A stretch of 64,000 nucleotides of DNA from Clostridiales bacterium (lineage in GTDB: Bacteria > Bacillota > Clostridia > Christensenellales > Pumilibacteraceae), in NCBI GenBank assembly GCA_022508505.1, contig JAFLVC010000001.1:186001-250000 (forward strand), in the 5' to 3' direction. The notes below the pieces were generated by a model. The model saw nothing but the letters and a program-made list of their open reading frames with translations, had not been told where the DNA came from and searched no databases. How positions within the stretch are numbered: the stretch's first letter is position 1; every line of letters begins with the position of its first letter. A program made the position numbers and the translations under genes. Below, one piece after another: positions 1 to 64,000 of the stretch.

Positions 1-1
1 T

Positions 2-1522
2 CAGTACACGACGCCGTCAAACGATTTTCGGTCGCTGACGGAGACATTTATCAAGAGGTTCGGCGAGGAAAAGACAAAGGAGCTTTGGGCGGAGTACCGC
101 GCCAATTGGTGGACTGAAGACGATTTGAAAAAATGCGCCGCTATGGGCATAAACGTCATTCGCCTTCCGTTCACCTACATGAACGTCGATTTTGACGCCC
201 TCAAAGTGGAAGAGGAAGAGGACGAGAACGGCGAAAAAGTAGTTGTCGAATATAAATACGCCGGTCAAAATTACGACTTTTCGGACATCGACGCATTTGT
301 CGAGCGCGCCGCCGAGTACGGCATATACACCATTTTGGATCTTCACGGCGCGTACGGCTCGCATAACGGTCAGGACCACAGCGGTCAGATCATAAAAAAT
401 GCGGCGGACGTCAAATTCTTCTACGACGATAAGCTGCAGCAGCTAACCGCCGATTTGTGGACCGCTCTTTCCGAGCACTACAAGGACAACCCCAACGTAG
501 CCGGTTACGATATTTTGAACGAGCCGGGCGAAAAGGCGGGGCTGACTTCAGAGCGGCACTTTATGGTTTTCGATAAGCTCTACAAGGCCATTCGCGCGAC
601 GGGCGACGAGCACATCGTCATTTTCGAGTCGTGCTGGGACGGAAAGGATCTGCCGCAGCCCGCCGAGTACGGTTGGGAAAATTGCATGTATTCCTTCCAC
701 CACTATACGAGCAATAGCGACACCTCGGATAAGGGATTTCTTGACCACTCTCAAAGCTGGAACGAAAAAGTAGAAGGCATAACAAAGCAAAACTTCGGCG
801 TGCCTATCTATATGGGCGAGTTCACAAACTACACATCGGAAAGTAAGTGGGATTATGTTCTCGACTACCTCAACCGCCTGAATTGGCACTGGACGAGCTG
901 GACGTACAAGGTGTGGGGAACGACGCCCTGGGGCATCATCGACATAAGGGGGGCCGGCGCGCAAAAGGTGGACGCGATGACCGACGAGTACGAAGTCATA
1001 CTCGAAAAGTTCAAGACCCTCAAAACGACGAGCGACGCCGCACGCCATTACACCTTCCCCGGCACCGAAACGACGCTCGAGAGCGTGTTTAAGCGGCACG
1101 CAAAAGCGCCCGCGCAAGAGACCGAGTTCGAAGAGGACAAGTACGTGAGGTTCGTCTCCGACTACGGCTACCTCGGGTGTAAGGGGAAGGTTGTCAGCAC
1201 TACGGCTTTTAACATCGTGGACGATTACAGTTCGAGCAGCTTGCTCAGGGTGACATATCATTCCTCCGGCGACGGCAGCGCGTACGTCATGTTTAACAAC
1301 CAATACATGTGCACGTTTACGAGCTCGGGGACGAGATACCTGACATTGAAGGCTAAGAAGGACACCACCGACAACGACTCGCGCTTCTATCCCGTCGCGT
1401 GCGGCGACGGCTGGGCGTTCGTCTCGCGCGCCGCGTGCAAGTATTTGACGATTGGCGCAAACGGTGTAATCACGGCGACGGCTTCGACAATCGCGGACGC
1501 GACGATATTCTATATCGAATAG
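2..1522 (+). CDS. GH5-family glycanase, 5'-truncated by window edge
   Basis: The frame is open from base 2, so the N-terminus lies outside the window; 506 residues are visible. The N-terminal two thirds match the GH5 (cellulase superfamily) TIM barrel. NEP at about visible residue 174 is the expected acid/base Glu, and MGEF at about residue 273 supplies the nucleophile Glu; VIRLPF and the LDLHG strand fit the same fold. The last ~125 residues form a separate beta-rich domain, resembling fascin/beta-trefoil carbohydrate-binding modules. It probably cleaves a beta-glucan or beta-mannan outside the cell. Export cannot be judged because the signal region is missing. The exact substrate is not readable from sequence. 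Confidence 0.85.
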   Translation, partial: QYTTPSNDFRSLTETFIKRFGEEKTKELWAEYRANWWTEDDLKKCAAMGINVIRLPFTYMNVDFDALKVEEEEDENGEKVVVEYKYAGQNYDFSDIDAFVERAAEYGIYTILDLHGAYGSHNGQDHSGQIIKNAADVKFFYDDKLQQLTADLWTALSEHYKDNPNVAGYDILNEPGEKAGLTSERHFMVFDKLYKAIRATGDEHIVIFESCWDGKDLPQPAEYGWENCMYSFHHYTSNSDTSDKGFLDHSQSWNEKVEGITKQNFGVPIYMGEFTNYTSESKWDYVLDYLNRLNWHWTSWTYKVWGTTPWGIIDIRGAGAQKVDAMTDEYEVILEKFKTLKTTSDAARHYTFPGTETTLESVFKRHAKAPAQETEFEEDKYVRFVSDYGYLGCKGKVVSTTAFNIVDDYSSSSLLRVTYHSSGDGSAYVMFNNQYMCTFTSSGTRYLTLKAKKDTTDNDSRFYPVACGDGWAFVSRAACKYLTIGANGVITATASTIADATIFYIE

Positions 1523-1563
1523 GGAAGCGGACGCTGTCCGATTAAAAAAACGGAGAGATAAAA

Positions 1564-1866
1564 ATGAAATTTATCATTACACGCGACATGACCGAGGTCG
1601 ATTACAAGAGCTTCGACTTTTGGCAGCAGGTTGACGAAATAGAGGTCGAAGAGCCGAGCGGGTGGTATATTCGCTACGTCGAGGGCGGGATTGTCCACAC
1701 GTTCGACTACGACCAATCGAGCGGGAGGCGCGAATATATCGACGAGTACCGCGAGGACGTTTTCAAAGTACCGCTCGGCTTTACCGCCGACGCCAAGGTC
1801 AATGCCGAGATCATGCGAAAAGTAAGCTACGACGGCAAAAAGGCTAAGCTCATTCGCGAGCCGTAA
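1564..1866 (+). CDS. hypothetical protein, 100 aa
   Basis: I do not recognise this gene. It follows the GH5 gene by 41 bp on the same strand and ends just before a strong terminator, so it is probably co-transcribed. GGAGA about 6 bases before the ATG supports the start. The product is small, acidic, rich in Tyr, Asp and Glu, and has no signal peptide or membrane segment. Residues 36-58 (PSGWYIRYVEGGIVHTFDYD region) look like paired beta strands. No function is inferred. Confidence 0.6.
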   Translation: MKFIITRDMTEVDYKSFDFWQQVDEIEVEEPSGWYIRYVEGGIVHTFDYDQSSGRREYIDEYREDVFKVPLGFTADAKVNAEIMRKVSYDGKKAKLIREP

Positions 1867-1890
1867 ATTTCGATTCGGCTTTAATACTTC

Positions 1891-1927
1891 AAAAAAAACC
1901 TCTCGGTTGATTTCCGAGAGGTTTTTG
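1891..1927. terminator. bidirectional rho-independent terminator
   Basis: An A-run, stem CCTCTCGG / CCGAGAGG with a 7-nt loop, then a T-run. The flanking A and T tracts let it work for both converging units (the 100-aa gene on plus, the 888-codon lipoprotein on minus). Confidence 0.85.
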
Positions 1928-1953
1928 CTTTGCGGTAATTATTTAAAGCGTGA

Positions 1954-4608
1954 TTATTCGTCTGTCGTTATCGTCAGCGTAAAGCTTATCGCGCTGCCGT
2001 CTATCGATTCGCAAAATACCGATATGCTTTCCCACGCTTCGATAGAGATAGGTGTGCTCACTCCGGTTGCGCCGTCGTAAAGCACCTTGCGCGTGCCGCC
2101 CACCATCGTGTAGATGACGACGTTGTCGCTGTCCGCGGTGAAGGTGTGGGGAAGTCCGAACATTGCCATAAATTTGTACTCGACGCCTGCGGCGTTCGCC
2201 TTTGCGGCGTTTTCGCCGTTCCACAGGTTGTCGGGCGCGTCGGGCATTTCCTCAATCGTGAGCTCGCCGTAAGGGTCGCCGTTGAAAGCGTCGAGGTAGA
2301 ACACAACCGTTTCGCCTTCTTCGAGGCGTATGTCGTACAGCGATTCGTAGTCGATTCCGCCATCCACGTCGATCTTTTGGGCAACCGCTGCGAACGGGCC
2401 GTCGCTCTCAAACGAATACTTGCCGGCGGCGGGCGCCTTAAAGGTGTACGCGTACTTGTGCGGGGCGCTGTCAGCCTTCAAGAGGTAGGTGCCTGTCGCG
2501 GTGAGCTCGACAGCGGGATCTGCGGTCTGAAGCTCGACGCCGAACCGTACGACTGCCGCGGCCGCACCCTCGTTCTTTATGGAGAATGTGCCGTTCTTGG
2601 CGACGACTGCCGTGTCCGTCTCCTCGCCGTCACCGTCCAAAAGCTTTGCGGCGCCCGAGAGTATCTTGACGAGCGCATTGTACTTGTCAAGCACGGTCGG
2701 CTTGTATTCGATTACGACGGTTGTTTCCGCCGCGATTTCCAAGGAATAGGTTCCGGTCTTGACCTTGTAGTCGACGCCCTCTGAATCCGACGCGTCGGGC
2801 GCGGCGTACAGATTGACGTAGCGGCCGACCGCGTAGTATTTGGGTGCGTCAAGCAGTCTTGAGCGGTAGTAGTCGAGGAATGTTTTGAGCTCGTCGTTGA
2901 GCGGGTGCAGACCGTCGGCGTTGAGGTGCAGATAGTCGCCGTTGCCTTCCTCGCCGGCCTTCTGCACATAGGTCTCGACGAATGAAGCGTAGTTGTAGTT
3001 GTAGGTCTCCTCGTCGGTGAAGGTGAAGCCTGAGCCGAACGAGCCGGCTATAGCGGCCTCAAAGCCGCCCGATATGCCGACGGCGGGATACTTTTTGCCG
3101 AGCGTGGCGTAGACGAGCGTGCCGTCGCCGAGGTGATAGTAGCCGTCGTCGCCCTTGGTGATTGCGTCGCCGTCATTAAGGAAGGCAAACTTGCTCTCCT
3201 CGGGGATTGCGGGAAGGTCGGCGGCGTCCTTGATTTCTTGGGGCACGACTTTCTTTTCCGCGGGACCTGTGGGCTCTTCGTAGTCGCCCGTGCGCGTGAG
3301 CGTGACGGTGAGCGAGCCTGCGGCGGTTACACCCTCGGCGCCGATTTTGAACACATGGCGGTTTTCGGTGCCGACCATCGACTCGCCGATAGCGAACGAG
3401 AGCGTGAAGTTGTCGCCCGTTTTGGCGTAAGAGTTGGGCTCGGTGTCGCGCCAATCGGTGTCGGTGTTGACGAAGCCGCCGTTGTACGTGTACATATTGG
3501 CATACGCGTCGAGGCTGCCCGAAGAGGTCAAGGAATACATGCCCGACCTTGCAGGAACGACGTCGTACCAAAGCGCCGATCTGTCAGCCGAAAGCTCTAC
3601 CGTGTTGGCGCCCTCTTTGAGCGTTATGCGCGCATACTGATAGGTGCCGGCTTCGTACAAAAGAAGCGAAAGCGGCGTTGCCGCAGCGCCCGCTTCGGGC
3701 GGATACAGAACCGTCGCCGCGCCCGTTTCGAGCATATAGCCTGCGGGCGGATTGGGAACTCTGACGGCGAGCAGCTCATTGAGTGCGTCGAACGTCACGG
3801 AGCCGTCCGCGCCCGTCGTAACGGTTTTAACCTTGTCGCCGATTTTGCCGTTTTCTTCGCTGTAACGGTGAATGTCGAGCGCCAGATCGGCAACCGGATC
3901 GCCGGCTTCGCCGACGTCGACGGCGTAGTTGATTTGTACCGTCTGCTTTATGTACGCTTTGAACGCGGCGGTCTTGCCGTTGCGCTCCGCAACCGAAATG
4001 GTGTACTGCGTGTCGTCGAAGTAGTAGCCCTCAGGCCAGTTGGAATCCTCCGATAGCATTTCGGGAACGTGGATTTCATAAGTGGTAGGCGCGAGGTCCC
4101 ACGACGCCCAGCCGTCGTCGCCCGTGATTGACGTAAAGCAGTTGGTGTCGCTGCAAAGCTGAACGTTGAGCTTGGGAACGGGCGTGCTGTCGGGCAGGGT
4201 GAAGAGCACCTTGTACTCGACGGTGTCGGGGAGCTCTTCTTCCTTCTTGAGCTCAATCGTCGTAGACAGATAATTGGGCGTGAGCGTCATGATTCCGGTG
4301 GGAACGAGCTCGCCGAACGCGCCCGACACCTCGACGGTGTACGTCGCCTTTTTGAGCTTGAACGACGCCTTGCCGGTGAGGTTGGTCTCGTCGATGTCGG
4401 TCAAATACTTGGAAGCGGCGTCGTTGCCGTTTGCGTCGATAAGCTTGACCTTTGTCGTTTCGAGCATCATGGCAGAGCCGCCCTTGACGGTAACTGTGTA
4501 GGTGGCCTGCGCGCCGGACGACGGGGTGTCGTTACCGCAAGCAATCACGCCGAACGCCAAGCATATAACGCACATTACGGCAATCAGCGCTCTTTGGAAC
4601 TTTTTCAT
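1954..4608 (-). CDS. large secreted lipoprotein with Cna-B-like and repeated domains
   Basis: Predicted exported lipoprotein of 884 residues. A basic N-terminus and hydrophobic helix end in a lipobox with the Cys of FGVIAC at about residue 24. The ATG at 4608 is preferred over an upstream in-frame TTG because GGAGG lies just before it. Residues ~145-190 and ~225-295 resemble Cna-B/transthyretin-like folds (GDDGWASWDLAPTTYEIHV). A region near 345-440 (WYDVVPARSGMYSLTSSG) resembles a PPC-type beta domain. Residues ~480-605 hold a DGYYHLGDG... module that recurs in the lipoprotein at 5587-8559. No catalytic motif is visible; a surface binding or structural role is inference. Confidence 0.75.
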   Translation of the reverse strand: MKKFQRALIAVMCVICLAFGVIACGNDTPSSGAQATYTVTVKGGSAMMLETTKVKLIDANGNDAASKYLTDIDETNLTGKASFKLKKATYTVEVSGAFGELVPTGIMTLTPNYLSTTIELKKEEELPDTVEYKVLFTLPDSTPVPKLNVQLCSDTNCFTSITGDDGWASWDLAPTTYEIHVPEMLSEDSNWPEGYYFDDTQYTISVAERNGKTAAFKAYIKQTVQINYAVDVGEAGDPVADLALDIHRYSEENGKIGDKVKTVTTGADGSVTFDALNELLAVRVPNPPAGYMLETGAATVLYPPEAGAAATPLSLLLYEAGTYQYARITLKEGANTVELSADRSALWYDVVPARSGMYSLTSSGSLDAYANMYTYNGGFVNTDTDWRDTEPNSYAKTGDNFTLSFAIGESMVGTENRHVFKIGAEGVTAAGSLTVTLTRTGDYEEPTGPAEKKVVPQEIKDAADLPAIPEESKFAFLNDGDAITKGDDGYYHLGDGTLVYATLGKKYPAVGISGGFEAAIAGSFGSGFTFTDEETYNYNYASFVETYVQKAGEEGNGDYLHLNADGLHPLNDELKTFLDYYRSRLLDAPKYYAVGRYVNLYAAPDASDSEGVDYKVKTGTYSLEIAAETTVVIEYKPTVLDKYNALVKILSGAAKLLDGDGEETDTAVVAKNGTFSIKNEGAAAAVVRFGVELQTADPAVELTATGTYLLKADSAPHKYAYTFKAPAAGKYSFESDGPFAAVAQKIDVDGGIDYESLYDIRLEEGETVVFYLDAFNGDPYGELTIEEMPDAPDNLWNGENAAKANAAGVEYKFMAMFGLPHTFTADSDNVVIYTMVGGTRKVLYDGATGVSTPISIEAWESISVFCESIDGSAISFTLTITTDE

Positions 4609-4632
4609 GATTTCCTCCAAAAATTAGAACAA

Positions 4633-4663
4633 AAAATCCGTACACGTCATCGTGCAGGATTTT
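4633..4663 (-). promoter_or_regulatory. leader hairpin with U-run (possible attenuator)
   Basis: In minus-strand sense, AAAATCC...GGATTTT encloses a GCACG/CGTGT inner stem and is followed by TTTTTTG, at the very start of the transcript predicted from the promoter at 4673-4701. It has the form of an intrinsic terminator placed before the lipoprotein gene. Regulation is inference. Confidence 0.4.
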
Positions 4664-4672
4664 CTTGTGCAT

Positions 4673-4701
4673 ATTCTATCACTTATATAGGATTTTGTCA
4701 A
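4673..4701 (-). promoter_or_regulatory. promoter of the 884-aa lipoprotein
   Basis: On the minus strand, TTGACA (4696-4701), 17-bp spacer, TAGAAT (4673-4678). Confidence 0.8.
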
Positions 4702-4745
4702 CAAAAAACGTTGTCGTGCCAAGGGCGGCGTGCAAAAATATACTT

Positions 4746-5189
4746 TTAATCGCCTTCTCGCACGATTTCTATTATTGGTTTATTTAGGCGCTTTGCGTAG
4801 TTGCGCGCAGTGTACGCTCCGCCGTAAGAAGAAATTACGCCTGAAACGATGTAGTCTACAAGTGCGACTAAACACCTATTGGTTTGGCTGATAGCGTATC
4901 TCGGCGGCACTCGTTTTTCAAGCAAATACACTGATTCGTCAAAGTGTTTCGACATGCCGAATGTCTCGTTAGGGTGATAGGAAAGCACACGAACTTGTTT
5001 TATTTGCGGATAGTGTTCCTTCAGCTCATATACGACGTCCGCACACAGTCGGTCGAAATCGCCGCGGCAACCGTTGTAAAACTGAGTTACGTCGTGGTTT
5101 TCGATTAAGTCGATAAGAACGCTCCGTATTCGCGCCTTGTACGGCATGTAGTTGCAAGTGCGGTGTCCGAAAAATGCACAGGTAGCCAT
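4746..5189 (-). CDS. SLOG-domain (DUF1273-like) protein
   Basis: 147 residues. The motifs FFGHR (about 6-10), YNGCRGDFDRLCADVV (38-53) and SSYGGAYTARNYAKRLNKPI (118-137) fit the SLOG/DUF1273 Rossmann-like family, which binds nucleotide-type ligands and often acts as a sensor or LOG-like hydrolase. It is cytoplasmic. It is divergent from the XRE regulator at 5295. No Shine-Dalgarno is seen, and a -10 hexamer lies only 6 nt before the ATG, so the mRNA is probably leaderless. Ligand and role are unknown; SLOG proteins elsewhere take part in nucleotide signalling or defence, but nothing here proves either. Confidence 0.7.
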   Translation of the reverse strand: MATCAFFGHRTCNYMPYKARIRSVLIDLIENHDVTQFYNGCRGDFDRLCADVVYELKEHYPQIKQVRVLSYHPNETFGMSKHFDESVYLLEKRVPPRYAISQTNRCLVALVDYIVSGVISSYGGAYTARNYAKRLNKPIIEIVREGD

Positions 5190-5195
5190 GCATAT

Positions 5196-5224
5196 ATCAT
5201 ATCACTTTACTACGGAAAAGCCAA
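5196..5224 (-). promoter_or_regulatory. promoter, probably leaderless start
   Basis: Minus strand: TTGGCT (5219-5224), 17-bp spacer, TATGAT (5196-5201) with an upstream TG (extended -10), then 6 nt and the ATG at 5189. Transcription would begin at or next to the start codon. Confidence 0.6.
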
Positions 5225-5294
5225 GTACTTCGGACTACCGTAGTATAAAAATTTAATGCGGATTTATAATATTTTCGGTTAACGGAGAAATATT

Positions 5295-5531
5295 ATGAAT
5301 TTATCTGAAGCGATTGCGGCGAGAATAGAACAATTATTGCTGGAGCGTGGCGTTACGCAATACAGGCTTTCGCGACTGAGCGGCGTTCCGCAGGCGACCA
5401 TAAGCGACATAAGGTTAAAGAAAAACAGGTCGGTAAATCTGTTAGTGATATACGAGCTTGCAGACGGGCTCGAAATGGGGCTTGATGAGTTTTTTGACAG
5501 TCCGCTGTTTAAGCGTGAAAATATAGTATAA
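5295..5531 (+). CDS. XRE/Cro-CI family transcriptional regulator, 78 aa
   Basis: A minimal single helix-turn-helix protein: ERGVTQYRLSRLSGVPQATISDI (about residues 17-39) is a classic HTH_3 motif, followed by NLLVIYELADGLEMGLDEFF typical of the domain end. There is no ligand or multimerisation domain beyond it. The start is supported by GGAG about 8 nt upstream. It is divergent from the SLOG gene, sharing a 105-bp intergenic region, so regulating that gene or itself is a reasonable guess. A strong terminator follows. Confidence 0.85.
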   Translation: MNLSEAIAARIEQLLLERGVTQYRLSRLSGVPQATISDIRLKKNRSVNLLVIYELADGLEMGLDEFFDSPLFKRENIV

Positions 5532-5532
5532 C

Positions 5533-5567
5533 AAAACGCCGCACCGTGATTTCGGTGCGGCGTTTTT
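5533..5567. terminator. bidirectional terminator
   Basis: A 14-bp stem including ACGCCGCACCG / CGGTGCGGCGT with a 6-nt loop, flanked by A and T runs. It lies between the convergent XRE gene and the TlpA-lipoprotein gene. Confidence 0.9.
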
Positions 5568-5586
5568 AGTCGGTATCTGTTTTGCC

Positions 5587-8559
5587 TTACGCCAAGACTT
5601 GGAAGTAGTTGGCCATCATCAGCCAGGTGTTTTCGAGCTGAGGCGACAGCGAGTAGTCGCCGAACAGTATGAACATCTGCACGATGTCGACAAGCTCTTT
5701 TGTCGCGGGCACGTAGTCGCCGTATGCGCCGCCGACTTTGCCGCCGACCTCGTTTTCGTCCTTTACTTCATATTTACCTGCTCTTGCGTCTTCGACGTAT
5801 TTCCGCACCGTCGCGGTATAGTCGCCGAATTCGATGCCGTATTGGCGAATGAGTTTCAGGTAGTCCTCGTAGCTGCTGATGTCCTCGTCGGTGTTGAGGT
5901 AGTACATGGGAACGTCCTGCGAGTAGTCGAGGGTGCCGTCGTCGTATATGCTCGTGTAGTTGAAGGTGAGTATGTTGCCCTGCGGATCGCGCATGACGCC
6001 TGTCGGCAGAATGAATGCCGTATCCTTCTTTTCATATGCCGACTTGTTGGTGTTGCCGCAGAAGCAGAACACGAGCTCGGCTTCCTCGAATTCCTTGACC
6101 GACGTCGGATACTTGGAGCCGCATACCTTGCAGTAGTAGTACGGAATGTTTATCATCGTTTCAATGGAGTGCTCGGGGAAGAGCATGCTCGATTGCAAGA
6201 CGTTGAGGTACAGCAACGGACCGGGCGTGCCGTCCTCGTTCTTGACGTGGTAGCAACCGTCGTCGCCCAGCACGTACTCGACCGCGCCCGCGACCTTGAC
6301 GGCGCCCGTCATTTGGCCGTTTTCGTCGATTTCGGCTTCGTACGCGCCGTCGGCTGCGGGAGTCCACAGCGTGCCCGTCGCGCCGAGGTCTTCGATGATG
6401 AACTCAAACGAGCCGAGCGTGTCTATATTGTTGAAGTCGACGAGAACAAAGAAGGGTTCGCCCGCCTTAAACAGCCGAGTTATCGAGAAGTTGTACGGGT
6501 TTTCGTTCGTCGGGTTGTCGTCGTTGTTGTTTTCGGCAAATCTCACGCCCTTGTCGTTGGCGAGCCAGACATAGGTGTCGACGTCGCCTATCGAGTAAAT
6601 CCTGTATATCGTCGTCTTTTCGGGAACGACCTTGTACCAAATGCCGCGCGGAATGATGGGGTGGGTTTTGACTACGGAGTTTTTGACAGGCGTCGCGCCC
6701 CTTTCGGTTATCTTGCCGTCGAACGCGTTGTACGTCGCAAGTCCGGCTGCGGGATCGCCGAGGATTTCGCCGGGAGCTCCGCCGTAAACCTCGTAGTAGT
6801 AGCAGAGGTCGAGCCATTCGTCTTTGTTGCCCTTCTTGTTGCCGAAAGTTTGGACAAGCGCTATCAGGCAGTCCTTTAACTCGGACGTCACCGCGAGCTT
6901 GCCGTCTTTTTCGGAGTTGAAAGCGACGGTCACAAAGTCCAAAAGCGCGTCGGTGTAATTCTCTTCTTTGCCGTCGCCGTCGAGGTCGGCGGTTACTTGC
7001 GCGCCGTTCTCCACCCAGTTGTACGCGGAGTGGTCAGCCCACTTGCTGTAATTGAGAAGGTCGGCGACGAGGAGCGGGCCGTCGGCAGAGCCGACATGGT
7101 AATAGCCGTCGGTCGCGTTGTAGACGACTGTCGCGTAGTCGCTGTAATCGCCCTGTGCATCGATGCCCGTCGCGGCGCGGTAGAGGATTTCGGTGCGCTC
7201 GCCGACTTCGTCAGCAAAGCGCATATTCTTGACGTAAACGGTGTCGTCACCTGCGAACTTGCTATCGTCCTTGAGGTAGGCGAGGGCGAGCGTGTATTTT
7301 CCGTCCTTTTTGGGAACGTAGGCATAGCACGTCTTGTAGTCGTTCATGACGCCGCTGTAAAGCTGCATAATCTCGCCGTCGATGTAGACTGCAAAAAGGT
7401 CCGCACCCTCTTCGGTCGAGGTCTTGTAGTCGAACGCGATAATTTGTCCCGCTTCCGCCTCGAACTCGGCGTACAAAAGCGCGTACGACGATATCTTGCC
7501 GACGTTGGAGGCCATGATGCCCTTGCCGTCCTCGGTGATTATCCACGGCCAATTGTATTCGTTGGCATCGTGGAAATAGGTCGCTTCAAAGCCCTCGGCG
7601 TTGAGCGCCGCCGCTATTTTAGAGCCCGACGGGTAGGGAATGTTCGGCTTTTCGGCAGTGTACTTGCCGGGGAACTGAACATTCTGTTCGTACTCGCCGT
7701 CCGGCTTTGTGTACCTTTCGAACTCGGCTCTGAACGCTTCCTCCGAGCCCGAGCCGGCGACGATAAAGCAGATGACGCCCTCGCGGTCGATCATGACCGA
7801 CGTGGGGAATGCGTTTACGCTGAAACTCGTCAGCAGCGCGGACGTGCAGGGCTGTTCTTTTCCGACGACGCGGAATGTGAGCTCATCCCAGCCGTAAAAG
7901 CCGCTCGAGTTGGTGCGGAAGGCTTCCGCGATCGCGCTCGTTTCGTCACGCGAGAATGCGATTATTTCGAGGTTGTCCTTGTACTCCTCGTACACCGTTT
8001 CCATGCCGGGGAACTCCGAAACGCACGGATCGCAGTTGGCGAACCAGAAGTTGAGCATGACGGCGCGCTTTGTTTGGAACACTTCGCTTAGCTTGCTTGT
8101 CTTGCCCTGCGTGTCGGTGAACGAAAAGTCGTACATGACGTCGCCTATGCTGTAAAGCTTGTTGGCGGGCGCTTCCTTGTCGGTAATCAGCGAGCCTTTA
8201 AGCTTGAACGTCACGTTGGGATTCTTGGAATCAATCGTGCCCGAGCGCGGCGAAAAGCCTTCGGGAACGTCGAATTTGAGGTTGTATGTGCCCTTGGGTG
8301 CCGTGAACGACCACTCGCCGGCGGAGTTGGTGCGCTCGAACAGAGGCTCGGAAAGATTGGCGCCGCTCGCGATGATCAGCGTGTCGGCAAAAGCGTCGCC
8401 GCCGCTGTACTCGAGCTTGACGGTGTACTTTACGTCGCCGTTGCCGCCGTTCGGCTTTTTCTCGGGATCGCCGTCGCCGCAGGCTGCGGGCAGTATCGCC
8501 GTAAGCGCTATAACAAGCGCCATGACGAGAATTGTAAAGGTTTTGCGTATGCGTTTCAT
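5587..8559 (-). CDS. TlpA-type thioredoxin-domain lipoprotein, 990 aa
   Basis: Signal peptide with lipobox ending LPAAC (Cys27), so anchored outside the membrane. Order: Cna-B-like beta domain (~43-120); redoxin/TlpA domain (~137-285) with catalytic CDPC at 176-179 in WFANCDPC and the cis-Pro FPTS at ~251; carbohydrate-binding-like beta domain (~320-450); a DGYYHVGSADG module (~480-595); a PPC-like beta domain (~638-730) opening IWYKVVPE; a second DGCYHV module (~765-970) containing two Cys knuckles, CKVC (~810-813) and CFC (~832-834), resembling a rubredoxin or zinc ribbon. TlpA domains normally reduce disulfides outside the cell; fusion to so many beta modules is unusual. Start: ATG preceded by GGAG. 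Confidence 0.85.
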   Translation of the reverse strand: MKRIRKTFTILVMALVIALTAILPAACGDGDPEKKPNGGNGDVKYTVKLEYSGGDAFADTLIIASGANLSEPLFERTNSAGEWSFTAPKGTYNLKFDVPEGFSPRSGTIDSKNPNVTFKLKGSLITDKEAPANKLYSIGDVMYDFSFTDTQGKTSKLSEVFQTKRAVMLNFWFANCDPCVSEFPGMETVYEEYKDNLEIIAFSRDETSAIAEAFRTNSSGFYGWDELTFRVVGKEQPCTSALLTSFSVNAFPTSVMIDREGVICFIVAGSGSEEAFRAEFERYTKPDGEYEQNVQFPGKYTAEKPNIPYPSGSKIAAALNAEGFEATYFHDANEYNWPWIITEDGKGIMASNVGKISSYALLYAEFEAEAGQIIAFDYKTSTEEGADLFAVYIDGEIMQLYSGVMNDYKTCYAYVPKKDGKYTLALAYLKDDSKFAGDDTVYVKNMRFADEVGERTEILYRAATGIDAQGDYSDYATVVYNATDGYYHVGSADGPLLVADLLNYSKWADHSAYNWVENGAQVTADLDGDGKEENYTDALLDFVTVAFNSEKDGKLAVTSELKDCLIALVQTFGNKKGNKDEWLDLCYYYEVYGGAPGEILGDPAAGLATYNAFDGKITERGATPVKNSVVKTHPIIPRGIWYKVVPEKTTIYRIYSIGDVDTYVWLANDKGVRFAENNNDDNPTNENPYNFSITRLFKAGEPFFVLVDFNNIDTLGSFEFIIEDLGATGTLWTPAADGAYEAEIDENGQMTGAVKVAGAVEYVLGDDGCYHVKNEDGTPGPLLYLNVLQSSMLFPEHSIETMINIPYYYCKVCGSKYPTSVKEFEEAELVFCFCGNTNKSAYEKKDTAFILPTGVMRDPQGNILTFNYTSIYDDGTLDYSQDVPMYYLNTDEDISSYEDYLKLIRQYGIEFGDYTATVRKYVEDARAGKYEVKDENEVGGKVGGAYGDYVPATKELVDIVQMFILFGDYSLSPQLENTWLMMANYFQVLA

Positions 8560-8695
8560 AGCCGTCTCCTATAGTGGCGCGCTTGGGTGTCGCGGCGCGT
8601 CTACGCGTACTTCCGTTTGCAAACGCCGTAAAAAAGCACGAAAAAAGAAACCCATCGGCTCCGTCGGCGAAAAGCATTTGCAAATAGATTGTTCT

Positions 8696-8724
8696 ATTAT
8701 ACAGCAATTGCGCGAAAATTGCAA
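8696..8724 (-). promoter_or_regulatory. promoter of the TlpA lipoprotein
   Basis: Minus strand TTGCAA (8719-8724), 17-bp spacer, TATAAT (8696-8701). It gives a leader of about 130 nt (8560-8690), in which I see no clear riboswitch. Confidence 0.6.
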
Positions 8725-8812
8725 CTGTTTTCGGTAAACATATAAATTATATGTGTGTTCGAAAGCCTTGAATGTGCGGAAATCTCCCTTTTCCGAAAAG
8801 TGTTAAAAAAGA

Positions 8813-8841
8813 TTGACAAGCGGAAAACTATATTGTATAAT
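8813..8841 (+). promoter_or_regulatory. consensus promoter for the tRNA array
   Basis: TTGACA (8813-8818), exactly 17 bp, TATAAT (8836-8841): a full sigma-70/A consensus about 65 bp before the first tRNA-Thr. The stretch 8560-8906 otherwise holds only this and the divergent lipoprotein promoter. Confidence 0.9.
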
Positions 8842-8906
8842 GACAACTGCGTGGGGTTACGCGAGCTCCGATTTGCTTGGTTTCCGTCCCCGAAAATACA
8901 ACCTAT

Positions 8907-8982
8907 GCTGTTATGGCTCAGTCGGTAGAGCACCACCTTGGTAAGGTGGAGGTCCCGGGTTCGAATCCCGGTAACAGCTCCA
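8907..8982 (+). tRNA. tRNA-Thr (anticodon GGT)
   Basis: A complete 76-nt cloverleaf: acceptor GCTGTTA/TAACAGC, D arm GCTC/GAGC, anticodon stem CCACC/GGTGG with loop TTGGTAA (anticodon GGT, Thr), T arm with GGTTCGAATCC, discriminator T and encoded CCA at 8980-8982. Confidence 0.97.
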
Positions 8983-8988
8983 AAGCGC

Positions 8989-9012
8989 AAATACCGCCGC
9001 AAGGCGGTATTT
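8989..9012 (+). terminator. terminator-like hairpin 1 of tRNA array
   Basis: A perfect 10-bp stem AAATACCGCC/GGCGGTATTT with a GCAA tetraloop, but only a short T tract. The same hairpin recurs after the next tRNA-like copy. Confidence 0.6.
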
Positions 9013-9085
9013 CTACTGTGGCCCATGCAGGGCCACGTCCTTGGTAAGGACGAGGTCACCGGTTCGAATCCGGTTAGTAGCTCCA
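9012..9085 (+). tRNA. aberrant tRNA-Thr(GGT)-like copy, altered D arm
   Basis: The 3' two thirds are normal: anticodon stem CGTCC/GGACG with loop TTGGTAA, T arm ACCGG/CCGGT, acceptor 3' strand TAGTAGC and CCA at 9083-9085. The 5' part is not. Acceptor position 1 is mismatched, and the D region is GTGGCCC-ATGCA-GGGCCAC (9018-9036), a self-complementary hairpin lacking the usual D loop GG and intruding on the acceptor and anticodon stems. It is either a decayed tRNA-Thr isoacceptor or a functional oddity; I favour a pseudo-tRNA. Confidence 0.55.
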
Positions 9086-9091
9086 AAGCGC

Positions 9092-9115
9092 AAATACCGC
9101 CGCAAGGCGGTATTT
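9092..9115 (+). terminator. terminator-like hairpin 2 of tRNA array
   Basis: A second exact copy of AAATACCGCC-GCAA-GGCGGTATTT, followed here by TT, between the second and third tRNA-like copies. Confidence 0.6.
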
Positions 9116-9187
9116 TTACTGTGGCCCATGCAGGGCCGCGTCTTTGGTAGGGACGAGGTCATCGGTTCGAATCCCGGTAACAGCTCC
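9115..9187 (+). pseudogene. degenerate tRNA-Thr-like copy
   Basis: It repeats the same GTGGCCCATGCAGGGCC D-region hairpin and a TTGGTAG anticodon loop. The acceptor strands no longer pair, the T stem has mismatches, and the 3' end is CCG instead of CCA. Its last ~25 nt match the 3' end of the intact tRNA at 8907-8982. Probably non-functional. Confidence 0.6.
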
Positions 9188-9199
9188 GGACGGCATATA

Positions 9200-9224
9200 A
9201 GGGCGCTATCAAAGCGCCCTTTTT
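9200..9224 (+). terminator. rho-independent terminator of tRNA array
   Basis: Stem AGGGCGCT/AGCGCCCT with loop ATCAA, followed by TTTTT. Confidence 0.85.
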
Positions 9225-9319
9225 GCGTGTCTCGCGCTCGGTCATGTAGGTCTGATATCGGCAATTTGTCGATAACCGAAAGCAAAGCGGGACACGGCAA
9301 AAACGCGCAGAAAAGACTA

Positions 9320-9348
9320 TTGACAAAAGTCGGTAAATAAGATAGAAT
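9320..9348 (+). promoter_or_regulatory. promoter of the QueD-like gene
   Basis: TTGACA (9320-9325), 17-bp spacer, TAGAAT (9343-9348); predicted leader of about 37 nt. Confidence 0.8.
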
Positions 9349-9391
9349 TAGGCGAGGGTTTAAACAACCTAAAATAAAAAAGGAGAATATC

Positions 9392-9985
9392 ATGAGAAGC
9401 ATTACTACGTTGGATTTACAGTACGCCCACAGGTTTTACGGCTTTAAGGGCGAGGCACAGTATTTGCACGGCCACACCGGCAAGCTTACTATCGAGGTGG
9501 AGGACACCGTCGAGTCGGGAGTAAACATGGTCTTTCCGTGCAACGAAATCAAAAAGACGGCGTGGGAGGTTTTGCAAAACTTCGACCACGCGCTCGTTCT
9601 GCGCGAGGACGACCCGCTGCTCCCCGCAATATTGAAGGTTTACGAAGAGCAGGGCATACGCAACGGCGCGCCGTCCAACAAGCAGAAAGGCCCTGCGTTC
9701 AAGACCGAGCTTGCGACCGCATACCCCGAGTGCCGCCTCGTTGTCACCAAAGAGACCATGACCGTCGAAGGCATGATTAAAATAGTCTACGACCTGTTGA
9801 AGGACAAACTGAACATAGTCAAGCTCACCTTCACGAGCGGAGTAAACGCCGCGACCGAGACGTATGAGTCTAAGAATAACGCCGCGGCATACGAGCCCAA
9901 GAACAAGATCGACCGCTGCCCGCTATGCGGCATCGCTCTCAACGAGAACGGCGTTTGCACGAAGTGCGGCTACAAGAAAAAGTGA
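9392..9985 (+). CDS. queD: 6-pyruvoyl/6-carboxy-tetrahydropterin synthase family protein
   Basis: 197 residues. The zinc ligands of the PTPS/QueD fold are present: His13 (AHRF) and His26/His28 (HGHTG). The FDHALVL and late VEGMIKIVYDLL...VKLTF segments are also typical. QueD makes 6-carboxytetrahydropterin for 7-deazaguanine (queuosine) synthesis. Two differences from ordinary QueD (~120-140 aa) stand out: an insertion around residues 80-120 and a C-terminal zinc ribbon (CPLCG...CTKCG, ~176-193). No queC, queE or queF gene is adjacent, so pathway membership is inferred from family only. RBS AAAGGAGAA precedes the ATG. Confidence 0.8.
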   Translation: MRSITTLDLQYAHRFYGFKGEAQYLHGHTGKLTIEVEDTVESGVNMVFPCNEIKKTAWEVLQNFDHALVLREDDPLLPAILKVYEEQGIRNGAPSNKQKGPAFKTELATAYPECRLVVTKETMTVEGMIKIVYDLLKDKLNIVKLTFTSGVNAATETYESKNNAAAYEPKNKIDRCPLCGIALNENGVCTKCGYKKK

Positions 9986-10103
9986 TAAGCGGTAAGTCGC
10001 CGCATAGTGTAACATAGGTAAAGAACCGACCTTGCCGCAAACGGCGAGAGTCGGTTTTGTGTTGCCGAAAAAACGCGGTAAGCGGGATTTTCGATTGAAA
10101 CTA

Positions 10104-10133
10104 TTGACTATTTTTTTAAGGTTGTGATACAAT
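10104..10133 (+). promoter_or_regulatory. promoter of the surface-polymer operon
   Basis: TTGACT (10104-10109), 18-bp spacer, TACAAT (10128-10133); leader of about 80 nt to the GTG at 10219. Confidence 0.65.
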
Positions 10134-10218
10134 ATAATAAGAAGAATAGCGCCTTTGTGTTTTTTCGTACCGTTTTTTGGGGCGAAAAGGACGAGGCACG
10201 GACGGCAAGGAGCAAAAA

Positions 10219-11343
10219 GTGTCCGAAAAGCGAATATATCTTTCTTCGCCGCACATGGGCGGGGGCGAGCAAAAATACATACAAGAAGCGTTCGATACAA
10301 ATTGGATTGCGCCGCTCGGCAAAAACGTCGACGAGCTCGAAAACATTTGCGCTAAGTTTGTCGGAAAGGGGTACGGCGCGGCGACGGTGTCGGGAACGAG
10401 CGCCATTCATCTCGCGCTCAAGCTTTGCGGTCTCTCCGAGGGCGATACGGTTATTTGCTCCGACTTTACTTTTATGGGCTCGTGCGACGGCGTAATGTAC
10501 GAAAAGGCTACGCCCGTGTTTGTCGGAAGCGAAAAGGACACCCTCAACATGTCGCCCGAACATCTCGACAGCGCACTGAAAGCGGCGAAAAAGAAGGGCA
10601 AGCTCCCCAAGGCAATCATTATCGTCGACCTCTACGGCACGGCGGCGGACTACGACAAGCTTTTACCCGTTGCGGACAGCTACGGCGTTCCCGTAATCGA
10701 GGACGCGGCGGAGGCGTTCGGCGGGAGCTACAAGGGCAAAAAGCTGGGGGGATTCGGCAAGTATTCCATTCTGTCCTTCAACGGCAACAAGATAATCACC
10801 GCTTCGGGCGGCGGAATGCTGCTTACGGGCGACAAGGCGGACGCCGACAAGGCCAAGTTTTGGTCGACGCAGTCGCGCGAAAAAGCGGTGTGGTACGAGC
10901 ACCGCGAGGTGGGCTACAACTATCGGCTCAGCAACATTTGCGCGGGCATTGCGCGCGGGCAGATGGAGGTGTTGGAAAAACGCGTCGCGCAGAAAAAGGC
11001 CATACACGCCCGCTACGCCGAGGCGTTTAAAAGCTCGGCGCTTCATATATTCATGCCGCCGCGCGGCGACTCCAACTATTGGCTGTCGGTGGGCGTTATC
11101 GACAAGAGTAGCAAGGTCAAGTTTACGGATATTATAGACGCGCTCGCGGCGCGCAACATCGAGAGCCGCCCGCTGTGGAAGCCCATGCATCTACAGCCGC
11201 TTTTTGCGGGGTGCGAGTACTACGGCGACGGATTAGAGGAGGACGCGTTCTCGCGCGGCATCTGTCTGCCGTCCGATACCAAAATGACGGAAGAAGAGCA
11301 AATGCGAGTTATTGAGACCGTCAAAGGAGCGTTGGGCGAGTAG
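10219..11343 (+). CDS. DegT/DnrJ/EryC1/StrS-family PLP sugar aminotransferase
   Basis: 374 residues from a GTG start chosen because AAGGAG lies 6 nt upstream. Motifs: GTSAIHLAL, the DLYGTAADYDKL and VIEDAAEAFGG segments, and SFNGNK with the PLP-binding Lys at ~191, then ASGGGML. The C-terminus has RPLWKPMHLQP, as in PglE/PseC-like enzymes that aminate a UDP-4-keto sugar. It opens an operon and overlaps the next gene (TAGTG), the fused phosphoglycosyl transferase. That order resembles PglE with PglC in diNAc-bacillosamine-type pathways, so it probably makes the amino-sugar donor for the lipid-linked step. The exact sugar is unknown. Confidence 0.88.
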   Translation: MSEKRIYLSSPHMGGGEQKYIQEAFDTNWIAPLGKNVDELENICAKFVGKGYGAATVSGTSAIHLALKLCGLSEGDTVICSDFTFMGSCDGVMYEKATPVFVGSEKDTLNMSPEHLDSALKAAKKKGKLPKAIIIVDLYGTAADYDKLLPVADSYGVPVIEDAAEAFGGSYKGKKLGGFGKYSILSFNGNKIITASGGGMLLTGDKADADKAKFWSTQSREKAVWYEHREVGYNYRLSNICAGIARGQMEVLEKRVAQKKAIHARYAEAFKSSALHIFMPPRGDSNYWLSVGVIDKSSKVKFTDIIDALAARNIESRPLWKPMHLQPLFAGCEYYGDGLEEDAFSRGICLPSDTKMTEEEQMRVIETVKGALGE

Positions 11344-12998
11344 TGGAGTGGTGGCATATATTGCTCATAGCGCTCGGCGGCGCACTCGCGGTTTTAGCGG
11401 CGGTAATACTGCTGTACCGCCCGATATTCAAACGCTTTTTCGACATTTTGCTGTCGGCTGTTGCGCTTATTCTGCTGTCGTGGCTATTTTTAATCCTCGC
11501 TATCCTCATACGCATAAAGCTCGGCGGGCCGGTGCTTTTCCGCCAGCCCCGTCCCGGCAAGAACGGCAAGGTGTTCATGCTCCACAAGTTTCGGACTATG
11601 ACAAACGCGAAGGACGAGAACGGCGAGCTTTTGCCCGACGAGGAACGGCTGACTAAGTTCGGCAAGTTCCTGCGCGCGACCTCGCTTGACGAGCTTCCCG
11701 AAATATGGGACATCTTCCGCGGCAAGATGAGCATAATCGGCCCGCGCCCCCTTCGCGTCGAGTACCTTCCGCTGTACGATGAGGAGCAGGCGCACCGCCA
11801 CGACGTGCGCCCGGGGCTCACGGGACTCGCGCAGGTCAACGGCCGCAACGCGATAAGCTGGGAAAAGAAGTTCGAGTACGACGTGGAGTACGCGCGGCAC
11901 GTCAACATTTTTACAGACATAGCTATATTTTTCAAGACCGTCGGAAAGGTATTTAAGCGCGACGGCATATCACAGGAGGGCTCGGCGACCATGCCGTTCT
12001 TTACGGGAACAAAGCACATAAACGTCCTCGTCACGAGCTGCGGCAGGCGAGTCGAGCTCGTCAAGGCGTTCAAGGCGGCGCGCGACGAAAACAAGATTGT
12101 CGGCGACGTCGTTTGCGCCGACTGTGCGGACACCGCGCCCGCCCTCGCGTTTGCCGACAAGAAGCGAATTGTACCGAGAATATCGAGCGGCGAGTACGTA
12201 GACGCGCTCGTAAAAATCATCGAGGAAGAAAAAATCTCGCTTGTCGTGCCGACGATAGACACCGAGCTCGTGCTCCTTGCGGAGAACAGGGAAAGGCTCG
12301 AAAAAAGCGGCGCGCGCCTTTTGGTTCCGAGCGCGGAGGCAGTCGCAATATGCTGCGACAAGCAAAAGACGGCGGAGTTTTTTGCTTGTCACGGCTTCGA
12401 CGCGCCCAAGACGCTCACGCCCGAAGAAGTCGAAAATTACGACGGAAAAAATCCGCTGTTTGTTAAGCCCAAGGACGGAAGCAGCAGCATAAACGCCTTC
12501 AAGGTCAAAAACGAAAAAGAGCTCAAGTTCTTTACCGAGTACATAGATAATCCAATCGTGCAGGAGTGCGCCGAGGGGCAGGAATACACCGTCGACATTC
12601 TCACCGACTTTTCGGGCGAGCCCGTTTTGATAGTGCCGAGAGCTCGCCTCGCTGTGCGGAGCGGCGAGATTTTGAAGGGTCGTATCGAAAAGAACGAAAA
12701 GATTATCGAGACGGCGCGGCGGCTCGTAAAGGAGCTCGGCTACGTCGGACAGCTTACGGCGCAGGGCTTTTTGACGGACGGCGGCGAGTTCAAGCTTATC
12801 GAGATGAACGCGCGCTTCGGCGGCGGCGCTACCATGAGCATAAAGGCGGGCGCCGACTTTTGCGGCGCGCTCTACAAAATGCTGCGCGGCGACAAAGTAG
12901 AGTACAGCGACGATTATTGCGACGGCACGACGATTGCGCGGTTTGACGACAGCGTGATTGTCGGTGGCGACGGACAAGGACGGATTGGGGCGAAATGA
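11343..12998 (+). CDS. phosphoglycosyl transferase fused to an ATP-grasp ligase
   Basis: 551 residues from a GTG overlapping the previous stop. Residues ~1-210 are a small bacterial sugar transferase (PglC/WbaP type): an N-terminal hydrophobic segment, KRFFDILLS, FRTM, TSLDELPEIWDI, GPRPLR and PGLTGLAQVNGR. Residues ~222-551 are an ATP-grasp enzyme: a CarB/PylC-like pre-domain (INVLVTSCGRRVELVKAF), FVKPKDGSSS, and the metal-binding FKLIEMNARFGGG. The first half would load a sugar-phosphate on undecaprenyl phosphate; the second would form an amide or other acyl-phosphate-derived bond, perhaps on an amino sugar. The coding frame is continuous across the junction, so it is not two overlapping genes. 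Confidence 0.88.
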   Translation: MEWWHILLIALGGALAVLAAVILLYRPIFKRFFDILLSAVALILLSWLFLILAILIRIKLGGPVLFRQPRPGKNGKVFMLHKFRTMTNAKDENGELLPDEERLTKFGKFLRATSLDELPEIWDIFRGKMSIIGPRPLRVEYLPLYDEEQAHRHDVRPGLTGLAQVNGRNAISWEKKFEYDVEYARHVNIFTDIAIFFKTVGKVFKRDGISQEGSATMPFFTGTKHINVLVTSCGRRVELVKAFKAARDENKIVGDVVCADCADTAPALAFADKKRIVPRISSGEYVDALVKIIEEEKISLVVPTIDTELVLLAENRERLEKSGARLLVPSAEAVAICCDKQKTAEFFACHGFDAPKTLTPEEVENYDGKNPLFVKPKDGSSSINAFKVKNEKELKFFTEYIDNPIVQECAEGQEYTVDILTDFSGEPVLIVPRARLAVRSGEILKGRIEKNEKIIETARRLVKELGYVGQLTAQGFLTDGGEFKLIEMNARFGGGATMSIKAGADFCGALYKMLRGDKVEYSDDYCDGTTIARFDDSVIVGGDGQGRIGAK

Positions 12999-14449
12999 TT
13001 AAAGCGGTTGTTTTCGATTTGGACGATACGCTTTTTCCCGAGCGCGAGTACGTCGCGTCGGGGTTTGCCGCCGTTTCCGAAGCGGTTGAAGCCGAGCACG
13101 GCATATCGGGTGCGAAAGAGGAATTTTGCGCGCTCTTTGCCGAGAATAAAGAGGGCGTGTTCGACAGGTTTTGCGAAAAGCACAATCTCGACGGACAAGC
13201 TGCCAAAAAAATGACCGAGCTCTACCGCGGGCACGCGCCCGACATCTCGCTTCACGACGAAATAAAGTCAGTGCTCAAAGAATTGAAAAACAAGGGTTAC
13301 AAGCTCGGCATAGTAACGGACGGCAGACCGAACGGCCAGCGCAAAAAGATAGAAGCGCTTGGGCTTTCCGCGCTTGTCGACGAGATAATAATAACCGACG
13401 AGCTGGGCGGGAAAGAGTTTCGAAAGCCCAACCCGACAGCGTTTGAAAAGATGTCGACGCTACTCGGAGTCCCGCTCGATCAAATGATGTACGTCGGCGA
13501 CAATCCTAAAAAAGACTTTGCTATCGGAGCACACGGCGTGACGACGGTGCGGCTAAAAGGCGACGGAATTTACGAAGGCTCCGACTACCTTGACGGCATA
13601 AAGGAAAATTATGCCATTGACTCTTTTGACGAGCTGTCCCGCGTTATCGGCGAGGCGGACGGCGAAGAAAAGGCGTTTGTTCACGGCAAGCTGCTCGACA
13701 TAATGGATTTTGTTCACGGCGTGTGCGCGGCGGAGGGAATAGAATATTCGCTTTCGGGCGGAACGATGCTCGGCGCGGTGCGGCACAAGGGCTTTATTCC
13801 TTGGGACGACGACATGGATATTATCATGCGGCGTGAGCAGTTTGACAGGTTCGACGCGGTAATTCGCGACTACTGCGAAAGGGACGGAAGGTTTGTTTAC
13901 AACACCGACCGCAGAGTGCCCATTGTGGGGTACAGGGAAACGCCGACGCGAAGCGGAAAGAGATACAACCGTATCAAGGTGGATATATTTTTCCTCGACA
14001 ATTTTCCCGACAAAAAGAGCAAGCGCAGGCGTCTGCTCTTCCGCATAAGGACGCTTCAAGGCATGCTCCATAAGGGCAAGCTCAATTGGAAGAAGTACGA
14101 CCTAAAGGGCAAAATCCTGTTGATAGCGACGCGCGCACTCGGCGCGTTCAGATCGAGCAAGGGGCTTTTGAAATCGTACCGCAAGCTTTCGACGTCGTAT
14201 AACGCCGTGCCCACTCGGCAGATGTTTATATCGAACGACCTGTACGCCGTGCTCAAGGTGCCGTACGACCGCGAGTGGTTCGACGGCGCGAGTGAAATGC
14301 CGTTTGAGGACAGGCGCTATCTTGTTTTCGACGCATACGACAAAATACTTACATACCGTTACGGCGACTACATGACTCCGCCGCCCGAAAAGGAAAGAGT
14401 TTTCAAACACGTCAAGATAGAACGGGCGACGCATGAGGAAAGCAAATGA
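12995..14449 (+). CDS. HAD phosphatase fused to a LicD-family transferase
   Basis: 484 residues, start overlapping the previous stop (ATGA). Residues 1-~215 are a HAD hydrolase: FDLDDTLF (motif I), GIVTDG (II), KPNPTAF Lys (III), YVGDNPKKD (IV). Residues ~225-480 are a LicD/fukutin-like nucleotidyltransferase-fold domain with SGGTMLGAVRHKGFIPWDDD at ~259-278 and a late YGDYMTPPP. LicD proteins transfer phosphocholine or polyol phosphate onto surface glycans. The fusion suggests that a phosphate ester linked to the same pathway is hydrolysed, but this is inference. Both active sites look intact. Confidence 0.87.
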   Translation: MIKAVVFDLDDTLFPEREYVASGFAAVSEAVEAEHGISGAKEEFCALFAENKEGVFDRFCEKHNLDGQAAKKMTELYRGHAPDISLHDEIKSVLKELKNKGYKLGIVTDGRPNGQRKKIEALGLSALVDEIIITDELGGKEFRKPNPTAFEKMSTLLGVPLDQMMYVGDNPKKDFAIGAHGVTTVRLKGDGIYEGSDYLDGIKENYAIDSFDELSRVIGEADGEEKAFVHGKLLDIMDFVHGVCAAEGIEYSLSGGTMLGAVRHKGFIPWDDDMDIIMRREQFDRFDAVIRDYCERDGRFVYNTDRRVPIVGYRETPTRSGKRYNRIKVDIFFLDNFPDKKSKRRRLLFRIRTLQGMLHKGKLNWKKYDLKGKILLIATRALGAFRSSKGLLKSYRKLSTSYNAVPTRQMFISNDLYAVLKVPYDREWFDGASEMPFEDRRYLVFDAYDKILTYRYGDYMTPPPEKERVFKHVKIERATHEESK

Positions 14450-14501
14450 CGGACTTCGCGGTGTCGGAAGCCACAAAAATTCGATGGACGAGGAGAGAGA
14501 A

Positions 14502-15338
14502 ATGAACGAAACGGAGCTTACCGAAAAGATAAAAACGGTTCAGCTCGAAATAGCGCAAGTGCTTGCCGACATCTGCGAGAGAAACGGCATACGGTATTTT
14601 CTCGCTTACGGAACGCTCCTCGGCGCGATACGTCACGACGGGTTTATCCCGTGGGACGACGACATAGATATCATGATGCCGTATCCCGACCTGTTGAAGT
14701 TTGAAGAGGCGTGTAAGAGAGAGCTGCCGCAAGGCTATTTTTATCAGTCGCCCAACACCGATCCCGAATACGACCTTACGATAATGCGGCTTTGCAAGGA
14801 CAATACGGTCATGCTCGAAGAGCGCATGAAAGATAAAAACATTCATCACGGGATATTCGTGGACATCTATCCGCTTTTCGGCGCGGCGACGGGGTTCGGG
14901 CGCAAAATACAGGTCTTTCGCGCGATGAAGCGCGCGCTGTATCTTTGGGGAAAACCTCCCGAAAATCACGGCGCGCTGACGCGAATGGGCTCTAAGTTTT
15001 TGCTCGCGTTAAAACCCAAGAGAAAAAGAAAAAAGGCGGCGGACAAGCTGTTTAAAAAGATAGCGCTCGACTACGACGCCTGCGAAAACGTAACCGTTTT
15101 GGACAGCCGCACCGAGGGCATGCGGCGTGATTATGCAAGGGCGTGGTTCGGAGAGGGGGTGCCGCACGTATTCGAGGACACCGCGTTCAAAATCCCCGCC
15201 GACGCGCACTCCGTACTCGAAAAGCGTTACGGCGACTATATGGCGCTCCCGCCCGAAAACGAGCGCGTGCCGCATCACGACTATGTCAGGATTTCGTTCG
15301 ACGCGCAAGGCTCCGACGCTTGGGCAAAAGTCGAGTGA
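14502..15338 (+). CDS. LicD-family phosphotransferase 2
   Basis: 278 residues. The ATG at 14502 has AGGAG 6-7 nt upstream; an in-frame ATG at 14433 overlaps the previous gene but has no better ribosome site. The LicD signature is AYGTLLGAIRHDGFIPWDDD (~36-55), then DIDIMMP, and the C-terminal RYGDYMALPPENERVPHH. A hydrophilic C-terminus and no signal peptide put it in the cytoplasm or at the membrane face. It is more divergent from the other LicD copies here than they are from each other. Substrate unknown: phosphocholine, glycerol phosphate or ribitol phosphate are the family options. Confidence 0.87.
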   Translation: MNETELTEKIKTVQLEIAQVLADICERNGIRYFLAYGTLLGAIRHDGFIPWDDDIDIMMPYPDLLKFEEACKRELPQGYFYQSPNTDPEYDLTIMRLCKDNTVMLEERMKDKNIHHGIFVDIYPLFGAATGFGRKIQVFRAMKRALYLWGKPPENHGALTRMGSKFLLALKPKRKRKKAADKLFKKIALDYDACENVTVLDSRTEGMRRDYARAWFGEGVPHVFEDTAFKIPADAHSVLEKRYGDYMALPPENERVPHHDYVRISFDAQGSDAWAKVE

Positions 15339-15366
15339 CGTTCTAGGAAAGGCAAAGGAGAAAGAG

Positions 15367-16170
15367 ATGAACGAAATACAGCAAAGATTACTGTCGATGT
15401 TGGAGTGGCTGCACGAGTTTTGCGAAAAGCACTCCGTCACGTATTATGCGATAGGCGGTACGCTTCTCGGCGCGGTGCGGCACAAGGGCTTTATCCCTTG
15501 GGACGACGATATAGACGTCGGGATGCCGCGAAAGGAATACGAGAGGTTTTTGGAGCTCGCAAAAGCGGAAGGCGGGAGGTACAGAGCGGAGACGGTCGCC
15601 GACGGCAACAAGGATTTCATATACAGCTTTTGCAAGCTGTACGACACCGAGTCAACCGTCGTTTGCAACACCAAATACAGGACGAAGCGCGGGCTTTTTA
15701 TCGACATATTCCCGCTTGACGGCGCGGGCAACACGCTCGAAGATGGTAAAAAGTACTACAAGAGCATAGAGTTCAAAAACCGCGTGATTAGCGCAAAGCG
15801 CGGAAAGCTGAGCAAGCGCAAGCCGTTCTACCAAAACGCGTCGGTGTTTATAGCCAAGTTTCTGCCCATAAATTGGCGCAAAAAGCTGGCAAAGGTTCAC
15901 CGCGAATGCGCGGCGCGCGAATACGACACGTGCGAGTACGTGGGCAATCTTTTCGGGCATTGGCACGAGCGCGAAATAGTCAAGCGCGAGTGGATGGGCG
16001 AGCCCAAGCTGTACGAGTTTGAAAGCATAAAAATCTGCGGGCCGCAGGACGCCGACAGCTATCTCACGTCCATTTACGGCGACTACATGACTCCGCCGCC
16101 CGAGGAAAAGAGAAAGCCCGACCACGAGGCCTTGTTTATGGATTTGAATAAATCCTATCTCGAGGACTGA
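15367..16170 (+). CDS. LicD-family phosphotransferase 3
   Basis: 267 residues from an ATG preceded by AAGGAG at 15355-15360. GGTLLGAVRHKGFIPWDDDI near residues 31-50 is the catalytic LicD motif, and FIDIFPLDG and YGDYMTPPP follow. It is clearly a close paralogue of the gene at 16725 (shared WLHEFC, ETVADGNK, QNASVFIAK/QNAAIVIAK, GPQDADS, DLNKSYL), so the two arose by duplication. It is the last gene before a new promoter at 16224. Confidence 0.88.
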   Translation: MNEIQQRLLSMLEWLHEFCEKHSVTYYAIGGTLLGAVRHKGFIPWDDDIDVGMPRKEYERFLELAKAEGGRYRAETVADGNKDFIYSFCKLYDTESTVVCNTKYRTKRGLFIDIFPLDGAGNTLEDGKKYYKSIEFKNRVISAKRGKLSKRKPFYQNASVFIAKFLPINWRKKLAKVHRECAAREYDTCEYVGNLFGHWHEREIVKREWMGEPKLYEFESIKICGPQDADSYLTSIYGDYMTPPPEEKRKPDHEALFMDLNKSYLED

Positions 16171-16223
16171 CTGCGCTAAATACGAAATCGCCCACCGTTA
16201 TTGAAAATCGGAAGTCAAATTAC

Positions 16224-16253
16224 TTGATAAAGACCGAACAGTTCGGCTATAAT
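16224..16253 (+). promoter_or_regulatory. internal promoter before tagD
   Basis: TTGATA (16224-16229), 18-bp spacer, TATAAT (16248-16253). It divides the locus into two transcription units. Confidence 0.7.
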
Positions 16254-16329
16254 AGCATTACAATTATACAAATAAAGCACAACGAATCCCGACGGAAACG
16301 ACGGACATACAAAAAGAGGATCGGCGGAC

Positions 16330-16722
16330 ATGAAAAAAGTCATAACATACGGCACGTACGACCTTTTGCATTACGGACACATCAACCTGTTGCGAAGGGC
16401 AAAAGAGCTCGGCGACTACCTGATCGTCGCGCTTTCCACCGACGAGTTCAACGAGATCAAGGGCAAAAAGAGCTATTTTTCGTACGAAAAGAGAAAGCAG
16501 ATGTTGGAGGCGATACGTTACGTCGACGAGGTCATTCCCGAATCGACGTGGGAGCAAAAGGTCGAGGACGCAAAAAAGTACGGCATTGACGTCTTTGTAA
16601 TAGGCGATGATTGGGCGGGCAAGTTTGACTTTTTGAAAGACGTCGGCGTTGAGGTCGTTTATCTTCCGCGTACGCCGCAGGTGAGCACGACGCAGATTAA
16701 GTACGAGATTAAAGGAGATTAG
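16330..16722 (+). CDS. tagD: glycerol-3-phosphate cytidylyltransferase
   Basis: 130 residues, the usual TagD size. HYGH at 14-17 is the nucleotidyltransferase HxGH motif (YGTYDLLHYGHINLL), and RTPQVSTTQIK near the C-terminus is the second family signature. It would make CDP-glycerol from CTP and sn-glycerol 3-phosphate, the donor for glycerol-phosphate teichoic-type polymers. Two nucleotides separate it from the next gene, a LicD transferase, which suggests that CDP-glycerol feeds a LicD enzyme here, since no TagB/TagF-type transferase is present in the window. Confidence 0.93.
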   Translation: MKKVITYGTYDLLHYGHINLLRRAKELGDYLIVALSTDEFNEIKGKKSYFSYEKRKQMLEAIRYVDEVIPESTWEQKVEDAKKYGIDVFVIGDDWAGKFDFLKDVGVEVVYLPRTPQVSTTQIKYEIKGD

Positions 16723-16724
16723 CC

Positions 16725-17567
16725 GTGGAAGAAGATATCGAAGCGATAAAGCAACGGCTCGAAGCTATGCACGCTAAGCAGCTTGAGATGTTCAAGTGGC
16801 TGCACGAGTTTTGCACGGAGAACAATATAAAGTATTACGCGATTGCGGGCACACTGCTCGGCGCGGTGCGGCACGGCGGATTTATTCCGTGGGACGACGA
16901 CATAGACGTCAGCATGCCGCGCCCCGATTACGACAAATTTGTCGCCTTGATGAAGGGCAAGACCGGCAGGTTTATAGCGGAGACGGCCGCCGACGGCAAC
17001 AAGGAGTTTACGCACAAGTTTTGCCGCTTGATTGACACGACGACGACAATCGTTTACCAAGCGAAGGGCCCGATAAAGCGCGGGCTGTCCCTCGACGTTT
17101 TCCCCTTTGACGGCATAGGCAACACCGAAAAGGAAAGCATGAAGTACTACAAAAAGATGAAAAACAAGGTACACGTCATGAGCGCCAAAACGCGCGCTTT
17201 CCGAAAGGGCAGAAAGTTTTATCAGAACGCGGCGATCGTAATCGCGAAAATACTTCCGTATAATTGGCGCAAGATGCTCATGAAGCTTCACAAAAAGCTC
17301 GCCCAAAAGAGCTACTACGACTGCGAGTACGTGTGCAACTTTTTCGGCGTTTGGCGCGAAAAGGAAATAATGAAACGCGAGTGGTTGGGCGAGCCCAAGC
17401 TCTATAAGTTCGAGGATATGGAGGTGTGGGGGCCGCAGGATGCGGACAGTTGCCTGAAACAGCTCTACGGCGACTACATGACGCCGCCGCCCGAGAACAA
17501 GCGTTATCCCAAGCACGAACATGCGGTTATAAGTATGGACCTGAACAAGTCCTATCTCGACGATTAA
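16725..17567 (+). CDS. LicD-family phosphotransferase 4
   Basis: 280 residues from a GTG with AAAGGAG 7 nt upstream. AGTLLGAVRHGGFIPWDDDI at ~43-62 is the LicD motif; LDVFPFDGIGN and LYGDYMTPPPENK follow. It is the paralogue of the gene at 15367, with a slightly longer N-terminus. Its placement between tagD and the TarI-like gene makes a polyol-phosphate transferase role more likely than phosphocholine transfer, as no licA, licB or licC-like choline genes are seen. Confidence 0.88.
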   Translation: MEEDIEAIKQRLEAMHAKQLEMFKWLHEFCTENNIKYYAIAGTLLGAVRHGGFIPWDDDIDVSMPRPDYDKFVALMKGKTGRFIAETAADGNKEFTHKFCRLIDTTTTIVYQAKGPIKRGLSLDVFPFDGIGNTEKESMKYYKKMKNKVHVMSAKTRAFRKGRKFYQNAAIVIAKILPYNWRKMLMKLHKKLAQKSYYDCEYVCNFFGVWREKEIMKREWLGEPKLYKFEDMEVWGPQDADSCLKQLYGDYMTPPPENKRYPKHEHAVISMDLNKSYLDD

Positions 17568-17580
17568 GAAGGAGAGTAGT

Positions 17581-18297
17581 ATGAACATAGCTGTAATCAT
17601 CGCCGGCGGTTCCGGCAAAAGGACGGGACAGGACGTCCCCAAGCAGTTTTTGACTGTAAACGACAAGCCGATAATAATTTACACGCTCGAAAACTTTGAA
17701 AGAAACGAGCTTATCGACGAGATAATAGTCGTGTGCATTGACGGGTGGGAGCACATTCTCGACGCATACGCAAAGCAGTTCGGCATTAAAAAGCTCAAAT
17801 ACATCGTGCCGAGCGGCGATTCGGCGCAGGAGTCGATATTCAACGGCGTAAAGGCGGCGCGCGAGCATTATGCCGACGACACGTGCGTCATAATCCACGA
17901 CGGCATACGCCCGCTCGTAGACGAGAGCGTTCTCAACGACGTAATAGAAAAATGCTACGAGTACGGAAACGGCGTGACGTCGCTTCCGTACAACGAGCAG
18001 ATATTCGTCATCAAGGACGAAAAGAGTACGGACAAATACATTCCGCGCGAGACCTTGCGGCGAGTGTCCACCCCGCAGGCGTACAAGCTTAAAAAGTTGT
18101 ACGACTGCTACGTAAAAGCAAAAAAGACGGGCGTCGGCTTCGGCCCTTCGTCATACGTCAATACGATGATGGCCGACCTCGGCGAAACGCTGTACTTTGC
18201 CAAAGGCTCGGACAAGAATATCAAGCTTACCACAAAGGACGACTTGCAGATATTCTTCGGTTATATCGAGGCGGGGGAAAAGAATTGGCTCAAGTAG
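17581..18297 (+). CDS. IspD/TarI-family CTP:polyol-phosphate cytidylyltransferase
   Basis: 238 residues. AGGSGKRTGQDVPKQF (~8-23) is the CTP-binding signature of the IspD/TarI/ISPD family, with IHDGIRPLV and the TPQAYKL motif. Family members make CDP-methylerythritol (IspD) or CDP-ribitol (TarI, human ISPD). The setting beside tagD, LicD transferases and an SDR favours CDP-ribitol or another CDP-polyol. RBS AAGGAGAG precedes the ATG. Its 3' end overlaps the SDR gene by 13 nt. An isoprenoid role cannot be excluded by sequence alone. Confidence 0.82.
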   Translation: MNIAVIIAGGSGKRTGQDVPKQFLTVNDKPIIIYTLENFERNELIDEIIVVCIDGWEHILDAYAKQFGIKKLKYIVPSGDSAQESIFNGVKAAREHYADDTCVIIHDGIRPLVDESVLNDVIEKCYEYGNGVTSLPYNEQIFVIKDEKSTDKYIPRETLRRVSTPQAYKLKKLYDCYVKAKKTGVGFGPSSYVNTMMADLGETLYFAKGSDKNIKLTTKDDLQIFFGYIEAGEKNWLK

Positions 18298-19301
18298 AAT
18301 TCACAAAAGCCGAAAAGGCGGATATTTCGCGGCTTGCCGCACTCCCGTACGACTTCGGAAAGCTCAAAAATAACACCGTGCTGATAAGCGGCGGCACAGG
18401 CTTTTTGGGCACGCTTTTGACAGCAGTTCTGGAAGAGCGCAACCGCGTTTTCGGCGACGGCATACAAATTGTCAGCGTGTCCCGCCGCGGCGGTGAAAGC
18501 CGAGGGAGCGTAAAGCATATAGCCGCCGACATAACGGAGGGCGTTGAAGCGGACCGCGCCGACTACGTCATTCATCTCGCGTCCAACACCCACCCCGCGC
18601 AGTATGCCGAAGATCCCGTCGGCACGGTTACGACCAACATAATCGGCTGCCGCAATCTTTTGGAGCTTGCGCGAAAAGCGGGGACGAAACGGTTTGTACT
18701 TGCGTCGAGCGTCGAGATATACGGCAACTGCAAAGAAGATCCCGTCGCCGAGGACTACTGCGGCTATATCGACTGCAACACCGTTCGCGCCGGCTACAAC
18801 GAGTCAAAGCGCGCGTCCGAAAGTCTTTGTCAGGCGTACAGGGCGCAGTACGGCGTAGACTGCGTGATTGCGCGGTTTTCGCGAGTTTTCGGTGCGGACA
18901 GAAAGCACGACACCAAGGCTATCGCTCAGTTTTTGGATAAAGCGGTGTCGGGAGAGGACATAGTATTAAAGAGCGAGGGCAAGCAAAGGTTTTCGTACTG
19001 CTACGTCGCCGACGCGGTGAGCGGGCTACTCAAGGTTTTGCTTGACGGAAAAGAGGGCGAGGCGTATAATATTTCGGCGGACGACGAGGGAATGACGCTC
19101 GGCGATTACGCAAAGTTCATAGCGTCTCTCGCAGGCAAAAAGGTCGTTTTCGATTTGAAAAACGCGCAGGCGGGCGCGTCGGTCGCGAGCTATGCGCTCC
19201 TCGACTGCAAAAAGCTGAAAGCTCTCGGCTGGGCGCCTTACTATTCGGTAAAGTCCGGACTGAAAGCGACGTACGATATAAAAAAGACAATTCAAGGATA
19301 G
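18285..19301 (+). CDS. NAD-dependent epimerase/dehydratase (extended SDR)
   Basis: 338 residues if started at the TTG at 18285, inside the end of the previous gene and preceded by a G-rich site. The Rossmann motif GGTGFLG lies at ~36-42, HLASNTHP is the NAD-binding loop, and the catalytic YNESK has Tyr ~171 and Lys ~175. FSRVFG and the C-terminal LGWAPYYSVKSGL are typical of nucleotide-sugar epimerases/dehydratases. Co-location with the TarI-like gene suggests modification of a CDP- or NDP-linked product, or a replacement for the TarJ reductase; both are inference. Confidence 0.82.
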   Translation: MAQVEFTKAEKADISRLAALPYDFGKLKNNTVLISGGTGFLGTLLTAVLEERNRVFGDGIQIVSVSRRGGESRGSVKHIAADITEGVEADRADYVIHLASNTHPAQYAEDPVGTVTTNIIGCRNLLELARKAGTKRFVLASSVEIYGNCKEDPVAEDYCGYIDCNTVRAGYNESKRASESLCQAYRAQYGVDCVIARFSRVFGADRKHDTKAIAQFLDKAVSGEDIVLKSEGKQRFSYCYVADAVSGLLKVLLDGKEGEAYNISADDEGMTLGDYAKFIASLAGKKVVFDLKNAQAGASVASYALLDCKKLKALGWAPYYSVKSGLKATYDIKKTIQG

Positions 19302-19303
19302 CG

Positions 19304-20302
19304 ATGCAAGTCAGCCTCATAGTCCCCGTGTACAACGCGGGTAAATACCTCGAAGAGTTTTTGGACTCGGTAAAAGCGCAGACCTTTACCGAGTTCGAGG
19401 CCGTGTTCGTCGACGACGGTTCGACGGACGGGAGCGGAGAAAAGCTCGACGAGTTCGGCGAGGGTGACAGTCGGTTCAAGGTCATACACAAGCAAAACGG
19501 CGGCGTCGTCAGCGCCTGGAAGCGCGGCATAGCCGAGTCGAGCGGGAAATATTTGGCGTTTGCCGACCCCGACGACATCATGGCGCCCGATATGCTCAAA
19601 AGGCAGTACGATGTCATCACCGAGACCGGCGCCGACATCGTCGTAAACTGCTTCAACAAGCGGCTTCCCACAATCACGTCCAAAAAGCGCTCCGCCAACA
19701 ATTGGAAGCTTGCCGAAGGATTGTACGAGGGCGAGGAGCTCGAAAAGATAAAGAACGGGTTTTTCGGCGACAGAGAGCATAAGCGCCAAGCGCTCCGAAT
19801 GTTTCGGTGGAACAAGATGTTCAAGCGCGAGCTCATCACGGACAACCTCGATTACACCGACGATTCCATATCGTACGGCGACGATATCTGCATGTGTGCC
19901 GCCGCGGTGTACGACTGCAAAAAACTGTACTACCTCGACGAGGCGCTGTACTCGTACAGAATGCACGGCGCTAGCATAACGAATGCGGACTACACCGAGC
20001 GCGAGACGGACAACATGCTGCGGCTTCGGAACGCCGTAAAAAGGCTCACCGACGAAAAGGGGTATTTTTTGAGCCCCGCCTACACGGCGCGGCAGATACT
20101 GTGGTTGGTAAGAAAGATCGGCGAGAGCAAGTTCGACAAAAAGCAAATGAAGGCGCACCTGAAAGAGCTAAAACGCCATTCGCTGGTAAAGGAGTTTAAG
20201 ACAGGGACGGCAAGGGGGTATGTGCCGCGGGGTATGCTCAACGCTGTGCGGCTTTTAAAGCTCGGGCTGTATTCGATTCTCATTTCGCACTACAAAATAT
20301 GA
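19304..20302 (+). CDS. family 2 glycosyltransferase
   Basis: 332 residues beginning SLIVPVYNAGKYLEEFLDSV, with VDDGSTDGS (~37-45) and FADPDD (~86-91) as the nucleotide/metal-binding DxD region of the GT-A fold. There is no membrane segment. It starts 2 nt after the SDR stop and overlaps the flippase (ATGA). It is likely to add one sugar to the lipid-linked repeat unit made by this operon. Donor and acceptor are unknown. Confidence 0.9.
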   Translation: MQVSLIVPVYNAGKYLEEFLDSVKAQTFTEFEAVFVDDGSTDGSGEKLDEFGEGDSRFKVIHKQNGGVVSAWKRGIAESSGKYLAFADPDDIMAPDMLKRQYDVITETGADIVVNCFNKRLPTITSKKRSANNWKLAEGLYEGEELEKIKNGFFGDREHKRQALRMFRWNKMFKRELITDNLDYTDDSISYGDDICMCAAAVYDCKKLYYLDEALYSYRMHGASITNADYTERETDNMLRLRNAVKRLTDEKGYFLSPAYTARQILWLVRKIGESKFDKKQMKAHLKELKRHSLVKEFKTGTARGYVPRGMLNAVRLLKLGLYSILISHYKI

Positions 20303-22119
20303 CAAGCGCTATAGGGTTCAAAAGACGGTCGAGAACGAGAAACTCGGCGCGTAATACGCTTTTTGCGGCGATAGCATACGTAACCAAGGTGCTGTTGCAG
20401 TTTATCGTGCGCGCGATATTCATTCGGTATTTCGTGCGCGAGTACCTCGGCATAAACGGTCTGTTTTCGAACGTACTTAAGATTTTGTCATTGGCCGAGC
20501 TCGGCGTGGGCAACGCGATCGTGTATTCGATGTACAAGCCCGTCGCCGAAAACGATACCGAAAAGATAAAGTCGCTAGTGCGGCTGTACCGCAATCTGTA
20601 CCTTATAATCGCGTCGATTATAATAGCGGTAGGTCTTGCGCTCATTCCTGCGCTTCCGTACATCATCAATGACGCAAAAAACGTCGACATCAACATAACG
20701 GTCGTCTACCTGTTGTCCTTGGCGCACACCGTAATCGGCTACTTTTTTGCGTACAGGCGGGCGCTGATATTCGCGCACCAGCGAAACGACATAGAGAGCA
20801 AGGTCAGCTTTTTCGCACAAATCGTTTTGTCCATAGCCGAAATAATAATCATCTTGGTATGGAAAAACTTTTATGCGTACACCGCGGCGTCAGTCATTTG
20901 CTACGGCCTTGATGCGTTTATAGTCTTTTTGATCTCGTACAAGATGTTTCCCGAAATACGCGGGAAGCCGCAAAAGTTAGACAAGGAAGAAACAAAAAAG
21001 ATAGCAAAAAACACGGGCGCAATGGTCTTTCACAAGATGGGCGCGGCGGCGGTTTTTTCGACGGACAGCATATTCATTTCGGCGTATATAGGCGTTGCGA
21101 CGCTCGGACTGTACGACAACTACACGCTCGTAACGTCCACACTCACAAGTATTGCCAACCTCATTATGACGGCGCTTAAGAGCAGCGTCGGCAACATGAT
21201 TGCGACCAAAAAGCCGGACGAGGTTTACAAGGTGTTCAACGCGCTAAACCTCGCCATGATGTGGTTTGTGTCGTTTATGACGGTGGGAATAGTCGTGTGC
21301 TTTCAGGACTTCATACGCCTGTATTCGGGCAATCCCGATTATCTGTTGGGATATTCCACAGTCCTTCTGCTTTGCACGAGCTTTTACTTTACGCGCTCGC
21401 GGTCTATGGCAAATAACTTCAAGGACTGCGCGGGGCTGTTTTGGAACGACCGATTTAAGCCGATTTTCGAAACGGGAATAAACCTCGGGCTCGACTTTTT
21501 GCTCGTCTATTTTTGGGGCATAAACGGCATAATAACCGCTACAATCATAAGCACGATCGCGGCGCCCCTTTGGGTGGAGCCCTTCGTGCTGTACAAAAAC
21601 TACTTTAAAAAGCCGATAAAAGAATACTTTATCCGATACCTCGTGTTCACGGTGGTCGCGGTGGCGGCGTGCGGCGCGACTTGGTGTCTTTGCAACCTTA
21701 TTCCCGTCGGAAGCGTTTGGTGGTTTGTCCTCAAGTTCTTTATCTGCCTTGTGCTTCCCAACGCCGTGTTCTTCCTGTGTTACTACAACACGCCCGAGGT
21801 CGAATATCTGCTCTCCGTCGCAAAGAGCCTTTTGAGGCGCAAAAAAGACGGCGCGACCGCAGAGAACGTAGACGACGCCGTACAGGCGGCCGAAGCGGCA
21901 ACGCTTGAAGTGGACGGGACGACGGCCGAGGCAAAAGGCGAAACTCTCGATGCGATTGAAACGGCGGACGAGAAGCCGCCCGACGGCGAAAACGACGAAA
22001 ACGGTTCACCGCCCGACGGCGAAAACGGCGAAGAACAACACGAGATAAAAGTCGGGTGTGAGGAAGGACAAGATGGCGAGACCGCGCCGACCGATGAGGG
22101 CAAAAAAGATGAAGGATAG
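20299..22119 (+). CDS. Wzx-like polysaccharide flippase with acidic C-terminal tail
   Basis: 606 residues. About the first 495 form a polytopic MOP-superfamily-like transporter with around 12-14 hydrophobic segments (NTLFAAIAYVTKVLLQFIVR near the N-terminus; LGLYDNYTLV near mid-protein). It would flip the lipid-linked oligosaccharide across the membrane. The last ~100 residues are hydrophilic, Asp/Glu-rich and low-complexity, with PPDGEN twice, an unusual cytoplasmic extension. Its 3' end overlaps the RadC-like gene. Confidence 0.85.
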   Translation: MTSAIGFKRRSRTRNSARNTLFAAIAYVTKVLLQFIVRAIFIRYFVREYLGINGLFSNVLKILSLAELGVGNAIVYSMYKPVAENDTEKIKSLVRLYRNLYLIIASIIIAVGLALIPALPYIINDAKNVDINITVVYLLSLAHTVIGYFFAYRRALIFAHQRNDIESKVSFFAQIVLSIAEIIIILVWKNFYAYTAASVICYGLDAFIVFLISYKMFPEIRGKPQKLDKEETKKIAKNTGAMVFHKMGAAAVFSTDSIFISAYIGVATLGLYDNYTLVTSTLTSIANLIMTALKSSVGNMIATKKPDEVYKVFNALNLAMMWFVSFMTVGIVVCFQDFIRLYSGNPDYLLGYSTVLLLCTSFYFTRSRSMANNFKDCAGLFWNDRFKPIFETGINLGLDFLLVYFWGINGIITATIISTIAAPLWVEPFVLYKNYFKKPIKEYFIRYLVFTVVAVAACGATWCLCNLIPVGSVWWFVLKFFICLVLPNAVFFLCYYNTPEVEYLLSVAKSLLRRKKDGATAENVDDAVQAAEAATLEVDGTTAEAKGETLDAIETADEKPPDGENDENGSPPDGENGEEQHEIKVGCEEGQDGETAPTDEGKKDEG

Positions 22120-22792
22120 CGTTGAGACGGGCGAGCTCGGTGCGCTCGACGACATATTGGAAGGACTCGGCGTTTCCAAGGTCGACGGCGTCGAGCTTTT
22201 GCAGCGGTTCGGCTCGTACGACCGAGTGTTTGACGCGTCGGTAAGCGAGATGGAAGAGTGCGACGTGAAAGGTCGTGCCGCGGAGTTTTTCACGTACGGC
22301 AAAAAGGTGGTTAGGCAAGCGGCGCTTCGCGAGCTCTGCGACTTTTTCCCGTCCGAGTTCGACGCGGTGCGTTTTGCCGAGACTTACTTTGTGGGCAAGA
22401 AAAGTCTTTGCGAGCGCCTCTTGATTCTCGACGGCACCGGCGACGTCGATAACGTGGTCGAGCTGAGCGAGAAAAACCCATTGCGCGACGTCGTGGGACA
22501 GGCAACTCTTTCGGGCGCGCGTCACGTTTTGTGGATGAGCTTTGTGCAAAACGTCAACGCAATGCGGTTTGACAGGCGGCGGAAAAGAGAGGTGGAAATC
22601 GCCGCGCATGCGCTAAAGAGCATAGGCATAACCTTGGTCGATTACATAGAATATAGGCCGCCGCGCTTCTATTCGACGGTTGCGGCAAAGCGCGGCAGCG
22701 GTTATATCGACAAACAAACGGCAAACAGGGACATGTACAAGGCGTTTGCCGTAAAGCTCAACACAAATTTACTGAAGAGGAATGACAAATGA
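22073..22792 (+). CDS. RadC-like protein lacking the JAMM metal motif
   Basis: 239 residues from the ATG at 22073 (AGGAAGGA upstream); a GTG at 22058 and an ATG at 22109 are alternatives. The N-terminus has a helix-hairpin-helix-like segment (GVELLQRFGSYDRVFDASVSEME) as in RadC/UPF0758. The later part follows the RadC fold up to SARHVLWMSF, but where RadC has HxHPSGxxxPSxxD this protein reads FVQNVNAMRFDRRRK. No metal ligands remain, so a protease-like activity is unlikely. It overlaps the flippase by ~47 nt and the HAD gene by 4, and looks like a coupled tail gene. Assignment rests on pattern memory. Confidence 0.55.
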   Translation: MARPRRPMRAKKMKDSVETGELGALDDILEGLGVSKVDGVELLQRFGSYDRVFDASVSEMEECDVKGRAAEFFTYGKKVVRQAALRELCDFFPSEFDAVRFAETYFVGKKSLCERLLILDGTGDVDNVVELSEKNPLRDVVGQATLSGARHVLWMSFVQNVNAMRFDRRRKREVEIAAHALKSIGITLVDYIEYRPPRFYSTVAAKRGSGYIDKQTANRDMYKAFAVKLNTNLLKRNDK

Positions 22793-23499
22793 TAAAAGCG
22801 GTGCTTTTCGATATGGACGGAACGCTCGTTCCCATGGATCAGAACAAGTTTGTACGCGCATATTTTAAGGGCTTGTCCGGCAAGCTCGCGCCGTACGGCT
22901 ACGAGCCCAAGGCGCTCGTCGACGCGGTATGGAAGGGCACGGACGCCATGGTTCGCAACGACGGGAATCGCTCCAACAGCGACGTTTTTTGGGATTCGAT
23001 GTGCGGCATTTACGGCGAAAAGGCAAGGGACGACGTGCCGTTTTTCGACGAGTTTTACAGGACCGAGTTCTGCGGTCTGAAATCGGAGGTCGGCTATAAC
23101 GAAAAGGCTGCGGCGACCGTAATGCGCATTGTCGGCGGCGGCAAAGCCGTCGTTCTTGCGAGTAACCCCGTGTTCCCAAGGATAGCGCAGACTACGCGCG
23201 TGGGCTGGGCGGGCATAGACAGCGGCGTGTTTTCGCACATAACCTCGTACGAGAACTCGCACTACTGCAAGCCCAATCCCAAATACTACGAAGAGATTGC
23301 GAGCGTCCTCGGCGTAGAGCCTTCCGACTGTCTCATGGTGGGAAACGACGCGAGAGAGGACGTCGCCGCCGCTAAGGCCGGCATGAAGGTTTTCCTTTTG
23401 ACAGACTGTCTCATAAACGTCGACGGCGTCGACATTGCCGACATTCCGCACGGCGACTACGACGCATTAAATGCCTATCTCGACGGAGAGGGACTGTGA
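22789..23499 (+). CDS. HAD-superfamily hydrolase
   Basis: 236 residues, start overlapping the RadC-like stop (ATGA). Motif I is FDMDGTLVP (~7-15), motif II near VVLASNPVF, motif III Lys in CKPNPKYY, motif IV MVGNDAREDV. The cap is a helical C1 type. It is probably a small-molecule phosphatase; the substrate is unknown. It is translationally coupled to the next HAD gene (GTGA), and the pair ends the operon. Confidence 0.88.
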   Translation: MIKAVLFDMDGTLVPMDQNKFVRAYFKGLSGKLAPYGYEPKALVDAVWKGTDAMVRNDGNRSNSDVFWDSMCGIYGEKARDDVPFFDEFYRTEFCGLKSEVGYNEKAAATVMRIVGGGKAVVLASNPVFPRIAQTTRVGWAGIDSGVFSHITSYENSHYCKPNPKYYEEIASVLGVEPSDCLMVGNDAREDVAAAKAGMKVFLLTDCLINVDGVDIADIPHGDYDALNAYLDGEGL

Positions 23500-24143
23500 A
23501 AAACATACAAAGCGTGCTATTCGATCTCGACGGAACGCTGACCGACCCGTTCGTCGGCATCACAGCGTCGATCAAGTACGCGCTCGAAAAGATGAATAGG
23601 CCGATTCCCGACGAAAAAACTCTCGGCGCGTTTATCGGGCCGCCGTTGCCGTACTCGTTCAAAAGATACTGCGGCATGACGGAGGATGAGGCACAACAGG
23701 CGCTTTCCCTTTACCGCGAGTTTTATCCCAAGGGCGGCGTGTACGAGCTGACCGTGTACGACGGGATTATCGACATGCTTAAAAAATTGAAGTCGGCGGG
23801 CAAAAGGCTGTTCATCGCGACGAGCAAGCCCGAAAAGTTCGCCGAAATGATAGCCGACAAGTTTGGGTTTTCGGACTACCTCGACGGAGTCGCCGGCGCG
23901 TCGTTCGACCTTTCGCGCAACGAAAAGACGGACGTCATTCGGTACTGTCTCGAAAGGTTTAAAGTCGACAATAAGACTGCTGTCATGGTGGGCGACCGCG
24001 ACTACGACGTTTTGGGCGCAAAGGACAACGGCATGGCCTGCATAGGCGTCCTCTACGGCTACGGCAAAGAAGAGGAGTTTAAGCAAGCAATCTTTACGGC
24101 AAAAACGCCGCTCGAAGTCGCCGATATAATATTGAATAGATGA
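23496..24143 (+). CDS. HAD hydrolase, phosphoglycolate-phosphatase-like
   Basis: 215 residues from a GTG overlapping the previous stop. FDLDGTLTDPFVGITASIKY is the N-terminal signature of Gph/PpaX-like phosphatases; IATSKPEKFAEM and VMVGDRDYDVLGA are motifs II and IV. The cap is helical. It could dephosphorylate 2-phosphoglycolate or act on pyrophosphate or nucleotides. A bidirectional terminator follows. Confidence 0.87.
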   Translation: MKNIQSVLFDLDGTLTDPFVGITASIKYALEKMNRPIPDEKTLGAFIGPPLPYSFKRYCGMTEDEAQQALSLYREFYPKGGVYELTVYDGIIDMLKKLKSAGKRLFIATSKPEKFAEMIADKFGFSDYLDGVAGASFDLSRNEKTDVIRYCLERFKVDNKTAVMVGDRDYDVLGAKDNGMACIGVLYGYGKEEEFKQAIFTAKTPLEVADIILNR

Positions 24144-24150
24144 TAAAGAA

Positions 24151-24184
24151 AAAACCGCGCCTCTAAACCGAAGCGCGGTTTTGT
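24151..24184. terminator. bidirectional terminator
   Basis: Perfect 10-bp stem AAAACCGCGC/GCGCGGTTTT with a 12-nt loop, between the convergent HAD and dnaI-like genes. Confidence 0.85.
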
Positions 24185-24190
24185 TTAAAA

Positions 24191-25078
24191 TCAATCTGAT
24201 TTTATTCTCTTGTTTTTACTGTCGACGGAAAGGAACATTGTGCGCGATTTGTCATATATACGCGAGAATATGCCCTCGCCGTACCGCGCGTTGAGCTCCG
24301 ACGGCGTAAGGTTAGTCGTGATGACGGTGCGCTTTTTACTGCGCCATCTCTCGTTGATGACGGTGTACAGATATTCCATCGTCACGTTTTTGAGCACGCT
24401 CTCCCTGCCGAGGTCGTCGATTACGAGAAGGTCGCAGTCGAGCATGGGCGTAAACCTGTCGACATAGTCGGCAATCGAAAATTGCGTGTGGTAGTCGAGC
24501 GCGCGGCGCACGAAGTCGAACGACGTAACCGACACGGCGGACGCGCCGTTTTCCATAGCGGCGCCGACGATTGCCGACGCGAGCACCGTCTTGCCCGTGC
24601 CCGGCGTCCCGACGAGCACGAAAAACGGCTTTGTGTTTTCGGGCGAAAGATATTCGCGCGCCGCCTTGTACGCCTTTTTGATTGCGGGCGACGGCGCCGT
24701 CTTTTCCGTTTCGTCAAAGTCGGCGGGGGAAATGGAGAGGTTCGCTTTGTCCGAGTTTATAACCCGCTTTACAATGCACTTGCAGTATTTGCCGAAAACC
24801 ATTCCCGTATCCTTGCACAGCTCGCACTCATGCGGAGGATTGAATACGGCTTCGGACAGCCCGGCGGCCTTTATGCTCGCGGTCAGCTTTTTCTTTGCCG
24901 CTTCCAAGTCGTTGGGTTTATTCTGCGCGGAAAGGATTGCCTGCTCTTGGTATTCGCAAAAAGCGGCGTACAAGCCGTCGTCTTTTTGTATCGCCGCGCG
25001 AAAGGCGAGGTGCGCTCTGTCGAGCGCTTCGCGCCTGCGGTCGCGTAGTAGCGAAATTGCTTTTTGGTAGGAGTTCAT
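24191..25078 (-). CDS. DnaI/DnaC-like primosomal helicase loader (AAA+ ATPase)
   Basis: 295 residues. The N-terminal helicase-binding region ends in a Cys cluster (CELCKDTGMVFGKYCKC, ~104-120) typical of DnaI. Walker A GTPGTGKT is at ~156-163, Walker B LLVIDDLG at ~223-230, and the tail has an arginine-rich IYDKSRTM sensor. It would load replicative helicase DnaB onto DNA at the origin or restart sites. It starts 1 nt after the stop of the DnaB/DnaD-like gene, so the two form a primosome operon as in other Firmicutes. Confidence 0.88.
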   Translation of the reverse strand: MNSYQKAISLLRDRRREALDRAHLAFRAAIQKDDGLYAAFCEYQEQAILSAQNKPNDLEAAKKKLTASIKAAGLSEAVFNPPHECELCKDTGMVFGKYCKCIVKRVINSDKANLSISPADFDETEKTAPSPAIKKAYKAAREYLSPENTKPFFVLVGTPGTGKTVLASAIVGAAMENGASAVSVTSFDFVRRALDYHTQFSIADYVDRFTPMLDCDLLVIDDLGRESVLKNVTMEYLYTVINERWRSKKRTVITTNLTPSELNARYGEGIFSRIYDKSRTMFLSVDSKNKRIKSD

Positions 25079-25079
25079 A

Positions 25080-26507
25080 TCAGTCCTCGTCTGTCAGGTG
25101 TATTACAAACTCGTCGAGCTCGTCGGCGGTGTAGCGCTCGATGACCGTAGCCCGCAGCTTGCTTGCCGCCGTCGCCGCCGCTTCCGACTTGGCCGTGCCC
25201 TCCGCCTTTGCGGTTTCGAGCGTGGTTATGCCCGCCTCGCTCCAAGCGGCGAGAATGCGGTTGACGTACGCGAACGGATTGTCCTTGCCCTCCGAGAGCG
25301 CCGCGGCGTATTCGATTGCAGCCTTTTCCATTTTCAGCTTTTCCGTCCAATTGGCGTACAGCGCGCGGTATGTGTTTTTGACCGCGCCCTTAATGCCCGC
25401 GATTTTCATGACTGCGGAAATGTCGCCGTCGTAGCGGTTTTCGCTCTCCACCTTGCGCCTTACGTCGCTCTCGGTTGTAAGTCCCGCGGCAAAGCAGTCG
25501 CGCACCACCGCGTCGAGGTCGGCAAGAAGCCGCAGGTTATTTTTCATGCAGTATTCTGCGAGCGCGAGGATTGCGCCTTGCTCAAAGCCCATGTCCAGCC
25601 ACGGCTTGATGTATTGGGCGATTTCCGGCTCGACGTTGTCGTAGTACGCGCCGATAGCCTTGTTGACCGACTTTGCGAGAGATATGAGAGTCTTTCGCTC
25701 CTCCTCGTACGCCGTAATCTTTTCTACGGTAAAAAGCCCCGCGTCGCGGTATGCGGTGAGCTTGTAGTCGAGCGTCGCCGCTCCGCCGCGCTTTATCGTC
25801 GTGGCGACGAAAGCGATGACCGACTTGTCGAACTTGTAAACCTTTATCCACTTTTTGTACAGCTGAACGGCCTCGTGGTCGGGGCGTTTGCCGCCGAGCG
25901 ATGACATTACGGCGCAAAGGTCGTTGTAGTAGACGCCGAACTCTTCCAGCCTGTCGGCGACGGCGTCGTGCGTGCGGTAGCCGTCCTCGGCGAGGTTGCG
26001 CGCGACGGCGAGTATGTACGGGCAGGAAACGTTTTCGCCCTTGAGGTCGACGCAGTACTTGACAATCAGCGTCATTGCCTGCCACTCGAGCTCGAGCTTT
26101 TCCATTAGCGCGTAGTATTCGTTGTATTCGGCGGGCAGGATCTGCCGCGACGAAATGTATAATTGCGCTTGGCGGTTGAACTCGGCGTACTTGTCGACGT
26201 CGTACTTTTTGATTTTGGGCCGCGCCGTGCGCGTGGAAAGATATGTCACCTCGTCGCCCAGCCGCGCCATGAGCCCGCGATCCGACCAATAGTCTATCGC
26301 GGCGTTGACCGTCGCTTCGTCGAGGTCGAGCCTGCGGCAGAGCCGTTCTATCGTGTCGTCGCCGTCCGCTTTTCGCGCGGCGAGAGAAAGGCCGTAGAGA
26401 TAGACCTTGACGTAGTCGCCGTCCGCGTAGGGCAGGTACTCGACTATAAACTTGTTCTCCACCGAAACGCTGCCGTCGAGAGCGGCTTCGGGCGACAGTT
26501 TGAACAT
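25080..26507 (-). CDS. DnaB/DnaD-family replication initiation protein
   Basis: 475 residues. The N-terminal ~100 form a winged-helix-like DDBH1 region (YLYGLSLA, DEATVNAAIDYWSDRGL). Two DDBH2-like helical domains follow at ~115-240 and ~280-400, with WLDMGFEQGAILALAEYC matching the family YxxxG...I motif area. The C-terminus is Ala-rich. With DnaI it would open or remodel DNA for helicase loading. The promoter lies at 26549-26577. Confidence 0.78.
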   Translation of the reverse strand: MFKLSPEAALDGSVSVENKFIVEYLPYADGDYVKVYLYGLSLAARKADGDDTIERLCRRLDLDEATVNAAIDYWSDRGLMARLGDEVTYLSTRTARPKIKKYDVDKYAEFNRQAQLYISSRQILPAEYNEYYALMEKLELEWQAMTLIVKYCVDLKGENVSCPYILAVARNLAEDGYRTHDAVADRLEEFGVYYNDLCAVMSSLGGKRPDHEAVQLYKKWIKVYKFDKSVIAFVATTIKRGGAATLDYKLTAYRDAGLFTVEKITAYEEERKTLISLAKSVNKAIGAYYDNVEPEIAQYIKPWLDMGFEQGAILALAEYCMKNNLRLLADLDAVVRDCFAAGLTTESDVRRKVESENRYDGDISAVMKIAGIKGAVKNTYRALYANWTEKLKMEKAAIEYAAALSEGKDNPFAYVNRILAAWSEAGITTLETAKAEGTAKSEAAATAASKLRATVIERYTADELDEFVIHLTDED

Positions 26508-26548
26508 AATGACCTCTTTTTCTCTTGAAAAAAGTTGAAGTATGTATT

Positions 26549-26577
26549 ATAATACCACTGTCCGGTCGGGAAGTCAA
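26549..26577 (-). promoter_or_regulatory. promoter of the primosome operon
   Basis: Minus strand TTGACT (26572-26577), 17-bp spacer, TATTAT (26549-26554). Confidence 0.65.
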
Positions 26578-26654
26578 CCCCGAAAAACCGTTTTGCGGGA
26601 CGGTAAAGCACAATTTGCCGCACCGCACCCACACAGCATCATGAGGAAAAGCGC

Positions 26655-27863
26655 ATGAAGATTCTGCATACCGCCGACCTGCACCTCGGTAAACGGCTCG
26701 GCAAAGCGTCGAGGCTGGACGAGCAGTGCGACGTCATAAGAGAGCTCGTAAGAGTTTGCGACGAGCAAAGCGTCGACGTCGTCTTGATAGCGGGCGATAT
26801 TTTCGACACCGTCGTTCCGACGAGCAGGGCGGAACGTGTGTTCTATCAGGGCGTGACGGCGCTCGCTTCGCGCGGCAGGGCGGTGATTGCGCTCGCCGGA
26901 AACCACGACGACGATAAAAGGCTCAGCGCCGCAAGTCCGCTCGCGGAAAGTCAGGGGATAGTGCTTGCGGGCGAGCTCGACTACTCTGCGCTCGGCTCCG
27001 AAACGCTCGACGAACCCGTGCCGCCCGCCTCGCTTTTCGAGGTCGCGGCGGCGGCAGACTTTTTGAAAAAGCAGCGCATTAAGATCGTCGGCAAAAAGGG
27101 CGGCATATCCGTACACAAGGGCGACGAGAGGGTAAACGTCGCGCTCGTGCCGTACCCGTCCGAAGCGCGGCTCAAGGATTGGGCGGAGCAGGACTATTCC
27201 ATTGATTACGAGGAGCGCGTCAAAAACACGATTGAAACGGCGTGCGAAATATTCGAGGACGGCGCGTATAACATTTTGTGCACACACCTGTTTTTGACAA
27301 AGTCGGCGGCTGAGCCGCTCGGAGGGCTTGAGGCGCTCCCCGTGTCCGTTCTGCCCGAAAACGCCGACTACGTCGCGCTCGGGCACGTTCACAAGCGGTA
27401 CACCGTCACCAAAAAACCGCTCGCCGTATATGCGGGTTCACCCTTGCAGTACGCCTACGACGAGTCGCGCAACAAGTCGGTTACAATAATCGACACCGCG
27501 GCGCGGACGGTAACGGAACACCTGTTGAAGTCGGGCAAAAAGCTGACCGAAACGGACGCGTACAATTTTGACGATTGCATGACGAAGCTCGAGCAGTACA
27601 AGGACGACTACGTCCGCATTCGCTACGGCGGAGAACCGCTCGGAAAGTCCGACTACGCGCAAATAAAGGAGCATCCGGCGTTTAACGACTTCGTAATAAC
27701 TGCGGTGCGGCACGAGAGCGAAAAGACCGAGCGGCGCGCCCACCTTACCGACGACGAGATATTCGAGCAGTACTACCTCAAGCGTTACGGCGTAAAGCCG
27801 AAATCGGACGTCAAGGCGGCGTTCACCGCGCTCATGAACGAGCTTAAGGAGAAAGAGCTATGA
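26655..27863 (+). CDS. sbcD: exonuclease subunit SbcD
   Basis: 402 residues. The calcineurin-like metallophosphoesterase motifs are complete: ILHTADLHLG with Asp8/His10, AGDIFD (~48-53), GNHDD (~82-86), CTHLF and LGHVHKR. With SbcC it forms the Mre11-Rad50-type ATP-dependent nuclease that cleaves hairpins and processes blocked DNA ends. Length is normal. It overlaps sbcC (ATGA), so both are translated from one message. The many palindromic repeats further along the window are the kind of structure this complex attacks. Confidence 0.95.
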   Translation: MKILHTADLHLGKRLGKASRLDEQCDVIRELVRVCDEQSVDVVLIAGDIFDTVVPTSRAERVFYQGVTALASRGRAVIALAGNHDDDKRLSAASPLAESQGIVLAGELDYSALGSETLDEPVPPASLFEVAAAADFLKKQRIKIVGKKGGISVHKGDERVNVALVPYPSEARLKDWAEQDYSIDYEERVKNTIETACEIFEDGAYNILCTHLFLTKSAAEPLGGLEALPVSVLPENADYVALGHVHKRYTVTKKPLAVYAGSPLQYAYDESRNKSVTIIDTAARTVTEHLLKSGKKLTETDAYNFDDCMTKLEQYKDDYVRIRYGGEPLGKSDYAQIKEHPAFNDFVITAVRHESEKTERRAHLTDDEIFEQYYLKRYGVKPKSDVKAAFTALMNELKEKEL

Positions 27864-30616
27864 GGCCGAGGAAAATCACGATAGAAGGAATAAACTCGTT
27901 TATAGACAGGCAGGAGCTCGACTTTGAAGCGGTAGGGCGGCGCAACCTGTTTTGCATTTGCGGCCCGACGGGCGCAGGCAAGTCCACCATATTCGACAGC
28001 ATCATTCTCGCCCTTTACGGCAAGGGCAGTAAGGGCAGCCTCGCCGACACCGTCAACCTTTCGTGCACCTCGGGCTCGGTAGCTTTCGAGTTTGAGGCGA
28101 ACGGCGACATTTACCGCGCCGAGCGCACCGTAAAGTGCCGCGACGAAAAGAACGACAAGGGCGAGCCTACGGGCAAAAGGCTTGCAATGAACACCGACTG
28201 TATGCTGTACAAAAACGGCGCGGTCGCGGCGAAGGGCAGCGACGACGTCACGGCGGCGGTCAAGGGCATTATCGGCATGGACGACGACGAGTTCAAAAAC
28301 GTCTATCTCTTGGAGCAGGGCGAGTACGCCGCGTTTTTGAAAAAGCAGCCTGCAAAGCAGCTCGAGACCGTCGGAAAAATTTTCTCGCTCATGCGGTTCG
28401 GCGACGTGTATAAGCTCGCAGGCGAAAAGAAAAAGGAAGCGGACATACACGTCGAAAACACAAAGAAGCGCATTGACGACCTCGGCGACGTCGGAAGCGA
28501 CGACCTCCGCGCCGCAAAAAAGGAGCTCGCGTCGCTAAAGAGCAAGAGCGCGGCGCTCTCCCGCGACGCCGAGGCCAAGGAGAAAGAGCTCGACGCGCTC
28601 GGCAAAACGCGCGACCTGTACCTGAAGGCGGCGGAAAAGCAAAAGACCGTAGCAGACCACGCGGCGCGCCTCGACGAGGCGAACGAAAAGCTGAAAAGCG
28701 CGGCCGCGCAGGAAAAAGCGTTTTCGGAGACCGACAACGGCGACGAACTCAAAGCGCGAATAAACGGGCTCCGCGAAAAGCAGAATGAACTCATCGCGCT
28801 CAACGCGATCGACCGCGAGTGCGCGGCGGCGACTGCCGACTGCGACAAAAAGGCGGTGGATTTACAAAGAAAAGCGGCGGCGGCGCAAAACGCCGAGGCG
28901 GCGCTGAAACAAAAGGAAAGTGCGGCGGAAGCCGACAAGCAGGTGTTCGACAGCGAGCTCAAAGCGTTTATCGCGGCGGCCGACGGCGCAACAAAGCGCT
29001 CGGACGTTTTGGCGAATGCCGTGACGGCATTAAAGGCGGACGACGTTTCGGCAAACGCCGTCACCGAATGCTATTACGAGCTTCGAAAGGAAAAGGAAGC
29101 TTACGACGAGCTCATAGAAGCGGCGGCCAAAACGGTTAAAGAAGCGGACGACCGTGCCAAGAAAGGGAGCGAGGCGCTCAAGAGGGCGGAGACGATTGCG
29201 GCAGAGCTTTCCCGCGCCGAAGACGATTTGAAGGCGGCTGTCGAAAGGGAGAGCGAGGCGGAAGCGGCGCTTGCCAAAGCGCGGATCGCTTCGCACGCGG
29301 CGGCGGTTTCTGCGGAGCTCAAAATAGGCGACAGGTGCCCGGTGTGCGGCGGCGTTTATAACGGCGGCGAGCACGAGAGCGGCGACGTCGAGCTCAAGAA
29401 AAAGGAAAAGGACGACGCCGAAAGAACGAGAAAGCAAGCCGAGAAAAAAGTTGCCGAGCTCAAAAATCTCCTCGATTCGGGCAACGCCGAATACGCTCGC
29501 ATTGCGCGCGAGGAAGAGGAACTGCGCGAAAAGGCGAAAGAGCTCAACGAAAAGGCGGCGGCGACCTGCGTAACCGATATATATAATGAAATGCTGACTG
29601 TTTTGTCGCGGGCAAAGTCGTGCGGCGAAAAGAGCGAAAAGTCAAAAGCGGCGTACGGCGCGGCGGTTCCCACCGTCGCAGCGGCGCGCGCGGAAGTCGC
29701 GGCGGCGCAAAAGGCGCTCGAGGAAGCGAAGGAAAAGGCGGCGGAGCTTTGCGAAAAGCTGGGGGATATGCGCGGCAAGACCGACGCCGAGGTTGCGGAC
29801 GTCAAGAAAAAAATAGAAGCGGCCGAAAAGGAAGCGGCGGCGCACGACGAAAAGAAGCGGGCGCTCGCCGCCGAAAAGGAAGCCGCAAAGGCGACTGTCA
29901 AGGCGGTCGAGGAGCTTCTCGCCGCGGCGCGTGCAGACTGCCCGACGGACTTACCCGAGTTTGACGAGGACGAGTACAAGGCGAAACAGGACGCTTACAA
30001 CGCCGTAAGGGACGGTATTTCCGCCTGCAACGCCGATATAGCGCGTAGGGAAGCGGAGCTCGCCGCTTTGGAGCAAAAGCTCGAAAAGCTTAAGAGCTTG
30101 AAGGCCGAGCGCGACGGGTACCAAAAGCAGTCGGACATCTACAAGACGATTTCCGACATGACAAAGGGCAAGGCTATGCTCAACTTCGTCGCGACCGAGT
30201 ACATTCAGGACTTTACCGCAAACGCAAGCAACATCCTCGCCGTGCTTTCGGCGGGCAAGTACACCATGGAGTACGACAGCGAGAACGGCTTTGTCGTGTC
30301 AGACTATCTCAACGACGGCAAGATGAGAAGGACGGGCACCCTTTCGGGCGGTGAGATGTTTTTGGCGTCGCTCGCAGTCGCCATAGCCATTTCTCACGAG
30401 CAGAACACCGACGAAAAGGGCTTCTTCTTCCTCGACGAGGGCTTCGGCACGCTGGACGACGACCTCATCGACACCGTGTACGCCGCGCTCGAGGGGCTCG
30501 CGAAAAACTGTCTCGTCGGCGTAATCTCGCACTCCAACTCGCTCATAGACCTCATGCCCGCCCGCGTCGACGTCATCTCCGCAACCGACACCGTGGGAAG
30601 TAAGATTAAGTATTAA
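27860..30616 (+). CDS. sbcC: exonuclease subunit SbcC
   Basis: 918 residues, a Rad50-like SMC ATPase. Walker A CGPTGAGKST is at ~34-43, long Ala/Lys/Glu-rich coiled coils run over ~170-480 and ~510-770, the zinc hook CPVC is at ~493-496 between them, the signature TLSGGEMF lies near 830, and Walker B FFFLDEGFGTLDDD near 855-868. It holds DNA ends for SbcD. It is complete, with no truncation. No other gene is in this operon before the toxin-antitoxin promoter. Confidence 0.95.
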   Translation: MRPRKITIEGINSFIDRQELDFEAVGRRNLFCICGPTGAGKSTIFDSIILALYGKGSKGSLADTVNLSCTSGSVAFEFEANGDIYRAERTVKCRDEKNDKGEPTGKRLAMNTDCMLYKNGAVAAKGSDDVTAAVKGIIGMDDDEFKNVYLLEQGEYAAFLKKQPAKQLETVGKIFSLMRFGDVYKLAGEKKKEADIHVENTKKRIDDLGDVGSDDLRAAKKELASLKSKSAALSRDAEAKEKELDALGKTRDLYLKAAEKQKTVADHAARLDEANEKLKSAAAQEKAFSETDNGDELKARINGLREKQNELIALNAIDRECAAATADCDKKAVDLQRKAAAAQNAEAALKQKESAAEADKQVFDSELKAFIAAADGATKRSDVLANAVTALKADDVSANAVTECYYELRKEKEAYDELIEAAAKTVKEADDRAKKGSEALKRAETIAAELSRAEDDLKAAVERESEAEAALAKARIASHAAAVSAELKIGDRCPVCGGVYNGGEHESGDVELKKKEKDDAERTRKQAEKKVAELKNLLDSGNAEYARIAREEEELREKAKELNEKAAATCVTDIYNEMLTVLSRAKSCGEKSEKSKAAYGAAVPTVAAARAEVAAAQKALEEAKEKAAELCEKLGDMRGKTDAEVADVKKKIEAAEKEAAAHDEKKRALAAEKEAAKATVKAVEELLAAARADCPTDLPEFDEDEYKAKQDAYNAVRDGISACNADIARREAELAALEQKLEKLKSLKAERDGYQKQSDIYKTISDMTKGKAMLNFVATEYIQDFTANASNILAVLSAGKYTMEYDSENGFVVSDYLNDGKMRRTGTLSGGEMFLASLAVAIAISHEQNTDEKGFFFLDEGFGTLDDDLIDTVYAALEGLAKNCLVGVISHSNSLIDLMPARVDVISATDTVGSKIKY

Positions 30617-30654
30617 ACATTTCGCATCGGGTTAAAAATATTCCCTTGCCGCTC

Positions 30655-30689
30655 TTGACAAAAGCTATAACGTACGCTATAATGTACAT
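30655..30689 (+). promoter_or_regulatory. toxin-antitoxin promoter with TGTACA-type operator
   Basis: TTGACA (30655-30660), 17-bp spacer, TATAAT (30678-30683). A tandem 12-mer, GCTATAACGTAC/GCTATAATGTAC (30664-30687), covers the -10 and contains palindromes CGTACG (30671-30676) and ATGTACAT (30682-30689). TGTACA is the known core of YefM-type operators, so self-repression is likely. Confidence 0.75.
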
Positions 30690-30715
30690 ATACTAATTGA
30701 GGAGGGAGGCTTATA

Positions 30716-30970
30716 ATGTCTATCACAAACGCAACGGCTTTGCGCAAAAACTTATTCGGATATCTCGACGACGTGGCTTTAAACGACGAAAAGGTTATCG
30801 TTACCACTAAAAACGGCAACGCCGTTATTATAAGCGAAGAGTATTTAAGGAGCTTGGAAGAAACGTGTTTTCTTTACGGCATTCCCGGTATGAGAGAGTC
30901 TATACAAGAAGGGATTGACACGCCGCTTTCCGAGTGTGTTGAGCTTGACTGGGAAAGCGAGCTGAAATAA
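30716..30970 (+). CDS. antitoxin, Phd/YefM (Axe) family
   Basis: 84 residues. The N-terminal MSITNATALRKNLFGYLDDV followed by VIVTTKNGNAVIISEEYLRSL is the Phd/YefM DNA-binding fold; the acidic C-terminus (about 60-84) would wrap the toxin. GGAGGGAGG precedes the ATG. Its stop overlaps the toxin start by one base (TAATG), enforcing coupled synthesis. It probably represses its own promoter through the TGTACA elements. Confidence 0.9.
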   Translation: MSITNATALRKNLFGYLDDVALNDEKVIVTTKNGNAVIISEEYLRSLEETCFLYGIPGMRESIQEGIDTPLSECVELDWESELK

Positions 30971-31224
30971 TGTACAAAATAGTATTCACAAAGCAGGCGG
31001 TCAAGGACTATGAAAAAGTTCGGACAAGCAATCTTAAAGCAAAAGCCGGTCAAATACTTAAAACGATTTCGGAGAATCCATACAAAAAACCGCTCGAAAA
31101 GCTTACGGATAAAGAAAATACATATTCCAAAAGGCTTAACGTTCAACACCGTATTGTGTACGAGATATTCGACCAAGAACAGACAGTCAAAATAATTCGC
31201 ATGTGGACACATTACGGCGAATAA
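30970..31224 (+). CDS. mRNA-interferase toxin, Txe/YoeB family
   Basis: 84 residues, a RelE-fold ribosome-dependent endonuclease. YSKRLNVQHRIVYEIF and the C-terminal IIRMWTHYGE match the Txe/YoeB pattern (Arg/His of the HRIVY strand and the terminal HY). It would cleave mRNA at the ribosome A site when the antitoxin is degraded. The gene looks intact. A strong terminator follows. Confidence 0.92.
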   Translation: MYKIVFTKQAVKDYEKVRTSNLKAKAGQILKTISENPYKKPLEKLTDKENTYSKRLNVQHRIVYEIFDQEQTVKIIRMWTHYGE

Positions 31225-31240
31225 ACAAATGACAAGACAA

Positions 31241-31280
31241 AAACGCCCGACCGCGGGAAACTCGGTCGGGCGTTTGTTTT
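31241..31280 (+). terminator. rho-independent terminator after toxin-antitoxin
   Basis: A 13-bp stem AAACGCCCGACCG/CGGTCGGGCGTTT, 9-nt loop, then GTTTT. Confidence 0.9.
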
Positions 31281-31331
31281 ATTCGAGGAGCAAATTTGCT
31301 TGCTTGCAATGGCTTTCTTTGCGACGACGAC

Positions 31332-31420
31332 AAATTAGGTGTAATACTCCGCCGCTTGCGGCATAAAGCGCGCAAAGCGCGCTGATTCAGAGCTTGCTCT
31401 GATGGTATAACACCTAATTT
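31332..31420. repeat. 89-bp MITE-like element with terminal inverted repeats
   Basis: AAATTAGGTGTAATAC at 31332-31347 is the inverted complement of 31405-31420 with one mismatch. Between them lie three short hairpins: CCGCttGCGG, AGCGCGCaaaGCGCGCT and TCAGAGCttGCTCTGA. There is no coding capacity. The right end overlaps the stop codon of the pyrophosphatase gene. Confidence 0.75.
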
Positions 31421-31964
31421 ACTTTTGCGGCGGGTGGTTTGCGTACAGCTTGTCGTACAGCTTTATGCACTTGTCGATTATGCGCACCGCTTCCTCGCGC
31501 GGCATGATTTCGTCGACGACGGTCTTTTTGTTCTCCAACATCTTGTATACCGAAAAGAAGTGCATCATTTCGTCGAAGATGTGCGAGGGAAGCTCGCGGA
31601 TTTCGCGGTACGAATTGAACGTCGGATCTTTTGTCGGAATGGCGATAATCTTTTCGTCGAGCTTGCCGCCGTCCGTCATTTTGATAACGCCTATCGGGTA
31701 GCAGGTTACGAGCGTCATGGGGAATATGGACTCGTTACAAAGGACGAGAACGTCGAGCGGGTCTCCGTCGTCCGCGAAGGTGCGCGGAATGAATCCGTAG
31801 TTTGCGGGGTACACCGTCGACGTGTAGAGCACGCGGTCGAGCCGCACGAGCCCCGTTTCTTTGTCGAGCTCGTACTTGGCCTTGCAGCCGCGCGGGATTT
31901 CGATAAGCGCCTCGAAAAGGGTGGGCGTTATTCTTTCTTTCGATATGTCGTGCCAGATATTCAT
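31419..31964 (-). CDS. ppa: inorganic pyrophosphatase (family I)
   Basis: 181 residues from the ATG at 31964. The signature ADDGDPLDVLVL gives the Asp cluster, with KAKYELDKETG upstream and NYGFIPRTF before it. It hydrolyses PPi to drive biosynthetic reactions such as the cytidylyl transfers encoded nearby. A GTG at 31982 is in frame, but the -10 hexamer lies between it and the ATG, so the ATG is preferred and the message is probably leaderless. The stop codon lies in the end of the MITE-like element. Confidence 0.92.
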   Translation of the reverse strand: MNIWHDISKERITPTLFEALIEIPRGCKAKYELDKETGLVRLDRVLYTSTVYPANYGFIPRTFADDGDPLDVLVLCNESIFPMTLVTCYPIGVIKMTDGGKLDEKIIAIPTKDPTFNSYREIRELPSHIFDEMMHFFSVYKMLENKKTVVDEIMPREEAVRIIDKCIKLYDKLYANHPPQK

Positions 31965-31970
31965 GGGTGC

Positions 31971-31999
31971 ATTATACCACACATTTTCAATAAGCGCAA
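31971..31999 (-). promoter_or_regulatory. promoter, probably leaderless (ppa)
   Basis: Minus strand TTGCGC (31994-31999), 17-bp spacer ending TGG, TATAAT (31971-31976), then 6 nt to the ATG. TGGTATAAT is an extended -10, which offsets the weak -35. Confidence 0.65.
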
Positions 32000-32028
32000 C
32001 ATAAACCGCACAGTGCCGTCAAAACGCT

Positions 32029-32056
32029 TTGAAAAATTCCGCCGCGTGTGTATAAT
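32029..32056 (+). promoter_or_regulatory. promoter of the thioesterase gene
   Basis: TTGAAA (32029-32034), 16-bp spacer, TATAAT (32051-32056). Confidence 0.6.
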
Positions 32057-32084
32057 ATAGAAAACATAAAGGCGGTTAGAGCGC

Positions 32085-32516
32085 ATGAGCAAGTTTATAC
32101 ACAGAGTCAAGTATTACGAAACGGACAAGATGGGCATAACACACCATTCCAACTACGTCAGGTGGATGGAGGAGGGGCGCGTAGATTATCTCGAAAAGAT
32201 AGGGCTGTCTTTTGCGGGCATGGAAGCAAAGGGGATTGCGTCGCCCGTCGTCAGCCTCGACGTAAAGTACAAAGCGCCGTGCACCTTCGACGACGAGGTC
32301 GAGGTGGAAACGCTTGTACACGACTACACGGGAATACGCTTGCTGTTTTCGTACACAATGAGAAACGCCAAGACGGGCGCCGTGCTCGTCGAGGCCAACT
32401 CGTCGCACTGCTTCCTTTTCGGCGGCAAGGTCGTGTCCATGAAAAAGGCTTTTCCCGATTTGGACAAGGTCATGACCGAAGCGGTCGAAAGGCAAAAGGC
32501 GGGGCAGAATAAGTAA
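32085..32516 (+). CDS. acyl-CoA thioesterase, YbgC/4HBT hotdog family
   Basis: 143 residues. HRVKYYETDKMGITHHSNYV contains the catalytic Asp14 region of the 4-hydroxybenzoyl-CoA thioesterase/YbgC group, followed by the hotdog helix RWMEEGRVDYLEKIG. It hydrolyses short acyl-CoA or acyl-ACP thioesters; the exact substrate is unknown. It stands alone with its own promoter. Confidence 0.88.
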   Translation: MSKFIHRVKYYETDKMGITHHSNYVRWMEEGRVDYLEKIGLSFAGMEAKGIASPVVSLDVKYKAPCTFDDEVEVETLVHDYTGIRLLFSYTMRNAKTGAVLVEANSSHCFLFGGKVVSMKKAFPDLDKVMTEAVERQKAGQNK

Positions 32517-32578
32517 CGCCGCCGCGCCGCTATCATAAAAACTGCCTCACGGCATATATTAAATGCGGAGGTAATGAG

Positions 32579-32812
32579 ATGTCTATAAACAGCGGTTTTA
32601 AGAGCTTGCCGCGCATTGTGCAGATAATTCTTCTTTTGATACCCGGCGTAAACTGGGTGACGGAAATTTGCGTGCGCGTGTCGGCGGCAATCCACGGCAA
32701 GGGAACTGAACAGGTAATCGTCTTGATATTCGCAATTCTGCCCACCGGCGTTTTCCTCGGCTGGATTGACCTAATTTGGTGCTTGGTGTTCAAGAGGTTG
32801 ATATTGACCTGA
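32579..32812 (+). CDS. small membrane protein, 77 aa
   Basis: Function not recognised. GGAGGT 6 nt before the ATG is a strong ribosome site. Two hydrophobic segments, about residues 12-36 (IVQIILLLIPGVNWVTEI) and 45-68 (VIVLIFAILPTGVFLGWIDLIW), predict a two-pass membrane protein; similar small proteins are common in Firmicutes. The gene is followed by repeat DNA. Confidence 0.72.
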   Translation: MSINSGFKSLPRIVQIILLLIPGVNWVTEICVRVSAAIHGKGTEQVIVLIFAILPTGVFLGWIDLIWCLVFKRLILT

Positions 32813-32845
32813 GCGCCGCAAGCGACTAAGATAAGAGATATTTCA

Positions 32846-32902
32846 CATCCCCTCAGTCGGCGCCTTCGTCGCCGACAGCTCCCCTTATTAAGGGGAGCCT
32901 GA
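32846..32902. repeat. double-hairpin palindromic repeat, unit 1
   Basis: CCCTCAGTC followed by a 7-bp stem GTCGGCG/CGCCGAC, then the palindrome GCTCCCCTTA-T-TAAGGGGAGC. It is one of four units of a dispersed family (others at 35403, 35548 and 35601). Confidence 0.85.
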
Positions 32903-32912
32903 TTGAGGTAAT

Positions 32913-32961
32913 AGTGAATAGTGAATAGGCAAGGAAGCGCGGGAGAGAGATGCCCGCGCTT
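32913..32961. repeat. 49-nt dispersed repeat, copy 1
   Basis: Identical to 35662-35710 except for one base. It contains the 9-bp hairpin AAGCGCGGG/CCCGCGCTT with a 9-nt loop and is followed by TTTC, so it may serve as a terminator. Confidence 0.9.
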
Positions 32962-33071
32962 TTCATATTCTTTGCTAACGCTATTTAAAATCCCGACCGC
33001 AATTATTCATTCTTATCTCTTATCTATTCATTATTCGTTTAGGCGCAACGCGCCGCTTTGCGCCGCTGTGC

Positions 33072-33100
33072 TTGACAATACAATATATCTGTGCTATAAT
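33072..33100 (+). promoter_or_regulatory. promoter of the CNNM/CBS protein gene
   Basis: TTGACA (33072-33077), 17-bp spacer, TATAAT (33095-33100). The gap 32813-33139 holds this promoter plus the two repeat elements. Confidence 0.88.
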
Positions 33101-33139
33101 TTACCGCATAAAGTTCCCAAGGGAGAAATTCAAGTCCAA

Positions 33140-34426
33140 ATGGACCCATCTAATTTATCGACGCAAATGACATCCGCGCAGATAGGAATGATAATCGCGC
33201 TCGTCGCGCTCGTCCTTCTTTCCGCATTTTTCTCGTCTGCCGAAACGGCGTTCACAACGGTTAACAGGGTGCGGCTTCACACGCTCGAATCGAACGGAGT
33301 CAAGTGGGCAAAGCGCGCCGGCAAAATGATAGATTCCTACGATAAGCTAATCACGACAATACTTATCGGAAACAACATAGTAAACATCGTCGGCTCGTCG
33401 CTCGCGACCGTATTTTTCGTCAGCATAATCGCCAATCAATCGACGGCGGTTACCGTGTCGACGGTAGTCATGACGCTCGCCGTACTCATATTCGGCGAGA
33501 TAACGCCAAAGACGCTCGCCAAGGAACACCCCGAAGGCATGGTGCGCGTGTACGTCGGCGTTTTGTGGCTTTTGGAGGGGCTGTTCTTTCCGCTCACGTT
33601 TATTTTTTCGCAGTGGAAAAAACTGCTCGTCAAGATATTCAAGTTCAAAAAATCGCCCGGCATCACCGAGGACGAGCTTTTGACGTACGTCGAAACGGCG
33701 GAGAGCGAGGGCGGTATAGACGAGCACGAGTCCGAGCTCATTCGCTCGGCAATCGAGTTCGAGGATCTCGACGTAGGCGACATAATGGTTCACCGCGTGG
33801 GCGTTGCGGCGATTGCCGACACCGCGAGCGTGGACGACGTCGCCAAGGCGTTCCGCGACAACGGCTATTCGCGCATGCTCGTATACAGCGGCACGATAGA
33901 CACAGTCGTCGGCGTCATTCACGAAAAGGATTTTTTATTAGCGTATCTCGACGGCGCCAAAAGCTTTAAGCCGTGCATTCAGCCCACCGTCTGCCTGTCC
34001 GCCAATATGAAAATTTCGGCGGCGCTCCGCATGATGCAAAAGGGCAAAATCCACATGGCTGTCGTCGTCGACGAGTACGGCGGCACGAGCGGCATTATCA
34101 CCATGGAGGACATTCTCGAAGAGCTCGTCGGCGAAATCTACGACGAGCACGACGAGATCGAGGAGTTTATCAAAAAGACCGCCGAGGGCACGTTTATCAT
34201 CAACGGCAACGCGCCGCTTCTCGACGCGTTTGAATACATGGACGTCGACATAAGAGAGGAGTTCGAGTCGTCGTCGGTCGGCGGGTGGGTGACAGAGCTC
34301 ATGGAAAAAATCCCCGTCGCCGGCGAAAAGACGGACTACGCAAACATGCACATAGTCGTCACCCGCTCGACGCCCAAGCGCGTTGCAGAAGTGCAAATAA
34401 CCGTTTCGGAGCCGGAAGAAAAATAG
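33140..34426 (+). CDS. CNNM/CorC-family membrane protein with CBS pair
   Basis: 428 residues. A DUF21/CNNM membrane domain (~1-190) has hydrophobic segments around MIIALVALVLLSAFFSSAETAF; then two CBS domains (~205-330; DIMVHRVGV, VVVDEYGGTSGIITMEDILEELVGEI) and a CorC/HlyC-type C-terminal domain (~345-425). Homologues act in Mg2+ or Co2+ transport or homeostasis. The open frame extends upstream, but ATG 33140 fits the domain start. The best Shine-Dalgarno (AAGGGAG) is 14 nt away, so an ATT codon at 33128 cannot be ruled out. Confidence 0.88.
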   Translation: MDPSNLSTQMTSAQIGMIIALVALVLLSAFFSSAETAFTTVNRVRLHTLESNGVKWAKRAGKMIDSYDKLITTILIGNNIVNIVGSSLATVFFVSIIANQSTAVTVSTVVMTLAVLIFGEITPKTLAKEHPEGMVRVYVGVLWLLEGLFFPLTFIFSQWKKLLVKIFKFKKSPGITEDELLTYVETAESEGGIDEHESELIRSAIEFEDLDVGDIMVHRVGVAAIADTASVDDVAKAFRDNGYSRMLVYSGTIDTVVGVIHEKDFLLAYLDGAKSFKPCIQPTVCLSANMKISAALRMMQKGKIHMAVVVDEYGGTSGIITMEDILEELVGEIYDEHDEIEEFIKKTAEGTFIINGNAPLLDAFEYMDVDIREEFESSSVGGWVTELMEKIPVAGEKTDYANMHIVVTRSTPKRVAEVQITVSEPEEK

Positions 34427-34444
34427 CAGGCACAGGCACAGACC

Positions 34445-34496
34445 GATTCCCGTCGCGTGTTTACTGCCGTGATTGAATGAGGTTACGCCCGACGAG
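34445..34496. repeat. 52-nt repeat, inverted copy A
   Basis: Its reverse complement matches 35846-35897 at 42 of 52 positions; the two inverted copies flank the TtcA-like gene. Confidence 0.75.
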
Positions 34497-34529
34497 TTGC
34501 GTGACGTAATAATAGTAGGCACAGCTAAA

Positions 34530-34560
34530 AAAGCCGCGCGGCTGAACCGTGCGGCTTTGC
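34530..34560. terminator. bidirectional terminator
   Basis: A 12-bp stem AAAGCCGCGCGG/CCGTGCGGCTTT with one G-T pair and a 5-nt loop, between convergent genes; A-run on the left, T-rich on the right. Confidence 0.8.
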
Positions 34561-34586
34561 TTTTTGTATAATATAAAGTGGCGGCG

Positions 34587-35318
34587 TTACTTGTCGGTGT
34601 CGAAGATTTTTGCGATGTTGTTTCGCGTGGGATCGAGGATTGCCTTGTGCACTCTGTCGAAGGCGAAGGGCGCAATGCCGTTCATGTATTCGATTAGGTC
34701 CTTCATCGTTTCGCGTTTTGTCTTGCCGTCGGCGGGGCAGGGGTTTTTGATGACGGGGAGTCCGTTCTCTTTGACGAACGCCGCCGTTTCCTTTTCGCGA
34801 ACGTACAGTAGCGGGCGAATGAGCGTCACTTTCGAGCGGTCGAGGTACGACTTGGGCGCGAGGGTGTTGAGCCGCCCCTCGAAGATAATTCCGAGCAGAA
34901 AAGTCTCCACCGCGTCGTCGGCGTTGTGCCCGAGCGCGAGTACGTTGTAGCCGAGCTCGTTGAGCTTGCTGTCGAGTGCGCCGCGCCGCATCTTTGCGCA
35001 CAGCGAGCAGGGGTTCTTTTCGTGCCGCGCCTCGAACACGATTGGCTGTATTTCCGTCCTCACGATGTGAAGGGGCACGTCGAGCTCCGCGCAGAGCGGC
35101 TCGAGCGGCGAAAAGTCGGCGCCCGCTCCCGCGTCGATTACGACTGCGCAAAGCTCGAAGGGGTTGGTGCAAAACCGCCTGTACGCGGCAAGCCCCGCAA
35201 GGAGCGCCACCGAATCCTTTCCGCCAGATAGCCCGACCGCCACGCGGGCGTTTGGCTCAATCAGCGAAAAATCGCTGTCGCACCGCCGTATAAAAGACAA
35301 TAGCTTTTGTAGTTTCAT
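34587..35318 (-). CDS. TtcA-like tRNA 2-thiocytidine synthetase (PP-loop ATPase)
   Basis: 243 residues from the ATG at 35318. PP-loop SGGKDS is at ~31-36, CSLC at ~104-107 matches the TtcA CxxC cluster site, and NPCPADGKTKRE supplies a third Cys. GHNADDAVETFLLG is a family motif. TtcA-type enzymes thiolate C32 of some tRNAs using an iron-sulfur cluster. No ribosome site is seen, and the -10 lies 6 nt before the ATG. A longer frame to 35372 would contain the promoter and is rejected. Confidence 0.85.
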   Translation of the reverse strand: MKLQKLLSFIRRCDSDFSLIEPNARVAVGLSGGKDSVALLAGLAAYRRFCTNPFELCAVVIDAGAGADFSPLEPLCAELDVPLHIVRTEIQPIVFEARHEKNPCSLCAKMRRGALDSKLNELGYNVLALGHNADDAVETFLLGIIFEGRLNTLAPKSYLDRSKVTLIRPLLYVREKETAAFVKENGLPVIKNPCPADGKTKRETMKDLIEYMNGIAPFAFDRVHKAILDPTRNNIAKIFDTDK

Positions 35319-35324
35319 GAGGAC

Positions 35325-35353
35325 AGTATAGCATTTTATTGTGAAAAAGACAA
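35325..35353 (-). promoter_or_regulatory. promoter, probably leaderless (TtcA-like)
   Basis: Minus strand TTGTCT (35348-35353), 17-bp spacer, TATACT (35325-35330), then 6 nt to the ATG. Confidence 0.62.
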
Positions 35354-35402
35354 GCGGAGCAACGTGCCGCAAGCGGCTGCTAAGATAAGAGATAATAGGG
35401 AC

Positions 35403-35455
35403 AGTCCCTCAGTCTGCCGCAAGCGGCAGCCAGCTCCCCTTACACAGGGGAGCCG
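35403..35455. repeat. double-hairpin palindromic repeat, unit 2
   Basis: CCCTCAGT then stem CTGCCGC/GCGGCAG, then AGCTCCCCTT...AGGGGAGC. The arm sequence differs from unit 1 but pairing is kept. Confidence 0.8.
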
Positions 35456-35547
35456 AATAGTGGTCGCGCGGAGCGCGAGAATTAAATAATGCGGCGAAGC
35501 CGCGACCGCAATTATTCACTATTATCTATTCATTATTCATTTATTTC

Positions 35548-35598
35548 ACATCCCCTCAGTCGCCTTCGGCGACAGCTCCCCTTATTAAGGGGAGCCTG
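35548..35598. repeat. double-hairpin palindromic repeat, unit 3
   Basis: CCCCTCAGTC with stem GTCGCC/GGCGAC, then the same GCTCCCCTTA-T-TAAGGGGAGC palindrome as unit 1. Confidence 0.85.
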
Positions 35599-35600
35599 AA

Positions 35601-35650
35601 CAGTCCCTCAGTCAGCCATTCGGCTGACAGGTCTTACACAGGGGAGCCTG
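35601..35650. repeat. double-hairpin palindromic repeat, unit 4 (second hairpin decayed)
   Basis: CCCTCAGTC with stem GTCAGCC/GGCTGAC; the second hairpin keeps only its right arm (ACACAGGGGAGCCTG). It is directly adjacent to unit 3. Confidence 0.75.
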
Positions 35651-35661
35651 ATTGATGTAAG

Positions 35662-35710
35662 AGTGAATAGTGAATAGGTAAGGAAGCGCGGGAGAGAGAT
35701 GCCCGCGCTT
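35662..35710. repeat. 49-nt dispersed repeat, copy 2
   Basis: 48 of 49 bases identical to 32913-32961, in the same orientation and in the same place relative to a palindromic unit (unit 4 here, unit 1 there). Confidence 0.9.
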
Positions 35711-35845
35711 GACAGATTCCTCGACAAGCTCGGAATGACACTATGGGTACGACTGTGCCTTTCTTTGCGGCACTTCTCTTCAATGAGGGTATGCAACTAC
35801 TGTGTCATCCTGAGCGGAGTCGAAGGATCTGTTAAGTAACATCCC
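35711..35845. other. non-coding stretch, repeat-like
   Basis: Part of the 688-bp gene-free stretch 35319-36006. It contains GATTCCTCGACAAGCTCGG and CATCCTGAGCGGAGTCGAAG, strings of a type I associate with dispersed intergenic repeats in gut bacterial genomes; no second copy is in this window. No credible gene is seen. Confidence 0.35.
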
Positions 35846-35897
35846 TCGTCGGGCGCAACCTCATTTTACCGCGGCAGTCTACACACGACGAAAATCC
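35846..35897. repeat. 52-nt repeat, copy B
   Basis: Inverted relative to 34445-34496. A partial third copy (ACGACGGGAATC with a following hairpin CAGGCtgcGCCTG) lies at about 35948-35974, next to the promoter at 35972. Confidence 0.75.
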
Positions 35898-35971
35898 AAG
35901 CTGTGCTTGGTCGGGTGAAACGATAAATGAATAATGACTGTCCACATACGACGGGAATCAGGCTGCGCCTG

Positions 35972-36000
35972 TTGACAAGTGTGTCATTTTATGGTATAAT
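35972..36000 (+). promoter_or_regulatory. promoter, probably leaderless (TPR protein)
   Basis: TTGACA (35972-35977), 17-bp spacer ending TGG, TATAAT (35995-36000), then 6 nt to the GTG at 36007. Confidence 0.75.
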
Positions 36001-36006
36001 TACGCA

Positions 36007-36891
36007 GTGTCAAACTTAACCGATGGGAAAAAGGCTTTGGCGGACGGCGATTTTGCCACCGCCGAAAGAAAGCTTATTAAGGCGCTCGACCACCGTCCCG
36101 ACGACGGCGAGCTGTGGTGGTCGCTCATGCTCTGCAAGTTCGGATTCAAAAACGACGCCGAGTTAGAGAGCGCCGTCAAGGACAAATACAATCAAGCGGC
36201 GGAAAACGACGAGTCGCCTCCGCCCACGCCGTTTGACACGAGCTATTGCAAGAACGCGATAAAATACGCGACGACGAACAAGCGCATAGACTTCGTGACG
36301 CGCGTCAATGCGGAGCTTTCCGATATATGGAAGGAAAAGCGCGGGAGAGCGCTCAAGACAAAAACGCCCAAGAAAAAAACATACTCTAAGCCCGACGTGT
36401 TAAAGATAGCGTTGTACGCCACAACGTGCGTAGCGGCGGTCGGCGGGTTTTTAGGCGCGTACTCGGTGTTCGCGCACGCGACGTGGGCGCTGTGGACGGG
36501 GTTTATACTCCTCATACTGTTCTCGGCGGCGGCGTTCTTCATTCGCGGCGCATATAAAAAATCGGGCGGCACGACAAAGCTCGCCGACATACTTCTCGTC
36601 GCGGTGTTCGCGGCGACGGGCGCGGCGCTTCTTGTCGCAGGCATAGTCAAATCCAACCAAAACGTCATCATTCTCGCGGTGGCGGTGCTGGTACTAAGCG
36701 TCACGCTCGGCGTGTACAGACTGCTGTCTGGCGGCAGAGCCGAAGAAAAGAGCGGGTCGCGGCAATCCAAAAAAAGCGGACAAAAAACAAAAGCGGCGTA
36801 CGACAGGTCAAACGTCCTCGCCGCACAAAAAGACCACAATAAAAAGACGGGAAAGGGGAGACAAAATGTTTACCGAGACCAAGACGATTAA
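36007..36891 (+). CDS. TPR-like membrane protein
   Basis: 294 residues from a GTG placed 6 nt after the -10. Residues 1-~50 look like a tetratricopeptide-type helical pair (GKKALADGDFATAERKLIKAL), then a linker. About four hydrophobic segments follow at ~130-235 (ALYATTCVAAVGGFLGAYSV, WALWTGFILLILFSAAAFF, ILLVAVFAATGAALLVAGI, VIILAVAVLVLSVTLGVY), with a basic hydrophilic tail. No specific function is recognised. It overlaps the next gene by 26 nt. Confidence 0.7.
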   Translation: MSNLTDGKKALADGDFATAERKLIKALDHRPDDGELWWSLMLCKFGFKNDAELESAVKDKYNQAAENDESPPPTPFDTSYCKNAIKYATTNKRIDFVTRVNAELSDIWKEKRGRALKTKTPKKKTYSKPDVLKIALYATTCVAAVGGFLGAYSVFAHATWALWTGFILLILFSAAAFFIRGAYKKSGGTTKLADILLVAVFAATGAALLVAGIVKSNQNVIILAVAVLVLSVTLGVYRLLSGGRAEEKSGSRQSKKSGQKTKAAYDRSNVLAAQKDHNKKTGKGRQNVYRDQDD

Positions 36892-39616
36892 AAGATTGAG
36901 CGCAGTGCTCGCCGCGATTATGGTTTTGATTTTCGCGACGATGCCTCTTTCGGGCTGCAGCTTCGGCGGAACCAACGACAATCCGCCACCCGAAGTCACA
37001 TACTACACCGTCACGTTCGACACGCACGGCGGAAGCGCGGTCGAGCCCCAAACGGTGGAGGCGGGGTATACCGTCGCCAAGCCGACAAACCCTACAAAGA
37101 ACGGCTATAAGTTCGGCGGTTGGTATAAGGACGAGGAATGCCTCGACCCGTGGCACTTCTCATACGACACGGTCAACGACGATATCACTCTGCATGCAAA
37201 GTGGACAAAGTCGAACACTCCGTCCACCCCCGACAATCCCGATAACCCCGACAATCCCGATAACCCCGACAACCCGGATAATCCCGACAACCCGGATAAT
37301 CCCGACAATCCGGACAATCCCGACAATCCGGACAATCCCGACAATCCGGATAATCCCGATAACCCCGACGATCCGGACCCCGACGATCCGGACCCCGACG
37401 ATCCGGACCCCGACGACCCGACGCCTAATCCCGGCACGAGCGTTACGGCGACGTTCAACGTCGGCCGCGAAGCGCGCATTGCAGGCGTGAGCAATCCTGC
37501 GGCGCAGACTGTCGAGAGCGGCTCGACGCTCAAAGAGCCGAAGGTGTCGATTACAGGCTGCACTCTCGTGGGTTGGTATGTCGAGGGCGGCGCCCAAAAA
37601 TGGAATTTTTCGACAGATAAGTTGACGAGCGACACGACGCTGTTTGCGAAGTGGAACGGCACTATGCCGTCAGTTCCCGGCGGCTCCGATTTAGAGCGCG
37701 AAGACTACACGCCGACTTTGACAAACAACGGCAGCCTATACATACACTATCTTCGCGCCGACGGCAAGTACGATAATTGGCACATTTGGGCGTGGAAGAG
37801 CAAGAGCAGTTGGTTTGAAAGGACGGCTGTCGACAAGTCGGGCGCGATATTCGAGATTGAGCTTTCGTCGATAGGCGCGACAAGCGACGTTTCATTCCTC
37901 GTCGCGCTCGGGAATTGGGATATGAAGGACGGCGAGGCGAACAATACGCTCACGCTGTCCGACGCGCAGAAGGTGGGCGGAAGCTATCACTGGTATGTTC
38001 AGTCCGGCTACGTCGCGAGCGGTAAGCCGTATTTGACAAAGCTTGCAGGCGGTTCGGGCGGCGGCGGCTCGGGCGGAACGCCCGTCGACAGGAGCTTTGC
38101 GCAAAAGCTTCCCGTCATGAACACGGCGGAAAACACCGACGACATGGGCGTAGGCTATCAGATTTTCGTCGCCAGCTTTTGCGACAGCGACGGCGACAGA
38201 ATGGGCGACCTGCGCGGAATAATAAACAAGCTCGATTATCTCGACGCTCTCAACGTCGACGTTTTGTGGCTGACGCCCATTCAGGCGAGCAACTCCTATC
38301 ACGGCTACGACTGCTACGACTACTATTCCATAGATCCCAAGTTCGGCACAAACGCCGATTACCGCGAGCTCGTGTACAAGGCGCATCAGCTCGGCATGAA
38401 GGTCATAATGGACCTCGTCGTAAATCACACCTCGCCGCAGAACGAGTGGTTTTTGAAGTCGGTCGCGGGCGTTACCGAAACGGTTACGTACCAAGACGGC
38501 ACGACAAAGGTCATCGACTACACTAATTTTTACAGGTGGTCGGACACGAAGAAGTCGGGCAGATATTACGGCGCGAGTAACGGCAAGTATTTCTATTCGT
38601 CGTTCGGCAGCAGTATGCCCGAGCTAAACTACGACTATCAGGAAGCGCGCGACGCCATGGCGGACGTCGCAATGTATTGGATGGCGTACGGTCTGGACGG
38701 CTTCCGCATGGACGCAATAAAGCATATGTTTATGTGGGACGAGAGCACCAATGCGAGCGGCGACGTCATGGGCAGTCCGAGCGAGGCGTCGACAGGCTAC
38801 AACTTCAACCTCACCAAGGACGTCGAGTGGTTCAAAGAGTTCAATTACAGACTCAAAACAAAGTATCCTTACTGCTTCCTGCTCGGCGAGAACTTGACGG
38901 GCGATCCCACCTACGTCGCGCCCTTCTATGCCGGCATGGACAGCTTGTTCGACTTCAACACATATTACGACCTTCCGGCTCGTATCGCAAACGGCGGAGC
39001 GAGCGCCGCGGCGACTGCGTTCAATAACAACGCGGCAAAGTACGAAAGCGCGCGTAACGGTGCAGGTCGCGCCATCAACTCCATGATAACCTCCAACCAC
39101 GACGTAGCGCGTCTCGCGTATAAGCTGGACAAAAATACCGACTATCAAAAGGCGTACTTCGCCGTCATAATGACCTTGCCCGGGCTGAGCTGGATATACT
39201 ACGGCGACGAACTCGGCATGTACAGTGAAAACAAAAACGACGACAGAATGTACCGTCAGCCGATGAAGTGGACGTCGTCTTGGGCGAACATGGCGCTTCC
39301 GAGCGGGGTGCCCAACAATCACTACGACGACAACCTCGCGAGCGCGGAGGACCAAGCAAAGAACGGCAGCTCTCTGCTTTCGTACGTCCGCTCGCTGACC
39401 AAGCTTCGCAACGACTATCCCGCGCTAATCCACGGCACGGCGGTCTGCGGCACGCAGGACGGCATGCTCAAAATAACGGTCACCGCCGGCGATCAAGTAA
39501 TCACCGTTTTCCACAACCTCTCGTCGAGCGCAAAGACGGCGCAGGGCTCCGGCAAGATTATCTTCGGCACGGCAAACGTCGCCGCCTACGGCACAGTTGC
39601 TTACTCCAATAAGTGA
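36866..39616 (+). CDS. modular GH13 alpha-amylase-type lipoprotein
   Basis: 916 residues. Lipobox LSGC (Cys ~31). An InlB_B/Listeria-Bacteroides-type repeat (~48-113; VTFDTHGG...GWYKDE...ITLHAKW), an Asn-Pro-Asp linker (~121-167), a second related beta repeat (~193-261), a CBM41/pullulanase-associated-like domain (~285-395; LYIHYLRADGKYDNWHIWAW), a Gly-rich hinge, then the GH13 barrel (~425-850) with DLVVNH, GFRMDAIKH (nucleophile Asp ~613), LLGEN (acid/base Glu ~672) and SNHD (~740-743). It would degrade starch- or pullulan-like alpha-glucans at the cell surface. RBS GGGGAG precedes the ATG. Confidence 0.93.
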   Translation: MFTETKTIKRLSAVLAAIMVLIFATMPLSGCSFGGTNDNPPPEVTYYTVTFDTHGGSAVEPQTVEAGYTVAKPTNPTKNGYKFGGWYKDEECLDPWHFSYDTVNDDITLHAKWTKSNTPSTPDNPDNPDNPDNPDNPDNPDNPDNPDNPDNPDNPDNPDNPDNPDNPDDPDPDDPDPDDPDPDDPTPNPGTSVTATFNVGREARIAGVSNPAAQTVESGSTLKEPKVSITGCTLVGWYVEGGAQKWNFSTDKLTSDTTLFAKWNGTMPSVPGGSDLEREDYTPTLTNNGSLYIHYLRADGKYDNWHIWAWKSKSSWFERTAVDKSGAIFEIELSSIGATSDVSFLVALGNWDMKDGEANNTLTLSDAQKVGGSYHWYVQSGYVASGKPYLTKLAGGSGGGGSGGTPVDRSFAQKLPVMNTAENTDDMGVGYQIFVASFCDSDGDRMGDLRGIINKLDYLDALNVDVLWLTPIQASNSYHGYDCYDYYSIDPKFGTNADYRELVYKAHQLGMKVIMDLVVNHTSPQNEWFLKSVAGVTETVTYQDGTTKVIDYTNFYRWSDTKKSGRYYGASNGKYFYSSFGSSMPELNYDYQEARDAMADVAMYWMAYGLDGFRMDAIKHMFMWDESTNASGDVMGSPSEASTGYNFNLTKDVEWFKEFNYRLKTKYPYCFLLGENLTGDPTYVAPFYAGMDSLFDFNTYYDLPARIANGGASAAATAFNNNAAKYESARNGAGRAINSMITSNHDVARLAYKLDKNTDYQKAYFAVIMTLPGLSWIYYGDELGMYSENKNDDRMYRQPMKWTSSWANMALPSGVPNNHYDDNLASAEDQAKNGSSLLSYVRSLTKLRNDYPALIHGTAVCGTQDGMLKITVTAGDQVITVFHNLSSSAKTAQGSGKIIFGTANVAAYGTVAYSNK
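37226..37366 (+). repeat. 9-bp coding tandem repeat (Asn-Pro-Asp)n
   Basis: About 15 successive copies of a 9-bp unit (AAYCCSGAY type) encode the NPD linker of the amylase lipoprotein; a further DPDPDD stretch follows to about 37420. Synonymous variation between copies shows it is not a recent perfect expansion. Confidence 0.9.
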
Positions 39617-40296
39617 TTATGAATTTCGTTTTTGACTTATATAACACACTTATAGACATACGCACCGACGAGCGCAGGCAAGAGACCTGGACGCCGGTTG
39701 TCGAGTACTTTAAGGCGCACGGCATGAAGCGCGTCGACGAGCGCTCGCTCGCCGAAAGCTACGAAAGGTATTGGAAGCTGTTCGAGGAACGCGCAAAGGC
39801 GGAGCGCGTGTACGTGTATCCCGAGTGCGACGCGGTGTCGGTGTTCGAGAGCATGGCGCGCGCGGCGGGCGGCAAATTGTCGCGGTCGCAGGCGGAGGAA
39901 GCGCTCAAGATCGCGCGGCGGGCGTCGATTGTGTGGCTTAGGCCGTTCGACGGGGTTAAAGAGCTTCTCGAAAAATTGCGCGAGCGCGGTGCAAAGCTGT
40001 ATCTTCTGTCCAACGCGCAGGCGGCGTTCGTGTACGACGAGATAAAAGACTGCGGTCTGGACGGAGTATTCGACGGCGTGCTTATAAGCTCGGAGTGCGG
40101 TTGCAGAAAGCCGGACAAGGCGTTTTTCGGAATTCTGTTCGATAAGTACGATTTGGACAAGAGCGCGACCGTCATGGTGGGCGACGACGCCCAAAACGAC
40201 GTGCACGGCGCACACGCGTTCGGAATAGAAGCGGTGTGGGCAGGCGGCGGCGCGGTCGCACACGAAAAGGAGTTGCTCGACATCATCGGCGCTTGA
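39613..40296 (+). CDS. HAD hydrolase, haloacid-dehalogenase-like
   Basis: 227 residues. The GTG at 39613 overlaps the amylase stop (GTGA); an ATG two codons on (39619) is the alternative. Motif I reads FDLYNTLID, where the second Asp of DxDxT is Tyr, as in L-2-haloacid-dehalogenase-type HADs. LLSNAQ (motif II), CRKPDKAFF (III) and MVGDDAQNDV (IV) are intact. Function within the amylase unit is unclear. Confidence 0.85.
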   Translation: MIMNFVFDLYNTLIDIRTDERRQETWTPVVEYFKAHGMKRVDERSLAESYERYWKLFEERAKAERVYVYPECDAVSVFESMARAAGGKLSRSQAEEALKIARRASIVWLRPFDGVKELLEKLRERGAKLYLLSNAQAAFVYDEIKDCGLDGVFDGVLISSECGCRKPDKAFFGILFDKYDLDKSATVMVGDDAQNDVHGAHAFGIEAVWAGGGAVAHEKELLDIIGA

Positions 40297-40349
40297 TAAT
40301 TCGACTGCCGAAACGGCAAACAGACAGTAACCGCAAAGGAGATACAAAA

Positions 40350-41024
40350 TTGGGAAAACGCGGAGTGATTTTCGATCTCGACGGAACGCTTTTAAACACA
40401 CTCGACGACCTGACGGCGGCAGTCAATCACGCGCTGAACGGACCGAAGCTCGACGTTTCGTGCGTGCGCAAGCTCGTCGGGAACGGCGTGCCCAAATTGA
40501 TTTCTCGCGCGCTCAACGTGACGCACGGAAAAGCACCCGACGAAACAGACCGTCCCGACGGGTTTGACGAATGCCTGAAAAGCTTCACCGCGTACTACAA
40601 CGTCCACAGCATGGACTTGACCGCGCCGTACGAGGGCGCTCGGGAAATGCTTGCGGCGGTCGCCGCGCGCGGGGCTAAGACGGCGATTGTTACAAACAAG
40701 TACGACGGCGCGGCGCAAAAACTTAAAGACAAGTTTTTCGGCTGCGTGGACGTGATTGTCGGCGCGGCGGACGGGATCAAACCGAAGCCCGCGCCCGACG
40801 GAACGCTCAAGGCGATAGAGGCTATTGGCGTAAAAAAGGAAAACTGCGTGTACGTCGGCGACGGCGAGACCGACGTCATGACGGCGAAAAACTGCGGCAT
40901 ACCCGTCGTCGCCGTCACTTGGGGGTTCCGCGACCGCGAAGAGATAGAACCGCTTGGGCCCGACTACATAATAGACAGCCCGAACGAGTTGGCGGGCGTT
41001 TTGGAAAAGCACGGATTGCTGTAA
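40350..41024 (+). CDS. phosphoglycolate phosphatase-like HAD hydrolase
   Basis: 224 residues from a TTG, chosen because AAAGGAGA lies 6-7 nt upstream and no ATG fits. FDLDGTLLNTLDDLTAAVNHAL is the Gph signature; AIVTNK, KPKPAPDG and YVGDGETDV complete the HAD motifs. It probably removes 2-phosphoglycolate or a similar by-product. Confidence 0.88.
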   Translation: MGKRGVIFDLDGTLLNTLDDLTAAVNHALNGPKLDVSCVRKLVGNGVPKLISRALNVTHGKAPDETDRPDGFDECLKSFTAYYNVHSMDLTAPYEGAREMLAAVAARGAKTAIVTNKYDGAAQKLKDKFFGCVDVIVGAADGIKPKPAPDGTLKAIEAIGVKKENCVYVGDGETDVMTAKNCGIPVVAVTWGFRDREEIEPLGPDYIIDSPNELAGVLEKHGLL

Positions 41025-41049
41025 GAATTCGAAACACGAGGAGTTGGAA

Positions 41050-41754
41050 ATGACGCACGAGGAATATTTAGCTCGCGTCGAAAAGGCGAAGCGAATAGTG
41101 TTTTTCGGCGGCGCGGGCGTGTCGACGGAGAGCGGCATTCCCGATTTTCGGAGCGTCGACGGGCTGTACAACCAAAAGTACGACCTGTCGCCCGAGGAGA
41201 TACTGTCCGCCGACTACTTCAAGTACCACACGGCGGAGTTTTATCGGTTCTACTTCGACAAGATGATAGTGGACGGCGTAAAGCCCAACGCCGCGCATTA
41301 TAAGCTCGCCGAATGGGAGCGGATAGGAAAATTATCGGCTGTCGTTACGCAAAATATAGACGGGCTGCATCAGGCGGCGGGCAGCAAAAACGTGTTCGAG
41401 CTGCACGGCTCGATACACCGCAATCATTGCATGCGGTGCGGCAAAAGCTTTTCGCTTGACGAGGTGAAAAAGTTTGCGCCGAACGTGCCCAAGTGCTCGG
41501 AGTGCGGCGGCGTCATCAAGCCGGACGTCGTGCTGTACGGCGAAATGCTGCCGTACGACGCGATGGCGGGCGCGTACGACGCGATAGAGCATGCCGACAT
41601 GCTAATCGTCGGCGGCACGTCGCTGTCGGTGTTTCCCGCGGCGGGAATGGTTCACTACTTCCACGGCGGCAAGGACAACATCATCGTCATAAACAAGACC
41701 GAAATACACGGTTTTGAAAACCAATTGAACGGAAGTATCGGCGCACTGCTCTAA
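41050..41754 (+). CDS. cobB: NAD-dependent protein deacylase, sirtuin
   Basis: 234 residues. GGAGVSTESGIPDFRS and TQNIDGLH are the NAD-binding motifs, ELHGS carries the catalytic His, and CxxC pairs HCMRC and KCSEC form the zinc site. IVGGTSLSVFPA is also typical. ATG 41050 has GAGGAG 6 nt upstream; a TTG 2 codons earlier is in frame but less likely. It would reverse lysine acylation of metabolic enzymes using NAD. Confidence 0.93.
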   Translation: MTHEEYLARVEKAKRIVFFGGAGVSTESGIPDFRSVDGLYNQKYDLSPEEILSADYFKYHTAEFYRFYFDKMIVDGVKPNAAHYKLAEWERIGKLSAVVTQNIDGLHQAAGSKNVFELHGSIHRNHCMRCGKSFSLDEVKKFAPNVPKCSECGGVIKPDVVLYGEMLPYDAMAGAYDAIEHADMLIVGGTSLSVFPAAGMVHYFHGGKDNIIVINKTEIHGFENQLNGSIGALL

Positions 41755-41793
41755 GCGCCGCTAAATCGGAAAATAGCAAATAGGAGATATATC

Positions 41794-42351
41794 ATGAGAA
41801 ACGAAGAGAAGAAAAAACTCAACGCCGGCAGGGCAAAGTCGATGAACAAGTTTGCCGACGCGCTTTTTTCGCTGATGAAAAAGAAGCGTTTCGCAGACAT
41901 CACAATCACCGATTTGAGCGCGGAGGCAGGGCTCGTCAGAAAGACTTTTTACCGCAACTTCGAGACCAAAGACTCGATAACTGCGTATAAGCTCGATTGT
42001 TTTTTCGAAGAGATAGAAAAGAACTTCGATTTTTCTACGGCAGGCCCTATGGAAATATACGTGTTCTGCTTCGAGTACCTCTTGAAAAATCGCGACTTTA
42101 CGATCGTGTTTACCGACTACGGCACCATTCCTGTCATCATCGAAAAGATCAAGGAATATATCGAAGCCGGATACAGCGAAACGTTTCACGGCGCGGCCTC
42201 TTTTGACCCTACGCTCTCGGATTACTATTCGAAGTTCGTCGCGGTCGGGATTGCGTCCGTCATAAAGACGTGGGTAACAAGCGGATTCAAGCAGTCGCCT
42301 GCCGTCATGGCGGAATTGATGTACCGCTTCCTGTCCGGCGTCATTTCGTAA
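41794..42351 (+). CDS. TetR/AcrR-family regulator
   Basis: 185 residues. The N-terminal helix-turn-helix FADALFSLMKKKRFADITITDLSAEAGLVRKTFYRNFETKD (~16-55) is the TetR_N domain; the rest is a helical ligand/dimer domain resembling the TetR_C_33/DhaS-type group, without clear ligand clues. GGAGA precedes the ATG. It is the last gene before tmRNA, and its target is unknown. Confidence 0.87.
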   Translation: MRNEEKKKLNAGRAKSMNKFADALFSLMKKKRFADITITDLSAEAGLVRKTFYRNFETKDSITAYKLDCFFEEIEKNFDFSTAGPMEIYVFCFEYLLKNRDFTIVFTDYGTIPVIIEKIKEYIEAGYSETFHGAASFDPTLSDYYSKFVAVGIASVIKTWVTSGFKQSPAVMAELMYRFLSGVIS

Positions 42352-42397
42352 GCGCTCGGCTTGAGAAAAAAACGCAAAAATTTGCGTTGGATTTTGC

Positions 42398-42426
42398 TTG
42401 ATTATTTTTCGGGCATAATATATAAT
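42398..42426 (+). promoter_or_regulatory. promoter of ssrA
   Basis: TTGATT (42398-42403), 17-bp spacer, TATAAT (42421-42426), 12 nt before the mature 5' end. Confidence 0.8.
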
Positions 42427-42438
42427 TGGTAACACCGT

Positions 42439-42818
42439 GGGGATGTAATGGCTTCGACGGCGTGGGGCTTGCGAAGGAAAGCAAGTGGTAGGGTCGGCTA
42501 CCTAAAAACGCAAACGGCTTTAATTGCCAACAAAAAGGAAAATGCCAAAGTGGTGAGCTTCGCGGCTCCCGCAATGGCACTCGCGGCTTAAGTTAGCTGC
42601 GGAGTCCGCACCCGCTACCTATCGGCGGGAGCGCGGGCTTAAGTAAACGGTAGGCAACTCGGCGGGGAAGCGGTCAAGCCACGCCGAGTACAATGACCTT
42701 GCGGGCAGCGACCTCTGTTTACCGCGGTCGCCGCTCGGACACCGAGCGATAAACTAAACTTGTAGAAGTCCCCGCATATCCACGTCGGAAAGGGGTTCAA
42801 CTCCCCTCATCTCCACCA
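42439..42818 (+). ncRNA. ssrA: transfer-messenger RNA (tmRNA)
   Basis: 380 nt. 5' GGGGATGTAATGGCTTCGAC and the 3' T arm GGGGTTCAACTCCCC, acceptor CATCTCC, discriminator A and CCA (42816-42818) are the tRNA-like ends. The tag frame ends ALAA-TAA at 42589-42591. Reading back, ANKKENAKVVSFAAPAMALAA (21 codons from GCC at 42526) is the likely tag, though the resume codon is not fixed by sequence reading alone. It rescues stalled ribosomes and tags the nascent chain for proteolysis. Confidence 0.96.
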
Positions 42819-42820
42819 AA

Positions 42821-42852
42821 ACAAAAAGCGCAGATTTTTCTGCGCTTTTTGT
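42821..42852 (+). terminator. terminator of ssrA
   Basis: A 14-bp stem ACAAAAAGCGCAGA/TCTGCGCTTTTTGT with a TTTT loop. Confidence 0.9.
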
Positions 42853-42875
42853 TTGTAATTTAAAATGAGTAGTGT

Positions 42876-42888
42876 GGAGTTGAACCCC
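42876..42888 (-). repeat. inverted partial copy of the tmRNA T arm
   Basis: GGAGTTGAACCCC is the reverse complement of GGGGTTCAACTCC at 42792-42804 in ssrA, with GTG and CACTCC-like bases beside it. It could be an integration scar or chance. Confidence 0.4.
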
Positions 42889-42908
42889 GCAGGGCGTGAG
42901 CGGAAAGA

Positions 42909-42930
42909 AAAATGTCCGGTGCGACATTTT
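42909..42930 (-). terminator. terminator of the xylA-xylB-GH43 operon
   Basis: Stem AAAATGTC/GACATTTT with a 6-nt loop, followed on the minus strand by TTTTTC. Confidence 0.65.
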
Positions 42931-42968
42931 GCCGCGAACGCGCGGGTGAGCGCAGTAACGGCGCGGGT

Positions 42969-44405
42969 TTATTCAAGCGTAAACGAAATAAAGTCGGGGC
43001 GACCCTTGCCGCAGTAGGTGAATGTCAAAGCGCAAGTGCCGTTTTTGCCTTGCCATGCGCCTTTATACGCATTTAGCCCCTTTCCGTCGACGGGGATTGT
43101 TGCGAGCGTTTTTCCGTCGGCGGACGTGACGGTTATCGCGCCGTTTACTTTGCCTTTTAGCGTGACGGAAATGCTTTTTACATCCGAGATTTCGAAATAC
43201 TTAAACACCGCCGTCGCGCCGTCGGTGAAGTTGGCTATGTGCTGGTCGGGATTGCTTTCTCTGTCCTTGCCGTACTGTGTGAAGTAGGGGAACGACCGCC
43301 GCGGCTTTTTGATCACGCCGTAGGTGTACGCGCCCTTTCTCCCGAACAGGTTGCAAGCGACATGCGAGGAATACGTGCCGCGCCCGATTAGCGGTCTGCC
43401 GTTCAAGCCGCATGAGGTTACTTCCGCTTGAATAAACTTCCCGTCGCGAAACTCGATTTGTTCGGCGCACGCCTGTCGCGAAAACTGGTGGCGGTTGGTC
43501 TGGCGGTGATAGAATACATAATATTTTCCGCCGAGCTCTATAATGCTTCCGTGCGTGTTGCCAAGGTAATTTAGCGCGTCTTTTCTCGTTCGACCGTTTA
43601 AGCCAACGTCGCCGATAGAGACGAGCGTGCCGCCGAATTCGAAGCCTTCGTCGGGTCTGTCCGACACCGCCCAGCACAGCTCGTGACCTTCGAAAGAGCT
43701 GTAAATAAAGTAATACTTTCCGTCGAACTTGCGCATTGACGACGCCTCGAAAAACTCGTGCCCCTCGTATGCCGTGCCTTTGCCATCTTTTTTGCCTTTG
43801 ACGCCGATATACTTAAACTCGCCCTTGACTGTGAGCATATCGTCATCCAGCTCGAAGCACATGGCGCCGTGCCGCGTCGGCTTATGCCCGCCGAGCAAAA
43901 AAGCGGGGTAGTTGACCGGACCGAAGCCTGTGTATAGGTACACCTTGCCGTCGTCGTCGACAAATACGCCGGGGTCGAACTGAAGCGGCTCTTTTTTCTT
44001 TCCGATAGGCGTGCCGTCGGCGTATTTCACAAAGCCCAAAAACTCGTACTTGTCGGCGGGCGTATCGCACACCGCGACGGAAATGAGCCCTTTATAGCCG
44101 ATAAAGTAATACAGATAATACCTTCCGTCCTTCCCGCGGCAGACGTCGGGTGCGTACATTGCGTTTAATATTCCGCGCTTGCCGTGCGGGTCTTGACTTC
44201 TCTTATAAATGACGCCCTCGTACCGCCAATCGGTCAAATCGTCCTTGGGCGCCGACCAGCAGACGTAATCGCCGAGGCAGAAAGAAGCGCCGTCGAACAA
44301 ATCGTGCGAGCCGTAAATATACACCCGTCCGTCAAAGAGGTGGGGCTCGCCGTCGGGTATGTACTCATAGCTCGGAAGATATGGATTGAAGGCTTGGGCG
44401 TTCAT
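42969..44405 (-). CDS. GH43-family glycosidase
   Basis: 478 residues with no signal peptide, so probably intracellular. The five-bladed propeller motifs of GH43 are visible: PDGEPHLFDGRVYIYGSHD (~17-35, base Asp), FDPGVFVDDDGKVYLYTG (~143-160), FFEASSMRKFDGKYYFIYSS (~218-237, acid Glu). A C-terminal beta-sandwich CBM6-like domain follows (~360-478). It likely removes xylose or arabinose from oligosaccharides. It lies 12 nt after xylB, consistent with xylose metabolism; activity could be beta-xylosidase or alpha-L-arabinofuranosidase. Confidence 0.88.
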   Translation of the reverse strand: MNAQAFNPYLPSYEYIPDGEPHLFDGRVYIYGSHDLFDGASFCLGDYVCWSAPKDDLTDWRYEGVIYKRSQDPHGKRGILNAMYAPDVCRGKDGRYYLYYFIGYKGLISVAVCDTPADKYEFLGFVKYADGTPIGKKKEPLQFDPGVFVDDDGKVYLYTGFGPVNYPAFLLGGHKPTRHGAMCFELDDDMLTVKGEFKYIGVKGKKDGKGTAYEGHEFFEASSMRKFDGKYYFIYSSFEGHELCWAVSDRPDEGFEFGGTLVSIGDVGLNGRTRKDALNYLGNTHGSIIELGGKYYVFYHRQTNRHQFSRQACAEQIEFRDGKFIQAEVTSCGLNGRPLIGRGTYSSHVACNLFGRKGAYTYGVIKKPRRSFPYFTQYGKDRESNPDQHIANFTDGATAVFKYFEISDVKSISVTLKGKVNGAITVTSADGKTLATIPVDGKGLNAYKGAWQGKNGTCALTFTYCGKGRPDFISFTLE

Positions 44406-44417
44406 GGTAACACCTTT

Positions 44418-45887
44418 CTATAAGATTTTGTAAACATCTTTCAGTGCGGGATATATCGCGCGGAACGCAGCGTATTTTAGTTGATATGCCCGCGTAAGAT
44501 CGGGTGATGGGTTGATCGTGCCGTTTGTATGAACAAGCGCGGTTACGGCGTTACTGACGTCCTTGTATGCTCCGTCCGCGACCATTGCAAGTATTGCCGC
44601 GCCGTATGAGGCGCCGTGTTCGACGGCGAGCCGTTCTATGGAGACGCCTAAGACGTTTGCAAGAATTTTGCACCAAAGTTCGCTCTTCGCTCCGCCGCCG
44701 CAAACGCGCGTCTTGCGAATGTCGATGCCGTTCGACTTGGCGACCTCCACACAATCGCGAAGAGCGAAGGCCACGCCCTCCAAAACGGCGAGCGTCATAG
44801 CTTTACGCGTCGTCATGGGGGACATGCCGATAAATGCGCCGCGCGCGTTTACATCATTGTGCGGGCTTCGCTCGCCTGTGAGATAGGGTAAAAAATAAAC
44901 CGAATTTTTGCCGAGAAGCTCTTCCGTTTCCGCTTGCTCGCCGATAAAATCTGTGCTGTTCAGTATGTTCATCCACCACGAGTTGCACGCCGCTGCGGAC
45001 AGTATGCAGCCCATAAGGTGATATTTGCCGTTGGCGTGGCAAAACGAATGAAGCGCGTTTTTCGAATCCACGCCGAAAGTATCCTGCGCAATAAATACCG
45101 TGCCGCTCGTGCCGAGGGAAATAGTCGTGTCGCCGTGCTCCGCCGCGCCCGTGCCGATTGCCGAAGCGGCATTGTCGCCCGCGCCCGCGGCTACCGCCGT
45201 GTTTTCACATAGCCCCCAAAGCTTTACATATTCGGGCTTTAGCGGGCCTACCGGCTCGTACGACTCGTACAGGCGCGGAAGCTGTGATATGTCAATACCG
45301 CAAAGGTCAAGCATTTCCGAGCTCCAGCGTTTATGCCGCACGTCGAGAAGCAGCGTTCCCGACGCGTCCGAATAATCTGTCGAATGCGTGCCGGTAAGCA
45401 TATAGACGAGGTAATCTTTCGGCAGGCAAACGCGTTTGATTTTGGCGAAATTATCGGGCTCATGCTCTTTGAGCCACAGCAGTTTGGGCGCGGTGAATCC
45501 CGCAAACGCGATATTTGCGGTGCGCCGAGAAAGGACGTCTTTGCCGACGGTTGTGTTTAGATATTCGGTTTGCTCTTCCGTTCTGCCGTCGTTCCAAAGA
45601 ATACACGGGCGTATGACGTTGTCGTCCTTGTCGAGCACGACAAGTCCGTGCATTTGTCCGCCGAAAGAAAGCCCGCCTACCGAACGCGCGTCTTGACCTT
45701 TTAGCAGTTCGGGCATTCCTCTTTTGAGTGCGGCGAGCCAATCGGCGGGGTTCTGTTCGCTCCAGCCGTTTTGGGGGTAAAGCACGGGATATGTTTCCGA
45801 GCGGGACGCAAGTATTTTTCCGTCCGCGCGCACCAAAAGCAATTTTAATGCGGACGTGCCGACATCGATTCCTATATAGGTCTTCAT
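44418..45887 (-). CDS. xylB: xylulokinase
   Basis: 489 residues from the ATG at 45887, one base after the xylA stop; an upstream extension of the frame lies in xylA and is rejected. FGGY-family signatures: GIDVGTSALKLLLV (N-terminal phosphate loop), GQMHGLVVLD and CILWNDGRTEEQ (xylulokinase-type), GAGDNAASAIGTG, and CGGGAKSELWCKILANVLG near the C-terminus. It phosphorylates D-xylulose to xylulose 5-phosphate. Translation is probably coupled to xylA, since no good ribosome site precedes it. Confidence 0.94.
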   Translation of the reverse strand: MKTYIGIDVGTSALKLLLVRADGKILASRSETYPVLYPQNGWSEQNPADWLAALKRGMPELLKGQDARSVGGLSFGGQMHGLVVLDKDDNVIRPCILWNDGRTEEQTEYLNTTVGKDVLSRRTANIAFAGFTAPKLLWLKEHEPDNFAKIKRVCLPKDYLVYMLTGTHSTDYSDASGTLLLDVRHKRWSSEMLDLCGIDISQLPRLYESYEPVGPLKPEYVKLWGLCENTAVAAGAGDNAASAIGTGAAEHGDTTISLGTSGTVFIAQDTFGVDSKNALHSFCHANGKYHLMGCILSAAACNSWWMNILNSTDFIGEQAETEELLGKNSVYFLPYLTGERSPHNDVNARGAFIGMSPMTTRKAMTLAVLEGVAFALRDCVEVAKSNGIDIRKTRVCGGGAKSELWCKILANVLGVSIERLAVEHGASYGAAILAMVADGAYKDVSNAVTALVHTNGTINPSPDLTRAYQLKYAAFRAIYPALKDVYKIL

Positions 45888-45888
45888 A

Positions 45889-47211
45889 CTAATTTTTGAA
45901 CAGGATTTCATTGAATATGCTTTGCAGATATTCCTGTCTCCCGCTGCACGGCAGGGCGGGCGCGCCGAGCTTTTCGGCATACGCGGAAAGCTCTTCGAGC
46001 GTGGCTTTCCCGGACGTGATCTTCTTTCCGATTTCTGTGGTTTTGTAGTCGGCGTATCGCTGCTCTACAAACTTGTCTATTCTGCCGTCCTCGATGAGCG
46101 CCGCCGCCTTCAAAAGTCCGAGAGCAAATGTGTCCATGCCGAGGATGAATGCGTAAAACATATCCTCGGCAGTATAGGACGGGCGGCGGGTCTTGGCGTC
46201 AAAGTTGAAGCCGCCGGAAACGCCGCCGGCCTTGAGCACTTCATACATACATTTGGTTGAAGTGTACACATCGTAAGGGAATTCGTCGGTATCCCAGCCG
46301 AGCAGCATATCGCCTTGGTTTGCGTCGATAGAGCCGAGCATACCGTTAATTGCGGCAATGCGCAGTTCGTGCTCGAACGTGTGTCCCGCGAGCGTCGCGT
46401 GGTTGGCTTCTATGTTCAGCTTAAAGTCTTTATCAAGTCCGTGCGCACGCAAAAAGCCTATTGCCGTCGCCGCGTCAAAATCGTACTGGTGCTTCATCGG
46501 TTCTTTCGGCTTAGGCTCTATATAAAAGTCGCCTTTAAAGCCTATTTTACGGCCGTAGTCGACCGCCATTTTCATCAGGCGCGCTATATTTTCCGTTTCT
46601 AATGCGACATCGGTGTTGAGAAGAGTTTCGTACCCCTCTCTGCCGCCCCAGAAAACATAGCCCTTGCCGCCGAGCTTTACGGTGATGTCGAGGGCTTTTT
46701 TTATCTGCGCCGCGGCGAAGCAAAAGACATCCGCGCTGTTGCTCGAGCCCGCGCCGTTCATATACCGCGGGTTGCCGAACATATTGGCGGTGCCCCAAAG
46801 GCATTTGACGCCCGTTTGCTTCATCTTTGCGAGAATATAATCGGAAATCTCGTCCAACCGTCTGTTGGTTTCCTTGATGTCCGCCGCCTCGGGAACGAGG
46901 TCTACGTCGTGAAAGCAAAAGTAGCGGATTCCCAGCTTTTGCATAAACTCGAACCCTGCGTCCACCTTTGCCTTGGCGTGCTCCATTGTACCGATAGGCG
47001 CCCCGAACGATTTGTCCGCCGTGCCGACGCCGAACATATCCGCGCCCGTCGCACAAAGGTTGTGCCACCATGCCATTGCAAATGGCAAATGTTCGCTCAT
47101 CGGCTTGCCGAGCACAATTCGGTTTGCGTCGTAGTACTTGAATGCAAGCTTGTTTTTGCTTGCCGCGCCCTCGTATGACACTACGGGAATGTTTTTAAAA
47201 ATTTCTTCCAT
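45889..47211 (-). CDS. xylA: xylose isomerase
   Basis: 440 residues, a class II xylose isomerase. FHDVDLVPE contains the catalytic His, [17 protein letters not shown] and [18 protein letters not shown] carry the two-metal-site ligands, and [16 protein letters not shown] is also characteristic. It converts D-xylose to D-xylulose and is the first gene of xylA-xylB-GH43. It has a consensus promoter at 47240-47268 and is divergent from the LytTR system, which could regulate it, although I find no matching box upstream. Confidence 0.97.
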
Positions 47212-47239
47212 GATAGAGCTCCGTTTTTATACTACCCTA

Positions 47240-47268
47240 ATTATACGAAGTGATATGATTTATGTCAA
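47240..47268 (-). promoter_or_regulatory. xylA operon promoter
   Basis: Minus strand TTGACA (47263-47268), 17-bp spacer, TATAAT (47240-47245). Confidence 0.88.
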
Positions 47269-47316
47269 GAGGTAATTTTTAATATCGGCAGTGTCCCGAT
47301 TTTGATAAAATGAGTC

Positions 47317-47345
47317 TTGACAAAACCCACATTATTATATATAAT
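47317..47345 (+). promoter_or_regulatory. promoter of the LytTR two-component operon
   Basis: TTGACA (47317-47322), 17-bp spacer, TATAAT (47340-47345). It is divergent from the xylA promoter, with 48 bp between the -35 elements. A second TATAAT lies at 47367-47372. Confidence 0.85.
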
Positions 47346-47384
47346 AAAGATAATAACGCATTTTGTTATAATATGGAGGATGAT

Positions 47385-48104
47385 ATGCTGACGATGGCGG
47401 TGGTAGACGACGAGCGCGAGCACATTGAGCGTTTCAAAGAACTCGTCGCGCGCTTTTTCGCGGACTTCCCGCGCTACGGCAGCGAATACAATGTCGTCGA
47501 GTTTTCGTCGGGCGAAAAGCTACTCGAAAACTATGCGCCGCGTTACGATGTTATTTTCCTCGATATCGATATGGACGGCATCAACGGCATGAAAACCGCC
47601 AAGCTCATTCGCAAGACGGATGAGAGCACACCGATTATATTCATAACGCGCATGGCGCGGTACGCCATAGAGGGGTATGCCGTCGCCGCATTGGATTTTA
47701 TTGTAAAGCCGTTGGATTATGCGAGCTTTTCGGTCAAAATGAAGCGCGCGTTTTCCCGCATGGCAAAGAATAAATCACAGCGCATTCAGCTCAATGTCGA
47801 AGGCGAGGTAGTCTTTGTCGACGTCAGAGATATTCTTTACGTCGAAGTCCTCAAGCACGTCGTCGTTTGGCATACAAAAAAGGGCGACTACCGCGCCTGG
47901 GGTTCTTTGAAGGACGCGGCAGAGCAGATAGAGGATCCCAATTTCTGCATGTGCAACCGTTGCTATCTCGTCAATCTTCGTCATGTTAAAGGCTTGGACA
48001 AAAATACCGTTCGCGTCGGCGATGAAGAGTTGCTTATCAGCCGCTATCGCCGAAAGGAGTTTTTGGAAACCCTTGCGCAGTACTATGGGACAGGAGGGGC
48101 GTAA
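47385..48104 (+). CDS. LytTR-family response regulator (AgrA-like)
   Basis: 239 residues from an ATG 4 nt after GGAGGA; other in-frame ATGs at 47373 and 47394 are possible. The receiver domain (~1-125) has the acidic VVDDE pocket, phospho-acceptor Asp ~60 (VIFLD) and Lys in FIVKPLD. The C-terminal LytTR DNA-binding domain (~140-235) carries the ILYVEVLKHVVVWHTKKGDY and CMCNRCYLVNLRHV patterns. Such regulators bind pairs of ~9-bp direct repeats one to two helical turns apart. The ATTCGAGTTG pairs at 49459, 55709 and 59757 fit that mode. Confidence 0.92.
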   Translation: MLTMAVVDDEREHIERFKELVARFFADFPRYGSEYNVVEFSSGEKLLENYAPRYDVIFLDIDMDGINGMKTAKLIRKTDESTPIIFITRMARYAIEGYAVAALDFIVKPLDYASFSVKMKRAFSRMAKNKSQRIQLNVEGEVVFVDVRDILYVEVLKHVVVWHTKKGDYRAWGSLKDAAEQIEDPNFCMCNRCYLVNLRHVKGLDKNTVRVGDEELLISRYRRKEFLETLAQYYGTGGA

Positions 48105-49403
48105 ATGCCGAATAACTTCTTCGGGTGGTATTTTTATGTTAAGCTGTTCCCTACGCTTATCTTCGCGACTTTGCTGCTCATAGCAAACCGCCCGAAGCGT
48201 AAGTATTTTTGGTTGCGCTTTCTTCCTACCGCCGTCGCCATGACCGTGCTTTCTACCTGGCTGTGGAGTCTTGCAAGAGGGGCATGGTATCCGGCGCTCG
48301 ACAAATACGGCGTTATTATTTGCGACGCCATTTTTCTTGCGGAGCTTTTTGCGCTCTTTTTCTTTTCGTTTATGTGTAGCCCGCTCGAAATATTTTTGTA
48401 TGTCATGGGCGGATGGGCGGCGGAGCATCTCGGCAATCAAATCGCAATGCTTCTTACCTCGGCGGCAAACATCACGGTTGATTATAAAAATTACAGTTGG
48501 CAGTATTTTCTCGTCAACGTGTTTTCATACGCGGCTGTTTACGGCGCAATCTTTGCGATATTTTACGGAATTCTCAAAAAGAATACTTCCATACAAAACA
48601 AGCGCATGCTTATCCCCGCCGGCGTCCTGCTCCTTGTCGTAACGGTATTGGCTGTTTTTATTCCGTATGACGTGTCAACGGAAGGAATGGTTGTTGTGCG
48701 TTGCTACGCCGTCGCTTGCTGTGTTATAACGCTTTTTCTTGTGTGGAGCGCATTTGAGGAGGGGCGGCTCAGTCAGGAGCTGACGCTGCTTAGCCTGCTC
48801 GACAGAAAGCGCGCCGAGCAGTACGAGATGTCCCGCGAGAGCATCGAGGTCGTCAACACGCGGTGTCACGATTTGAAAAAACTCGTCGGGCAGATTCTTG
48901 CAAACAAAAGCTCCGTCGACATGGCGGAAATAACGCAGGAGCTCGAAACGTACGACGCAATCGTCAAAACGGGCAACACCGCCTTCGATACGATTTTGAC
49001 CGAAAAGAGCTTGTACTGCGAGAAGAACGGCATTCGCTTTACCGTTATGGCGGACACCAAGCGCCTCGACTTTCTTTCGGATATCGACATTTACTCGCTT
49101 TTCGGCAACATCCTCGACAACGCGATCGAGGCTTCGCTCAAAATGGAAGAGGGCAGCCGCGCCATCGGGCTCAATGTGCGCGAAATCGGCGAAATTTGCA
49201 GCATTCACTCCGACAACCTGTTTGACGGTGCGCTGAAGTTTGCCGGCAAAAAAATAATTACGACCAAGCAAAACGCGAGCGAACACGGCTTTGGTATTAC
49301 GAGTATAAGGCGCATAGCCGAAAAGTACGGCGGCGAGATGAAGGTCTCGGCGGAGGACGGCGTGTTCAATCTCGATATCGTAATCCCCATACCTCACAAA
49401 TAA
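48105..49403 (+). CDS. sensor histidine kinase, AgrC-like (GHKL)
   Basis: 432 residues. About six hydrophobic segments lie in residues 1-~210 (for example LFPTLIFATLLLIANR and ALFFFSFMCSPLEIFLYVMG). The H-box-like NTRCHDLKKLVGQ has His ~255, and the ATPase region has NILDNAIEAS (N box ~327) and EHGFGITSIRRIAEKYGGE (G box ~400). It starts immediately after the regulator stop. The architecture is that of AgrC-type peptide-sensing kinases, but no AgrB or AgrD gene is nearby, so the signal is unknown; a sugar or oligosaccharide cue would fit the surroundings. Confidence 0.88.
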   Translation: MPNNFFGWYFYVKLFPTLIFATLLLIANRPKRKYFWLRFLPTAVAMTVLSTWLWSLARGAWYPALDKYGVIICDAIFLAELFALFFFSFMCSPLEIFLYVMGGWAAEHLGNQIAMLLTSAANITVDYKNYSWQYFLVNVFSYAAVYGAIFAIFYGILKKNTSIQNKRMLIPAGVLLLVVTVLAVFIPYDVSTEGMVVVRCYAVACCVITLFLVWSAFEEGRLSQELTLLSLLDRKRAEQYEMSRESIEVVNTRCHDLKKLVGQILANKSSVDMAEITQELETYDAIVKTGNTAFDTILTEKSLYCEKNGIRFTVMADTKRLDFLSDIDIYSLFGNILDNAIEASLKMEEGSRAIGLNVREIGEICSIHSDNLFDGALKFAGKKIITTKQNASEHGFGITSIRRIAEKYGGEMKVSAEDGVFNLDIVIPIPHK

Positions 49404-49426
49404 TCGCCACCAAAAACAGGTTTTCG

Positions 49427-49453
49427 AGCCCTCTTCGATAAGGGGGCTTTTCT
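49427..49453 (+). terminator. terminator of the LytTR operon
   Basis: Stem AGCCCTCTT/AAGGGGGCT (one T-G pair), CGAT loop, then TTTTC. Confidence 0.8.
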
Positions 49454-49458
49454 TTGCG

Positions 49459-49523
49459 ATTCGAGTTGCAAAATTCGCGATTTGCGTGAAACGGTTGACC
49501 GTAGGGTCGTTTTATTTTATAGT
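49459..49523 (+). promoter_or_regulatory. GH2-gal promoter with LytTR-type box pair (site A)
   Basis: ATTCGAGTTG (49459-49468) and a degenerate ATTTGCGTGA (49480-49489) are 21 bp start to start. Five bp later TTGACC (49495-49500), 17-bp spacer, TATAGT (49518-49523). The non-consensus -10 suits an activated promoter. Confidence 0.65.
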
Positions 49524-49561
49524 TTAGTTGTAGAAAATCGACAATCAACAGGGGAATTATT

Positions 49562-51919
49562 ATGATTAAACTCGACTTTAACGAAGGCTGGAAATGGCGG
49601 CGCCTCAACGAGGGCGATTGGAAGGAAGTCATGCTTCCGCACGACGCCATGATAGGCGAGCCGCGCAACTATGAGAGCGCGGGCGGCACCAACACCGGAA
49701 GGTTCGAGGGGCACGACTACGAGTACATAAAGACATTCACCCCGCCCGAGGAGTATAAGGATAAAGTACTCACCTTCGAATTCGAAGGTGTTTACCGCAA
49801 CGCCGAGGTCTATATCAACGGGCAAAAGGCGCTCTACCGCGCGTACGGCTACACCAATTTCTATGTGCCCGCCAACGAGTTTTTAAAGTTCGGCGAGGAA
49901 AACGAGATCAGAGTGGTCGCCGAAAACTCCAAGCAGCCCAACAGCCGCTGGTATTCGGGCGCGGGCATATACCGCCCCGTATCGCTGTTCGTCGCGGAAA
50001 AGAAGCATATTCTGATGAACGGCATCAAAGTCCGCACGACGAGCATTGACCCCGCGGTGGTCGAGGTTCGCGTCAAGACGTCGGAGCCCGGCGAGGTTGC
50101 GGTGGCGATCAGCCATGACGGCAAGATAATCGCAAACGACATAAAGAACACCGAGGACGACTGTTTTGCGGTGTTCACCTTTGAGGTGGAAAACGCAAAG
50201 CTGTGGTCGCCCGACACGCCCGAGCTTTACGAATGCGCGGCGATATTCGGGCAGGACGAGCAAATAGCGAATTTCGGCATTCGCACGCAGGACTGCACGC
50301 CTGCTGACGGCTTTACTCTAAACGGCGAACGCGTCATCATTCGCGGCGCGTGCATTCACCACGACAACGGCATTTTGGGCGCGCGCTGCTACGCCGAGGC
50401 GGAGGAGCGCAAGATAAAAATTCTCAAAGAGTACGGCTATAACGCTATACGTTCGGCGCACAACCCCTGCTCGAAAGCGCTTTTGGACGCGTGCGACCGC
50501 CTCGGCATGCTCGTCATGGACGAGTACTGCGATATGTGGTATATACACAAGACGATGTACGACTACGCCGACTACGCGCAGGAGTGGTACGAAAAAGACA
50601 TAACCGACATGATAGACAAGGACTACAACCATCCGTGCGTCATCATGTACTCGCTCGGCAACGAGGTTGCGGAAACGGCGCAGGAAAAGGGCATAGAGTT
50701 CTTCAAAAAGATGAAGGCGGTGTGCAAAAAGCACGATCCCGAGCGCCCCGTAACGACGGGCGTCAACATCTTCTTCAACCTTTTGCATTCTTGGGGTTTC
50801 GGCGTGTACAGCGACAAGAAGGCGAAGGTTAATCCGCAAAAGAAGGTGGGCAGCGAGTTCTTCAACACCATTGCGGGAATTTTCGGCGCCAAGTTCATGA
50901 AGACCATGGCAAAGCTTCACGGCTGCGACGTAAAGACGCGCGGCTGCTATGCGGCAATGGACGTCGCCGGCTACAACTACGGCATACTGCGCTACAAAAA
51001 GGACATCAAGAAATACCCCGAAAGGATTATTCTCGGCAGCGAAACCTTCTGTGCGGACGCGTACGCGTTTTGGGAATTCGCAAAAGAAAATCCTGCGCTC
51101 ATCGGCGATTTCGTGTGGGCGGGCATGGACTATCTCGGCGAGGTCGCGGTGGGCAGCTGGGAGTATAAGGAATACGCGCCCGAGCCCTCCGGCGCTTTGG
51201 GCTGGATAAGCGCGGGCAGCGGCAGAATTAACCTGATCGGAGAGCCCTTGGGCGAGGCGCTCTACACAAAAGTAGCCTTCGAGCTCGAGGATAAGCCGCA
51301 AATCGCTGTAGTTCCCGTAAACCACACAAAGGACAAACACTCCCCGTCCGCGTGGAAGTTCTCTAACGCGCTTCCCACTTGGTCGTGGAACGGCTTGAAC
51401 GGCAAGAAGGCAAAGGTGGAGGTTTACTCCCGCGCGCCGATCGTCGAGCTTCTCGTCAACGGCAAAAAGGTGGGAAAGAAAAAGTTCAAGAAGAATTGCA
51501 GGTTCAATTTCAATGTCAAATATTACGACGGCGAGGTCACGGCGATAAACCGCGACAAGCAGGGCAACGAGCTAAGCCGCAGCTCGCTCAAAACGGCCGG
51601 CGATCAAACGGTCATCACCGTCCTGCCCGAAAAGACCGAGGTAAAGAAAGGCGAGGTGTGCTTTGTGCGGCTGCGCTTCACCGACAAGGACGGCAATATA
51701 AAACCGCTTGAACACAGAGAGATTTCCGTAAACGTCGAGGGCGGCGAGCTCTTGGCGCTCGGCAACGCCTGTCCGTTCAACCTGCGCGGCTACATGGACA
51801 CCGTCACCGACACCTATTACGGCGAGGCGATGGCGGTAGTCAAGGCGGGCGAAAACGGCTTTACGCTCAAGGCGACCGACGGCAAGCTGAAAGGCGAAGC
51901 GACTGTCACAGTACAATAA
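49562..51919 (+). CDS. GH2 beta-galactosidase/glucuronidase family enzyme
   Basis: 785 residues without a signal peptide. GH2 order: sugar-binding domain (~1-155; RWYSGAGIYRPV), immunoglobulin-like domain (~160-255), TIM barrel (~256-560) with YSLGNEVAE (acid/base Glu ~368) and GSETF (nucleophile Glu ~494), then DUF4982 and Big-like beta domains to the C-terminus. Heading an operon with galK, galT and galE argues for beta-galactosidase activity that releases galactose in the cytoplasm. RBS AGGGGAA precedes the ATG. Confidence 0.93.
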   Translation: MIKLDFNEGWKWRRLNEGDWKEVMLPHDAMIGEPRNYESAGGTNTGRFEGHDYEYIKTFTPPEEYKDKVLTFEFEGVYRNAEVYINGQKALYRAYGYTNFYVPANEFLKFGEENEIRVVAENSKQPNSRWYSGAGIYRPVSLFVAEKKHILMNGIKVRTTSIDPAVVEVRVKTSEPGEVAVAISHDGKIIANDIKNTEDDCFAVFTFEVENAKLWSPDTPELYECAAIFGQDEQIANFGIRTQDCTPADGFTLNGERVIIRGACIHHDNGILGARCYAEAEERKIKILKEYGYNAIRSAHNPCSKALLDACDRLGMLVMDEYCDMWYIHKTMYDYADYAQEWYEKDITDMIDKDYNHPCVIMYSLGNEVAETAQEKGIEFFKKMKAVCKKHDPERPVTTGVNIFFNLLHSWGFGVYSDKKAKVNPQKKVGSEFFNTIAGIFGAKFMKTMAKLHGCDVKTRGCYAAMDVAGYNYGILRYKKDIKKYPERIILGSETFCADAYAFWEFAKENPALIGDFVWAGMDYLGEVAVGSWEYKEYAPEPSGALGWISAGSGRINLIGEPLGEALYTKVAFELEDKPQIAVVPVNHTKDKHSPSAWKFSNALPTWSWNGLNGKKAKVEVYSRAPIVELLVNGKKVGKKKFKKNCRFNFNVKYYDGEVTAINRDKQGNELSRSSLKTAGDQTVITVLPEKTEVKKGEVCFVRLRFTDKDGNIKPLEHREISVNVEGGELLALGNACPFNLRGYMDTVTDTYYGEAMAVVKAGENGFTLKATDGKLKGEATVTVQ

Positions 51920-51936
51920 TAATTTTCGGCACGGCT

Positions 51937-53091
51937 ATGGAAAATATCGAGTTGATATTTAAAGAGAAATTCGGGGCGAGCCCCGAAGCGATTTACTCGG
52001 CAGCGGGCAGGGTAAATCTCATCGGCGAGCACGTAGATTATTGCGGCGGCAAAGTCCTTCCGGCGGCGCTGTCGCTAAAGTGCTGCGTCGCCGCGCGGCG
52101 GAACGGAACGAATATCGTGCGCATCGCGGCGACTACGCTTGACGACTTCACCGAAATAGATTTAAAGGATACTTCGCTGTACAAGAGCTACAGGTGGGGA
52201 AGCTATCAGGCCGGAGTTGCCGACGAAATGTTGAGGGCGGGATACCGCCTTGTCGGGTGCGATATCTTGTACGACTGCACCGTTCCTTTTGGGTCGGGGC
52301 TGTCGTCGTCCGCGGCGATCGAGGTCGCGACGGCGTACGCTCTTGCAAAGCTTGGCGACAACCCCATAGATAAGGTTGAGCTCGCGGTCATCAGTCGGCG
52401 CGCCGAGAACAACTATTGCAACGTCAACTGCGGCATAATGGATCAATTTGCGTCGGCAGTCGGCAAGGCGGGATGCGCCGTGCTTCTCGACTGCGCGACG
52501 CTTGCGTACGAATACATCCCTCTCGACTTAAAAGATTGCGCGCTCGTTTTGACAAACTGCAAAAAGCCGCACAACCTTGTTTCAAGCAGCTACAACGACA
52601 GGCGGGGCGAGGTGCATACGGCTTTAGAGGTAGTGAAGCAAAAGTTCGACGTGGAAAACCTCGCGGAAGTTACGCCGCCTATGCTGGATGAATGCCGCGC
52701 GCTTATGCCGCCCGTCATATACCGCCGCGCAAAGCATGTCGTTACCGAGTGCGAGCGCGTAAGAAGGAGCGTGGAGGTTTTAAAGAGCGGCGATTTGGAG
52801 AGCTTCGGCAAAATACTTAACGAGTCGCATATTTCCCTCCGCGACGACTACGAGGTGACGGGCGTCGAGCTCGACACCCTCGCCGAAGAGGCGTGGAAAC
52901 GCCCCGAATGTCTCGGCTCCCGCATGACGGGCGCGGGTTTCGGCGGCTGTACTGTAAGCCTCGTTAAAAGGTCGGGGATCGAACAATTCATTTCGAACGT
53001 AGGCGAAAACTATAAGAATAAAACAGGCTACAATGCGGATTTCTATGTCGCGGAGATTGCCGACGGCATAATAGACGAGGGCACGGTATGA
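51937..53091 (+). CDS. galK: galactokinase
   Basis: 384 residues, GHMP kinase fold. GRVNLIGEHVDYCGG (~23-37) is the galactokinase signature, VPFGSGLSSSAAIEVA the ATP-binding loop (~112-127), CGIMDQFAS the catalytic Asp region, and MTGAGFGGCTVSLV motif III (~330). It phosphorylates galactose to galactose 1-phosphate, 17 nt after the GH2 gene and overlapping galT by 4 nt (ATGA). Confidence 0.96.
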   Translation: MENIELIFKEKFGASPEAIYSAAGRVNLIGEHVDYCGGKVLPAALSLKCCVAARRNGTNIVRIAATTLDDFTEIDLKDTSLYKSYRWGSYQAGVADEMLRAGYRLVGCDILYDCTVPFGSGLSSSAAIEVATAYALAKLGDNPIDKVELAVISRRAENNYCNVNCGIMDQFASAVGKAGCAVLLDCATLAYEYIPLDLKDCALVLTNCKKPHNLVSSSYNDRRGEVHTALEVVKQKFDVENLAEVTPPMLDECRALMPPVIYRRAKHVVTECERVRRSVEVLKSGDLESFGKILNESHISLRDDYEVTGVELDTLAEEAWKRPECLGSRMTGAGFGGCTVSLVKRSGIEQFISNVGENYKNKTGYNADFYVAEIADGIIDEGTV

Positions 53092-54566
53092 CAATAAACG
53101 CTTATATAGAACAGCTTATTGCTTATGCGCAAAAGTATTTGCTACTATCCCGTCGGGACATTACCTATACGCGCAACCGTCTTTTCGATATTCTCGGAGT
53201 GGAATCTAATGAGCAAGGAGATTTCGACGAGATCCCCGAGCTTCCCGACAGCATCTTGCAGGGCATTTTCGCTTGCCTCGAACAAGAAGGGAAAGCTTTT
53301 GACAAAGCGACCTTGGGTGAAAAGCTTATGGATGCGGTCATGCTCCGCCCGAGCGAATATGAGACTATTTTTTGGGAGGAGTCGGAAGCGTTTCCCGTCG
53401 ACGCCACCGACTGGGCGTACGACTACGCCGTGCATTCCGACTATGTCAAAAAGAGCGCAATAGACAAGAATTTGAAATGGCTTGCCGAAACCGGACTGGA
53501 AATCACGATAAACCTTTCTAAGCCCGAAAAGAACAACAAAGATTTGCAAAAGCAGCTCGACGTCAAGAGCACGAGCTATCCGCTTTGTGCGATCTGCCGC
53601 GACAACGAGGGTTTTGAGCGGCCGGGCTTTTCCCGTCGCAATATGCGCACTATTTCGTTGGAGCTTGCGGGAGAGCCTTGGTTTTGGCAGTACTCGCCGT
53701 ATGCGTATTTCAACGAGCACGGAATAGCGGTTTCATGCGAGCATACTCCCATGAAGCTGGACGAAAAGACGGCGGTTCGGCTGTTCGATTTTGTCGACAG
53801 ATTTCCGCACTACTTTATCGGCAACAACGCGCCGCTACCGCGAGTGGGCGGCTCGATACTGATGCACGATCACTTTCAGGGCGGTCGCTACATCCTTCCC
53901 ATGCAGAAGGTAGGCTACCGCACGCTGCTTAAAAGCAAAAAATATCCCGATGTAAAGGCGGGGATTTTGGATTGGCACAACACCGCGCTGCGGCTCGAGG
54001 GAAAAAGAGACGAGGTCGCCGCCCTCGCATACAAAATCGCGGAGGCTTGGAGAAAGTACGAAAATGCGGAGCTCGACATTTTGCCGTTCACGGGCGAGAC
54101 GCCGCACTCCACGGCGAGCTTTATCGCGCGCAAAACGGATGAGCGCTACATTCTCGATATCATTCTCAGAAACAACCGCCAAAGCGAGGAGCACCCCGAC
54201 GGCATATTCCACGCGCACAGGGAATACCATCACATAAAGAGCGAGTCCATCGGGCTCATCGAGGCGATGGGGCTTTTTATACTTCCGGCAAGGCTTAAAC
54301 GCCAGCTTTTTACGGTCAAGCGCATTTTGGCGGGGGAAAAGGTCGAGCTCGCGGAAGATATGCTCATGTTCAAGCCGATGATTGAAAGGCTTCAAAAAGA
54401 GCACGGAGTCGTATCCGCTCATGATGCGGAAACGATCGTGAAGTGCGAGGTGGAAAACACCTGCCGCAGTATTCTCGAAAACACGGCGGTGTTCAAGGGC
54501 GACAAGGAAGGGCAGTCGGCGCTTGTAAAATTCCTGTCGTCGGTCGGACTTAAAACGGAGAGGTAA
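53088..54566 (+). CDS. galT: galactose-1-phosphate uridylyltransferase, GalT2 class
   Basis: 492 residues, the length of the Firmicute GalT2 class rather than the ~350-residue histidine-triad GalT. CAICRDNEGFERPGFSRRNMRTI, PWFWQYSPYAYFNEHGI and the catalytic-region LPRVGGSILMHDHFQGG are typical. It exchanges UMP between UDP-glucose and galactose 1-phosphate. It overlaps galK and is followed by galE after 4 nt. Confidence 0.94.
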   Translation: MTINAYIEQLIAYAQKYLLLSRRDITYTRNRLFDILGVESNEQGDFDEIPELPDSILQGIFACLEQEGKAFDKATLGEKLMDAVMLRPSEYETIFWEESEAFPVDATDWAYDYAVHSDYVKKSAIDKNLKWLAETGLEITINLSKPEKNNKDLQKQLDVKSTSYPLCAICRDNEGFERPGFSRRNMRTISLELAGEPWFWQYSPYAYFNEHGIAVSCEHTPMKLDEKTAVRLFDFVDRFPHYFIGNNAPLPRVGGSILMHDHFQGGRYILPMQKVGYRTLLKSKKYPDVKAGILDWHNTALRLEGKRDEVAALAYKIAEAWRKYENAELDILPFTGETPHSTASFIARKTDERYILDIILRNNRQSEEHPDGIFHAHREYHHIKSESIGLIEAMGLFILPARLKRQLFTVKRILAGEKVELAEDMLMFKPMIERLQKEHGVVSAHDAETIVKCEVENTCRSILENTAVFKGDKEGQSALVKFLSSVGLKTER

Positions 54567-54570
54567 AAAT

Positions 54571-55587
54571 ATGACGATTTTGGTAACGGGCGGCGCGGGC
54601 TATATCGGTTCTCATACCGTAGTCGAGTTATTAAACGCAGGGCATGAAGTCGCAGTAATCGACAATCTTGTAAATTCAAGCCCCAAGGCAGTCGAGCGTG
54701 TGGAAAAAATCACGGGGAAGAAAATTGCTTTTTACGAAAACGATGTGCGCGACCGCGCGGCATTGGAAAAGGTCTTTACCGCACATAAAATAGATTGGGT
54801 TATTCACTTCGCGGGACTTAAGGCGGTGGGCGAGAGCGTGGCGAAGCCGCTCGAATATTACGACAACAACATAGGCTCCACGCTCGTTCTTCTCGAAACG
54901 ATGAAGAAGTTCGGCGTGAAGAAGATTGTATTCTCGTCTTCCGCTACCGTGTACGGCGCGTCCGAAAAGCTCCCGCTCGACGAAACCTGCCGGACGGGCG
55001 GTACTACAAATCCTTACGGCACGTCCAAATATATGCAGGAGCTTATCCTGCGCGATCTGTACACTGCCGACAACGAGTGGACGGTCGTGCTCCTTCGCTA
55101 CTTCAACCCCGTGGGCGCGCATGCGAGCGGGCTAATCGGCGAAGACCCGAAGGGCATTCCCAACAATCTCACGCCGTATATAGCAAAGGTCGCTATCGGC
55201 GAGCTCAAAGAAATCGGCGTGTTCGGAAATGATTATCCCACTCACGACGGCACGGGCGTAAGAGACTACATTCATGTAGTCGATCTTGCAAAGGGGCATG
55301 TGGCGGCGGTCCATGCGCTCGATAAGGCTGGCGTGTATACCTATAATCTCGGCACGGGAATCGGTTACAGCGTAATGGACGTCATTCACGCCTTTGAAAA
55401 GGCTTGCGGAAAGAAGCTTCCGTATTCCGTAAAGCCGCGCCGCGCGGGGGACATAGCGGCTTGCTACGCAAACGCCGATAAAGCCAAGGCGGAGCTTCAT
55501 TGGGAAGCTGAGCTCGGAATCGACGACATGTGCTCGTCGCTTTGGAATTGGCAGACAAAGAATCCGACAGGCTATCGCGATGTTTGA
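54571..55587 (+). CDS. galE: UDP-glucose 4-epimerase
   Basis: 338 residues. GGAGYIGSHT (~7-16) binds NAD; SSSATVYG and NPYGTSKYMQE (Tyr/Lys catalytic pair ~147/151) and LLRYFNPVGAHASG are GalE-specific. It completes the Leloir pathway by regenerating UDP-glucose from UDP-galactose, and can also supply UDP-galactose to surface polymers. A terminator follows at 55674. Confidence 0.96.
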   Translation: MTILVTGGAGYIGSHTVVELLNAGHEVAVIDNLVNSSPKAVERVEKITGKKIAFYENDVRDRAALEKVFTAHKIDWVIHFAGLKAVGESVAKPLEYYDNNIGSTLVLLETMKKFGVKKIVFSSSATVYGASEKLPLDETCRTGGTTNPYGTSKYMQELILRDLYTADNEWTVVLLRYFNPVGAHASGLIGEDPKGIPNNLTPYIAKVAIGELKEIGVFGNDYPTHDGTGVRDYIHVVDLAKGHVAAVHALDKAGVYTYNLGTGIGYSVMDVIHAFEKACGKKLPYSVKPRRAGDIAACYANADKAKAELHWEAELGIDDMCSSLWNWQTKNPTGYRDV

Positions 55588-55673
55588 TATGTATATGTAA
55601 AGGCGGACGCAAGATGCCGCAAACGCTTGCGCCAATGCGGCGCTACCAAGATAATTTGCACTTTTCCGGAATT

Positions 55674-55703
55674 GCTCTGCGGATTGTACGCAGGGCTTTT
55701 TTT
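55674..55703 (+). terminator. terminator of the GH2-galKTE operon
   Basis: Stem GCTCTGCG/CGCAGGGC (one T-G pair), 7-nt loop, then seven Ts. Confidence 0.85.
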
Positions 55704-55708
55704 ATGCT

Positions 55709-55774
55709 ATTCGAGTTGATAAAAACGCTATTCGGGTTAGGCGTATTGACGGGAATAATAATGAAAAGTATAAT
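55709..55774 (+). promoter_or_regulatory. promoter with LytTR-type box pair (site B)
   Basis: ATTCGAGTTG (55709-55718) and ATTCGGGTTA (55730-55739), 21 bp start to start, 6 bp before TTGACG (55746-55751); 17-bp spacer; TATAAT (55769-55774). It drives the lipoprotein-GH78 unit. Confidence 0.8.
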
Positions 55775-55819
55775 CGACTCAGCTTAAAAGGGCAAAATTT
55801 TTTAATAGGAGAAAAGGAT

Positions 55820-57268
55820 ATGAAACTCAAAAAACTCGTTGCGGGCGTAGTTACCGCATGCACGGCACTCACTCTCACCGCAGGCCTTGTCGCGTGCGGC
55901 GGCGGGGACGATCCCGAAAAGAAAGATCCCAAACCCACGCCTCCTGCCGAAGCGACAATCAGCTATCAGTTCACCGGCGCCAACGATGAGCTGTACGGCT
56001 ATGGCTGGGCGTATTACACAATGCTCAATCTCTGGAGCGACGGCACGGTAAGCGGCAGCGGCTACAACTACCTCAAACAGCAGGGCGGGCTCAGGGAGAA
56101 GTGGTTCCGCGGCACCTGGTCGGAGAAGAATGACGAAGATGCAGGCAAGATTGTTTCGCTTAAAGCGATCTGGGACGAGGATGCAACCAATGAACAGAAC
56201 GGCGAGTCAACCGCCGGCAGAATAGAAAACTACACTCTCTATTTTGACGATGACGGCACGACGCTCACTCCTTTCACGCTCAAGATTCCGCTCATGAGCT
56301 TCCGCGATGCGGAAATGACCTGCCACGTCCCTGCGCTCTACAAGACCATGGACGAGTTTGTTGCGGGCGCTAAAAAATACGGCGAAGAGCACAAGCCGGG
56401 CGCCGGCGAGGAAGATAATTACGGCAATGCGCTTGCAACTCTTACTGCCGAGGACGGCAAGACCGCCGTTTTCTACGACAGCAACGTCGTTGTGATTGAC
56501 GCCGGATACACCAAGCCCGTTTTGGGATGGGAATACAAGGACGGCGCGTATGTTTTCACCGAGACGGACGGAAACAACAAAGGCCAGGTTACACAAGCCG
56601 CCGCGCTCACGGTAGAAGGCACGACGGGCACGCTTACCTATGATTTCATGGGATATGCGACATACACCTACACAGGCGACGTTTCCAAGCTCCTCGGCGA
56701 AGAGGAAGAGGAGCCTACCGCGCTCGCAACGCTTTCTACGGAAGACGGCAAGACGGTAGTTTTCTATGACGACGGCAAAGTCAAGGTCGATACGGGCATT
56801 CCGCAGCTCAGCCCCGTATGGAACTGGAAGTATGAAAACGGCGAGATAACCCTCACCGAAGAGGGCAAGGATACCGCCCCCGGCGGCGTGACGGTCTCTC
56901 TTGAAGGAAAGACGCTCACGCTCGTTTACGCCCCCTCGTTCCTTCAGGGACAGAGCTTCACTTACACGGGCGACGTTTCCGCAATTGTCCCTGCGCAAGC
57001 GATTGCAACGCTTTCTACGGAAGACGGCAAGGACGCAGTTTTCTATGACGACGGCACCGTTAAAGTAAACGCAGGATTTTTAAACCCCGTATGGAATTGG
57101 AAGTATGAGGACGGCACGATTACCTTCACCGAGGAGGGCAAGGACACCGTACCCGGCGGCGTGACATTCACGCTCGAAGGTACGACGGGCACGCTCGTTT
57201 ACGCTCCTTCGTTCCTTCAGGGACAGAGCTTCACCTACACGGGCGACGTTTCCAAGCTTATCGCGTAA
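55820..57268 (+). CDS. secreted lipoprotein with three ~90-residue repeats
   Basis: 482 residues. Lipobox GLVAC (Cys ~23). Residues ~40-200 form one lipocalin-like or beta-rich domain with alternating aromatic residues. Residues ~204-482 are three tandem repeats, each opening AxATLxxEDGKxxVFYD and closing with FTYTGDVSK/A. Repeats 2 and 3 share PVWNWKYE, GGVT and LVYAPSFLQGQS. No enzyme motif is seen; a surface glycan- or ligand-binding role is inference. It is the first gene after a LytTR-type promoter and precedes the GH78 gene by 16 nt. Confidence 0.8.
   Translation: MKLKKLVAGVVTACTALTLTAGLVACGGGDDPEKKDPKPTPPAEATISYQFTGANDELYGYGWAYYTMLNLWSDGTVSGSGYNYLKQQGGLREKWFRGTWSEKNDEDAGKIVSLKAIWDEDATNEQNGESTAGRIENYTLYFDDDGTTLTPFTLKIPLMSFRDAEMTCHVPALYKTMDEFVAGAKKYGEEHKPGAGEEDNYGNALATLTAEDGKTAVFYDSNVVVIDAGYTKPVLGWEYKDGAYVFTETDGNNKGQVTQAAALTVEGTTGTLTYDFMGYATYTYTGDVSKLLGEEEEEPTALATLSTEDGKTVVFYDDGKVKVDTGIPQLSPVWNWKYENGEITLTEEGKDTAPGGVTVSLEGKTLTLVYAPSFLQGQSFTYTGDVSAIVPAQAIATLSTEDGKDAVFYDDGTVKVNAGFLNPVWNWKYEDGTITFTEEGKDTVPGGVTFTLEGTTGTLVYAPSFLQGQSFTYTGDVSKLIA
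56429..57265 (+). repeat. three in-frame coding repeats
   Basis: Units start at 56429, 56720 and 56999 (about 270-290 bp). The second and third are closest, also at DNA level. Confidence 0.85.
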
Positions 57269-57284
57269 TTTATCGGAGTAAACG

Positions 57285-59681
57285 ATGAAAAAGTTTGTTA
57301 AAAAGGGCGCGGTTGCGCTCGCTCTTGCCGCGGCGCTTTCGGTCGGCGGCGTGCTCGCAGGCTGCGGCGATCCCGACAAGAAGTCCGATCCCAAGCCCAA
57401 GCCCGATCCCGGCCCCGCTCTCGAGTACGTCGACAAGAGCGAAACTCCGTATGTGAGCTCGCTCGACGGCTACAAGAAGACGGATTGGACGGCAAAGTGG
57501 ATTTGGCAGGCGAGTAGCGGCGCAAACACCTACGCCGCATTCCGCAAGACGTTCACGCTGTCCTCAAAGCCCGAGAAAGCAATAGCGTCTATTGCGGCGG
57601 AGAGCAAGTATTGGCTGTGGGTTAACGAGGAGCTCGTCGTCTATGACGGCGGTCCCAAGCGCGGCCCTACGCCGTACGACACGTATTACGAAAACGTCGA
57701 CCTTTCCGAGTATTTGAAGCAGGGCGAAAACCTTATAGTCGCGCTCGTCGCATACAACGGAAGGAGCGGAAACTCGAGCGTAGACCCCGGTCAGGCAGGG
57801 TTCCTGTTCGAAATGAACGCAGGCGGCACAAAGGTTGTTTCGGACTCTTCCTTCAAGGTCATGCGCCTCAGAGAGTACCGCAACCAAGGTCTTTTGACCT
57901 CGAAGTGGCCCAACTATCCGCAGGCGTCCATGCTCGCGGAGTGGAACGTCTATTACGACGCCAACTACTCCGTCGGCGAATACACAAAGATAAGCTACGA
58001 CGATTCCGAGTGGGCCAACGCCACCGAGGTCGGCGTAGTGGGTGCGATGCCCTTTAACGACACCTATCTGTCGCCCACGCCGCTCATTAAGTTTGACAAG
58101 GACTACGTCGATTTAAGCAGCGAGTACATCGGGCAGAAGCTTACCAAGGATACGAAGATCACAGTCGATCTTCCCGACAGGCAGAACATTCAGTTCAGCC
58201 CGTACTTCGAGCTCACCGCGGACAGCAAGGATCTTCGCATCACGTACTATACCAACACCTATACGACGCAAAACCTCAACTCGTTCAAGGACGATTACGT
58301 ATGCGCCGAGGGCAAGCAGACGTACGAGCAGTATCCTTGGCGTTCGGGCTCGCAGCTCATAATCGAAGCGCCCGCGGGCGTAACCTTCGACCGCATTGCA
58401 ATCCGCGTGAGCGGCTACAATTCGGAGCGCGTGGGTAGCTTTGTCAGCGATAACGAAGACCTCAACACGCTGTGGCAGAAGGCTGTGAACACGCTCTTAA
58501 TCTGCATGCGCGATACGTATATGGACTGCCCCGAGCGCGAGCGTTCCTCTTATCTCGGCGACAGCTCCAACCAGATAGGCGAGACATTCTACAGCCTCGA
58601 CGAAAATTCGTACGCGATGACAAAGAAGCTCATGCTCACTTCGCTCGGCTGGACCAAGACAAACAACGAGATTCCGCTGCGCTCACCGAGCATGACGACC
58701 AACGAGAACCCCGGTCAGACGCTGTCCTTCCTCGCCTCCGTTTGGGAGTACTACCTTTACACTGGCGACGCGGAAACGGTCAGAATGTTCTATCCGCTCG
58801 CGGTCAACTATCTCAAACTGTGGAGTTTGAATGCTGACGGTAGCATTCAGGTGCGTAACGGCTCCTTCAACTGGGTAGACTGGGGCTCCGGCTACGACAC
58901 GACGGTTTTGCAAAACGCTTTCTACTACTACGCACTTTCGAGCATCGACAAGCTCGCAAACGCGCTTGACATTTCTACCGATTCGGCGTTCTTTACCGAG
59001 CGCTTGCAGAAGGTCAAAGCGGGCTTTGCCAAGTTCAAAAAGGACGGCGGCTACACTTCCGGAACCAAGTACGACGACAGGGCAAACGCCATGGCGGTTG
59101 TCGCAGGTCTTGCCGACCTTACGGATAAGGCGGAATATGACGGCATTCTCAACGTGCTCAAAACGGTCAAGGGCGCAAGCCCCTACATGGAAAAGTACGT
59201 CTTGGAAGCGCTTGCGCAGATGGGCGAGTACGACGCCTGCTTGGAGCGCATGCTCGACCGCTACGACGCCATGATAAAAGACGTCGACAGCACGCTTTGG
59301 GAGGTGTGGAGCAAGACGCCCGTGGACGGCACAATGAACCACGGCTGGTCGGGCGGTCCGCTTACGGTATTGAGCAAGTACTTCGGCGGTATCGTTCCCA
59401 CCGCAAAGGGCTACGACAGCTACGAAATCACCATCGGCAGCGCGTTCTACGAGCTTGAGATGAACGTGCGCACGCCCAAGGGCGATATTTCGTACGAGCT
59501 TTCGATTGAGGGCGGCGCCGCTTCATTGAAGCTTACCGCCGTCGCAAACGGAGTACTTCGCATTCCGCTCTCCATGGGCGCCGCAACGATTTCGGGTGCG
59601 TCCTCCGAAAAGCTGGCGGACGAAAACGGCTACGCTTGCTACAAGCTTGCGGGCGGAAATTACACTGTTACAATCGCATAG
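57285..59681 (+). CDS. GH78-like alpha-L-rhamnosidase lipoprotein
   Basis: 798 residues. Lipobox VLAGC (Cys ~27), then a Pro/Asp/Lys linker. N-terminal beta domains (~55-300; AKWIWQA...AFRKTF, SKYWLWVNEELV) and an (alpha/alpha)6 barrel (~385-700) with CPERERSSYLGDSSNQ (~415-430), equivalent to the DCPxRxE region of GH78, and MNHGWSGGP (~685). A C-terminal beta domain ends it. It probably removes rhamnose or a related deoxy sugar from plant or microbial glycans at the cell surface. The catalytic Glu was not assigned individually, so the activity is a family inference. Confidence 0.82.
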   Translation: MKKFVKKGAVALALAAALSVGGVLAGCGDPDKKSDPKPKPDPGPALEYVDKSETPYVSSLDGYKKTDWTAKWIWQASSGANTYAAFRKTFTLSSKPEKAIASIAAESKYWLWVNEELVVYDGGPKRGPTPYDTYYENVDLSEYLKQGENLIVALVAYNGRSGNSSVDPGQAGFLFEMNAGGTKVVSDSSFKVMRLREYRNQGLLTSKWPNYPQASMLAEWNVYYDANYSVGEYTKISYDDSEWANATEVGVVGAMPFNDTYLSPTPLIKFDKDYVDLSSEYIGQKLTKDTKITVDLPDRQNIQFSPYFELTADSKDLRITYYTNTYTTQNLNSFKDDYVCAEGKQTYEQYPWRSGSQLIIEAPAGVTFDRIAIRVSGYNSERVGSFVSDNEDLNTLWQKAVNTLLICMRDTYMDCPERERSSYLGDSSNQIGETFYSLDENSYAMTKKLMLTSLGWTKTNNEIPLRSPSMTTNENPGQTLSFLASVWEYYLYTGDAETVRMFYPLAVNYLKLWSLNADGSIQVRNGSFNWVDWGSGYDTTVLQNAFYYYALSSIDKLANALDISTDSAFFTERLQKVKAGFAKFKKDGGYTSGTKYDDRANAMAVVAGLADLTDKAEYDGILNVLKTVKGASPYMEKYVLEALAQMGEYDACLERMLDRYDAMIKDVDSTLWEVWSKTPVDGTMNHGWSGGPLTVLSKYFGGIVPTAKGYDSYEITIGSAFYELEMNVRTPKGDISYELSIEGGAASLKLTAVANGVLRIPLSMGAATISGASSEKLADENGYACYKLAGGNYTVTIA

Positions 59682-59709
59682 TTTTCATTTCTTTATCTCC
59701 TCCTATTGT

Positions 59710-59745
59710 ATTGCCCCGAAGTGCGCCTTCGGGGCAATGTTTTTT
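59710..59745 (+). terminator. terminator after GH78
   Basis: A 12-bp stem ATTGCCCCGAAG/CTTCGGGGCAAT, loop TGCGC, then GTTTTTTT. Confidence 0.92.
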
Positions 59746-59756
59746 TATGTAATGCT

Positions 59757-59821
59757 ATTCGAGTTGATAAAAACGCCATTCGAGTTGACGTTATTGACTT
59801 ACATTATTAAAGGTTTATAAT
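59757..59821 (+). promoter_or_regulatory. promoter with LytTR-type box pair (site C)
   Basis: Two exact copies of ATTCGAGTTG (59757-59766, 59778-59787), 21 bp start to start, 6 bp before TTGACT (59794-59799); 16-bp spacer; TATAAT (59816-59821). It drives the lipoprotein-GH3-membrane protein unit. Confidence 0.82.
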
Positions 59822-59865
59822 CAAAGCAATGCTAAACGCATAAAAATTTTTATAAGAGGTGCAAA

Positions 59866-60507
59866 ATGAAGAAACTCCACAAGATCCTTGTCGCTGTATT
59901 TATGGCGGCACTCGTAGCGGTAATTGCCTTGTTCGCAGTAGGCTGCGGCGAAACCACCACGGCAAAATCCGCAAAGCTCACCGGCGTTTATAACTCCGAC
60001 AAGAAAATCGTTTACCAGAACTTCCAACCCACCTACAACTACTACTACTTCATTATCTCCCAGCAAATGATCGAAACATACGACGACGGTACATACTGCC
60101 TTACCGTGACGGCTGTCATGTACAGCAACGTTAAGTTCGGTCCCGACGTTCCCGCAAACGAGTATACTGCCAACGAGCAGGGCACGTTGAATGTAAAGTA
60201 CTACGGCAAGTGCAAAGAGACCGATAAGACGGCAGACGACACCACGCTCGTTCTTTCTAAGCCCACCCGCATAGTGTCTTCCAAGAAGGGCAGCACCTAC
60301 ATCGATACCGACAGATGGACCGCAGCTATGGCAGATACGACAAGACCCACCGATCCTTCGACCGGCGAAAAGGGCGACGCGCTTACCAAGGCGGAATATC
60401 TCGAAGCTCAACTCAAAGCGTGGGAAGAGGGCGACCTCGAAATCTATACCATTCTCACCACTGCTACCTTCGAGGCAGTCAGCGCGTTGATTGTAAGCTA
60501 CATGTAA
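59866..60507 (+). CDS. small secreted lipoprotein, unknown function
   Basis: 213 residues. Signal peptide with lipobox AVGC (Cys ~27). The mature part is hydrophilic, Thr/Lys/Tyr-rich, with a YYYFIISQQMIETYDDGTY strand pattern resembling the beta-rich domain of the lipoprotein at 55820. No family is recognised. It is the first gene under a LytTR-type promoter and lies 14 nt before the GH3 gene, so it may be an accessory or binding protein for it. Confidence 0.72.
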   Translation: MKKLHKILVAVFMAALVAVIALFAVGCGETTTAKSAKLTGVYNSDKKIVYQNFQPTYNYYYFIISQQMIETYDDGTYCLTVTAVMYSNVKFGPDVPANEYTANEQGTLNVKYYGKCKETDKTADDTTLVLSKPTRIVSSKKGSTYIDTDRWTAAMADTTRPTDPSTGEKGDALTKAEYLEAQLKAWEEGDLEIYTILTTATFEAVSALIVSYM

Positions 60508-60521
60508 TAGGAGTGTAGTCC

Positions 60522-63509
60522 ATGGAAAAGCTGAAAAAATTCAGCCAAAAAACGGTGAAGATCTGGCGCGGACTCACGCTGATTATCGCACTGTTTTTGG
60601 CGCTGTTCCTCGTGCTTACCGACATGGGCGAGCGCTACGAGGGATTCATCAACGACGCGCTCGGCACCATCGCTCCGCCCGTTAAAGGCGACGGCGAGAT
60701 AAAGTATAAGAGCCGCTTCGGCGAGCTCAATGCCGAGAATTCCAAAAAGCTGATAAAGACCGAAAACGAGTTCAACATTCAGGCTATGGAAGAGGGCGCG
60801 GTTATGCTCCGCAACGAGAACGGCGCGCTTCCTCTGAAGGCGGACGAAATGAGCGTCACGCTCTTCGGTACCAGCGTTGCCCAACCCGTATATGCCACCA
60901 ACGGCGGCGGAGCGAACTTTAAGTCGTCGCGCGGCGGCAGCCTGTACGACGCTTTCAAGGCGGCGGGCTTCAAAATCAACGATACGATGTTTAACGCTTA
61001 TAAAAACAGCGACGTCAGGCGCAAGTCGGTCGCTACAAGCGAGGCGAGTATCGGCGAAGTTCCGAGCAGTTTCTACACCAACACGCTCAAGAACAGCTAC
61101 GCAAGCAACTACAACGACGCTGCAATCGTCATGTTCACCCGCTACGGCGGCGAGGGCGTCGATTTGCAGACCAAGGACGCAGACGGCGTGCCCATGCTTT
61201 CCTTCCATAAGAACGAGCGCGATTTGATGAAGATGATTGCCGATTCCGATAAGTTCGGCAAGATCATCGTCCTTGTGAACAGCCCGTTCCCTATGGACAT
61301 CGAGTGGATAGAGGACCCGCAGTACAAGGTTGACGCGTGCCTCGCTTTCGGCGCGGCGGGCGACACCGGATTTATCGGAATCGCGAACCTGCTTACGGGC
61401 AAGGCCGATCCCTCCGGTCACCTCGTCGACTCTTATGCGACGGACAGCATGTCTGCTCCCGCAATGCGCAACTTCGGCAACTTTACGTACACCAACCACA
61501 ACACGCAGTTCCAGCGCAACTATGTAATCTATGCAGAAGGCATCTATGTCGGCTACAAGTACTACGAGACGCGCTATCAAGATCAGGTGCTCGGCGTCAA
61601 CAACGCGGCAGGCTCCGCCGGCGTATACGCGAGCAAGAACCAGGAGTCCTGGAACTACGCAGACGAAATGGCGTACACGTTCGGCTACGGTCTCTCGTAT
61701 GCAAACTTCACGCAAGAAGTGCAAAGCATCGTTTGGGACCGCACCGCACACACCGTAACGGCGACCGTCAAGGTCACCAACAACGGCGATCCCACGCACG
61801 CCTACACGGGTAAGTCCAAGTCGGTCGTGCAGCTCTATGCACAGGCGCCGTGGCAAAAGGGACAGGCGGAAAAGTCGGCTATACAGCTGATCGGCTTCGG
61901 CAAGACCAAGCTTTTGGGCAAGGGTGAAGACGAAACCCTCACCGTCGTTGCCGACGATTACCTGTTCGCCACCTACGACGAGAAGGCGACCAACGGCGCT
62001 GACACGACGAAAAAGGGCTGCTACGTGTTTGACGCAGGCGACTACTACTTCGCAATCGGCGCGGACGCTCACGACGCGCTCAACAACGTGCTCGCAAAGA
62101 CGCATCCCGACGCTTCGCTCATCGACGAAAAGGGTAACTCCGTCAAGGGCGACGCCGCCAAGGTGTCCGACGCAGTCAACCTCGCCGAGCTCGACAACAA
62201 GACGTACGCCAAGTCACCCGCGACGGGCGAGGTCGTTTGCAATGTGTTGCAGGAAATCAACTACAACCACTATGTGGACGGCGCTATCACTTACCTCACG
62301 CGCGGCGATTGGAATACCTACCCCGAGTCGTACACCGGCCTCACGGCTACGGAACAGCTCAAAACCGACCTTGCGGGCAAGACCTACAAGAAAGGCGACG
62401 AGAAGACGAGCGACTTCAAGGTAAGCAAGAACAGCGACATCAAGTTCGCCGACCTTGCGGATGTCGACTATGACGACGACGCGACCTGGGAGAAGTTCCT
62501 CGACCAGCTTTCCGTTTCCGAGCTCGCAACCATCTGCGGCGAGAAAATGGGTAACGACGCCATCACGTCGGTCGGCAAGCCTTACAACAACAACACCGAC
62601 GGACCTAAGGGTCTCGGCAGCAACTACATGAGAGGCGACGGCAGCGGCATTACGCTGTATGTCGACGAGGTCGTCATGGCAAGCACCTTCAATCTCGAGC
62701 TTCTCGAGGAGCGCGGCGCACTGTTCGCCGAGGACGCGCTCTACGCCCATTATCAGATGATATTCGGACCGGGCGCGGACTGGCACAGAACGGCGTACTC
62801 GGGCAGAAACTCGGAGTACTATTCCGAAGATCCCAATATGTCCTTCCTTTGCGGCGCGGCCCAGTGCAGTGCGATGCAAAAGGGCGGCTTGATTGCGGGC
62901 ATCAAACACTTTGCCGGCAACGATCAGGAAACCAACCGTCACGGCGTTGCGACGTTTGCAACCGAGCAGGCTTTCCGTGAAAGCTCGCTCCGCTGCTTCG
63001 AAGGCGCGCTTCGTGACGACAAGGGCGGCGCTCTCGGCGTCATGACCTGCTTCAACCGCATAGGCGCGACGGCAGGCGCAGGCTCGTATCCCGTGCAGGT
63101 TCAGATCCTGCGCAACGAGTGGGGCTTCAAGGGCGTCAACATCACCGACTCGTCTAGGGACGCTTCCGACTATGTCCACACCGAAGAGTGCATCACCGGC
63201 GGCACGGATATGTTCAACAACGACACTTCGCGCACGCAGGCGCTCATAACACTCGTTCGTCAGAAGAAGGACGGCACCATTCAGAAGGCGATGAGGACGG
63301 CCAACAAGCACTACTACTATGCGTTCAGCCGCTCCAACCTCATCAACGGCCTTGCGCACGACACGGTTGTCGAGGACTTCGTGCCTTGGTGGAAGACCGC
63401 ATTGAATGTGTTCGTAGGCGTGTTTGCGGGACTCACGGCGGTTTTGGGTGTACTGTATGTCGGCACGCTTGTAATCGACGAAATCAGAAAACGGGGTGAA
63501 GCGAAATGA
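60522..63509 (+). CDS. membrane-anchored GH3 glycosidase with permuted domain order
   Basis: 995 residues. An N-terminal membrane segment (~15-40; LTLIIALFLALFLVLT) and a C-terminal one (~955-985; VFVGVFAGLTAVLGVLYVGTLV) bracket the enzyme. The order is inverted relative to most GH3: the alpha/beta sandwich comes first (~65-330; EEGAVMLRNENGALPL; acid/base candidate Glu ~211 in YGGEGVDL), then an Fn3-type region (~390-520), then the barrel (~650-930) with IKHFAGNDQETNRH and nucleophile candidate Asp ~876 in NITDSSRD. This order is known from some Ruminococcus and Butyrivibrio beta-glucosidases. It overlaps the next gene (ATGA). Confidence 0.92.
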   Translation: MEKLKKFSQKTVKIWRGLTLIIALFLALFLVLTDMGERYEGFINDALGTIAPPVKGDGEIKYKSRFGELNAENSKKLIKTENEFNIQAMEEGAVMLRNENGALPLKADEMSVTLFGTSVAQPVYATNGGGANFKSSRGGSLYDAFKAAGFKINDTMFNAYKNSDVRRKSVATSEASIGEVPSSFYTNTLKNSYASNYNDAAIVMFTRYGGEGVDLQTKDADGVPMLSFHKNERDLMKMIADSDKFGKIIVLVNSPFPMDIEWIEDPQYKVDACLAFGAAGDTGFIGIANLLTGKADPSGHLVDSYATDSMSAPAMRNFGNFTYTNHNTQFQRNYVIYAEGIYVGYKYYETRYQDQVLGVNNAAGSAGVYASKNQESWNYADEMAYTFGYGLSYANFTQEVQSIVWDRTAHTVTATVKVTNNGDPTHAYTGKSKSVVQLYAQAPWQKGQAEKSAIQLIGFGKTKLLGKGEDETLTVVADDYLFATYDEKATNGADTTKKGCYVFDAGDYYFAIGADAHDALNNVLAKTHPDASLIDEKGNSVKGDAAKVSDAVNLAELDNKTYAKSPATGEVVCNVLQEINYNHYVDGAITYLTRGDWNTYPESYTGLTATEQLKTDLAGKTYKKGDEKTSDFKVSKNSDIKFADLADVDYDDDATWEKFLDQLSVSELATICGEKMGNDAITSVGKPYNNNTDGPKGLGSNYMRGDGSGITLYVDEVVMASTFNLELLEERGALFAEDALYAHYQMIFGPGADWHRTAYSGRNSEYYSEDPNMSFLCGAAQCSAMQKGGLIAGIKHFAGNDQETNRHGVATFATEQAFRESSLRCFEGALRDDKGGALGVMTCFNRIGATAGAGSYPVQVQILRNEWGFKGVNITDSSRDASDYVHTEECITGGTDMFNNDTSRTQALITLVRQKKDGTIQKAMRTANKHYYYAFSRSNLINGLAHDTVVEDFVPWWKTALNVFVGVFAGLTAVLGVLYVGTLVIDEIRKRGEAK

Positions 63510-64000
63510 AAGAATACTTTAACAAAAAGCCTTTCGAGCGCAGAACAGTCGGATTTTGGATCGGTTTAGGCGCGGCGGTGCTCGCCGTCATCTCCGCAAT
63601 AATATATGTTGCGGTGTGCAGCGGCGACAAGTTCTTCTCGGGAACGGCGTTCGCTATGATGCTTGTAGGCGGCTTGCTGTTTGCGGCAGTGCTGTTCACC
63701 AACTTCAGAACCGCTGTTTTCCTCCCCGTGCTCTTCTATGTAATCGGCTTCGGCATGGCGCTTGACTATACATTGCCTCCTTTCTCGGATGTAATGAACG
63801 GGGTCGTATTCATCAGTATAGGCAGCGAACCCAAGACGCTTCTCGCTTTTACGATAATCTTCCTCGTGTGCGTTGTGTTCGGCATTGTTTCGAACTTCAT
63901 GAACATGAAGAAAGTCGATAAAACCGCGAAAGCGGAGAAGGCGGAGGCAGCAGAACAAACCGTGAATGCAGATGAAGTTGCCAACGCCGATGAAGCTGTA
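63506..64000 (+). CDS. polytopic membrane protein, 3' end beyond the window
   Basis: 165 codons are visible. It starts at an ATG overlapping the GH3 stop (ATGA) and has a GGGGTGAAG site upstream. About four hydrophobic segments (GFWIGLGAAVLAVISAIIYVA, FAMMLVGGLLFAAVLF, AVFLPVLFYVIGFGMAL, TLLAFTIIFLVCVVFGIV) are followed by an Ala/Glu/Lys-rich hydrophilic tail that runs off the edge. Function not recognised. Translational coupling suggests that it works with the membrane-anchored GH3. Confidence 0.8.
   Translation, partial: MKEYFNKKPFERRTVGFWIGLGAAVLAVISAIIYVAVCSGDKFFSGTAFAMMLVGGLLFAAVLFTNFRTAVFLPVLFYVIGFGMALDYTLPPFSDVMNGVVFISIGSEPKTLLAFTIIFLVCVVFGIVSNFMNMKKVDKTAKAEKAEAAEQTVNADEVANADEAV

Follow-up and report, generated by a model that had tools for sequence, protein, structure and literature searches.

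A LytTR/GHKL regulator pair and a candidate local regulon of glycan-use promoters in a Clostridiales bacterium

LytTR-type sensor-regulator pairs are best known from cell-to-cell signalling, and most glycan-use regulators of uncultured Clostridia are, to our knowledge, unassigned. Which genes such a pair might control was the question raised by a 64,000-nucleotide stretch of a Clostridiales genome (contig JAFLVC010000001.1; hereafter the window), in which the genes of a LytTR regulator and a GHKL kinase are followed by operons for sugar degradation (Table 1). The calls made in a first-pass annotation for the response regulator, GHKL kinase, GH2, GalK, GalT, epimerase, GH78, and GH3 were borne out by Pfam; for the GH78 protein the family stood, and its lipobox, which marks it as a lipoprotein itself, was a correction. 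The statement that the regulator gene was the sole LytTR gene held for the window but not for the genome, in which there were six. The kinase gene began at the base directly after the regulator gene. The phospho-acceptor of the regulator, D60 of FLDIDM, was invariant in 4/4 aligned regulators, and ComE (4cbv) was the top solved-structure match spanning both of its domains. The window GH3 contained both PF00933 and PF01915; its catalytic nucleophile, Asp876, is an Asp kept in 99 of 99 aligned GH3s, with a Trp after the Asp in eight of the 99. The structure model of lipoprotein B was beta-rich and of low confidence (mean pLDDT 46).

Table 1. Features of the locus in window coordinates. Promoters are written as -35, spacing in bp, and -10, and start at the first base of the -35; box pairs are in the LytTR register.
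Feature	Position	Strand	Basis or remark
LytTR response regulator (239 aa; receiver + LytTR domain)	47385..48104	+	Pfam PF00072, PF04397
GHKL sensor histidine kinase (432 aa; ~5-6 membrane segments)	48105..49403	+	PF14501; hydropathy: five segments
Box pair 1: GCGATTCGA-N12-GCGATTTGC	49456..49485	+	-35 at 9 bp; orthologous pair in G007
GH2-galKTE operon promoter TTGACC-17-TATAGT	49495..49523	+	sequence
GH2, beta-galactosidase type	49562..51919	+	Pfam; NCBIfam GalB match below its cut-off; hydropathy: no membrane segment
galK, galactokinase	51937..53091	+	Pfam
galT, galactose-1-phosphate uridylyltransferase	53088..54566	+	Pfam
galE-like NAD-dependent sugar epimerase	54571..55587	+	Pfam
Box pair 2: GCTATTCGA-N12-GCTATTCGG	55706..55735	+	-35 at 10 bp
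Lipoprotein A-GH78 promoter TTGACG-17-TATAAT	55746..55774	+	sequence
Lipoprotein A (482 aa; internal repeats)	55820..57268	+	signal segment + lipobox; Pfam: no match
GH78 lipoprotein, alpha-L-rhamnosidase type	57285..59681	+	PF17389; lipobox
Box pair 3: GCTATTCGA-N12-GCCATTCGA	59754..59783	+	-35 at 10 bp
Lipoprotein B-GH3 promoter TTGACT-16-TATAAT	59794..59821	+	sequence
Lipoprotein B (213 aa)	59866..60507	+	adjoins GH3 in clade; Pfam: no match
GH3, C domain preceding N domain	60522..63509	+	Pfam; two membrane segments, at about residues 11 and 959

Each of the three promoters carried a box pair spaced 21 bp start to start, which was read directly in the sequence as annotated and which closely preceded a good -35 and -10. 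A search of the window located exact copies of ATTCGAGTTG at 49459, 55709, 59757, and 59778, so that both copies of the third promoter were exact; the copy at 55730 had 2 mismatches, and that at 49480 was degenerate, as first described (ATTTGCGTGA, 6/10 matching positions). The second 10-mer copy lay 5, 6, and 6 bp from the -35 in promoters 1, 2, and 3, also as annotated. The window contained 47 lone copies of ATTCGAGTTG with up to 2 mismatches against 67 expected, which is no enrichment, and therefore the special feature is confined to the pairs. The pairing of the annotated box stood, but its 10-mer register was shifted: the likely functional unit, GC-N-ATTCG, has its first base 3 bp further upstream. 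In this LytTR register, 9-bp units were 12 bp apart and 9, 10, and 10 bp from the -35 of promoters 1, 2, and 3. Tables 2 and 3 of PMC6193735 give LytTR targets as 9-bp repeats with a 12-bp spacer and the -35 at 4-11 bp; all three window promoters fit these values, in agreement with the annotated AgrA/ComE-type geometry, whereas the repeats in those tables are of the ACC[AG]CTTA type and the core here is GC-N-ATTCG. The same source describes, in the part concerned, an LRS class in which the LytTR protein has neither a receiver nor a kinase and is paired with a membrane inhibitor; this class was rejected here, a receiver and a kinase being present.

The window system has in common with AgrA/ComE-type systems a regulator with a receiver and a LytTR domain and a pair of 9-bp direct repeats that are separated by 12 bp and closely precede the -35; it differs in that its targets are glycosidase and galactose operons. 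The partner kinase of AgrA/ComE-type regulators is of the GHKL type, and the AgrC/AgrA layout likewise joins such a kinase to a LytTR regulator. The window pair could therefore be an Agr-like system for peptide quorum sensing and control glycan genes incidentally, and the NCBIfam AgrA model did match the regulator, at 43 bits, far under its cut-off of 400. However, no AgrB scored over the cut-off in the own genome (G000) or in the genomes G007, G012, and G016, the search returning one sub-cut-off fragment in G007; no control genome scored over it either. GH3 genes adjoin related pairs in many genomes, which also counts against peptide signalling, and we regard such a system as unlikely.

How rare the pairs are was counted by pattern searches of the own genome (1.89 Mb). 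The pattern first used, ATTCGAGTTG-N11-ATTCGAGTTG with up to 3 mismatches, missed promoter 1 and gave an extra match on C22 within a 4557-aa ORF; for these shortcomings a degenerate pair pattern was used in its place. This was derived from six sites of G000 and G007, at which it matches exactly by construction, and thus the independent evidence is only the absence of further exact matches. With up to 2 mismatches, the degenerate pair matched the own genome at three places only, each time exactly and each time at one of the window promoters described here, and the pairs were therefore not scattered genome-wide; the reversed control pattern had four. Across 20 genomes of the genus, there were six exact matches, three in G000 and three at the orthologous promoters of G007. 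At up to 2 mismatches, in most genus genomes the reversed control matched at least as often as the true pattern. A one-mismatch match occurred in G014, a genome without a strong relative of the window regulator.

Conservation was observed in the one close relative of the locus. Among the 20 genus genomes, a close orthologue of the regulator (81%) was present, besides G000, only in G007, the next best being 47-48%, and G007 also keeps three box-bearing promoters, with pairs before GH2, lipoprotein A, and lipoprotein B-GH3. In the intergenic regions of G000 and G007, 58/66 box columns were identical (88%) versus 278/467 other columns (60%). Box-less GH2 orthologues were found in 5/7 genomes examined, namely G006 (89%), G012 (75%), G016 (73%), G008 (75%), and G018 (57%); the other two of the seven were G000 and G007, and a GH2 copy at a contig end of G016 (L226) was left out of the tally. 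G006, with the most similar GH2 of these, had no regulator orthologue of the 81% type. In G007, GH2 lay directly before the next box promoter, so that galKTE are outside the conserved set there. None of the refuting outcomes that the annotation named for sequence comparison was seen. The proposal of LytTR control over local glycan-use genes was thus supported in silico, but not galKTE as conserved members. The repeats could also be a duplicated promoter cassette without regulatory meaning: in either genome, promoters 2 and 3 were nearly identical over 30 bp, and one may therefore be copied from the other. The GH2 promoter, however, differs from them in its flanks and keeps an identical spacing, the conservation is centred on the boxes, and related pairs occur in more distant relatives, all of which makes a meaningless cassette extremely improbable.

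The boxes could instead be the target of another LytTR regulator of the genome, which has five besides the neighbouring one. In the C19 LytTR system of G000, the kinase was followed by a pair of another sequence, GCCATTTACGG/ACCACTTATGG, spaced at 21 bp and similar in G007, where the spacing was also 21; G006 had a similar pair with one base fewer between the repeats. Operators of the remaining four LytTR regulators of the own genome were not found. In the genomes covered by the searches, exact boxes occurred together with the 81% orthologue, and co-occurrence with the regulator clade was likewise observed. The regulator tree contained a supported set of seven rows (100/98) around the window gene, and the loci of 7/7 rows had an ATTCG-type pair at 21 bp. 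Distant members of the clade (42-52% to the window regulator) had related pairs with the same box core in their loci, mostly weaker, such as those of L063 (15.4-16.1 bits), L118 (15.6 bits, with 15.1 bits at the same place for spacing 19), and L048 (10.7 bits). The box type follows the regulator clade, although weakly scored in distant members, and binding by another LytTR regulator is very unlikely. In L083, spacing 20 gave a 23.3-bit pair that this relation does not explain.

The same relation bears on an activator outside the LytTR class, for example of the AraC family. AraC-type proteins can have direct half-sites about 21 bp apart beside the -35. Glycan-use targets are also commonly under regulators of the AraC or LacI type; in the table of PMC5320581, AraC and/or LacI regulators are present in 12/14 loci of Roseburia and Eubacterium rectale. 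The HTH_18 model, however, found no AraC domain in the own genome, whereas nine of 14 control genomes were positive, and the boxes track the LytTR clade; a non-LytTR binder is accordingly given very little credence. A sugar two-component system of the AraC/YesMN type was rejected, the output domain being LytTR and the genome having no HTH_18 match.

The window system apparently belongs to a large paralogous family of LytTR/GHKL switches, often GH3-adjacent: related pairs in many genomes often adjoined a doubly membrane-anchored GH3. Part of this family has a post-kinase promoter with its own 21-bp repeat. The stretches downstream of the kinases were enriched for repeats at 21 bp, their sequence varying. 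When 12-mer pairs matching at 10/12 or more positions and followed by a -10 were scanned after the kinase stop, spacing 21 occurred in 10/89 loci (the window system in none of the 10) and the other 18 spacings together in 3; about three quarters of the 89 stretches had no clear pair. In the loci of named genomes, only the post-kinase stretch showed the excess, with 9/48 at the same threshold for spacing 21 and 0-4 for other spacings. A promoter-site scan of named-genome loci gave no excess of spacing 21 (4/983, another spacing also reaching 4), with 2/398 in control regions, one of them a simple repeat; in the genus, 4/17 matches were the window system itself. Pairs upstream of the regulator genes, as for autoregulation, were not enriched; single upstream pairs, such as those of L063 and L144, seem genuine on visual inspection. 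Of eleven paralogue groups inspected by eye for box pairs, the C19 group is described above, L151/L154 had a weak pair at 21, and L148/L150 had a pair spaced at 20. No pair was visible in further groups, among them the C6 group (five genomes) and L180/L181. A Mantel test of box against protein over all pairs of 28 systems gave r 0.46 (0/5000 permutations), falling to r 0.14 (113/5000) without pairs whose DNA-binding parts were at least 60% identical and r 0.18 (39/5000) without those at least 50% identical; since relatedness and base composition were uncontrolled, we give this result little weight.

Some features of the locus have precedents. In Butyrivibrio proteoclasticus, all three LytTR regulators are near a GH3 that is secreted and has a membrane helix, according to part of PMC2914790 (2010); that report, as far as this part goes, concerns adjacency in one rumen genome, whereas here there are many genomes, candidate operators, and a conserved local regulon, and the GH3 has two membrane segments. 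The Roseburia locus gpPUL Ros-7 has, in the table of PMC5320581, a LytTR response regulator inside a Firmicutes glycan locus, as here, together with AraC; binding sites are not given in the part concerned. An Akkermansia LytTR regulator without a receiver, described in part of PMC5945754, is not relevant here. Carbon-source response by LytTR systems is represented in Escherichia coli by BtsSR and YpdAB. The targets of these two systems are not known to include glycosidase operons. Both respond to pyruvate, and their kinases are of the LytS type, unlike the GHKL kinase here, as given in part of PMC5552118.

We consider it highly probable, judging from the DNA, that the GHKL/LytTR pair and the three box-pair promoters form a local glycan-use regulon activated by the regulator. 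Upon a signal, the GHKL kinase would phosphorylate the LytTR regulator, a dimer of which would bind the two direct repeats of the GC-N-ATTCG type, at a distance of 9-10 bp before the -35, and activate RNA polymerase at three operons, those of GH2 (here with the Leloir genes), of the surface lipoprotein with GH78, and of the surface lipoprotein with GH3. The sequences show the pairs, how rare they are, where they lie in the promoters, how well they are conserved, and that they co-occur with the regulator clade; we infer that the regulator binds them as a dimer, that it activates and does not repress, and that the signal is derived from glycans. The doubly membrane-anchored GH3, in which the nucleophile is kept, might further be part of the sensor, such that each paralogous set of GH3, GHKL kinase, LytTR regulator, and private 21-bp operator would act as a reader of one glycan linkage, which is cut at the cell surface; this is a doubtful, though conceivable, extension. 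If it were true, G012 and G016, with about 20 modules each, would be arrays of linkage detectors replacing much AraC/LacI control.

It appears that a gut-type bacterium turns on three adjacent sugar-degradation operons by means of a regulator pair of a signalling class. A LytTR operator readable from sequence would allow testable regulons to be proposed without data other than DNA. The paralogues, whose boxes differ, are natural material for studies of DNA choice by LytTR proteins. That such pairs recur beside a membrane-anchored GH3 points to a sensing principle beyond the usual AraC, LacI, and quorum-sensing schemes.

Scanning the window with the 10-mer ATTCGAGTTG gave exact copies at 49459, 55709, 59757, and 59778; the copy at 55730 had two mismatches, and the second copy of promoter 1, at 49480, was degenerate, keeping 6 of the 10 letters. 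The three promoters carrying these copies preceded GH2, galK, galT, and a galE-like epimerase gene (promoter 1), a lipoprotein gene and GH78 (promoter 2), and a lipoprotein gene and GH3 (promoter 3). As the first-pass annotation had described, all three pairs were spaced 21 bp start to start and ended 5–6 bp ahead of a good -35 element; a -10 element lay 16–17 bp from the -35 in each. Lone copies of the 10-mer at up to two mismatches showed no excess over chance in the window (47 found, 67 expected), so the case depends on the pairs. The proposed spacing held, but the register is probably shifted: the units of the LytTR geometry would begin three bases earlier.

Box pairs in the LytTR register and other genes in the window
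Feature	Coordinates	Strand	Units or description	Distance to -35
Box pair 1			GCGATTCGA-N12-GCGATTTGC	9 bp
Box pair 2			GCTATTCGA-N12-GCTATTCGG	10 bp
Box pair 3			GCTATTCGA-N12-GCCATTCGA	10 bp
Divergent genes	42969-47211	-	Xylose isomerase, FGGY sugar kinase, GH43	
Alpha-amylase-type protein	36866-39616	+	Listeria-Bacteroides repeats and pullulanase-associated domain	
990-aa ORF	5587-8559	-	AhpC/TSA (thioredoxin-like) domain near N terminus	

PMC6193735 describes LytTR targets as a pair of 9-bp repeats separated by 12 bp (11–13) and lying 4–11 bp from the -35; the geometry in the window was identical to that of the sites given there, whereas the core differed. The window regulator consisted of a receiver and a LytTR domain, and its best solved match across both domains was ComE. 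ComE and AgrA activate transcription through polymerase contact at the -35, and by analogy the window regulator would activate by contacting polymerase at the same element. The window GH2 had no predicted membrane segment and lay beside Leloir genes, and GH78 and GH3 were predicted surface proteins; this gene content would fit a galactose- and rhamnose-bearing plant glycan. Taken as a whole, the LytTR/GHKL pair very probably switches the local glycan-use operons via the box pairs; the original observation was right in fact and its interpretation largely right in meaning.

A degenerate pair, GC-N-ATTYG-N-GT twice at 21 bp, was derived from six sites of the window's genome (G000) and of another genome of the genus (G007). 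In the genome-wide scan of G000, it gave three matches at up to two mismatches, all of them mismatch-free and all at the three sugar promoters. Across 20 genus genomes there were six mismatch-free matches, three in G000 and three in G007; since the pattern was made from those six sites, the independent result is the absence of any further exact match. One-mismatch matches numbered three, one each in G012, G016, and G014. Those of G012 and G016 were upstream of a 49% relative of the window GH3, whereas G014 had no strong relative of the window regulator, and its match is probably due to chance. With up to two mismatches allowed, a reversed control pattern matched 0 to 10 times per genome; inexact matches alone therefore say little.

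Some match to the window regulator was present in 20 of 20 genus genomes, and a close orthologue only in G000 and G007 (81%), the next best being 47–48% in G012 and G016. G007 kept the order of regulator, kinase, and GH2 with a pair ahead of GH2; immediately after GH2 came a second pair and the beginning of lipoprotein A, where the contig ended; another contig carried lipoprotein A, GH78, a third pair, lipoprotein B, and GH3. The orthologous promoters of the genome with the close regulator orthologue thus kept their boxes, and the two genomes agreed in 58 of 66 columns inside the boxes versus 278 of the 467 columns aligned outside them in these stretches. As GH2 was kept in G007 and galK, galT, and the epimerase gene were absent between GH2 and the second box promoter (L044:1-411), the first target proposed in the first-pass annotation, GH2-galK-galT-galE, stood for GH2, and its galactose genes fell outside the conserved set there.

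GH2 gave eight matches in seven genomes, and seven of the eight matches were checked for boxes (the eighth starts at a contig end); a pair lay upstream only in G000 and G007. No box was found upstream of GH2 in G006 (89%), G008 (75%), and G018 (57%), genomes without a close regulator orthologue, and the pair was missing from the copies of G012 (75%) and G016 (73%), which were located away from their 47–48% regulators. Upstream of GH2 in these two genomes (L222 and L223), a conserved stretch began with GCTATTCACG on the other strand; by eye, it had a looser repeat about 21 bp further on, in the orientation opposite to GH2. A weak extra pair at 21 bp (18.3 bits) was also seen in G007 at L044:5101 (+), between the regulator and a divergent relative of the window GH43 gene, and may be another target in that genome.

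A tree of 120 LytTR regulators taken from the fetched loci placed that of the window in a seven-member set with support of 100/98, the bootstrap being not yet settled; the other members came from G007, G016, and G012 (one each), L063 (two), and L118 (one). The loci of all seven members (six loci) contained ATTCG-type pairs spaced 21 bp. The pairs of the window, G007, and G012 were strong (31–42 bits), and those of L063 (15.4–16.1 bits) and L118 (15.6 bits, with spacing 19 scoring 15.1 at the same place) weaker; that of L048 (G016) was the weakest, at 10.7 bits, under the listing threshold. With a threshold of at least 16 bits per pair and at least 2 bits per half, 25 pairs were found in the fetched loci at spacing 21, a number that includes duplicates of one place and loci fetched for matching the box, versus 0, 1, 0, and 3 at 19, 20, 22, and 23. 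The lone spacing-20 pair (23.3 bits, ATTCG-type) was in a Gemmiger MAG (L083, near 6059).

Loci around related LytTR regulators comprised 58 from the genus, including the window (L045 and L055 were fetched for boxes), and the best 80 of 490 from named genomes. The genus loci had 960 promoter-like sites, which yielded 17 spacing-21 pairs scoring 9/10 or better, versus 0–2 at each of 15 other spacings; four of the 17 came from the window system or from its orthologue in G007. The named-genome loci showed no excess in this test (4 of 983 at spacing 21; 0–4 at others), and 20 control regions gave 2 of 398 sites (others 0–2), one of the two being a simple repeat. Within 350 bp after the kinase, with a -10 required, 10 of 89 loci had a pair of at least 10/12 at 21 bp, the window system not being among the ten, versus three in total at 18 other spacings; at 9/12, the numbers were 22 of 89, counting near-identical relatives, versus 0–5 per other spacing. 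The stretch upstream of the regulators showed no excess (6 of 115 at 21 bp versus 0–9). The repeat sequence was not constant across systems: perfect 12-mer pairs, different from each other, were seen in Blautia schinkii (L139) and in Borkfalkia faecavium (L080), and a second LytTR system of G000 (contig C19) had the pair GCCATTTACGG/ACCACTTATGG. Several other paralogue groups were inspected and had no repeat pair. Regulator relatives of at least 115 bits numbered 18 in G012 and 23 in G016 (loci L142–L181), genomes of about 2 Mb, and were absent from 12 of 20 genus genomes; there is a large expansion of LytTR relatives in part of the genus.

Neighborhoods were counted for the 41 genus and 51 named-genome regulators that had a recognized kinase (29 of the 121 had none and were omitted), taking as GH3 any neighbor related by BLAST to the window GH3. 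A GH3 lay at most two genes downstream of 22 of 41 genus and 28 of 51 named regulators; within a range of four genes before and three after, the counts were 31 of 41 and 38 of 51. Of 62 regulator matches scoring 115 bits or more in eight genomes, 54 had a GH3 within 10 kb (expected at most 17.3), and 68 of 103 GH3 entries had a regulator within 10 kb, among the matches listed and omitting short conventional GH3s and second pieces. The two counts rose together over 12 genomes (Spearman 0.99), four of which had neither. In 99 distinct GH3s of 900–1250 aa from the fetched LytTR loci, the nucleophile Asp was always kept; the following Trp, found in two solved GH3 relatives, was present in 8 and missing in 91, which suggests an altered substrate pocket. 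Hydrophobic segments were at both ends in 87 of the 99, and in the window GH3 the C domain preceded the N domain, as in the solved structures 5wug and 5k6l.

The divergent genes adjoining the regulator are a pentose-use cluster, and none of the five best box pairs of the window preceded them on their strand. The 990-aa ORF had no Pfam match beyond AhpC/TSA.

BtsSR and YpdAB respond to pyruvate (PMC5552118), so a role of LytTR systems in carbon use has precedents. In Butyrivibrio proteoclasticus, each of the three LytTR regulators is stated to lie near a GH3 that is secreted and has a membrane helix at its C terminus (PMC2914790), and one glycan locus of Roseburia is listed as including a LytTR regulator (PMC5320581). 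Among the papers listed in searches of an open-licence library, titles and abstract openings described no operators or regulon for LytTR-glycosidase systems; as far as our searches show, the LytTR-GH3 link was noticed once before and not worked out. The window system is a LytTR two-component pair whose probable glycan regulon can be read from the sequence, and it comes from a family often linked to GH3.
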